From Sideroxydans sp. (GTDB lineage: Bacteria; Pseudomonadota; Gammaproteobacteria; Burkholderiales; Gallionellaceae): a stretch of 32,483 nt of DNA. Below the pieces are notes generated by a model. That model ran no database searches. It saw only the letters and a program-made list of their open reading frames with translations, and was not told the origin of the DNA. Location of the stretch: the NCBI GenBank assembly GCA_028687425.1, contig JAQUAD010000031.1:1-32483 (forward strand), in the 5' to 3' direction. The position numbers and the translations under genes were made by a program. Positions 1-32,483 of this stretch are shown piece by piece; the first letter of the stretch is position 1, and every line of letters begins with the position of its first letter.

Positions 1-321
1 CTGTTTCAACTCGATGCTGGGTCCCGGGAAATTGGCCGCGAGGATGCCGGTGCTGATGGCCTGCGCCGGCGGAGTGCCCGTGACATCGGAGAAGCCGAAG
101 GTGTACAGCACCCTGCCGTCGGCCATGGTGACGAAGCCGTCACCGGCTGTCAGATGCCTGCACACCACGCCGGGCGGTGCGCCCGCATCGGGCACGGCGT
201 CGCCGTTGGTGTCGCCCGGACATTGCACGAACACTGCAGCACCGGCCGGGGTCGCGGCGGCACCGAGTGCGGCGGCCAGCGCGAGCGGGAGCAGAAGTTT
301 GCGAAGGTTAACTGTACTCAT
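1..321 (-). CDS. Multicopper oxidase, N-terminal part (gene runs off window)
   Basis: Only the first 107 residues are visible; the frame is still open at base 1. An AGGAG ribosome site lies 7 bases before the ATG at 319-321. Residues 1-28 form a typical Sec signal peptide (basic start, Leu/Ala core, cleavage near AGA-AVF), so the protein is exported. A short Asp-rich stretch (DTNGDAVPDA) looks like a calcium-binding loop. The following YTFGFSDVTG and the AANFPGPSIEL stretch match the first cupredoxin strands of large bacterial multicopper oxidases, where a 'FPGP-I' segment precedes the first copper-binding His motif. That motif would lie outside the window, so copper ligands cannot be checked. 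It sits 63 bases after the beta-helix reading frame, apparently in the same operon. Large oxidases of this class include MofA-like proteins proposed to oxidise Mn or Fe; substrate here is unknown. Confidence 0.6.
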   Translation of the reverse strand, partial: MSTVNLRKLLLPLALAAALGAAATPAGAAVFVQCPGDTNGDAVPDAGAPPGVVCRHLTAGDGFVTMADGRVLYTFGFSDVTGTPPAQAISTGILAANFPGPSIELKQ

Positions 322-384
322 GATGTCTCTCCTTCCGGTTTCCATATCCGCCGGGATCATCCCGGCGGAACTTCATGTCTCGGT

Positions 385-2346
385 TCAGGGATTGGCCCCT
401 ATCCCGCCGAAGCTCAGCAAGCGGTAGTCGCCGTACAGCGGGCAAGTGCCGGGTGTGGCGCATATCTGGTACTGGGTGAGCGGGCCGAAGTGCACGTCTA
501 TCCAGTTGCCGCCCTCGTCGAACGCCCCGGCGGTGGCGATGCCGGTGGTCAGCTCGGGCTGCTGGATGGTCTGGCCCTGATCGCCGTTGAAGTACTCGGC
601 GACGAAGCCGGGATCGGTGGCGCTGTTGCTGGCGTCATAACCGGTGGTGCTGGTCAGGATGCTGTGCAGGGGATTCAGTTTGTCCGCACCGGCGTTCACA
701 TAATCCGGCCAGGTGCCCTGATGGATGGTGCCCAGCACGCCCAGGTCGGAATACACCGCCGGCTGGCCCGCCGCGATATCCGGCACCAGTCCGAAGCTGG
801 CCGGCACGGTGGCATTGTTGATCGCCCAGTAGAACGAGCGGTTGTGCCACACGATATTGTCGGTCAGTGTCGGGTTGGAGAACTGCGTCTTGTAGCCGGT
901 GCCCGCGCCGATGTTCCAGAACAGCAGGCGGCTGTGGACGCGCGACACGATACCGGCCGGTTGCGGCGACGACTGGTTGGGGCTGCCCGCGGCGAAAGCT
1001 GCGCCAGCCGTGCCGGAGCTGTCGTTGTTGGCCACGGTGTTGTTGTCGATGACAGCCTTCACCGTGTCCTGCAGCGAGATGCCGCCGCCGGCCGCGCCGG
1101 CCATGTTGTCCACCACCTTGTTGTTGCTCAGGGTCAGCTGGTACCAGCCGGCGGCACTGTTGTGGTTGCGGCGCACATCGAGACCGTTGACGAATTCGGC
1201 ACGGATGCCGCCGCCATCCCCTGCCCCGGCCTGATTGGCCTGTACCAGGTTGTTGCGCACCGTGACGTTACCGGTACCGGGCGACAGCGTCGGTGTGGTG
1301 GCCGCTGCCGCCGATGCCTTGCCGCCGACGAAGATGCCGCCGCCGGAGACGTTCAGCCCCTGGTTGAAGGTCTGGTTGAAGATCACCGTGTTGTCGGCGA
1401 TGGTGCCGCCGTTGTTGAAGCCCACGTGGCCGATGCCGCCGCCGCCGCCCATGCTGAAGTTGCCGCACACGAAGTTGCGGGTCACGCTGTAGTTGTTGTT
1501 GCCGTTGCACAGCGCGATGCCGCCGCCCGCCCCTTCATTGCTGCCGTTCTCGATGACCTGGTTGTGGTGGATGCGCACGAAGTTGTTCTTGGCGTTGACG
1601 TAACCGCCGAACCAGCCGTCATCGGCCGGCAACACAGCCGGGTCGAGCAGGTTCGGGTGACCGAGCCGGATGCCGCCGCCGAAGGTGCCGTAGTTACCCA
1701 TGATCTTGTTGTTGCTGATCTCCAGATAGTTGGCATAGCCGTTGACGAAGATGCCGCCGGCATTATCCGAACCGCTGATGCTGAAGCCGTCGATGCGCGC
1801 ATTACGCACGTTGACGAAGGCTTGCGGTCCGCTGGCCTTGGCCACCACCAGGATGCCGGGGCCCTCCTCGGTGTTGAACAAGGCAGGCTCGTTGTTGGGC
1901 GCATTGAAGGTGTTGGTTTGTCCCGGCAACAGGTCGAATCCGCCCGCGGCCAGCAACTGGTTCACCTTGGTGCGCCATGCCGCCAGCTTCTCGGCCGGTA
2001 CCTTGGCCGCGTTGATGTGCGTGGACGGTGCGCCCCAGCCCTGCAGGCGGACCATCTTGTTCATGATGACCAGCTCGTCGTAGGTCCCGGGCGGCACCAT
2101 GATCATGTCGCCGCGGTTGGCCGCGTCGATCGCCGTCTGGATCTTGCTGCCCGGGGCGACCACGCGGATCACGTTGGACGCGGTCGGCCCGTAGCCGCCC
2201 ACGGTCACCGTGACGCCGGTGATGCTGCGCTTGCCGTTGTCGCGGGTGACCTGCAACTGGCCGGTGGCAGCGCCGGTGGGCACGCTGGCGATGATGATGC
2301 CGTCGCTCCAGGAGACGATGGGCAATGTCACGCCGTCGATCTGCAC
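385..2346 (-). CDS. Right-handed beta-helix protein; probably the severed 3' part of the gene at 2413-5556
   Basis: The first possible start is a GTG at 2344-2346, but the same frame stays open upstream to a TAA at 2413-2415, where it joins the 1047-residue surface protein without any frame change. The first residues (VQIDG, SWSDGIIIASVP, GQLQVTRDNG) complete an IPT/TIG-like domain begun before that stop. Then comes PGSKIQTAIDAANRGD and PPGTYDEL, typical of the start of NosD/pectate-lyase-like parallel beta-helices, followed by many short Asn- and Gly-rich turns (SNNKI, IHHNQV, GGGI repeats) through about residue 480. The GTG has no convincing ribosome site and the piece has no signal peptide, so it is unlikely to be made and exported by itself. 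Its role in an intact protein would be surface or carbohydrate/mineral contact (inference). The multicopper oxidase gene follows after 63 bases. Confidence 0.65.
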   Translation of the reverse strand: MQIDGVTLPIVSWSDGIIIASVPTGAATGQLQVTRDNGKRSITGVTVTVGGYGPTASNVIRVVAPGSKIQTAIDAANRGDMIMVPPGTYDELVIMNKMVRLQGWGAPSTHINAAKVPAEKLAAWRTKVNQLLAAGGFDLLPGQTNTFNAPNNEPALFNTEEGPGILVVAKASGPQAFVNVRNARIDGFSISGSDNAGGIFVNGYANYLEISNNKIMGNYGTFGGGIRLGHPNLLDPAVLPADDGWFGGYVNAKNNFVRIHHNQVIENGSNEGAGGGIALCNGNNNYSVTRNFVCGNFSMGGGGGIGHVGFNNGGTIADNTVIFNQTFNQGLNVSGGGIFVGGKASAAAATTPTLSPGTGNVTVRNNLVQANQAGAGDGGGIRAEFVNGLDVRRNHNSAAGWYQLTLSNNKVVDNMAGAAGGGISLQDTVKAVIDNNTVANNDSSGTAGAAFAAGSPNQSSPQPAGIVSRVHSRLLFWNIGAGTGYKTQFSNPTLTDNIVWHNRSFYWAINNATVPASFGLVPDIAAGQPAVYSDLGVLGTIHQGTWPDYVNAGADKLNPLHSILTSTTGYDASNSATDPGFVAEYFNGDQGQTIQQPELTTGIATAGAFDEGGNWIDVHFGPLTQYQICATPGTCPLYGDYRLLSFGGIGANP

Positions 2347-2412
2347 ACTGCCGGTGCCCTGGCTGGCGCCGAAGCCGTGGTCGCGCAGGATGGTCTTGCC
2401 GTTGCTGCCGTC

Positions 2413-5400
2413 TTAGGCCGGATTGGGCACTTCTTCCATGCCGACCGAGACGATGGTCAGACGCGGCCACACATTGGGATCGGCGGGCGGCGGCGGCACA
2501 TAGGGGCCGTTGAAGCTCTGGCCGCCCTTGGTCTTGCCTTCCACCGAGTAGATCACCGGCACGCCGGCATCGAACTCGCAATCCAGCGGGAACTGGCCCG
2601 GGCCGGCAAAGGCTGCCACCGGTACTACCGGCGTATCCAGATAAGTGGTCTTGCCCGGCAGGTACTGGAAGGTGTAGCAGAACTGGCTGTACTGGCGGTT
2701 GAAGTGCGGGTCCACGATCATCTGGCCGAAGGTGGGCGAACCGGCGCGGGTGTCCTTGATCGGTCCCGGGTCGTTCATGCAGGTGGTGACCATGTTGGGC
2801 ATCACACCTGACGGGAACGGCGGGTTGATGGTGTAGGTGGACGGCACCAGCGCGTTGTAGGTGCCCCACTGGTCGGAATACACGCGGTCGATCTCGCGTC
2901 CGCTCCAGTCGCGGATGGAGATGGGCAACCATGACGGTGCATGCTTCTCGCCGAAGGTGGGTGCGTTCGGGTCGAACTCGTTGGCGGTGTCGTCGAGGAT
3001 GAAGCCCACGATATGGCCCGCCACCGGCACCTCGGTGAACAGGTAAAAGTCAGCCGGAGCATTCATGCCCTGGGCCACGGTCACCTTCTTGCGGTCGCAC
3101 TGGTTCCAGGTCTTGTTCGGGTTGGCCGGGTCGTACGTGGGGTTGTCCAGCATCTGATCGCTGAACAGGTTCAGGTACTGCGGGATCGGCAGCGGATCGC
3201 CCACGCACTCGGGCGGCAATGACAGCGGGCTGGGCACGGTGGCATCGCCGAAGGCCACGTTCTGGTCGCCGTTGCCCTGGTGCAGGTAGCCCGGGGGCGC
3301 GATACCTTCGACGATGTAGGTGCCGTTCGCCAGTTCTGGCTTACCTGCTCCGCCGCCGAAGGCATAGCCGCCGTCAAACACGGCCGGCCGCACCTGGTTG
3401 AAATTGCGCAGGCCGTCGTAGCAATCGGTGGTCACGCCGTTGGAGACGAATACCGCTCCCTGACAGCCGGTGGGCAGGCTGTCATCCCAGCTGTCGGTCC
3501 AGGCGACATCGATCGCATCGCCGTTGCTGTAACCGATCGCAGTGTTGCGCTTGCTGTCTTCAGGGCCCATGGGGGCACTGCCATCGCTCCAGCCGAACGG
3601 ATAGTTGTCGACATCGGCCAGACTGGCGGTATAGCCCTGCGAACTGAGGCCAAGACAGCCGGCTCCTGCGGGATCGGGTTGGTCGATCTTGCCGTCGTTG
3701 TCGCAATCGCGGTACAGGTTGATCTGCACGCGCGGCACGCCCGGTTCCCAGTTCTCGGCTGCTGCATAGCGCGGATCGTCCTCGGCGCGGGTGATGGCGT
3801 AGTGCACGATGCCGCTAATGCCGCCGTTCTCGCCCGGCGCGTAGTTGGCCTTGCCCCAGTCGATCACATTGGTCTGGCCGAGGAAGGTGGCGATACCCTG
3901 CAACAGCACGGGGCCGGTCTCGGTGCGCGACAGGTTGTTGCCGGTCGGTCCGACCAGCGGCGTGCCGGTGGCGGCGCCGGTGTCCGGGTCGGTGTCGAAC
4001 TGCGGTTGCGGATTGAGGCGGTCCCAGGTCGGCATGGTCCAGCCGTTGTGCGGCGGCACCGGACCGCCGTTGTCCACCACGATGGTGGCGCCGGTCGCCT
4101 TGTAGCGCAGGAAATCGACCTCGGCGATCAGCCAGTTGAAGAAGGGGAACACTTCATCGAACATGGCCACCCCGCTCGGATCGGTGGCTGCCGATTGGTA
4201 GATGCTGCCGTCGCGGAAGCGCAGGTTCATCGCCTGGTCGGGGATGCCCATCTCGCCCGGATCGCGGAAACCGTTCTGGTTGGTGTCGAAGAAGGCGCTG
4301 GCCTGATAGTGGCCGAACCAGTCGAACACCGGCACTTCATGCAGGTCGACATTGACCCCGCCCGGCGGCACCTTCACATCGGTGCTGGCGATGATGCGGT
4401 CGAGGAACTCGTCCCAGATCACCAGCTGGAAGGTACCGGCCGGGACATTGGGGATGGCGAACGTGCTGTCGGGATTGCACGGGCTGGTGTACAGCGCGCG
4501 TCCGCCGGCACCCGCCAGTTCGTTCAGGCCGATCCAGCACATGGGTACGGGATCGCCGTTGTAGAACGTGAAATTGGGCGGCCGCGACATGTGCTGGTTC
4601 ACCACCTTGCCGCTGATGGTGCTCACGCCCCTGAGGATGCTCCTGTCATTGATCTGCTTCACGAAACCGACGTCCACATGGTGTCCGGCCGGGCCGAACT
4701 CCTGGAAGAAGGCCGGCTCATTGGCCTTGACCCAGGCATCGATGCCTTTGGTGCCCTCGATGGTGGCGGTCTGGTGCCAGCTGGCATCGGGCGGGATCAC
4801 CTCGATGGTGTATTTGGCAGGGAACAGGTATTTGATGAGCGCCACGCCGTCCGGCCCGGACTTGATGAAACCGTTGCCCAGGGTCTGGATCTTGGGGCTG
4901 CCGTCCGGGTTGAAGAGAAAGCTGCCATCCGGGTTCTGCTGGTAGGTGGTGCCGATCTGGTTGCCGAACGCATCCAGTGTGACCTGGCCGCCGGATTGGC
5001 CAAAGGTGCCGCCGGCTTCCTTCAGCGTGATGCTGAAATTGGACAATCCAAGTTCCTGCGGCAGGTCGGGCGTGCCGTTGATGGGCTGGTTATCCTCGAA
5101 CACGAACACGGAGATCTGTGCGGTGGGGATGGGCGAGACGTTCACCACGATGTTCACCGAAGACTGTCCCGGTGCGATCGAGGCGCCGCCCATCTGGTAA
5201 CCGCTGCGCGGCAGCACCGAGACGTAATAGCGTTTGGCCGGGTCCAGTGCCAGATCGCTTGGCGATTTGGCAGGGTCGGTGCTGTCCCCTGCCGCGATCA
5301 CCGGCATGTAACTGGTGTGGAAGTTCAGCGCCAGGTTGCTGGCGTCGGCCGGCATGTTGGGGATGGAGGCCTTGGTGGCATCTTCCTCCACCAGCCAGCG

Positions 5401-5556
5401 GTAATCGGTCACCGCCGTCACGCCGTCCGGCCCGAACACATTGATGGTCAACGCCTGCGCGTCGAACTGGATGAACATGAGCAGGAACAGCGTACCCAGC
5501 GCACGTCCAAAGTCGCGTGCCGTCATCCTGAAAGCGTTCTCGAAATGGGTTGTCAT
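2413..5556 (-). CDS. Large secreted SdrD-B-like repeat protein, truncated by in-frame TAA
   Basis: 1047 residues. The start is ATG with GGGAGG four bases upstream. Residues 1-36 carry a basic N-region and hydrophobic core ending in DAQA, a Sec signal peptide. Two stretches resemble SdrD-B/Cna-B-like beta domains: about 415-490 (DTNQNGFRDPGEMGIPD) and about 575-650 (DCDNDGKIDQPDPAG), both with Asp/Asn-rich calcium-type loops. Several widely spaced cysteines fit disulfides in an exported protein; there is no CxxCH heme motif. The last residues (LTIVSVGMEEVPNPA, from about 1033) are the opening of an IPT/TIG-like domain that continues in the same frame after the TAA. Read through, the protein would be 1723 residues with a C-terminal beta-helix. 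It is first in an operon with the multicopper oxidase. Function is not known; a surface scaffold or adhesin is an inference. Confidence 0.75.
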   Translation of the reverse strand: MTTHFENAFRMTARDFGRALGTLFLLMFIQFDAQALTINVFGPDGVTAVTDYRWLVEEDATKASIPNMPADASNLALNFHTSYMPVIAAGDSTDPAKSPSDLALDPAKRYYVSVLPRSGYQMGGASIAPGQSSVNIVVNVSPIPTAQISVFVFEDNQPINGTPDLPQELGLSNFSITLKEAGGTFGQSGGQVTLDAFGNQIGTTYQQNPDGSFLFNPDGSPKIQTLGNGFIKSGPDGVALIKYLFPAKYTIEVIPPDASWHQTATIEGTKGIDAWVKANEPAFFQEFGPAGHHVDVGFVKQINDRSILRGVSTISGKVVNQHMSRPPNFTFYNGDPVPMCWIGLNELAGAGGRALYTSPCNPDSTFAIPNVPAGTFQLVIWDEFLDRIIASTDVKVPPGGVNVDLHEVPVFDWFGHYQASAFFDTNQNGFRDPGEMGIPDQAMNLRFRDGSIYQSAATDPSGVAMFDEVFPFFNWLIAEVDFLRYKATGATIVVDNGGPVPPHNGWTMPTWDRLNPQPQFDTDPDTGAATGTPLVGPTGNNLSRTETGPVLLQGIATFLGQTNVIDWGKANYAPGENGGISGIVHYAITRAEDDPRYAAAENWEPGVPRVQINLYRDCDNDGKIDQPDPAGAGCLGLSSQGYTASLADVDNYPFGWSDGSAPMGPEDSKRNTAIGYSNGDAIDVAWTDSWDDSLPTGCQGAVFVSNGVTTDCYDGLRNFNQVRPAVFDGGYAFGGGAGKPELANGTYIVEGIAPPGYLHQGNGDQNVAFGDATVPSPLSLPPECVGDPLPIPQYLNLFSDQMLDNPTYDPANPNKTWNQCDRKKVTVAQGMNAPADFYLFTEVPVAGHIVGFILDDTANEFDPNAPTFGEKHAPSWLPISIRDWSGREIDRVYSDQWGTYNALVPSTYTINPPFPSGVMPNMVTTCMNDPGPIKDTRAGSPTFGQMIVDPHFNRQYSQFCYTFQYLPGKTTYLDTPVVPVAAFAGPGQFPLDCEFDAGVPVIYSVEGKTKGGQSFNGPYVPPPPADPNVWPRLTIVSVGMEEVPNPA

Positions 5557-5641
5557 GATGCCTCCCTCGGTTACATGTCCATTGGTTGACTGACTTCGCC
5601 GACAGCGCCGGAACTACGATCCTTTGCTGCGCTTCATGGGT

Positions 5642-5656
5642 TGCAAGTATCTTGCA
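5642..5656. promoter_or_regulatory. Dyad TGCAAG-3-CTTGCA upstream of the surface-protein/oxidase operon
   Basis: Perfect 6-base inverted repeat with a TAT centre, 86 bases upstream of the ATG at 5556. It shares the half-site GCAAG with the second dyad at 5701-5721. A regulator site is an inference; no regulator gene is present in the window. Confidence 0.35.
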
Positions 5657-5700
5657 GCCCTTCGTTCAGCACACTCAGGCGCACCCCTTATTCAGATATG

Positions 5701-5721
5701 CGCAAGACTGTATTTCTTGCG
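5701..5721. promoter_or_regulatory. Dyad CGCAAGA-7-TCTTGCG
   Basis: Perfect 7-base inverted repeat with a 7-base centre in the 238-base gap between the epimerase gene and the surface-protein gene. Its centre is 62 bases from that of the dyad at 5642-5656, close to six helical turns. It could alternatively be an RNA hairpin at the 3' end of the polysaccharide operon, but no T-run follows it. Confidence 0.35.
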
Positions 5722-5739
5722 ACGGGTCCCGGTAGCGGA

Positions 5740-5775
5740 GCCGGCCTGTCCGGCACCTGCGCCATACGGGCGCAG
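5740..5775 (-). terminator. Tandem hairpins after the epimerase gene
   Basis: Two GC-rich hairpins lie just downstream of the epimerase stop: CTGCGCC-5-GGCGCAG (5757-5775) and GCCGG-5-CCGGC (5740-5754). Neither is followed by a T-run, so this is at best a pause or Rho-assisted end of the polysaccharide operon. Confidence 0.3.
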
Positions 5776-5794
5776 CCATGGCAAGCGACTGTCG

Positions 5795-6568
5795 TCACAG
5801 TTGCCATGCCGGACTCAGAAACAGCGATGGACGCAGCGGCATGCCGGCGGGTATTGCTACTGTCCGGCTACGCTCGTCGCCGTAGTACTTGTCGATGACG
5901 CGTGCGAGGTAGGCATCACCGAAACGGATGCCGCAACGACGCAAGGCGGCTTCGATGCGGCTGACGTCTATGTGCGCGCCCGATGTCCTGTCTATCAGGT
6001 CGAACTCGGCCCGGATGTCCAGCACCCGCTCCATGGCGCGCACGATGTCGAGCATGCCGGTCGAATGCGGATTGGCGACATTGACGGTCTCGCCCTGCGC
6101 GTCCTCGCGCCGGATCAGGTACAGCGTGATGTGTGCGACGTCGGCCACGTCGATGATGTTGCGCCGCGCGCCGGCCCACACCTGGAAGCGCTGGCCGCGC
6201 GTCATGCGCTGATGCAGGAAGTTCAGCAGGGTGTGCGGGTTCGGTGTGCGGCCGGCCACCTGCGGCAGGCGCAGGATGAGGTGGCGCGGGCAGCGGCGCA
6301 CGCGCGCCTCCATGCGCAGTTTGTGTTGCACATAGGCGGTGTCGCGCACCGACGGGTCGTCGATGCTGCAGCTGCTGAAATACACGAAGCGCGTGTCCGC
6401 CGGACAGGCGGCGACCACGGCCTCGAAACGTTCGCGCTCGCGCAGGAACTCATAGCTGTCGCGGCAGCACGAGTTGGAGACGCCGGCCGCGTAGATGCAG
6501 GTGTCGTGCAGGCGCTGCGCACCTTCCCGCATGAATGCCTGCGCGATCAGTCCGGAGCCTTCGATCAT
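5795..6568 (-). CDS. SDR-family NAD(P)-dependent epimerase/dehydratase
   Basis: 257 residues, extended short-chain dehydrogenase type. The N-terminus GSGLIAQAF (residues 4-12) is the dinucleotide-binding turn of the Rossmann fold. S65/S66 (FSSCSID) and Y79-x3-K83 (YVQHK) form the catalytic Ser-Tyr-Lys set. Members of this family interconvert nucleotide-activated sugars. The start ATG overlaps the stop of the sugar transferase gene in an ATGA arrangement, so the two are translationally coupled and probably act together, preparing the sugar that starts the repeat unit. At 257 residues it is shorter than the usual 300-340 of UDP-sugar epimerases, so the exact reaction cannot be named. The substrate as a nucleotide sugar is inferred from family and context. 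Confidence 0.75.
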   Translation of the reverse strand: MIEGSGLIAQAFMREGAQRLHDTCIYAAGVSNSCCRDSYEFLRERERFEAVVAACPADTRFVYFSSCSIDDPSVRDTAYVQHKLRMEARVRRCPRHLILRLPQVAGRTPNPHTLLNFLHQRMTRGQRFQVWAGARRNIIDVADVAHITLYLIRREDAQGETVNVANPHSTGMLDIVRAMERVLDIRAEFDLIDRTSGAHIDVSRIEAALRRCGIRFGDAYLARVIDKYYGDERSRTVAIPAGMPLRPSLFLSPAWQL

Positions 6569-7296
6569 GATGCGCTCCCCGCTGCGGCAGCTTCCCCGCG
6601 CCCGAACACGTTCCTGCGCAGCAGCACGCTGCAGAAGGTGGCCCACAGTATCTTCAGGTCCAGTGCGGTCGAACGATCCTCGATGTAGCCGAGGTCGAGC
6701 CGGATGGTCTGCTCCTTGGTCAGCAGGTCGCGCCCGGACACCTTGGACAGGCAGGTGACGCCCGGCTTGACCGACAGATAAGGCGCGCGGTGGCGGCCGT
6801 ACAGCACCGACACCTCGGGGATCTCCGGGCGCGGCCCGACCAGCGTCATGCTGCCCAGCACCACGTTCAGGAAATTGGGCAATTCGTCGATGCTGGTCCT
6901 GCGGATGAAGTTGCCGACGCGGGTGATGCGCGGATCGTGGCGCTGGTGGAAATGGAAATCCAGGTCCTGGTGCGCGCTGTAGTCGTACAGTTCGGGGAAA
7001 CGTTCGCGCGCATCCGCATACATGCCGCGCAGTTTGAAGATGCGGAACGGCTTGCCGTCCAGACCGACCCGGGTCTGGATGAACAGCGGATTGCCGCGGC
7101 TTTCCAGACGGATGGCGATGGCGGCGACGAGGATGATCGGCAGCGCACAGCACAACAGCACGGAACCGAGCAACAGGTCCAGTCCGCGTTTGGCGAACAG
7201 ATAGGCCGTTAGCCGCCACTGCCGCGGGGCCGCCGGTACGCGGCTGTCGTGTACATCGGGGAAGAACATCTCACTGCGCTGTAATCGGGTCGCCAT
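6565..7296 (-). CDS. Undecaprenyl-phosphate sugar phosphotransferase (bacterial sugar transferase family)
   Basis: 243 residues. The start is fixed by a perfect AGGAGG five bases before the ATG at 7294-7296. A single hydrophobic segment (about 40-63) anchors it in the inner membrane, as in the small PglC-like monotopic transferases. The family core is clear: KRGLDLLLG, RVGLDGKPFRIFKLRGM (about 76-92), the DELPNFLNVVLGSMTLVGPRPE block, and KPGVTCLSKVSGR. This enzyme transfers a sugar-1-phosphate from a nucleotide sugar to undecaprenyl phosphate, the committed step of exopolysaccharide repeat-unit assembly. It is separated from the main cluster by 355 bases, so it may have its own promoter together with the epimerase gene it overlaps. 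The sugar it uses cannot be told from sequence. Confidence 0.88.
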   Translation of the reverse strand: MATRLQRSEMFFPDVHDSRVPAAPRQWRLTAYLFAKRGLDLLLGSVLLCCALPIILVAAIAIRLESRGNPLFIQTRVGLDGKPFRIFKLRGMYADARERFPELYDYSAHQDLDFHFHQRHDPRITRVGNFIRRTSIDELPNFLNVVLGSMTLVGPRPEIPEVSVLYGRHRAPYLSVKPGVTCLSKVSGRDLLTKEQTIRLDLGYIEDRSTALDLKILWATFCSVLLRRNVFGRGEAAAAGSAS

Positions 7297-7325
7297 GTCG
7301 TCCTCCTGCACTGATCGGTGGTCAC

Positions 7326-7348
7326 GCGACGCTTCGGAAATGCGTCGC
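7326..7348 (-). other. Leader hairpin GCGACGC-9-GCGTCGC
   Basis: Perfect 7-base inverted repeat lying 30 bases upstream of the sugar transferase start, within its probable mRNA leader. It may influence mRNA stability or translation; role unproven. Confidence 0.35.
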
Positions 7349-7567
7349 CTTTGCGTGGTGCCATCATGTGCAGGAACGCGGGCGCGATAAATATGCTGGG
7401 GGCCGTATTGGGAAGGGACGCAATATGCAATCTGCAGGCTGGATTCGTGTAGCGCGGGCCGTTGCCGCACCCCATCGGGTCGGGTCCAGTCTGTAGCCCG
7501 AGTAAAGCGAAGCCGGTAGTGCGCGCGCCCTCGCGTTTTGCAGAAGTGCTGCAAGGGCAGCGAGCAG

Positions 7568-7591
7568 GTCGCGCGCAACGTCGCGCGCGAC
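7568..7591. repeat. GC hairpin GTCGCGCGC-6-GCGCGCGAC
   Basis: Perfect 9-base inverted repeat 61 bases beyond the stop of the GT2 gene. No T-run follows on either strand, so it is not a classic terminator; it could protect the 3' end of the upstream transcript. Confidence 0.4.
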
Positions 7592-7651
7592 TACAGTGCG
7601 ATCGTGTCTGCTGCAGGGGTGTCTATGGGAAGTGCTGCAGTCCCGGAAGGC

Positions 7652-8572
7652 TCATCGCCAGTAGCTGCTCAGCATGCCCAGCTGCCGCTTGATGCCGACC
7701 GGCAGCGCGGCTTCGGCCTTGCCCAGCTGGTAGCCGGCCAGTTTCAGCAGCGTGCGCAGCGCGGCGGAGGGGATCAGTTGCGGCGCATGGCGGGCCAGCC
7801 ACAGCAACTCCGAACGCACGAAGCGCGCGCCCTCGCCTTCCGGCCTGCCCAGCCGCTGCGTCAGCCAGGTTTCGCGCGCATGCATCACGCCGAGGTCGAA
7901 GTAGCGGCGGAATTCCTGTGCCATGCCGTAATCGTGCGAGTGGTGCACGGCGGCATCGGCGCGGTAGGCCAGCTTCCAGCCGGACAGCAGCATGCGCGCC
8001 GCCACGCACATGTCCTCGCCGAAGATCACATCGCTCGGGAAGCCGCCCACCGCCAGCAGCGCGCGCCTGCGGTAGGCGGCGAATGAGTTGGACAGGAAGG
8101 CCGTCCTGATGCCCAGCGCGGGGATGTCGGCGGCCGAGCGGACGCAACTGCTGTCCGGGTAGTTGAAGTGACGCGCATGCGCTGCGATGGGTCCGGCATC
8201 GGGATGCGGCAACTGGCGGCCGCCCACGGCCCCCACGGCGGGATCGTCGAACTCGGCCAGCAGGTTGCCGATGGCGTGCGGCGTGGCGAGGATGGCATCC
8301 TGGGTGAGGAACACGATGAACTCGGCATCGCCCAGTTGTTCGACCGACCGCTGGCGCGTGCCGCCGTGATTGAAGGTGGCGCGCGGGATGCGCTGCACGC
8401 GCAGGCCGGCCGCCTGCGCCAGCAGCGGCGTGTCGTCGTTCGATTCGGAATCGATGGCCAGCGTGGGCGGCCTGACGCGCTGCGCCGACCAGGCATCCAG
8501 CCAGCGCCCCCAGGCATTGCCCGCATTCAGCGTGGGCACGCAGACGGCGACTTTGCTCGGGTCGAGGGGCAT
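7652..8572 (-). CDS. Glycosyltransferase family 2 (rhamnosyltransferase-like)
   Basis: 306 residues from the ATG at 8570-8572, chosen because GGAG lies seven bases upstream and because the protein then begins just before the first Rossmann strand (KVAVCVPTLNAG). Residues 41-48 (DSESNDDT) give the nucleotide-sugar Asp region, and the FNHGGTR motif at 67-73 is characteristic of GT2 enzymes related to dTDP-rhamnose rhamnosyltransferases. QDA at 91-93 stands in for the metal-binding DxD. A later GEDMCVAARM block supplies the acidic catalytic-base region. It is a cytoplasmic/peripheral enzyme adding one sugar to the lipid-linked repeat unit. It is the only glycosyltransferase other than the initiating enzyme in this cluster. 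The rhamnose assignment is by motif similarity only. Confidence 0.82.
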   Translation of the reverse strand: MPLDPSKVAVCVPTLNAGNAWGRWLDAWSAQRVRPPTLAIDSESNDDTPLLAQAAGLRVQRIPRATFNHGGTRQRSVEQLGDAEFIVFLTQDAILATPHAIGNLLAEFDDPAVGAVGGRQLPHPDAGPIAAHARHFNYPDSSCVRSAADIPALGIRTAFLSNSFAAYRRRALLAVGGFPSDVIFGEDMCVAARMLLSGWKLAYRADAAVHHSHDYGMAQEFRRYFDLGVMHARETWLTQRLGRPEGEGARFVRSELLWLARHAPQLIPSAALRTLLKLAGYQLGKAEAALPVGIKRQLGMLSSYWR

Positions 8573-8586
8573 GGCACGCTCCGCTC

Positions 8587-9417
8587 TCACGGCGACGGCA
8601 GCCGCCATTTGGAATAGTCGGTCTGCAACAAGGCGGACAGGCCGTCGAGCTCGCTGTGGTAGAGCTGCACCAGTGCCTGCGGATAGTCGGCGGCCGGCTT
8701 CTCCATCGTGCCGGCTTGTGGCCGGTATACCAGCCAGTCGACCAGATGGCTGTGCTTGAGGCGGCCGAGGAAGTTGGCGTAACCGGCCTGACGCAGGCGC
8801 AGTGCGACCTGTTTCGCCAGACGTGCCAGCAGCCGGCTGCGCGGTTCGCGCGCGGGGTTGATCCTCTGGTGCAGCACTTCCGGCACGTAATCGGCATCCA
8901 CGCCGAGAAAGTCGAAGATCCTTCGCGCGAAGCGCTGCGGGTCGGCTTCCAGTTCGTCAAAATCCAGCACCAGCACCGCGTCGCGCGCGAACAGCGACAG
9001 GATGTGGTGCAGGTTGGAGCAATATTTGCCTTCCTCGACCAGGAAGGGAAGCTGCTGCAAGGCCTGTTCGAACGTGCCGTCGAACATCCCCACCCGCAGC
9101 AGGTGCAGATAGGAGGAATACGCGCGCTCGAAAGGGTTGCGCAGGCAGCAGATCAGTTTTGCCCGCGGGTTGTAGGCGTGCAGGCGGCGGATGGCGTCGG
9201 GACTGGCGAAGTAGTCGTGGCTCAGTTCGCCGCACAGGCTGTCGGGCGGCGCGGCACGGAAGAAACTTTCGTACCAGTCGCTGCCGCGCTGGTGGTATCT
9301 GTCGAAGAAATAGATGTCCTTGCCGGCCGGCACGAACAGCTGCGGGTGCGGACGGATCGCCTCGAAGATCCAGGTCGAACCGCTCTTGCTCGGACCGAGG
9401 AAGATGAAATCGACCAT
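8587..9417 (-). CDS. Sulfotransferase (PAPS-dependent)
   Basis: 276 residues from the ATG at 9415-9417, preferred because GGGAGG lies just upstream and the P-loop-like motif follows almost at once; an ATG six codons earlier (9433-9435) is a weaker alternative. The 5'-phosphosulfate loop is PSKSGSTW (residues 9-16), and the 3'-phosphate-binding segment RNPFERAYSSY starts at residue 93. These are the two signatures of PAPS-using sulfotransferases. A His in the HDYF stretch (about 67-70) may be the catalytic base, by analogy. No signal peptide, so it acts in the cytoplasm, probably on the lipid-linked sugar unit before export. It lies 28 bases after the polymerase-like gene and 14 before the GT2 gene. 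Sulfation of the polysaccharide is inferred from position. Confidence 0.85.
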   Translation of the reverse strand: MVDFIFLGPSKSGSTWIFEAIRPHPQLFVPAGKDIYFFDRYHQRGSDWYESFFRAAPPDSLCGELSHDYFASPDAIRRLHAYNPRAKLICCLRNPFERAYSSYLHLLRVGMFDGTFEQALQQLPFLVEEGKYCSNLHHILSLFARDAVLVLDFDELEADPQRFARRIFDFLGVDADYVPEVLHQRINPAREPRSRLLARLAKQVALRLRQAGYANFLGRLKHSHLVDWLVYRPQAGTMEKPAADYPQALVQLYHSELDGLSALLQTDYSKWRLPSP

Positions 9418-9445
9418 GCTGCCTCCCTTCGTCATCTCGTCGAGC

Positions 9446-10681
9446 TCACAGCGCGTACGCCAGCAGCGTGACCGCGATGGCGACCAGCGTGCAGCCGTAC
9501 AGAATCGCCCATTCCGGCCGCGGCGCGCCGGCCGTCCTGAAGCTGATCGCGCCCGACAGCAGCGCGTTCACCACATACGGCACCAGATACAGGTAATAGC
9601 GCCCCGACTCGAACACGTGCACCACGCCGGTCAGGAAGAAGAACACGGTCAGCACTGCCAGCAACGCGATGAAGGCGCGCGCGCCCTCCTCGCCGAAACG
9701 GGGCGACAGGCAGAAGCGCAGGAAACGGTGGAAGGCGAACAGCAGCATCAGGTACAGCGGCAGCAGCGCGACGAAGAACTCGGTCGCGCCGGGCAGGATG
9801 ATGAGGCCGGCGTAGAACACCACCAGACTGACCAGCGGGTTGTAGGATTTGTCGTGCGTGTATTCGAGCGCCAGCGCCACGCCGTCTCCCAGCCCCGGGT
9901 ACAGCATGTCGAGCCAGCGCGGATCGGCCAGCAGCCGCGTGACCAGATATGCCGCGGCCATGGTCGATACCGAGAACAGCAGCAGCCAGCCCAGCCGCCG
10001 GCCCCAGCCGGCGCGCGCGATGCGGCGCGACAGCAGCCAGTCATAGCCTTCGCGCAGCAGGATGAAGGCCGACAGCAGCACGAAGCTGCGATCCTCCACC
10101 ACCAGCAGCGCCATGGCGAACGCGAGGCCCAGCGACGAGGCGCGGTCGCGCACGAAGAACGGCAGCAGCGAACACAGGATGAACAGGATGTCGGTCGAGA
10201 TCTGCATCACGCCGTAGGCCACCGAGGGGAAGCACAAAGACAGCAGGAACACGCGGATGTGCCGGTTGCGGCTGGCCTCGCTGCTGCCGCTCAGGTAGAG
10301 CACCAGCATGGCGGCGAAGGTGCCGGCCAGCGTCAGGTTGGCCAGCTTGGCGAAGTAGTACACCGGCGGGATGTCGGCCACCGTCTTGTAATGCAAGGCG
10401 CCGTGGATCATGTGGTAGCCGCTGCTGGCCTGCACCGCGCCCAGCACGTCGCCCAGTTCGTTGAGGTTGAACAGGCTGTCGGCGATCTGCATCACGGCAC
10501 GCGCGTAGTGGCCGTAGATGAAGGCGTAGCCGCTCTGTTCGCCCTTCTGCAACAGCATCACGTTGCGGTATTCGTCGGGCCAGTTGAGCGCCGGGAACAG
10601 GAAACCGTAGATCGCCAGGATCAGGCCCGAGCCGCCGAGGTAGACGGCGGCGGCGCGCAGCGATGACAGGCTGATGCTCAT
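9446..10681 (-). CDS. Polytopic membrane protein, probable Wzy-like polysaccharide polymerase
   Basis: 411 residues with about ten hydrophobic segments spread along the chain, a long periplasmic-type loop after the first helix (NWPDEYRNVMLLQKGEQ), and a C-terminal run of helices. The first helix is followed by an acidic/aromatic stretch as in GT-C-fold glycosyltransferases and some O-antigen polymerases. It follows the flippase gene by four bases and precedes the sulfotransferase gene by ten to 28, and no other polymerase candidate is in the cluster, which argues for Wzy. Wzy proteins are poorly conserved and cannot be identified by motif, so a GT-C transferase is the main alternative. Confidence 0.6.
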   Translation of the reverse strand: MSISLSSLRAAAVYLGGSGLILAIYGFLFPALNWPDEYRNVMLLQKGEQSGYAFIYGHYARAVMQIADSLFNLNELGDVLGAVQASSGYHMIHGALHYKTVADIPPVYYFAKLANLTLAGTFAAMLVLYLSGSSEASRNRHIRVFLLSLCFPSVAYGVMQISTDILFILCSLLPFFVRDRASSLGLAFAMALLVVEDRSFVLLSAFILLREGYDWLLSRRIARAGWGRRLGWLLLFSVSTMAAAYLVTRLLADPRWLDMLYPGLGDGVALALEYTHDKSYNPLVSLVVFYAGLIILPGATEFFVALLPLYLMLLFAFHRFLRFCLSPRFGEEGARAFIALLAVLTVFFFLTGVVHVFESGRYYLYLVPYVVNALLSGAISFRTAGAPRPEWAILYGCTLVAIAVTLLAYAL

Positions 10682-10685
10682 GGCG

Positions 10686-11924
10686 TCAAATCCTGCAGTC
10701 GTACTGGCGGTTGAACAGGTAAAGCATGTTGCCGCGGCTCAGCATGTTGGTGAGCACGAAAGCCAGCGCTGCGCCGTAGGCCTGGAAGTTGGCGATCAGC
10801 AGCAGCGTGAGCGGCAGCGCGAACTGCGCGGTGAACAGCGCATTGGAACGCAGCAGGTCGTTGCGGTCGGCAAGGATCAGCTGGGTCTCCATCATGACGA
10901 ACAGCACGTTGGCCAGCATGCCGATCAGCATCAGCATGGCCAGCGTGGCGGCCGTCTCGAAGCCGCTGCCGACCTGGGAGAACACCCAGTCGAAGCCCAG
11001 TTCGCCCACCAGCAGCAGCAACAGGCCGGCGACGACGATGGGCGACATCGCACGCTTGAGGTAAGGCACCGGCGATTCGCTGCGATGCAGCAGGCCGGCC
11101 AGGCGCGGCGTGGCGATGCCGCGGAACACCGCGCTGAACGCGCCGACCACCATGGTCACGCGGAAGGCTGCGTTGTAGATGCCGACATCGGCCGGTGTGG
11201 CCAGCATGCCGAGGAAGAACAGCGGCGACCATACGATGAGCGTGTTCGACAGCGCGACCCAGACGCCCTGCACCGCATCCTTCAGCAGCGACAGGCAGCG
11301 GCGCAACAGTCCCGTCCACAGGATGCGGCAGCCGGCGTAGCGGTACACCAGTGCCAGCGCCAGCGCGGCGGCCAGCAGGTTGGCCTGCAGCAACGCATCC
11401 GCCGCCTCGCGGTAGCCGGCCGGACCGCCCTGCGCCAGCATCAGCAGCAACACCAGCAGTGGCACGCTGCCGGCCTCGATGAACACCGACAGCGCGGTGC
11501 GGCCGATGCCCTTGAGCAGCGCGGCGCTGCTCCACATCAGGGTGAACGGCAGGCAGGAGTACAGCGCGACGCGGTACAGCGCGGGGGATTCGCCGGGGAA
11601 CAGCAGCGGCACGGCATGCCGTTCCAGTGCGCTGCCGGCCAGCAGCAGCAGCATGCCGCCTGTCAGCAGGTAGACCAGTATGTCGCCGCCCAGCCGCTGC
11701 AGCGCGTCATGCTCGTGCGCGCTGTGGTGGTGGCTGGCGCGGCGCAGCAGCACGCCGTCCAGGCCCAGCCGCAACAATTGGCTCAGCATCACCACCAGGG
11801 CCAGCGTGAAGTAGAAATAGCCCGAGCCGCGCGAGCCGATGCTCTGGCCCAGGTAGGCTACCAGCAGCAGGGTGAACATCGCGCCGCCGGCTTTGGAGAG
11901 GATCGCGCTGAGCAGGGTCATCAT
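10686..11924 (-). CDS. Polysaccharide flippase (Wzx/MOP superfamily)
   Basis: 412 residues with about 12 hydrophobic helices. The N-terminus (LSKAGGAMFTLLLVAYLGQSIGSRGSGYFYFTLA, here described from residues 9-42) has the Gly-rich first-helix pattern and 'G..GYF' turn of Wzx/RfbX proteins. The internal AALLKGIGR and VGIYNAAFRVTMV segments fit the family too. It would flip undecaprenyl-linked repeat units across the inner membrane for polymerisation. GGAG seven bases upstream supports the ATG at 11922-11924. It lies 18 bases after the acetyltransferase gene and 4 before the polymerase-like gene, so it is within one operon. Confidence 0.82.
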   Translation of the reverse strand: MMTLLSAILSKAGGAMFTLLLVAYLGQSIGSRGSGYFYFTLALVVMLSQLLRLGLDGVLLRRASHHHSAHEHDALQRLGGDILVYLLTGGMLLLLAGSALERHAVPLLFPGESPALYRVALYSCLPFTLMWSSAALLKGIGRTALSVFIEAGSVPLLVLLLMLAQGGPAGYREAADALLQANLLAAALALALVYRYAGCRILWTGLLRRCLSLLKDAVQGVWVALSNTLIVWSPLFFLGMLATPADVGIYNAAFRVTMVVGAFSAVFRGIATPRLAGLLHRSESPVPYLKRAMSPIVVAGLLLLLVGELGFDWVFSQVGSGFETAATLAMLMLIGMLANVLFVMMETQLILADRNDLLRSNALFTAQFALPLTLLLIANFQAYGAALAFVLTNMLSRGNMLYLFNRQYDCRI

Positions 11925-11942
11925 GATGGCGCTCCGCTGTCA

Positions 11943-12575
11943 TCAGGCCGAGGCCGTGCGCTCGGTGCGCGCCAGCATGCGCAATGCCTCGGGGATGCCT
12001 TGCTCGCCCTGGCCGCAGATGCGCCGGATGTAGGGTTTCAGTTCGCGGTAGTCGCGCTCCCACCACCTGGAGGCGGCGATGGCCGCGCACAGGGCGGCGG
12101 AGAAGCGCATGCGCAAGGGATGCGCGGGCACGCCGGCGACGATCTGGAACGCCGCCACGTCGCGGCTCACCACGGCGCCGGCCCCGATCACCGCGCCGTC
12201 GCCTACGCTGACGCCGGGCAGGATGATGGCGTCGGCGCCGATCCACACGTCGTGCCCGATCACCACGTCGCCGCGCGGCGCCATGAAATCGGCGCGCTCG
12301 AGTGAGCGGTCGATCAGGTAGAACGGAAAGGTGGACAGTGCGTCCAGCGCATGCACCTGGCCGGACGACATGATCTTCACCCCGCGCGCGACCGAGCAGT
12401 AGTTGCCGATGCGCGTGGTCGAGCCGATGCCGCGGATGTCGGCGAAGCTGCTGATGTAGCTGTATTTGCCGATGTGCACATCGCCCCGGACCGAGGCCAG
12501 CGGCGAGATGCGGCGCCCCCGCGGCCGGGCGCGCAGCTTGAGCGCGGTGTAGAGCGTGACGAGCAGGTCTCTCAT
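11943..12575 (-). CDS. Hexapeptide-repeat acetyltransferase (CatB/XAT-like)
   Basis: 210 residues from the ATG at 12573-12575, which overlaps the stop of the GH16 reading frame (ATGA). The centre is a left-handed beta-helix of hexapeptide repeats (VHIGKY, TRIGNY, VVIGHDVWIGADAIILPGVSVGDGAVIGAG). H75 in GQVHALDALSTFPF corresponds to the catalytic His with its following 'StfPF' typical of the xenobiotic acetyltransferase subgroup. Ends with a C-terminal helical part (about 160-210). Such enzymes acetylate sugars using acetyl-CoA and function as trimers in the cytoplasm. Within this cluster it probably decorates the repeat unit. The same frame stays open far upstream to 13448, but that upper part is the shadow of the GH16 gene. 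Confidence 0.83.
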   Translation of the reverse strand: MRDLLVTLYTALKLRARPRGRRISPLASVRGDVHIGKYSYISSFADIRGIGSTTRIGNYCSVARGVKIMSSGQVHALDALSTFPFYLIDRSLERADFMAPRGDVVIGHDVWIGADAIILPGVSVGDGAVIGAGAVVSRDVAAFQIVAGVPAHPLRMRFSAALCAAIAASRWWERDYRELKPYIRRICGQGEQGIPEALRMLARTERTASA

Positions 12576-13387
12576 GGCAGCGTCCCTCCGTCGCTGGTCC
12601 AGACCCGCACATAGTCGGTCTGGAAGGGGGTGGGGAATCCCTCCGCGCTGGCCGTGTGTTTCAGGTCGGCACGCACCCCGAACGACAACACCACATCGAG
12701 CGCCTGGTGCCAGTGGTCGTTGCGGCGCGACTGCACCTCGCGCCCGTCGACATACCAGCTGATCCGCTGCGCGTCCCATTCGCAGCCGTAGACGTGGAAG
12801 TCGTCGCGCGGGTCCCACGGTGCCATCCAGCTGCGCTCCTCCTGCAGCGGCAGGTGCCCGGTGAAACCCGGCTGTTGGAACACGTGCACGTTGGTGTCGA
12901 CGATGCGCACGTCGCGGCGGCGCTGGGTGAGTTCGGCGAAATCGATCTCGGTCCATTCGTTCGCATCCTGGCGATAGGCCCAGAACGCCGGCGCGACGCC
13001 GGGGTAGCGGCTGGCCGCCCGGATGCGCGCCTCGAAATAGCCGTAGCGCAGCGGCGCCGCACGGCTCTTCAGGATGCCGGACCGGTAATACAGCGTCCAG
13101 CGGCCGCGCCGGTGTTCCTCGTAGTCCATGCGTATCTGCAGCTTGCCGTCGTGCACGCTGACGTTGTCCGGCTCCCACGACCAGACGCCTCAGTCCGCCA
13201 CGTCGTCGTCCCACTTGGCATGGTCGACCGCGTTGCCGTCGAACTCGTCCGAATATTGCGGCAGCAGCTGCCAACCCTTGTGTCCGCTGGCCAGCGGCTG
13301 GATCCCGGCCGCCTGTGCGTGGCCGGCCAGCAGGAAGGCCGGCAGGAAGGCCGGCAGCAGGAGCAGGTACAGGGTCGGGCGCGGCAT
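12572..13387 (-). pseudogene. GH16 family glycanase, interrupted by in-frame TGA
   Basis: Reading from the ATG at 13385-13387 gives a signal peptide (residues 1-26, MPRPTLYLLLLPAF...HAQA) and the mature start QLLPQYSDEFDG and KWDDDVAD typical of GH16, then a TGA at 13190-13192 (codon 66), then the same frame resumes with GVWSWEPDNVSVHDGKL and runs to 12572. A Trp codon TGG would be expected at the stop. The catalytic motif EIDFAE (E147, D149, E152 of the restored 271-residue protein) is intact, as is the sugar-binding RSGILKSR region. GH16 enzymes cut beta-glucans and related chains; in polysaccharide operons they trim or release polymer in the periplasm or outside. The gene starts two bases after the Wzz-like gene. 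A sequencing error or readthrough cannot be ruled out. Confidence 0.78.
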
Positions 13388-13389
13388 GC

Positions 13390-14613
13390 TCAGCGCCTCC
13401 AGGCCAGGTGTTCGCGCAGCTCGTGCCAGCGCGCATGCCGACCCGCATCCTGCTGCGTGCGCTGCAGGACCAGCCGGGCGAACAGCCACAGGATGGACAG
13501 CAGCAGGGTGAACACGGTGGCCAGCAGCACGATCAGCACGCGGCGCGGGCCGCTCTCTTCGTCCGGCGCCAGCGCCGGGTCGACCACCTGGATCACCACC
13601 GAGTTGCGCGCCTCGTCCACGCGCGCGTTCTCGTACTGTTTGGCCAGCATCTCGAACACCGCCTGCTGGTATTTCATGTCGCGCAGTTTGCGCAGGTATT
13701 CCAGTCCGGCTTCCGGCATGCGACCGGTGGCCACCATGATGTCGCCCTCGCCGCCCCGGTCATTGCGTTCCAGTTTGCCGATCTGCGCGTTCAACCCGGC
13801 CAGTTCCTGCCGTGCCTGGATCAGGTCCGGATTGCCCGCAGCGGCATAGTTGCGCATGGAGGCGATCTGCACTTCCTTGGCGGCGGCCTGCGCGCGCAGC
13901 GTGGCCACCGCTTCGATGATGGCCCTTCCCTGGCTGTCGAGGTCGATCACGCCGGTGCGTTCCTGCGTGCGCTGCAGCGCGTCCTCGGCCTGGGCCAGTT
14001 TGTCCCGTGTCAGGCCGAGTTGCCGTTCGACGAACAGGCGGCGCTGCGCCGCCTCGGTGATGGCGATGCGCCGGGTCAGCTTCTCCAGTTCGTCCACATA
14101 GGCGTTGGCGATGTCCGCCGCGCGCTGTGCATCCCCGTCCTCGACCGTCACGCTGATCAGGCCGTCGGCGCCGTTGCCGATCGATACCTGCTTGTCCAGC
14201 GCCTCGCGCGTCTCGGCCAGGCTCCCGGTGCCATACAGTGTCTGCAAGCTGAAGCGTTCGATCAGTGCGTCCGCCACCGAGCGGCTCTTGAGCATGCCGA
14301 TGTAGATGTCGGCCGGGTTCTTCAGGCCGAGCGCGCCGCCCAGTCCGCCGCTGCCGCCGCCGACCGACGACAGTTCCGCCAGCGCGCCCAGGGTCATGCC
14401 GCTCAGGCCGGAATGATCCTCCTGCGGCGGCAGGATCACTGCCTTCGCGCTGTACACGGCGGGCAACAGCAAGGCGATCGCAGCACTGAGGATGGCGGCG
14501 GCAACAGTCGCGCGCAGGATGTCGCGCTTCGCGCGTGCGACGACCAGCAGCAGGTCGAGCGGATCGACTGTGTCCTCATCCAGCCGGGTGAATTTTGCGG
14601 TCATGTCGTTCAT
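13390..14613 (-). CDS. Wzz-like polysaccharide co-polymerase/chain-length regulator
   Basis: 407 residues. GGGAG lies seven bases before the ATG. Two membrane helices, about 37-55 and 362-383, flank a large periplasmic region with long Ala/Leu/Gln coiled coils (about 180-330), the standard PCP layout. The N-terminal DEDTVDPLDLLLVVAR and the PAVYSAKAVILPP segment after the first helix match Wzz/GumC-type proteins. The chain ends shortly after the second helix, with no Walker motifs, so it lacks the C-terminal tyrosine kinase found in many PCP-2a proteins and no separate kinase is in the window. It controls polymer length and links the inner-membrane machinery with the exporter encoded just upstream. 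Confidence 0.85.
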   Translation of the reverse strand: MNDMTAKFTRLDEDTVDPLDLLLVVARAKRDILRATVAAAILSAAIALLLPAVYSAKAVILPPQEDHSGLSGMTLGALAELSSVGGGSGGLGGALGLKNPADIYIGMLKSRSVADALIERFSLQTLYGTGSLAETREALDKQVSIGNGADGLISVTVEDGDAQRAADIANAYVDELEKLTRRIAITEAAQRRLFVERQLGLTRDKLAQAEDALQRTQERTGVIDLDSQGRAIIEAVATLRAQAAAKEVQIASMRNYAAAGNPDLIQARQELAGLNAQIGKLERNDRGGEGDIMVATGRMPEAGLEYLRKLRDMKYQQAVFEMLAKQYENARVDEARNSVVIQVVDPALAPDEESGPRRVLIVLLATVFTLLLSILWLFARLVLQRTQQDAGRHARWHELREHLAWRR

Positions 14614-14635
14614 GCCTGTTCTCCCTGATCCTGCA

Positions 14636-16972
14636 CTACAGCTTCAGCAGGTGTATGGCGCCGACGCCGAGCGCGAACTGGTAGAAGATCTGCGCCCAGT
14701 CTTTCAGCTCACGGGTGAAGGTGGTCTCGTCCAGCTTTTCCGGCACGATCACGGCATCGCCCGGCATCAGGGCTTCTCCGCTGATATCGCCGAACAGCGA
14801 GTTGGCGGCCTCGGAACTCTGTACGGTACCGTCCGCGCGCAACACGTAGATGCGCGACTCGTCCGCGCTGTTGGTGGGGCCGCCGGCCTGACGCAGATAG
14901 TCGGCCACCTGTTTGCCGGGCTTGTAGAGGAAGGCGTTCTCGTTGTAGACCATGCCCATCACGCTCACGGTCGAAGCGCGCGGCGGGACTATGAACTGGT
15001 CACCGTCTTCCAGCACGATGTCGGGGAGATCCTGCGCCAGCAGTTGGCTCTGCGACATCTCCAGCACGATGCGTCCGCTGGCACGTGCCTCGCGCATACG
15101 CTCCAGCAAGGCGCGCTGTCCTTCCGCCTGCGTCCTGGTGGCAACCAGATCTTCCTTGCTGAGTGCGGTCTGGCTCTTCAGCGCGACATTGCGCTCGATG
15201 TCCTGCGACATGCGGTCGATCATTTCTTCCAGCTTCTGCTGCTGGCTCTGGCGCACCGATTCACGCTTGAACTCGGCGGCGAACAGATAGGCGTTGCCGG
15301 TCAGACCGCCCGCGCGCTGCACCAGCTGGCGCAGGGTTTCGCCCGCGTTCACCTTGTACACGCCGGCCTGGTTGAATTCGCCTTCCAGCCTGACGTACAC
15401 GCTGCGTTTGTCCGCCGGCACACGGATGTCCTGCTTGGAAAAGATGGTGATCACATCGCCGGGCATCAGCAGCAGGTTGTTCATCTCGTCGCTGCCGGTC
15501 AGTGCCTTGCCCAGGTTGAACGGAAAAAGTCCGGTGCTCATCTCGGTCTTGTTCAACCGCTCCAGCAATGCGTAGTCCCAGTTGATCTCATTTATGTTGC
15601 GCTTGATTTCGGTGCGCAAGCCGGTCTCGCTGCTGACTTCCCGCCTGAAGATGTGGTTCTGCTGCTTCCAGTATTCCGGCACGATCAGCGCATCCATGTC
15701 CGGGATCAGGTCCTTGACGCGCATCCCGGTATGCCACGGATAGCGTCCGGGATTGGCCACATTGCCGCGCAGGGTGACGGCATTGTCGAACTGGCCGCTG
15801 ATGGTCTGCACCTGCACTACGTCGCCGTCCTTGAGCTGGCTCTGCAGGCCAGCCTCGTCCAGCGCCATCTCTTCCGTCCTGCGCATGCGGTGCTGGTCGA
15901 TGCGCTCGACACGCACCTTGTCGCCGTTCGCCGTACTGGTCAGGCCGCCGGCCAGCCAGATCAGCTCGGCCAGCGTGGCGCGGTTGGCCTTCAGCTCGTA
16001 GATCCCGGGATTGTTGACGCTGCCGGCAATGGCGGCCAGCGGACCCACCGGCGGGAAATAGATGACGTCACCGGGCTGCAGGGCGACGTCTTTCGATTTG
16101 TCGCCCTTGAGCAGGAAGTCGTACAGGTCCAGTTCGCTCACCACCTTGTCGTTGTGCTTGAGCTGTATGCGGCGCAGCGAGCCATTGAGCGAGGGGCCGC
16201 CGGAGGCGAACACGGTGTTGATCAGGGTGCTGAGCGAGCTGACGGTATAGGCACCCGGCTGTTTGGCCTGGCCGACGACGAACACCTGGATGGAACGCAG
16301 TTTTCCCAGCGATACGTTCAGGTCGAAATTGCGGAAGGAACGACTGAGTGCTTTTTTCAGATGGGCGCGCAGGTCGCTGAAACGCACACCGACCACGTTT
16401 ACATTGCCCACTTTGGGCAGGTAGATCGCGCCGTTGCGGTCCACCGTGACGGTCAGGTCGAAATCGATCTGACCCCAGCCGCGCACCTGCAGTTCGTCGC
16501 CCGGCCCGATCAGGTAATCGGCGGTGACCGGCACGTTGTCGAGCGGCGAGAATGAATCGGGTGCGTTCACGAACAATTTGTAGCCATAGAACGGTAAGGT
16601 TTTGCCCAGCGAGGTCGTGACGAACTGCTGGAACTCGTTCTGCTGTCTGTGGAAAGTGGTGTCTTCCGGTGCGGGAAGCGATGCACTTGATTCTGGTGCA
16701 GGGGGAGCGGCAGGAGTGGCCGGCGATTCCGGTTTCATTTGCCCTGTCATTTCCTGCTGCACTGCGTTGCCGGCAACATCCTTGCTGCAACCGAGGGCAT
16801 TGGGATCGGCGCAGGGATCACCCAGAGTGCCGCCGGCGAACAATACACCGGCGGCCGGCGGCATGCCGCTCGGTATCGTCTGCGCATGGACAGACGACGA
16901 TGCAAGCAGGAACATGCCGATACACAGCAAACTGCTGGCAACGCTGGTACCTAAGAATGTCCTTGGGTTCAT
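14636..16972 (-). CDS. Outer-membrane polysaccharide export protein (Wza/OPX type) with several SLBB domains
   Basis: 778 residues from the ATG at 16970-16972, chosen because GGGAG lies seven bases upstream and a clean signal peptide (1-30, ending SSVHA) follows; an ATG 21 codons earlier (17033-17035) lacks these. The poly-export domain is shown by YLIGPGDELQVRGWGQIDFDLTVTV... (start quoted only) and YLPKVGNVNVVGV. Several SLBB beta-grasp repeats follow (FVVGQAKQPGAY, IAGSVNNPGIYEL, LRGNVANPGRYPW, VRLEGEFNQAGVY, VMGMVYNENAFLY). This is about twice the length of E. coli Wza (about 380), resembling the large OPX proteins with many SLBB units. It forms the outer-membrane exit of the polysaccharide machinery. 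First gene of the cluster. Confidence 0.88.
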   Translation of the reverse strand: MNPRTFLGTSVASSLLCIGMFLLASSSVHAQTIPSGMPPAAGVLFAGGTLGDPCADPNALGCSKDVAGNAVQQEMTGQMKPESPATPAAPPAPESSASLPAPEDTTFHRQQNEFQQFVTTSLGKTLPFYGYKLFVNAPDSFSPLDNVPVTADYLIGPGDELQVRGWGQIDFDLTVTVDRNGAIYLPKVGNVNVVGVRFSDLRAHLKKALSRSFRNFDLNVSLGKLRSIQVFVVGQAKQPGAYTVSSLSTLINTVFASGGPSLNGSLRRIQLKHNDKVVSELDLYDFLLKGDKSKDVALQPGDVIYFPPVGPLAAIAGSVNNPGIYELKANRATLAELIWLAGGLTSTANGDKVRVERIDQHRMRRTEEMALDEAGLQSQLKDGDVVQVQTISGQFDNAVTLRGNVANPGRYPWHTGMRVKDLIPDMDALIVPEYWKQQNHIFRREVSSETGLRTEIKRNINEINWDYALLERLNKTEMSTGLFPFNLGKALTGSDEMNNLLLMPGDVITIFSKQDIRVPADKRSVYVRLEGEFNQAGVYKVNAGETLRQLVQRAGGLTGNAYLFAAEFKRESVRQSQQQKLEEMIDRMSQDIERNVALKSQTALSKEDLVATRTQAEGQRALLERMREARASGRIVLEMSQSQLLAQDLPDIVLEDGDQFIVPPRASTVSVMGMVYNENAFLYKPGKQVADYLRQAGGPTNSADESRIYVLRADGTVQSSEAANSLFGDISGEALMPGDAVIVPEKLDETTFTRELKDWAQIFYQFALGVGAIHLLKL

Positions 16973-17037
16973 CCGCACTCTCCCGCATCGAGTTTCGAAT
17001 TGCGCACACGCGATGTCTGCACAGGCGCGCGACAACG

Positions 17038-17054
17038 TGCAGTGACGATACCAA
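17038..17054 (-). promoter_or_regulatory. Possible sigma-54 promoter before the export gene
   Basis: The minus strand reads TTGGTATCGTCACTGCA: the GG and GC pairs are 12 bases apart, as required for -24/-12 elements, and most of the consensus TTGGCAC-N5-TTGCA is matched. It would give a leader of about 55 bases before the ATG at 16972. No sigma-54 activator gene is in the window. Confidence 0.35.
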
Positions 17055-17146
17055 CGGGATTATTTGAAGACGATAAGCGGAACGCTCTATTTGAAAGGTA
17101 GGCGTAGACAGTAGAAACGGTGCTGGGGATTACTGCAGGAATCGAT

Positions 17147-17221
17147 TGGTGGGCGATACTGGGTTCGAACCAGTGACCCCTGCCGTGTGAAGGCAGTGCT
17201 CTACCACTGAGCTAACCGCCC
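17147..17221 (-). tRNA. tRNA-Val (anticodon CAC)
   Basis: 75 bases on the minus strand including the encoded CCA. Acceptor GGGCGGT pairs with ATCGCCC (one G-T pair); the D arm GCTCAGTGGTAGAGC, anticodon stem CTGCC/GGCAG with loop TTCACAC (anticodon CAC, reading GTG Val codons) and T arm CTGGTTCGAACCCAG are all complete. It has its own promoter at 17236-17264. Confidence 0.95.
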
Positions 17222-17235
17222 AATCGAGGGCGCGC

Positions 17236-17264
17236 ATTTAATCACAGGCACCCATACCGGTCAA
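17236..17264 (-). promoter_or_regulatory. Promoter of tRNA-Val
   Basis: Minus strand: TTGACC, 17-base spacer, TTAAAT, then a GC-rich discriminator (GCGCGCC) like those of stringently controlled stable-RNA promoters. The tRNA 5' end lies 15 bases downstream of the -10. Confidence 0.6.
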
Positions 17265-17268
17265 TTTG

Positions 17269-17297
17269 TTTATCAGGCAATTCCAACCCTGTAGAAT
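17269..17297 (+). promoter_or_regulatory. Weak candidate promoter of gltX
   Basis: TTTATC, 17 bases, TAGAAT, 40 bases before the gltX ATG. The -10 is fair, the -35 poor. It lies immediately beside the divergent tRNA-Val promoter. Confidence 0.3.
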
Positions 17298-17336
17298 GCG
17301 CGCCTTCTTACATAAAGCCAGAATCAGGAAAGCAAC

Positions 17337-18734
17337 ATGACCGTCCGTACCCGTTTCGCTCCCAGTCCAACCGGCTATCTGCACATCGGTGGTGCCCGCA
17401 CCGCGCTGTTCTCCTGGGCCTATGCCCGTAAGCACGGCGGCACTTTCATCCTGCGCATCGAGGATACCGATGTCGAGCGTTCCACGCCCGAAGCGGTGCA
17501 GGCCATCCTGGACGGCATGAACTGGCTGGGACTGGACCACGACGAAGGCCCGTTCTACCAGATGCAGCGCATGCCGCGTTACAAGGAAGTCATCCAGCAG
17601 ATGCTGGATGCAGGCCATGCCTATTATTGCTACACCTCGCCCGCCGAGCTGGAAGCCATGCGCGAAGCGCAGCGTGCACGCGGCGAAAAACCGCGTTACG
17701 ACGGTACCTGGCGTCCCGAACCCGGCAAGACCCTGCCGGCCATCCCGGCTGATATCAAGCCGGTGATCCGTTTCAAGAACCCGACCGACGGCGTGGTGGG
17801 CTGGGACGATATGGTCAAGGGCCATATCGAATTCAGCAACAGCGAACTGGACGACCTGATCATCGCCCGTTCGGACGGCACGCCGACTTATAACTTCTGT
17901 GTGGTGGTCGACGATTGGGACATGGGTATCACCCAGGTCATTCGCGGCGACGACCACGTCAACAACACGCCGCGCCAGATCAACATCCTCAAAGCCCTGG
18001 GCGCCAAAGTGCCCAGCTACGCTCACCTGTCGATGATCCTCGGCGACGACGGCACCAAGCTGTCCAAGCGCCACGGCGCGGTCAGCGTGATGCAGTACGA
18101 CGAGGACGGTTATCTGCGCGAGGCGGTCCTCAACTACCTGGCCCGCCTCGGCTGGTCGCATGGCGACGACGAGGTGTTCTCGGTCGAGCAGTTCTGCGAA
18201 TGGTTCGATCTGGACCACATCACGCCGTCTGCCGCGCAGTTCAACACCGAGAAGCTGAACTGGCTGAACAACCATTACATGAAGCAGATGGACAACGACA
18301 AGCTGGCCGCAATGGTGCGTCCGCGTCTGGAAGCGCGCGGCATCACTGTCGCCGACAGCCCCGCCCTCGCCGCTGTGGTCGGCTTATATAAGGAACGCGT
18401 CTCCACCTTGAACGAACTGGCCGATGCTGCCGAAGTGTTCTACATCGACCTGCATCCCGATGCGGCATTGCTGGCGGAACAACTCAGTGAAGAAGCCGTT
18501 CCTGCCCTGCGTGACTTTGCAGCCAAGCTCGCCACGGCAAGCTGGGATGCACCTGCCATCAGCGCACTGATCAAGGATGTCATCACGCAACACGGATTGA
18601 AGATGCCGAAACTGGCCATGCCCTTGCGTGTGATGCTCACCGGGCAGAAGCAGGCACCATCGGTGGATGCATTGGTGGTCCTGTTCCCGCGCGAGATGGT
18701 TGTGCAGCGTATCGAGAAGAATCTCGCAAAATAA
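17337..18734 (+). CDS. gltX: Glutamyl-tRNA synthetase
   Basis: 465 residues, the usual length for bacterial GluRS. Class I signatures are both present: HIGG at 16-19 within [19 protein letters not shown], and KLSKR at 241-245 followed by HGAVSV. The C-terminal anticodon-binding helical domain (about 320-465) is complete. It charges tRNA-Glu with glutamate in the cytoplasm, and in organisms lacking GlnRS can also charge tRNA-Gln. AGGAA lies six bases before the ATG. Two tRNA-Glu genes lie directly downstream on the same strand, after a strong promoter at 18747-18775, an arrangement that puts enzyme and substrate genes together. Confidence 0.97.
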
Positions 18735-18746
18735 CTGCCTGAGCGC

Positions 18747-18775
18747 TTTACAAGGCAGGGGGGCATCAATATAAT
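18747..18775 (+). promoter_or_regulatory. Strong promoter of the tRNA-Ala/tRNA-Glu genes
   Basis: TTTACA, 17-base spacer, perfect TATAAT, followed by a GCGCGC discriminator as in stringently regulated tRNA promoters. It begins 13 bases after the gltX stop and lies 26 bases before tRNA-Ala. Confidence 0.75.
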
Positions 18776-18801
18776 GCGCGCTCTTTTCGGGGGCACCCCT
18801 G

Positions 18802-18877
<76 letters not shown>

Positions 18878-18898
18878 AAGAAAAGTAGCAGTACCGTA

Positions 18899-18974
18899 GT
18901 CCCCTTCGTCTAGAGGCCTAGGACACCGCCCTTTCACGGCGATAACACGAGTTCGAATCTCGTAGGGGACGCCA
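18899..18974 (+). tRNA. tRNA-Glu (anticodon TTC), copy 1
   Basis: 76 bases with encoded CCA; anticodon loop CTTTCAC. Acceptor GTCCCCT/AGGGGAC and T stem ACGAG/CTCGT are perfect. The anticodon stem CCGCC/GGCGA has a C-A mismatch at its outermost pair (27-43). Identical to copy 2. Confidence 0.96.
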
Positions 18975-19014
18975 GATCCAGTTGCGCAGTGCTCGCACTG
19001 TGGCAACAAAGCAG

Positions 19015-19037
19015 ATAGCCCTTCGGGGCTATTTTGT
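19015..19037 (+). terminator. Intrinsic terminator between the two tRNA-Glu genes
   Basis: ATAGCCC-TTCG-GGGCTAT, a perfect 7-base stem with a stable tetraloop, followed by TTTGTT. Located 40 bases after tRNA-Glu copy 1. Confidence 0.75.
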
Positions 19038-19048
19038 TAATAGTTGAA

Positions 19049-19124
19049 GTCCCCTTCGTCTAGAGGCCTAGGACACCGCCCTTTCACGGCGATAACACGA
19101 GTTCGAATCTCGTAGGGGACGCCA
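19049..19124 (+). tRNA. tRNA-Glu (anticodon TTC), copy 2
   Basis: Base-for-base identical to copy 1 over all 76 positions, including the C27-A43 mismatch; only about four bases of flank are shared. It follows a terminator by 11 bases and no clear promoter of its own was found, so expression may depend on readthrough. Confidence 0.96.
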
Positions 19125-19156
19125 GATTCACATGCACTGCGAAACAGTCGTGCAAT

Positions 19157-19187
19157 ACAAAAGCCCCTCACGGGGCTTTTTTGTTTT
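19157..19187. terminator. Terminator, usable from both sides
   Basis: AAAAGCCCC-TCAC-GGGGCTTTT with T-run on the plus strand (TTTTTTG) and an A-run on the other side. It ends the tRNA transcript and, on the minus strand, lies just beyond the last gene of the SUF operon. Confidence 0.85.
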
Positions 19188-19196
19188 CGGTCTCCC

Positions 19197-19493
19197 TTAC
19201 TTCCAGCTAACGAAAGTCTCTTCCTTCACCGCAGCCTTGAGCAGTTCGATGAGCGGCAGCGCGCGGTTCTTCAGACTCACGTTCGGCTCGTCCGCATCCT
19301 TGCTTGTCGTGGTTGCTGCGGATGGATTGGCGTTGACCGCTGCGGTCAATCGTTCCAGTGCCGTGGGCACATCTTCGGCACGGATCGCGCCGGGCACGGT
19401 TGCGCTGTGCCCCATCATCCTGAGCATGGACAGCCCGACGTCGCCGAACATGGTGATGTCGGCATAGGCTTCTGTGGTGAATGTCACGAGCAC
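19197..19493 (-). CDS. DUF1840 family protein
   Basis: 98 residues from the GTG at 19491-19493, chosen because AGGAG lies six bases upstream and the protein then begins VLVTFTTEAYADITMFGDV, as in DUF1840 proteins; a frame opening at 19565 adds 24 residues that look unlike the family. The SMLRMMGHS and PGAIRAEDVPTALERL blocks are also typical. The family has no known function; members are small cytoplasmic proteins found mainly in beta- and gammaproteobacteria. It is last on the strand after the SUF genes, 103 bases beyond the Rieske gene, with a hairpin in between, so it may be cotranscribed or separately controlled. Confidence 0.75.
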   Translation of the reverse strand: MLVTFTTEAYADITMFGDVGLSMLRMMGHSATVPGAIRAEDVPTALERLTAAVNANPSAATTTSKDADEPNVSLKNRALPLIELLKAAVKEETFVSWK

Positions 19494-19521
19494 GGATATC
19501 TCCTTTGAATGAGGTGCGAGT

Positions 19522-19544
19522 ATGCGGCACATTGCGTGCCGCAT
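19522..19544. repeat. Hairpin ATGCGGCAC-5-GTGCCGCAT
   Basis: Perfect 9-base inverted repeat, 29 bases upstream of the DUF1840 GTG. No T-run on either side, so it may be an operator, an RNA processing site or a stabilising hairpin between the Rieske and DUF1840 genes. Confidence 0.45.
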
Positions 19545-19596
19545 GGCATGAACTTTACATCGCAACGCGCTTGAAGGGCGATATTGAATGCAAGGG

Positions 19597-19908
19597 TCAC
19601 GCGCTTTCCAGCTGCACCATGCCTTGCGAGACCCTCACACTGTAGGTGCGCAGGTCTTCATATGCCGGTGGTCCCAGCACGGCGCCCGTGCGGACCGAGA
19701 AGCGAGCCCCGTGTCGCGGGCAGATGATCTCATCGCCTTCGAGTTGCCCCTGGGCCAGTTCGCCGCCATCGTGCGGACAGGCATCCTTGATGGCAAAGAA
19801 CTCGCCGCCAAGATTGAAAACCGCCACCGCAGTGCCGTCCACATCGATCACGCGGCATGTCCCCGGCGCGATCTCCTCGACACGTGCGACATCCAGCCAT
19901 GGACTCAT
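19597..19908 (-). CDS. Rieske [2Fe-2S] ferredoxin-like protein
   Basis: 103 residues. The two cluster-binding motifs are complete: C44-P-H46 (ACPHDGGEL) and C63-P-R-H66 (CPRHGARF), giving the two Cys and two His ligands of a Rieske cluster, in the NirD/dioxygenase-ferredoxin type spacing. No signal peptide or membrane helix, so it is soluble and cytoplasmic. GAGG lies six bases before the ATG. It follows sufT by 16 bases, so it belongs to the SUF operon; such ferredoxins follow SUF genes in other bacteria and may supply electrons for cluster assembly, but its partner here is not known. Confidence 0.88.
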   Translation of the reverse strand: MSPWLDVARVEEIAPGTCRVIDVDGTAVAVFNLGGEFFAIKDACPHDGGELAQGQLEGDEIICPRHGARFSVRTGAVLGPPAYEDLRTYSVRVSQGMVQLESA

Positions 19909-19924
19909 TGTGCACCTCGATTCT

Positions 19925-20284
19925 TCATAACATATCCAGTTGCAGCCGCGCGGCTTCGGTCATGCGTTCCGGTCCCCACGGCGGCTCCCAGACCAGTTCC
20001 ACCTGTACCTGGCTGACATCGGGGATGGCGAGTAGCGTCTCCTGTACGGTCTGTGGGAATTCCTGCGCGACCGGACAATTGGCGGCGGTCAGGGTCATCT
20101 GGATGTTCACCTCGCCGGAAGGCTGCACGTCCAGATCGTAGATCAGACCCAGATCGTAGATGTTCACGGGCAGCTCGGGATCATGGATGGTGCGCAGCTT
20201 GTCGATGACCTGCGCTTCCAGGTCGCTGCCCCGGCTGTGCACCGGCTCCAGTTGCGTGACGTTGGCTCTCAATCTGTCGAACAT
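19925..20284 (-). CDS. sufT: SufT, MIP18/DUF59-type Fe-S assembly factor
   Basis: 119 residues. The MIP18 core is plain: HDPELPVNIYDLGLIYD (about 34-50), TLTAANCPVA with the conserved C70, and the C-terminal WEPPWGPERMTEAA block characteristic of the SufT branch. SufT helps mature Fe-S proteins, especially when demand is high, probably acting after cluster assembly on SufBCD. AGGTG precedes the ATG by four bases. It lies between sufU and the Rieske gene, with short gaps of 22 and 16 bases, consistent with cotranscription. Confidence 0.9.
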   Translation of the reverse strand: MFDRLRANVTQLEPVHSRGSDLEAQVIDKLRTIHDPELPVNIYDLGLIYDLDVQPSGEVNIQMTLTAANCPVAQEFPQTVQETLLAIPDVSQVQVELVWEPPWGPERMTEAARLQLDML

Positions 20285-20306
20285 GCTGCACCTGTTTATC
20301 TGGTCA

Positions 20307-20747
20307 TCATTCGGTCTTCACCGGCGTGGCGACGTTCTCCAGCGCGGCCTTCATGGTGTGCCAGGCCAGCGTTGCGCATTTCACCCGCTGCGGGAACTCA
20401 TGCACGCCGGACAACACTGCCAGCTTGCCCACCGCGCCGCCACTGCCGCCGTCGGCCACCATGTGATGCACTTGCTCCAGCAGACGCAATGCTTCGTCCG
20501 CACGTTTGCCCTTGATGCTTTCCGTCATGAGCGAGGCCGATGCGGTCGCGATCGCGCAGCCGTTCCCCTCGAAGCGCGCGTCGCGGATGACGCCGTCGTC
20601 CACTTTCAGGAACAGCTTGATCCGGTCGCCGCACAGCGGGTTGTAGCCTTCGGCCACGTGGTTGGCATCCGCCAGACGTCCGGCATTGCGTGGCTGGCGA
20701 TAGTGGTCGAGGATGGTCTCCTGATAAAGTTCGCGCAGTTCGGTCAT
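20307..20747 (-). CDS. sufU: SufU, IscU-like sulfur transfer/scaffold protein
   Basis: 146 residues. The three conserved cysteines and the Asp are present: C39 and D41 (YNPLCGD), C64 (GNGCAI) and C124 (KCATLAWH). The roughly 20-residue insertion between the second and third Cys (KRADEALRLLEQ... and DGGSGGAVGKL) marks SufU rather than IscU. SufU takes the persulfide sulfur from SufS, with zinc bound by these ligands, and passes it to SufBCD. The start ATG overlaps the sufS stop (ATGA), so translation is coupled to its partner enzyme. Confidence 0.92.
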   Translation of the reverse strand: MTELRELYQETILDHYRQPRNAGRLADANHVAEGYNPLCGDRIKLFLKVDDGVIRDARFEGNGCAIATASASLMTESIKGKRADEALRLLEQVHHMVADGGSGGAVGKLAVLSGVHEFPQRVKCATLAWHTMKAALENVATPVKTE

Positions 20748-21997
20748 TGCTTGAACACCTTTTTGGCCTGGTGGATCGCGTTCACCAGCACATCCACATC
20801 ATGGCGGCTGTTGTACAACGCAAACGAAGCGCGTGCCGTGGCCGGCAAACCGAAACGTTCCATCAGCGGCATGGTGCAGTGGTGCCCGGTGCGGATCGCC
20901 ACGCCCTCCTCGTCCAGCAGCGTGCCGATATCGTGCGGGTGCATGCCTTCCAGCACGAAGGAAAGGATGCATATCTTTTCCCGTGCATTACCGACGATGG
21001 TCAGCCCCGGGATCTCGGACAAGGCCTGCGTCGCATAGGTCAGCAATGAATGTTCATGCGCAAGCAGGTCTTCCCAGTCGAAACCGTTCAGATAATCGAT
21101 GGCGACGCCAAGCCCGATGGCGCCGGCGATGTTGGGCGTACCGGCCTCGAACTTGAAGGGTAGCGTGTTGAAGCTCGTCTCCGCGAAACTGACGGAGCGG
21201 ATCATGTCACCGCCGCCCTGATAGGCCGGCATCGCTTCCAGCAAGGCGGCCTTGCCGTACAGCGCGCCGATGCCGGTCGGGCCGTACAGCTTGTGGCCGG
21301 AGAAGGCATAGAAATCGCAATCCAGTTCTTGCACATCCACCGGCAGATGAGCGACCGCCTGCGCACCATCGAGCAGCACCGGCACATCGTGCCGGTGGGC
21401 CTGCGCGACGATCTCCGCCACGGGGTTGATGGTGCCCAGCGTGTTGGAGACATGCGTCACCGCCACCAGACGCGTGTGTTCGTTCAGCAGGTCGGCATAA
21501 GCATCCATGCGCAACTCCCCCTCATCGCTGATCGGAATGATGCGCAGCGTGGCGCCGGTCTGCTGGCACAGCATCTGCCAGGGCACGATGTTGGAGTGGT
21601 GTTCCATCTGGCTGAGGATGATCTCGTCGCCGCTGTGGAAACGGCTGCGCCCGTAGCTCTGCGCGACCAGATTGATCGCCTCGGTGGTGCCGCGCACGAA
21701 CACGATCTCGCTGGAACTGGCCGCGTTGAGCAGATGCTGTACCGCCGTGCGCGCATGCTCGTAGGCTTCGGTCGCCTGCTGGCTGAGGCTGTGGATGCCG
21801 CGATGCACATTGGCGTTGGTGTTGAGATAGTAATTGCGCTCGGCTTCGATCACCGACAGCGGCTTTTGCGTGGTCGCTGCGTTATCCAGATAGATCAGCG
21901 GTTTGCCGTGCACCTTGCTCTTCAGGATAGGAAAATCCGTGCGCCAGAATTGCGCCTGCATGTCATCGTAATGGAACAGTTTGTCGGCCAGGCTCAT
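20744..21997 (-). CDS. sufS: SufS cysteine desulfurase (group II)
   Basis: 417 residues, PLP-dependent. The PLP lysine is in AFSGHKLYGPTG (near residue 236), preceded by the DGAQAVAHLPVDV cofactor site; HHSN (near 133-136) stacks on PLP. The catalytic cysteine is in RTGHHCTMPL (near 373), with the short loop of group II enzymes that depend on SufU or SufE. The enzyme converts cysteine to alanine and a persulfide. Its start overlaps the sufD stop by four bases (ATGA) and its stop overlaps the start of sufU. Confidence 0.95.
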   Translation of the reverse strand: MSLADKLFHYDDMQAQFWRTDFPILKSKVHGKPLIYLDNAATTQKPLSVIEAERNYYLNTNANVHRGIHSLSQQATEAYEHARTAVQHLLNAASSSEIVFVRGTTEAINLVAQSYGRSRFHSGDEIILSQMEHHSNIVPWQMLCQQTGATLRIIPISDEGELRMDAYADLLNEHTRLVAVTHVSNTLGTINPVAEIVAQAHRHDVPVLLDGAQAVAHLPVDVQELDCDFYAFSGHKLYGPTGIGALYGKAALLEAMPAYQGGGDMIRSVSFAETSFNTLPFKFEAGTPNIAGAIGLGVAIDYLNGFDWEDLLAHEHSLLTYATQALSEIPGLTIVGNAREKICILSFVLEGMHPHDIGTLLDEEGVAIRTGHHCTMPLMERFGLPATARASFALYNSRHDVDVLVNAIHQAKKVFKQ

Positions 21998-23322
21998 AGC
22001 AGCTCCTTGATCTGTTCGCCCTGCGGCAGACGATCCAGTACCAGATGTTCGATGCGCGTGCGCATCCCGGGATCGGCCACACGCGCAATGATGTCGTTGG
22101 CAAAACCGTACAGCAGCAGCGAGTGCGCCGAATCCGCATCGATGCCGCGCGAGCGCAGATAGAACAGACTATCGTCGTCGAGCTGGCCGACCGTCGCACC
22201 GTGGGTGCATCTCACGTCATCGGCGAAGATCTCCAGTTGCGGTTTGGTGTCCACCTCGGCTTCTCGCGACAGCAGCAAGTTGCGGTTGGACTGGTGCGCA
22301 TCGGTCTTGATGGCGTGCGGATGGACGATCACCTTGCCGTTGAATACGCCATGCGATTCGCCATCCAGGATGCCGCGGTAATACTCGCGGCTGGTGCATG
22401 ACGGTGCGAGATGGTCGATGCGGGTGTGATGGTCGACATGCTGTTTGCCGTCCAGCAGGTATAGCCCGTCGAACTCGCACTGGCACTCCGGCCCGTTCAG
22501 GCGCGAGGTGATGTCGTTGCGCGCCAGGCGGCTGCCGAGCGCGAACGATTGCGAGCCGAAGCGACTGTGCGCCGCCTGTTCCGCATGGATGCCGGCCACA
22601 TGGAACGAGGCGTTTCCCTCCTGCAGCAGTTTGCAGTGCTGCAGCTCGGCACCTGCCGCGAGCTTGATCTGCGTGAGCGTATCGGTGAAATGGTGCGCAT
22701 CGATCATGCCGAAATAATGTTCGATGACCGTGGCACGCGCGCCCTCCCCGACGACGATCAGGTTGCGCGGGTAGATCGCCGTGCCGTGTCCGCTGGCGAT
22801 GAACAGCAGGTAGACCGGATCCTGCAGCACCGTGCCCGCGGCCAGATGCAGCACGGCGCCGTCGGTTGCCAGCGCCGTGTTGAGCGCACCGAAGATCGTA
22901 TGTTCATGCGATGCATCGAGCGATTCGGAGGACAGCTCGGCCGTGCCGTCCAGCAACTCGGCCAGACTTTCCAGCCGTGCGCCATCCGGCATCTCACCGA
23001 TGGCGGACAGGCCGTCCGAGTAATAGCCGTTCACGAACACCATCAGATGCGGATGCTCCTGTGCCAGCGCCCAGGAGAACAAGGCCGCTTCGGAGGGCGG
23101 ATCGGGCGGGATGCTGTCGGGCGCGAGCGAAGCGCGTTTGCCGATCTGTGTCACATCGGTGTACTTCCACTCCTCTTCACGACGGGTGGGCAGACCGTGC
23201 GCCTTGTAACGTTCGAATGCCGACTGGCGTGCCTGACTCACCCACGGCACGCCGCTGCCGGCGAGGAATTGCGGGATCTGTTCCAGCGCCATGTGTTCCC
23301 AGGATTCGAGTTGGATGTTCAT
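21994..23322 (-). CDS. sufD: SufD, SufBC2D complex subunit
   Basis: 442 residues. It has the beta-helix core of SufB/SufD proteins and the SufD-type motifs DDVRCTHGATVGQLD (His needed for cluster assembly in E. coli SufD) and LFYLRSRGID. An N-terminal helical region includes the RREEEWKYTDV block (residues about 47-57), common to SufD. GGAG lies five bases before the ATG. It joins SufB and the SufC ATPase in the scaffold on which the Fe-S cluster is built. Ten bases after sufC. Confidence 0.94.
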   Translation of the reverse strand: MNIQLESWEHMALEQIPQFLAGSGVPWVSQARQSAFERYKAHGLPTRREEEWKYTDVTQIGKRASLAPDSIPPDPPSEAALFSWALAQEHPHLMVFVNGYYSDGLSAIGEMPDGARLESLAELLDGTAELSSESLDASHEHTIFGALNTALATDGAVLHLAAGTVLQDPVYLLFIASGHGTAIYPRNLIVVGEGARATVIEHYFGMIDAHHFTDTLTQIKLAAGAELQHCKLLQEGNASFHVAGIHAEQAAHSRFGSQSFALGSRLARNDITSRLNGPECQCEFDGLYLLDGKQHVDHHTRIDHLAPSCTSREYYRGILDGESHGVFNGKVIVHPHAIKTDAHQSNRNLLLSREAEVDTKPQLEIFADDVRCTHGATVGQLDDDSLFYLRSRGIDADSAHSLLLYGFANDIIARVADPGMRTRIEHLVLDRLPQGEQIKELL

Positions 23323-23331
23323 GTCAGCTCC

Positions 23332-24096
23332 TCACGCCGCCTTGCGTGCCGGGTGCTGTTCTTCCACCCAGCCGTAGCCGCGCTGTTCCAGTTCGCGTGC
23401 CAGATCCGCCTTACCGGAGCGGACGATGCGTCCCTGCGACAGCACGTGCACCACATCCGGCACGATGAATTCCAGCAGGCGCTGGTAATGCGTGACCAGC
23501 ACGATGGCGCGCTGCGGATCGCGCATGCCGTTCACGCCGTCGGCCACGATCTTGAGCGCATCGATATCCAGACCGGAATCGGTCTCGTCCAGGATTGCCA
23601 GCTTCGGTTCCAGCACCGCCATCTGCAGCACTTCGTTGCGTTTCTTCTCGCCGCCGGAGAAGCCTTCGTTGACGGCGCGCGGCAACAGCAACTCGTCCAT
23701 GCGCAGCAGCTTCATCTTGTCGCGCAGCAATTGCAGGAAATCCATCGCGTCGAGTTCGGACAAGCCTTGCTGCTTGCGGATACTGTTGAGGGCGGTCTTG
23801 AGGAACAGCGCATTGCTCACACCGGGTATCTCCACCGGATACTGGAACGCGAGGAATATGCCGGCGCGCGCCCTCTCTTCCGCCGGCATCGTCAGCAGGT
23901 CCTGCTCGAGGTAGCGCACCGATCCGGCCGTCACCTGATAGCCGTCGCGACCGGCCAGCAGTTGTGCCAGCGTGCTCTTGCCGGAACCGTTCGGCCCCAT
24001 GATGGCGTGCACCTCGCCGGCGCGCACTTCGAGATCGATGCCGCGCAGGATATCCTTGCCGTTGATGCCTGCATGCAGATTCATGATGCTGAGCAT
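23332..24096 (-). CDS. sufC: SufC ATPase
   Basis: 254 residues, ABC ATPase. Walker A GPNGSGKST at 34-42, signature FSGGEKKRNE from 146, Walker B LAILDE at 166-171 followed by TDSGLD, and H-loop His203 (VTHYQR). The ETDSGLD form after Walker B is typical of SufC. It has no membrane partner; ATP hydrolysis drives reshaping of SufBC2D during cluster formation. AGGAGG lies five bases before the ATG. Confidence 0.96.
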   Translation of the reverse strand: MLSIMNLHAGINGKDILRGIDLEVRAGEVHAIMGPNGSGKSTLAQLLAGRDGYQVTAGSVRYLEQDLLTMPAEERARAGIFLAFQYPVEIPGVSNALFLKTALNSIRKQQGLSELDAMDFLQLLRDKMKLLRMDELLLPRAVNEGFSGGEKKRNEVLQMAVLEPKLAILDETDSGLDIDALKIVADGVNGMRDPQRAIVLVTHYQRLLEFIVPDVVHVLSQGRIVRSGKADLARELEQRGYGWVEEQHPARKAA

Positions 24097-24114
24097 GATG
24101 TCCTCCTGCGGGGA

Positions 24115-25563
24115 TCAGCCGGTGCTGCCTTCCAGGCTGACGCCCAATAATTTCTGCGCTTCCACGGCGAACTCCATCGGCAGGTTCTGGAACACCGCCT
24201 TGCAGAAGCCGCTGACGATCATCGACACCGCTTCTTCCGGCGCGATGCCGCGTTGCGTGCAATAGAACAGCTGGTCTTCGCCGATGCGCGAGGTGGAGGC
24301 TTCGTGCTCCACCTGCGCAGTCGGGTTGCGCACCTCGATGTAGGGCATGGTGTGCGCGCCGCACTGCTCGCCCAGCAGCAGCGAATCGCACTGCGTGTAG
24401 TTGCGTGCGTTCTCGGCACCGGGCAGTACCTTGATCAGGCCGCGATAGGTGTTCTGTCCGTAGCCGGCGCTGATGCCCTTGGACAGCACCGTGCTGCGCG
24501 TGTTGCGGCCGACATGGGTCATCTTGGTGCCGGTGTCGGCCTGCTGGTGATGGTTGGTCAAGGCCACGGAATAGAACTCGCCCACCGAGTTGTCGCCGAG
24601 CAACACCACGCTCGGATATTTCCAGGTGATGGCCGAGCCGGTCTCCACCCGCGTCCACGAGATGTGCGAATTCGCGCCGCGGCACTCGCCGCGTTTGGTG
24701 ACGAAGTTGTAGATGCCGCCTTTTCCTTCCTTGTCGCCCGGATACCAGTTCTGCACCGTGGCATATTTGATCTGCGCGTCTTCCAGCGCGACCAGTTCCA
24801 CCACGGCCGCATGCAGCTGGTTCTCGTCGCGCATCGGCGCGGTGCAGCCTTCCAGATAGGAAACGTATGCGCCCTTGTCGGCGATGATCAGAGTGCGCTC
24901 GAACTGGCCGGTGTTGCGTTCGTTGATGCGGAAGTAGGTCGAAAGCTCCATCGGGCAGCGCACGCCGGGCGGGATGTAGCAGAACGAGCCGTCGCTGAAC
25001 ACGGCGGAATTGAGCGTGGCGAAGAAGTTGTCGGTGTAAGGCACCACCGAACCGAGATACTGCTGCACCAGCTCGGGATGTTTCTGTACTGCTTCCGAGA
25101 ACGGACAGAAGATGATGCCGAGTTCGGCCAGTTTCTCCTTGAAGGTGGTCGCGACCGAAACGCTGTCGAACACCGCATCCACTGCCACGCCCGCCAGCAC
25201 CTCCTGCTCTTTGAGCGGAATGCCCAGCTTCTCATAGGTGCGCAGCAATTCGGGATCGAGATCGGACAGACTGCGCGGCCCGTCCTTGCCCGATCTGGGT
25301 GCGGAGTAGTAACTGATGTTCTGGTAGTCGATAGGCGGGTGATGAATGTTCGCCCATTGCGGCTCGCGCATGGTGAACCAGTGGCGAAAGGCTTTCAGGC
25401 GCCATTCGAGCATGAAGTGCGGCTCATGCTTGCGCGCGGAGATCATGCGGATGACCTCCTCGTTCAAACCGCGCGGCACCGTATCGGTTTCCAGCGTGGT
25501 CACAAAACCGTGCCGGTACTCGCGGCCGATCAGTTCGTCCAGTTGTCTGGTTGCTGTAGACAT
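24115..25563 (-). CDS. sufB: SufB, Fe-S cluster scaffold subunit
   Basis: 482 residues from the ATG at 25561-25563 (GGAG six bases upstream); an in-frame TTG four codons earlier has no better signal. Family blocks are complete: [53 protein letters not shown], and [20 protein letters not shown] with the C-terminal Cys that corresponds to the one receiving sulfur in E. coli Suf[17 protein letters not shown] follows. It is the subunit on which the nascent Fe-S cluster is assembled, together with SufC and SufD. It follows the 137-residue gene by 64 bases and precedes sufC by 18. Confidence 0.96.
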
Positions 25564-25627
25564 GATCGTCTCCAACCGTACTTCCGTTACCCCCTGTCTG
25601 GCATTGGTGTCTTGCTGCAGCGCGTCC

Positions 25628-26041
25628 CTACGCCGCGATCGGCCATTCCACCGCCGGCGGCAGCTGGTACTTGGGCGGCAGCAGATCGATCAACTCCCGC
25701 TGTGCCTGGATGTTGTGCTCCTCATAGAACGTGTTGCTGCTCAACGCCAGCGCTTCGTCCAGGTTCTCCAGCACCTTTTCGCCCTTCCACAGCCATTCCA
25801 CCGGCAAACACATCTCTTGTCCTGCACCGGTCGGGAATTCCGACTTCACGACTCCGACTGCCTTGATATGCAGCCGCGATTCCGGGCTGTTGTATTTGAT
25901 GAATACGACATCCATGCGCCTGATCGGCGCAACGATGGCATGCGTATCCACTTCGCCGCTGGGCCGGTGCGGCATACACACAATGTTGTTTTCCAGAAAG
26001 CCCTGGGAATTCTGTTCGTCGAATCCGAAGAATGTGGACAT
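25628..26041 (-). CDS. Unknown 137-residue protein heading the SUF operon
   Basis: 137 residues, soluble, no signal peptide. AAAGGAGG five bases before the ATG is one of the best ribosome sites in the window. A central beta-rich part ([23 protein letters not shown], described from about residue 43, then [12 protein letters not shown]) recalls PUA/EVE-like folds such as those of McrB N-termini, in the form 'GD-VFIK-...-IKAVGvV...WlW-GE'; this is a weak resemblance, not a firm call. The C-terminal half is helical and ends with [10 protein letters not shown]. Two cysteines (in NNIVCMPH and QEMCLPV) are present. It starts directly downstream of a good promoter with a dyad (26145-26173), in the position where many SUF operons carry an Rrf2-type regulator; it is not one of these. 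Confidence 0.6.
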
Positions 26042-26144
26042 GACAGCCTCCTTTCATCAAGGATCATCAGGCTGGAAACACATCCGGGATATGAAACTTG
26101 GACTGCATCCAGAACTGGATCCAGCATCACCAACTTGAGCTTTC

Positions 26145-26173
26145 ACTATACTTAACCAAGCAAATTAGTCAAG
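26145..26173 (-). promoter_or_regulatory. Promoter of the SUF operon with an overlapping dyad
   Basis: Minus strand: TTGACT, 16-base spacer, TATAGT. The promoter overlaps the dyad CTTGACTAA-5-TTGGTTAAG (26151-26173; 7 of 9 positions match across the axis). The first half (CTTGACTAA) recalls the GACT core of IscR/Rrf2 sites, so repression by an Fe-S-sensing regulator is an inference. The dyad also overlaps the fumC stop codon. No regulator gene is in the window. Confidence 0.5.
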
Positions 26174-27572
26174 ATTCATTTTTCCCGGCAGGATGGGTCA
26201 TGTCGCGGTACACCACCCAGCGGTCGTAGTCCTCCGCCGTCACATAGCCGAGCGCGACGGCCGCCTGCTTGAGCGTGGTGCCCTGCGCTTGCGCCTGCTT
26301 GGCGACTTGCGCAGCACGGTCGTAACCGATATGCGGCACCAGTGCCGTGACCAGCATCAACGACTGTTCCATCAGTTCGGTCAGCCGTTGCGGCACGGCT
26401 TCGATACCTTGCACGCAGTGCCGATCGAAGCTCGCCATGCCATCGGCAAGCAGTCGCAGGCTTTGCGAGAAAGCATGAGCGATCAGTGGCTTGTAGACGT
26501 TAAGCTCGAAATTGCCTGAAGCACCGCCGAGCGTGATCGCCAAGTCGTTGGCGATGACCTGATAGCTCAACATGGTCAGTGCCTCGCACTGGGTCGGGTT
26601 CACCTTGCCCGGCATGATGGAACTGCCCGGCTCGTTCTCGGGCAGACGCAATTCGCCCAGACCCGAGCGCGGCCCCGAAGCCAGCCAGCGGATGTCGTTC
26701 GCGATCTTGCACAGGCCGACGGCCAGCAGCTTGAGCGCACCATGCGCATTCACCAGTGCATCGTGCGTGGCGAGCGCGGCGAATTTATTGAGCGCACTCT
26801 GGAACGGCAGACCGGTGCGCAGGCTCAGTTCCTTTGCGACACGCGCGCCGAATTCGGGATGCGTGTTCAAGCCGGTTCCCACGGCGGTGCCGCCCACGGC
26901 CAGTTGGTAGAGCGGTTCGAGCGTGGCTTTGATGGCCGCTTCCGCCTGCACAAGCTGGGCGACATAGCCGGAAAACTCCTGTCCCAGCGTCAACGGTGTG
27001 GCGTCCTGCAGATGGGTGCGCCCGATCTTGATCAGAGCAGAGAATGCGACAGCCTTGTCGTTCAGGCTGCTGCGCAGCGCGGCCAATGCCGGCAGCAATC
27101 TTTCATGGATGCCGACGGCCGCCGCGACATGCATGGCAGTCGGGAAGATGTCGTTCGATGATTGGCCGAGATTCACCTCATCGTTGGGATGTACCAGCCG
27201 CTTCATCCCTGCTTCACCGCCCAGCAATTGGGAGGCGCGGTTCGCCAGCACCTCATTCATGTTCATGTTGCTCTGCGTGCCGGAGCCGGTCTGCCAGACG
27301 GAGAGCGGGAACTCTTCCGGGTGCATGCCGCCCAGAACTTCATCCGCGGCCAGGACGATGGCGTCCGCTTTCTCGGGCGACAGCAGCCCCAGTTCGCGAT
27401 TGACCCGCGCACAGTCGCGCTTGACCTCGGCCAGTGCGAGTATGAGCGCCACCGGCATGTGCTCGGTCGAGATGGCGAAATGTTCGAGCGAACGCTGCGT
27501 CTGCGCACCCCACAGATGTGCTGCGGGCACTTCGATCTCGCCGAAAGTATCGCGTTCCATTCTGGGTGGCAT
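26169..27572 (-). CDS. fumC: Fumarate hydratase, class II
   Basis: 467 residues, the standard length of FumC. The fumarase/aspartase signature [11 protein letters not shown] lies around residue 315, the tetrameric active-site blocks [12 protein letters not shown] and [12 protein letters not shown] (near 95-145) and [16 protein letters not shown] are also intact. It interconverts fumarate and malate in the citric acid cycle without an Fe-S cluster. AGGAG lies six bases before the ATG. It starts 18 bases after the stop of the 64-residue membrane protein, so it may be cotranscribed with the oxidase. Its stop codon lies inside the SUF promoter dyad. Confidence 0.96.
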
Positions 27573-27590
27573 GTCGTTCTCCTGTTGCTG

Positions 27591-27785
27591 CTATGTGGGT
27601 GGCGCAGGTGCATCCCAGTATGCGAGCAGATAGTAGATGCCCCAGATCAGCAGCGTGACCACCACCAGCCACAGCCACAGCGGCACATAGCCCTCGTTTT
27701 CAGAGATGCCCGCAGTCTGGTAGGAATACCGGGCATGTTCCGCACTGGCGGGATGTGTGTTGTCATCAGTATGCGCTTTAGTCAT
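27591..27785 (-). CDS. Small single-helix membrane protein next to cbb3 oxidase
   Basis: 64 residues. One membrane helix (about 36-56, with the stretch PLWLWLVVVTLL) after an acidic, Glu-rich segment (SENEGYV), and a short Pro-rich tail. The 'P-WLWL' entry into the helix is like the N-terminal anchor of CcoP and unlike most CcoQ proteins. The fused oxidase upstream has the two CcoP-type hemes but no CcoP-type N-terminal anchor, so this may be the missing helix as a separate chain (inference). The start ATG overlaps the oxidase stop by four bases (ATGA), so its translation is coupled to the oxidase and a role as subunit or assembly partner is likely. CcoQ is the alternative. Confidence 0.65.
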   Translation of the reverse strand: MTKAHTDDNTHPASAEHARYSYQTAGISENEGYVPLWLWLVVVTLLIWGIYYLLAYWDAPAPPT

Positions 27786-30700
27786 GGCAGTTTTACCTTA
27801 TTGGTTGTTGCGGCTGTTTGAATGAAGGCGAGCTGCGGCTGGTCGAGTTGCAGCACCTGCGCATCGATCTGCTGACGGTCCGCCGCTTCGGACAAGGCAG
27901 CCCACAGTTTCGCTCTCGCCTCGGTCATCTGGAATCGTGCACCACTCACTCTTGCCGACTGCGGCCCGCCCACCGAACAGAAGTTGACGATGGGCAGCAC
28001 GAAACTGTCGCACGCCGACTTCAGCCAGGGCACGGTGGAAGTGCAGAAACGTGCTTCCTCTGCCGGGTCGCTCACCCCTGCCAGTTTCAGCGCCGTCATA
28101 TGTGCATCAACGCGCAACGACTGCACGTAGTGCACGATGTCCCAGGTCTGCTGCGGCGTGAACACGCCCGCCAGTGCCGGCATCGGCGTGCCGCCGACAC
28201 CGGTCATGATGGTCTTGAAGATGTGGCGTCCGTCGTGTCCCAGCTTGACGCCGCCGGGTGCGCCCGCGGGCAAGGTGAAGTTGGCCGGATTAACCGGATG
28301 GCCCCAGTTGTCGGAGAATGTGCCCGGCGGCACGCCGTCCCCCTGCCCCGTCATGCCGTGACAGGCGGCACATACGCCTTCGAACTGCGCCTTGCCGCGG
28401 GCGATGGAAGCCAGCGTGACCGGCGGTTCCTCGGGAATGTCGATGGCGGCGGCTGGTGTCGAGTTCTTCCACACCGGCGAGAAAGTCTTGATGTACTGGA
28501 TTACCGCCAGCCGTTCCTGCGCCGGGATCGAATACCAGGGCGGCATGGCCGTCCCCCACAGACCGTGGGTGACCGTCACGAACAAGTCCTCATCCGACGG
28601 CAGCGAATCTGCACCGCCGGCAGTCGAGCGGAACTTGAACACGCCTGAGGTGAAATCGCGCGGCTTGGGATTCAGGAATCGTGCGGACGGGCCGTTGCCG
28701 TCACCCTTCTCGCCATGACAGCCGACGCAGCGACGCAGATAGACCTGTTTGCCGCGCGGCAGGATGTCCTGCGTGCGATCCAGCTGGTTCGCTTGCAAGG
28801 AGATGCCGTTCGTCAAACGCGTCGACACGAAAGTCTCGCGCCAGTCGTCGAGCGAGCTGCCCAGCTTCTGCAGGTAGGCCACCAGTGCCTTGCCATCCTC
28901 GTTGTACTGCGGCGCTGCATCGCCTTTGGCCGTTTCGAACAGCCACGGGAAGCGCGGCATGATGGAATCCGGCACCACTTCGCGCGGATCCCAGTGATGC
29001 GCGGCCTGCCAGTCGTCGCCGTATTTCCTGCCGACCCGCGACAGGTCGGGGCCGATGCGGCGCGTGCTCAGCATCTGCGGCTGGTCGTACACATATTCGC
29101 CGGCTTGTGCCACCGGTCCCCAGCGCAGGTTCTCCCCCGTCACCGGCCGCACGAACTGCGAATGGCAATACCAGCATCCTTCGCGGATATAGATCTGCCG
29201 GCCCTTGCGTTCTTCGGGCGTGTAGTCGGCGACGCGAATGAGCTGGCCGGTGCTGGCCGAGACCACCGTCGGATCGTAGGTCTGCGGCAGAATGGAAGGC
29301 AGGATGCCCTGTATCACCACGGCCAGGAAAAAGAAGGCGATGCCGGCGACGATGAACACGCCCGACGGGCGGCTGATCCATGCTCTTTTCACCTGCGCCG
29401 TGCTTGCCGCCAGCGGCGATATATCCGCAGCCCCCTCGAACGGTTTGCCTGCGCGCACCGTCATCACCAGATTGATGGTCATCAGCACGAATCCGATATC
29501 CATCGTGGCACCCGCCAGGGTGCGGGTGACCCACCACGGTTTCATCTCCACCACCGAGTCGACGAAGTTCGCGCCGTATTCCAGCATGCTGCCCTGAATG
29601 AAACCCTGCGCCGCGAGTCCGACCAGCATGATGGTGGTGCCGGCGATGGTCAGCCACACATGCCAGCTGGCCAGCTTGGCGCTCCACAATTGGCGGCCGG
29701 TCACGCGCGGCCACACGTAATACAGGCTGCCCACGGCGGCCAGCACGAAGGTGGCGAACACCGTGAAGTGCGAATGCGAGATCACGAAGTCGGTGAAGTG
29801 GGTCAGTTCCTGTACGCGGCGCAGCGCTTCGGTCGATCCCTGGAAGCAGCCGATCAGATAAAAGAACGTCGCCAGCAACAGGAATTTCGCGGCATAGCTG
29901 TCGGCATCGTTGTTGCCGATGATCGCAGCCCAGCGTCCCTTGGCGGTGCCGAACAGATTGGTGATCACCGCCCACACCGGGATGATGAGCATCATGCTGG
30001 TGACGATGGAAATGGTCTGGTTGTGATACGGGATGGGGCTGAACAGGTAGTGATGGGTGCCGACGAAAGGATAGAAGAACGCCAGCGACCAGAACCCCAG
30101 CAATGAAAGCCGGTGGCTGAACAGCGGTGCTTTCACCGCCAGCGGCAGGAAGTAATACATCAGCGCCAGCCCGGCCGGCGTGATCCACAGCCCGACCACA
30201 TAGTGGATATACAGCCCGTGCAAGGCGGTGTTGCTGATGCCGGACATCGGCACATAGGGCAGGATGACATTGCCCAGCAGCAGATTCATCACGGTCCACA
30301 CCAGCGCCGCCAGCATGTACCACAGCGCAACATAGAAGCCCTTCTCCTCGCGCCTGAATATCGTGGTCAGCACCTGAGCGCCGACACCGGCCAGGATCGC
30401 ACCGCGCAGGATGTTGAACGGCCACTGGAACTCGTCCGCCTCGAAGCCGAGGTTGTAACCCATCAGCAAGGAGATCGAGCCGCTGACCAGAAAGATGTTC
30501 CAGCCCCACAGGAACAGCCAGCCCCATTCCTCTTTTGCCATGCGCCGTCCGCACAGGCGCGGTACCAGGTAATAGGTCAGCCCCAGTACCGTGGTGGAGA
30601 ATGCGCCGAAGATGACGCCGTTGACATGCACCGGACGCAGTCGCCCGAAGGTCAGCCACGAAGTCTCACCGAGGAAATCGGGATAATGGAATTTGATGGA

Positions 30701-30832
30701 AACAAGCAAACCGACCAGCGGGAACACCGTCATCCACACGATGGCCCACCAGAGCCAGGCACGTACCAGTTCTTTGTTGACGAGGTCTGTGCTGACAGGC
30801 TCGTTCAAGTTGCTTGATCGCTGGTCAGGCAT
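27782..30832 (-). CDS. ccoNO: Fused cbb3-type cytochrome c oxidase: CcoN-CcoO plus diheme CcoP-like part
   Basis: 1016 residues. Residues 1-470 are CcoN: heme b ligands H69 and H355, heme b3 ligand H353 (ISHSH), CuB ligands H210, H260 and H261, and Y254 at the place of the cross-linked Tyr; about 12 helices. Residues 490-660 are CcoO with its membrane anchor (490-510), C553-x2-C556-H557 heme site and axial M625 (SIMPRFPW). Two further class I cytochrome c domains follow, CVGCH (702-706, M763) and CAACH (821-825, M884), as in CcoP but without the usual CcoP anchor. A C-terminal tail (about 910-1016) has three extra cysteines and no known match. It pumps protons while reducing O2 at low concentration. 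GGGAGG precedes the ATG. The heme/copper insertion genes (ccoGHIS) are not in the window. Confidence 0.9.
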   Translation of the reverse strand: MPDQRSSNLNEPVSTDLVNKELVRAWLWWAIVWMTVFPLVGLLVSIKFHYPDFLGETSWLTFGRLRPVHVNGVIFGAFSTTVLGLTYYLVPRLCGRRMAKEEWGWLFLWGWNIFLVSGSISLLMGYNLGFEADEFQWPFNILRGAILAGVGAQVLTTIFRREEKGFYVALWYMLAALVWTVMNLLLGNVILPYVPMSGISNTALHGLYIHYVVGLWITPAGLALMYYFLPLAVKAPLFSHRLSLLGFWSLAFFYPFVGTHHYLFSPIPYHNQTISIVTSMMLIIPVWAVITNLFGTAKGRWAAIIGNNDADSYAAKFLLLATFFYLIGCFQGSTEALRRVQELTHFTDFVISHSHFTVFATFVLAAVGSLYYVWPRVTGRQLWSAKLASWHVWLTIAGTTIMLVGLAAQGFIQGSMLEYGANFVDSVVEMKPWWVTRTLAGATMDIGFVLMTINLVMTVRAGKPFEGAADISPLAASTAQVKRAWISRPSGVFIVAGIAFFFLAVVIQGILPSILPQTYDPTVVSASTGQLIRVADYTPEERKGRQIYIREGCWYCHSQFVRPVTGENLRWGPVAQAGEYVYDQPQMLSTRRIGPDLSRVGRKYGDDWQAAHHWDPREVVPDSIMPRFPWLFETAKGDAAPQYNEDGKALVAYLQKLGSSLDDWRETFVSTRLTNGISLQANQLDRTQDILPRGKQVYLRRCVGCHGEKGDGNGPSARFLNPKPRDFTSGVFKFRSTAGGADSLPSDEDLFVTVTHGLWGTAMPPWYSIPAQERLAVIQYIKTFSPVWKNSTPAAAIDIPEEPPVTLASIARGKAQFEGVCAACHGMTGQGDGVPPGTFSDNWGHPVNPANFTLPAGAPGGVKLGHDGRHIFKTIMTGVGGTPMPALAGVFTPQQTWDIVHYVQSLRVDAHMTALKLAGVSDPAEEARFCTSTVPWLKSACDSFVLPIVNFCSVGGPQSARVSGARFQMTEARAKLWAALSEAADRQQIDAQVLQLDQPQLAFIQTAATTNKVKLP

Positions 30833-30989
30833 AAGCGGCCTCCCTTGATGCTTGCAATCACAAAGATCGAAAAATCTCGCTGTCGACTAACTCCTCCGGA
30901 CTGTCTTTACTTGTTCTTTACATTGGATGTTTTCGCTATCCGGGTACGACTATATCTGGCATGGCAAGCGTTTGGCGATACGGTAAAGC

Positions 30990-31025
30990 ATGTAAAAAAC
31001 ACGCTTACATATCTGCCGGATATGT
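30990..31025. promoter_or_regulatory. Two adjacent dyads between the DUF3820 and oxidase genes
   Basis: ATGTAA-9-TTACAT (30990-31010) overlaps ACATATC-5-GATATGT (31007-31025), both perfect. On the minus strand the second hairpin is followed after about seven bases by a T-run (TTTTTT), so it may end the tex-DUF3820 transcript; alternatively either dyad could be an operator of the oxidase gene 160 bases further on. Confidence 0.4.
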
Positions 31026-31048
31026 GCAGGAAGAAACAGCGGGGAGAC

Positions 31049-31261
31049 TTATTTGTTGCGCAGCGGATCGAGCAAAGAAGAAAGACCGTTGTGATCCAGC
31101 TCGTGCATCAGTGCCAGCAGGCGGCCCAGTTCCCCTTTCGGGAAACCGGTACGCGCGAACCAGTTCAGGTAGTTGCCCGGCAGGTCGGCGATGATCCGAC
31201 CCTGATACTTGCCGTAGGGCATGGTGCGTGTCACCAGCAGCTGCAATGCTTCCTGCTCCAC
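31049..31261 (-). CDS. DUF3820 family protein
   Basis: 70 residues. Start is GTG at 31259-31261; its ribosome site GAGG overlaps the tex stop codon, seven bases upstream. The family pattern is clear: TMPYGKYQGRIIADLPGNYLNWFAR followed by FPKGELGRLLALMHEL (quoted in part). Related proteins have been described as putative quorum-sensing-regulated or nucleic-acid-associated small proteins; no function is established for this one. It lies nine bases after tex, and the pair is presumably one transcript. Confidence 0.75.
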   Translation of the reverse strand: MEQEALQLLVTRTMPYGKYQGRIIADLPGNYLNWFARTGFPKGELGRLLALMHELDHNGLSSLLDPLRNK

Positions 31262-31270
31262 GCGCGAACC

Positions 31271-32483
31271 TCAGCCCTTCAGCTTGGCGAATGCCGCCGC
31301 CATCGCGCCGCCCATTGCGGGTTGCGCCGGTGCACGGTTGGCAGGTTTGCCGCCGTGCTTGCCCTGCCCGCGGTTGTCGCGCGGGGCTGCGCCGGCGGGC
31401 CTGCTGCTCTGTTGCCCGGCCGTATCTGTCAGGCGCATGGTCAGCGCGATGCGCTTGCGCTTCTCGTCCACTTCCAGCACCTTCACCTTCACCACCTGCC
31501 CCGCTTTCACCACCGTGTGCGGGTCTTTGACGAAGGTGTTGGACAGTGCCGAGATATGCACCAGACCATCCTGATGCACGCCGATGTCCACGAACGCGCC
31601 GAAGGCCGCCACGTTGGTCACCACGCCTTCGAGGATCATGTCCGGCTGCAGGTCGGAGATCTCTTCCACGCCTTCCTTGAAGGTCGCGGTGGTGAACTCG
31701 GGGCGCGGGTCGCGGCCGGGTTTTTCCAGTTCCTTCAGGATGTCGCTGATGGTCGGGATGCCGAACTTCTCGTCCTGATATTTGGACGGGCTGAGCGATT
31801 GCAGCAGATTGCTGTTGCCGATCACACCCTTGATGTCCTGCTTGATGTCTTCAAGGATGCGCTGCACCAGCGGATACGATTCCGGGTGCACCGCCGACGC
31901 GTCGAGCGGATCGTTGCCGCCCATGATGCGCAGGAAGCCCGCCGCCTGCTCGAAAGTCTTCTCGCCCAGACGCGGCACTTCCATCAGCTGGGAACGGCTG
32001 GCGAAGCGGCCCTTGGCATCGCGGTGATGCACGATGGCCTGCGCCACGCTGCTGCTCAGGCCGGAAACGCGTGCCAGCAAAGGTGCCGACGCCGTGTTCA
32101 CATCCACGCCCACCGCGTTCACGCAGTCTTCCACCACCGCATCCAGCGAACGCGCCAGCTGGAACTGGCTCACGTCGTGCTGGTATTGGCCGACGCCGAT
32201 GGACTTGGGATCGATCTTCACCAGCTCGGCCAGCGGATCTTGCAGACGGCGTGCAATGGATACCGCGCCGCGCAAGCTCACATCCAGCTCCGGCAGTTCC
32301 TTGGAAGCGAACTCGGACGCGGAATACACCGACGCACCCGCTTCGGACACCACGATGCTGGTCAGCTTGAGTTCGGGATGCAGCTTGATCAGCTCGTGCG
32401 CCAGGCGGTCGGTCTCGCGTGAGGCCGTGCCGTTGCCGATGGCGATCAGCGCTGCGCCGTGCTTCTGCGCCATTTGTGCCAGG
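31271..32483 (-). CDS. tex: Tex transcription accessory protein, C-terminal part (5' end outside window)
   Basis: The frame is open to the last base; about 403 residues of roughly 770 are visible. Visible parts: the YqgF-like nuclease-fold end ([13 protein letters not shown]), the helix-hairpin-helix region ([22 protein letters not shown], in part, and [17 protein letters not shown]), and the S1 RNA-binding domain ([48 protein letters not shown]) near 300-370. A Gly/Ala/Pro-rich basic tail ends the protein. Tex binds nucleic acid and affects transcript elongation and stability. The start lies beyond the window on the minus strand. Confidence 0.93.

Follow-up and report, generated by a model that had tools for sequence, protein, structure and literature searches.

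To our knowledge, the copper site of the multicopper oxidases (MCOs) described so far lies within a single protein or is formed by identical subunits. In ceruloplasmin and the other six-domain MCOs the cluster lies between the first and the last domain of a single chain, and fungal heterodimeric laccases and the Mnx complex, which also have more than one kind of MCO subunit, reportedly keep the whole copper site within one subunit. Six-domain MCOs occur as monomers, and in the two-domain MCOs, for which types A, B and C have been defined, the trinuclear cluster lies at the subunit interface (PMC13151041), where domain 1 of one subunit meets domain 2 of its neighbour. Among the open-licence titles listed, we found none on a site common to two different gene products.

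Sideroxydans lithotrophicus ES-1 carries at Slit_1812-1818 three tandem MCOs/cupredoxins which, in the consulted sections of PMC5566968 and PMC12016527, are reported as higher on magnetite, the comparison in PMC12016527 being with Fe(II)-citrate; according to Table 1 of PMC12016527, levels of the Slit_1816-1818 proteins are higher when magnetite cultures are late. The three MCOs were described there as not homologous to earlier metal oxidoreductases (PMC5566968). MofA, OmpB and other large MCOs are likewise extracellular and have SCO1 and a mofC-like cytochrome in their vicinity (PMC5566968); they are described as single large chains, as opposed to the three genes found here.

Here we analyze a window of 32,483 nucleotides of a Sideroxydans contig, in which a sequence-only reading had proposed an undescribed unit of one oxidase and one scaffold. 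On both counts that proposal has to be revised. The unit comprises three cupredoxin genes (A, B and C) and the scaffold gene (S), and a homologous cluster was already reported for ES-1 (PMC5566968, PMC12016527). The gene families, including SCO1 and the mofC-like cytochrome, are those of the published Slit_1812-1818, so the gene set itself is not new. In the ES-1-like genome G028 the order cytochrome, SCO1, two small genes, C-S, B, A is that of Slit_1812-1818, with S fused to C, whereas in the present genome S is separate and stands in front of A. The consulted accounts of the ES-1 cluster (PMC5566968, PMC12016527) describe neither a division of ligands between 1817 and 1818 nor a separable scaffold; the putative split site and the separable scaffold are thus the features that go beyond them.

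The locus and its continuation on a second contig

Table 1. Positions of the features discussed; coordinates refer to the window unless a contig is named.
Feature	Position	Strand	Remarks
Multicopper oxidase A, first 107 aa	1..321	-	Ends at contig edge, base 1
Scaffold S, C-terminal part (S2)	385..2412	-	TIG-like and right-handed beta-helix region
Scaffold S, N-terminal part (S1)	2413..5556	-	1047 aa; SdrD_B/Cna-B-like region
Polysaccharide cluster	5795..17035	-	Neighbour of S, outside the unit
Remainder of A	contig C27, L004:18537-19394	-	Same genome

The secreted multicopper oxidase that had been read at the edge of the window exists as an ORF running off base 1, with a signal peptide (judged by eye) and a DTNGDAVPD loop. 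However, the window holds only about 107-120 aa of A, which have no Pfam match at E <= 1, so that A is identified as an oxidase through its relatives and through contig C27. The two pieces of A are separate and unjoined, positions 1-107 of the A model falling in the window and 115-401 on C27, and they are 79-83% identical to A of the relative L005, which is itself 46-47% identical to A of G028 and G023. At the end of C27 the rest of A is followed by the cupredoxin genes B and C and, beyond these, by genes for a subtilase, SCO1/SenC, a cytochrome and a CusF-like protein (at 20.0 bits, below the cut-off of 27). The start of the window contig (C51) and the end of C27 together carry SCO1 and a mofC-like cytochrome beside the three cupredoxin/MCO genes in tandem.

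The scaffold had been read as a secreted, giant surface protein with TIG and beta-helix modules. S1 has a signal peptide (by eye) and an SdrD_B domain above the Pfam cut-off (37.4 bits against 29.7), and its homologues were found in seven loci at 39.6-84% identity. S2 is a 675-aa stretch in frame with S1 that, by eye, does not begin with a signal peptide. Its beta-helix match falls slightly below the cut-off (25.4 against 25.9 bits), and its TIG match is weak (E 0.041; 14.3 bits against 20.9). The scaffold also gives a weak match to fn3_3 (polysaccharide lyase 4, domain II; E 0.034); NCBIfam matches of S2 (NosD-like, 23.1 bits against 300) were discounted. SdrD-type surface proteins share the SdrD_B domain with S but differ in their LPXTG anchor and SD repeats, since neither LPxTG nor a run of four SD occurs in the proteins P0001 and P0002.

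The two parts of S lie in one frame, but in the present assembly an in-frame TAA at 2413-2415 separates them. S1 and S2 form a single ORF in all 27 other loci where both parts fall within the stretch, and S as its own gene is about 1,700-2,000 aa long; L011, which has S1 only, shows a separate break, with S1 in two ORFs and a stop between them. Because dN/dS against L005 is 0.22 before the stop and 0.26 after it, both parts have been under constraint. This constraint, and the fact that on C27 the genes B and C and the piece of A are all open, make it doubtful that the scaffold system is decaying in the present Sideroxydans genome, a reading in which the TAA parts the signal-peptide half from a beta-helix half that has no such peptide. 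It is equally possible that the TAA is a sequencing error, and decay in this one genome would be compatible with the shared copper site that we propose below for the family.

Association of the scaffold with the cupredoxin genes

We compared 32 A-B-C loci from 31 genomes, G455 supplying two (L009 and L069) and L005 and L032 being one record that was counted once. L011, on a contig of 8,031 bp, and G773, with its pieces on two contigs, were excluded from the 32; no A was found in the genome of L011. For our own genome the ligand counts used the C27 piece of A only, and for C n=31, as C falls outside the L081 stretch. The idea that scaffold and oxidase belong together is borne out by the search of other genomes: S adjoins A-B-C in 27 of the 31 loci besides our own, and within these 27 it is fused to A in three and to C in eight (L033-L036, L079, L080, L086, L087). 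One further locus has C-S approximately 7 kb away from A. Among 245 Nitrospirota genomes, A (E <= 1e-30) occurs in 14, S in 16 and both in 14, the two genomes with S only being cases where the locus runs off the contig end (Fisher P 5e-21, a value that ignores kinship and serves as illustration only). The fusions and the co-occurrence rule out a chance pairing of S with the oxidase.

The unit is present in three phyla, Pseudomonadota, Nitrospirota and Verrucomicrobiota. SCO1 accompanies it in at least 9, a mofC-like gene in at least 5 and a subtilase in at least 16 of the 32 stretches, these counts being lower bounds for stretches of at most about 23 kb. The A model at E <= 0.001 matches 24 of 61 relatives, mostly generic MCOs below 70 bits, and just six, below 1e-100, were counted as A. 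Since no relative of A was found on plasmids (tblastn with one A protein, E <= 1e-40) or in viral contigs (two short patterns from alignment A4), the sets searched do not point to carriage by plasmids or phages.

Copper ligands of A, B and C

The models of the three proteins each match the other two over both domains, and the ligands are divided between A and B. Domain 1 of A contains H..H.HG and HCHx5Hx4M, which make up the type 1 site and four histidines of the trinuclear cluster, in 32 of 32 loci. Because domain 2 of A has no HxH or other ligand pair at the equivalent sites, we ruled out that A is a complete MCO. Domain 2 of B contains HPxHxH and H[S/D]H (31 Ser, 1 Asp) in all 32, providing the other four cluster histidines with no Cys at the H[S/D]H site, and HxH is absent from the corresponding sites in domain 1 of B. 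In C the equivalent places are without any ligand pair (31/31). The copper ligands on which the sequence-only reading had made its oxidase depend are therefore present in A of this genome, on C27, as in its relatives. All eight ligand columns are among the 36 invariant columns of 425 in the A alignment, and the five motif histidines of B are among the 46 of 445 in the B alignment, in sets whose lowest pairwise identity is 34% for A and 33% for B.

Among PDB entries A is closest to 3g5w (E 1.6e-17), whose domain 1 motifs align except for one single-residue insertion, and B to 2zwn (E 5.6e-15 for the whole protein), whose domain 2 has HAMHSHG and HDH and is likewise without the Cys. We take both structures to be type C two-domain MCOs. 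Domain 1 of A has their domain 1 motifs, including the type 1 copper in the N-terminal domain (32/32), and domain 2 of B has their third motif and their Cys-less fourth motif, although domain 2 of B compared with type C domain 2 alone gives weak scores (12.6-13.9 bits near HxH and 0.6 near HDH). In type C enzymes one chain holds both halves of the cluster, whereas here two proteins hold them and a third holds none. Ceruloplasmin resembles A, B and C together in having six cupredoxin domains in total but differs in being a single chain with its type 1 coppers placed otherwise.

Stray motifs were seen as HxHD elsewhere in three A proteins, as HCH in a glycine/methionine-rich loop of one B (L074) and as HxH in three C proteins, the copies of L033 and L034 lying immediately ahead of where the third motif falls in B. 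AlphaFold2 gave a mean pLDDT of 43.8 for A (alignment A6, 6 rows) and of 45.9 for B (alignment A5, 5 rows), models too poor to support an A:B interface.

A proposed copper site shared between two gene products

Our reading of these patterns is that the genes probably encode a heteromeric oxidase in which one active site is common to A and B and which is mounted on S. What the sequences show is the gene set, its fusions and co-occurrence and the division of ligands; the complex, its number of sites, its substrate, its binding to mineral and its location are inferred. We lean slightly towards the stricter form, an obligate heterotrimeric MCO or 'split ceruloplasmin' whose only copper site would be that of A and B, with C as a dead structural subunit and S as a metal-pinning scaffold, the whole being one unit across the three phyla. 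The window would then contain the scaffold and the oxidase start of a four-part secreted machine. A, B and C would be paralogues derived from a trimeric two-domain type C MCO, the three subunits having become different proteins with one of three ancestral sites retained. A would supply the whole type 1 copper site and half of the cluster histidines from its first domain, B the other half from its second, and C would be copper-less. Electrons from the substrate would enter through the type 1 copper of A, and the A:B interface would be where O2 is reduced. With its Cna-B-like and beta-helix modules, S would keep the complex at the cell surface or on mineral, separately or on the N-terminus of A or the C-terminus of C according to lineage, and copper could be supplied by SCO1/SenC and the CusF-like protein. 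The likeliest task would be oxidation of Fe(II), perhaps of Mn(II), at solids, and such metal oxidation is plausible as the function, given the raised protein levels in ES-1 on magnetite; the templating of a mineral product suggested by the sequence-only reading would be more speculative. Some points count against this proposal. Among them are the stray motifs and the weak scores of domain 2 of B described above and the limited tail sharing reported below. One host lineage with a related locus is a Thermodesulfovibrionales MAG, and we assume that some such hosts may be anaerobes, which would be a poor fit for an O2-reducing enzyme. The stop in S argues against a working unit in the present genome, and PMC12016527 attributes canonical MCO motifs to both Slit_1817 and Slit_1818, which argues against a split site.

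It is improbable, in our judgment, that A, B and C are instead three independent cupredoxin proteins that form an electron-transfer relay and not an oxidase, A being a type 1 copper electron carrier or a homo-oligomer and B and C surface-binding folds. That account agrees with the treatment of the ES-1 proteins as separate cupredoxins in the consulted sections of PMC12016527 and with the cytochrome gene in the cluster, and the A-B-C complex is so far a prediction. However, A retains its HxH and HCH half in 32 of 32 loci despite a second domain without a pair, B, which has no type 1 Cys, retains the two pairs that complement it in every one of the 32, and neither half of a cluster is obviously useful without a partner. 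MCOs of the PcoA/CueO kind oxidize Cu(I), and this, with the SCO1/SenC and CusF-like genes downstream, would suit a surface system for copper handling or resistance (SCO1, CusF-like protein and MCO) with Cu(I) as substrate and the scaffold as matrix. We consider it distinctly improbable, as a Pfam scan of eight L004 proteins revealed no copper efflux protein and, in the data consulted from PMC12016527, levels of the ES-1 homologues on magnetite exceed those on Fe(II)-citrate. Just as improbable to us is an extracellular laccase complex oxidizing phenols, lignin or humic matter, hence acting on organic matter rather than mineral. A two-domain MCO of Cellvibrio does work as a laccase, its substrates also including Fe2+ according to the conclusion of PMC13151041, and the fn3_3 match and the beta-helix of the scaffold would agree with such a role; but the host shares its genus with the ES-1-like iron oxidizer G028, and the expression data consulted from PMC12016527 point to solid iron.

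If A and B do share one site, expressing a single gene, the usual way, would yield an inactive protein, and the motif-based call of Slit_1817 and Slit_1818 each as an MCO would need revision. An oxidase built on a surface scaffold would also offer a molecular hypothesis for microbial oxidation of solid Fe(II).

The polysaccharide cluster that had been read next to the scaffold and oxidase genes was recovered, with an epimerase-like gene (by eye), GT2, a sulfotransferase, a flippase, a hexapeptide transferase, Wzz and Poly_export/SLBB. Among the other loci searched, this set occurs only in the nearest relative, L005/L032, so we set it aside as a neighbour and not a part of the unit; L074 has one single Wzz match and not the full set. 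C and S share a C-terminal module in 7 of the 20 examined loci having S, and C and the subtilase share one in 9 of 22, the comparison covering the 22 of 32 loci that lack a C-S fusion and for which the C gene was fetched, with L082 left out. In the main list the tail of C also occurs in S, the subtilase or another adjacent ORF in 13 of these 22 loci, so that tail sharing as a general rule is only partly borne out; for 9 of the 15 tails having any match, the top match falls in the tail's own locus.

The interrupted scaffold gene, and the rest of oxidase A on a second contig

The giant secreted scaffold protein S is encoded in the window, a contig of a 2.79-Mb draft genome, as an N-terminal part (S1) and a C-terminal part (S2) separated by an in-frame TAA, and is followed by the start of A, one of three neighbouring two-domain cupredoxin (multicopper oxidase, MCO) proteins, A, B and C. 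The giant scaffold of the sequence-only reading is upheld for its SdrD_B domain and less firmly for its beta-helix and TIG domains, and here the TAA divides it. In all 27 other loci having both parts within the stretch, S1 and S2 form a single ORF, and the interruption between them was observed in our genome only. The dN/dS values against the nearest relative, L005, are 0.22 for S1 and 0.26 for S2, a similar constraint on either side, so that the TAA is recent or a sequencing error; our strain may have lost its scaffold through it. The Pedosphaera homologue (L011) also has an in-frame stop, a different break lying within S1, and a search of that genome found no A.

Our genome has only two Cu-oxidase_2 matches, both close to the end of another contig, C27. 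On its minus strand a 286-aa remainder of A covers model positions 115-401, the window part covering positions 1-107, and is followed by B (427 aa), C (642 aa, with an Ig/cadherin-like tail) and a subtilase. Because a single contig in L005 (84% identity across S1) bears S, A, B, C, the subtilase and SCO1, there is good reason from gene content to place the two contig ends next to each other. The sequence-only reading proposed to look beyond base 1 for further genes, a cytochrome among them; past the subtilase, C27 carries genes for an SCO1/SenC protein, a protein with cytochrome c and periplasmic-binding domains, and a CusF-like protein (20.0 bits, below the cut-off of 27). Just past the last of these lies a large histidine kinase, a possible sensor of the system.

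Features of the window and of compared loci
Feature	Location	Strand	Remarks
S1 ORF, 1047 aa	window 5556-2413	-	SdrD_B domain above Pfam cut-off
In-frame TAA	window 2413-2415	-	splits scaffold gene
S2 stretch, 675 aa	window 2412-385	-	same frame as S1, after TAA; beta-helix match slightly below cut-off, weak TIG match
Start of A, third ORF	runs off base 1 of window	-	no Pfam match by itself
Sulfotransferase	window 8587-9435	-	inside polysaccharide cluster
Class V aminotransferase (SufS-like)	window 20744-23322	-	beside SufBD protein
Multi-PAS histidine kinase	L004 (C27):6196-9489	-	weak dCache match
ORFs sharing C/subtilase C-terminal module	L004:12387-14657 and L004:15269-17194		module alignment
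Pedosphaera scaffold homologue	L011:3912-6299		in-frame stop

Partition of the copper ligands between A and B

Domain 1 of A carries H..H.HG and HCHx5Hx4M in 32 of 32 proteins, so the copper ligands sought beyond base 1 are there; by analogy with known MCOs these motifs would supply four type 1 copper ligands and four trinuclear-cluster histidines. No ligand pair was found at the equivalent places of A domain 2, and none of those looked for is present in B domain 1. Domain 2 of B has HPxHxH and HSH in 32/32 by alignment (HDH instead of HSH in one); a fixed-spacing pattern missed the B protein of L076, whose motifs are present but wider apart. In C the pair is absent at the places inspected (31/31). 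Stray pairs do occur, namely HxHD at another place in three A proteins, HCH within a loop of one B (L074), and HxH in three C proteins, in two of which (L033, L034) it immediately precedes the position of B's third motif. Invariant columns number 36 of 425 in A and 46 of 445 in B, and include all the ligands.

By profile search, the nearest solved relatives are the two-domain enzyme 3g5w for A and the two-domain laccase 2zwn for B. Domain 2 of 2zwn carries HDH where other MCOs carry HCH, and B likewise lacks the Cys, in a stretch where its alignment to 2zwn scores weakly when judged alone. The trinuclear cluster of two-domain MCOs, which are trimers, is built from two protomers, and enzymes of type C bind their type 1 copper through the N-terminal domain (PMC13151041). 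The simplest reading of the motifs is that A, B and C would be diverged subunits of such a trimer, in which one of three sites remains. Among the papers listed by literature searches on split or heteromeric MCOs, one set of them mostly on fungal laccases, none deals with a copper site common to two gene products, judging by titles and abstract openings.

Distribution, gene order and fusions

A search with S1 returned seven loci, from Pseudomonadota, Nitrospirota and Verrucomicrobia according to record titles, and both S2 and A occur in six of them, the exception being an 8-kb contig. A is rare yet widely spread: at E <= 1e-30 it is found in 2/398 Pseudomonadota and 7/399 genomes of our own order (overlapping samples, each including our genome), in 3/288 genomes of the phylum of L009 and in 14/245 Nitrospirota, the phylum of L007. 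No relatives of A matched among 72,556 plasmid records or in the viral contigs searched. Of the 245 Nitrospirota, 14 have both A and S, two have S without A and none has A without S; of 61 relatives, six have both (A at E <= 1e-100, S at E <= 1e-30) and one has S alone. All three S-only cases lie at contig ends.

The order A-B-C is found in 32 loci (31 genomes), with C within the stretch in 31. When our own locus is set aside and the same pairing is sought in the remaining 31, S adjoins the set in 27. S is separate in 16 loci, in front of A in 15 and after C in one (L007); it is fused in front of A in three (L009, L068, L069) and behind C in eight (L033-L036, L079, L080, L086, L087), four of these eight ORFs extending to the end of the fetched stretch. 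In L081 a C-S fusion lies ~7 kb away from A, and contig ends cut L070, L073 and L082; in the genomes of the last two, S sits on a different contig. The S-A fusions group together in a tree of A (support 96/94), and a minimum of two events, whether gains or losses, is needed to account for the C-S state. That S is fused to one end of the set in some loci and to the other end in others would be difficult to account for if the products did not act together. The scaffold and oxidase therefore do stand as a conserved unit, as the sequence-only reading had it, although that unit also includes cupredoxins B and C. One genus holds two distant versions of the set, with separate S (L004, L032) versus fused C-S (L033-L036), and A is only 46-47% identical between L005 and L033/L035, which suggests that the set may have been transferred horizontally.

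Relation to a published cluster and possible function

The sequence-only reading did not recognise the pairing as a described system, but a homologous cluster with three tandem MCOs, Slit_1812-1818 of Sideroxydans lithotrophicus ES-1, is already published (PMC5566968; PMC12016527, the sole paper found on locus tags 1816-1818). Because G028, a genome of the same genus, shows the Slit_1812-1818 order (cytochrome, SCO1, two small genes, C-S, B, A), we take Slit_1818 as A, Slit_1817 as B and Slit_1816 as C-S. PMC12016527 reports protein levels of the cluster as higher in late magnetite cultures than with Fe(II)-citrate, with percentiles of 57.2-79.3 versus 13.7-15.3 for Slit_1816, 42.7-74.8 versus 0 for Slit_1817 and 9.0-29.5 versus 0 for Slit_1818. 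It ascribes canonical MCO motifs to Slit_1817 and Slit_1818, describes Slit_1816 as a bigger protein whose domains resemble adhesins and polysaccharide lyases, and lists similar clusters in Burkholderiales, Anaeromyxobacter and Steroidobacteraceae (PMC12016527). Elsewhere, mofA is mentioned in Leptothrix ochracea (PMC11412304), and Manganitrophaceae genomes are said to have two novel MCOs each (PMC9040806). In outline the gene set has been described before; what is new, to our knowledge, is the split site and the status of the scaffold as a separable partner across three phyla, both of which can be tested directly. Our analysis establishes the genes, their conservation and the ligand partition; as to function, we infer that A and B (with C) would make up one oxidase, carried on S, that acts on Fe(II) (or Mn(II)) at solids.

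A further hint comes from the C-terminal module of C, a kind that S also carries in 7 of 20 loci (L007, L008, L071, L072, L074, L076, L078; 44-71% identity) and the subtilase in 9 of 22 (L004, L005, L006, L072, L074, L078, L083-L085; 141-261 aa aligned, 49-79% identity), as if the tail marked parts destined for one place; it may be a shared tail for docking or processing. Of 22 tails compared, 15 have any match, and for nine the top match lies within their own locus.

Elsewhere in the window, the sulfotransferase is kept in L005 at 69.6%, and the polysaccharide cluster possibly makes a sulfated exopolysaccharide. The aminotransferase region looks like an ordinary Suf cluster.
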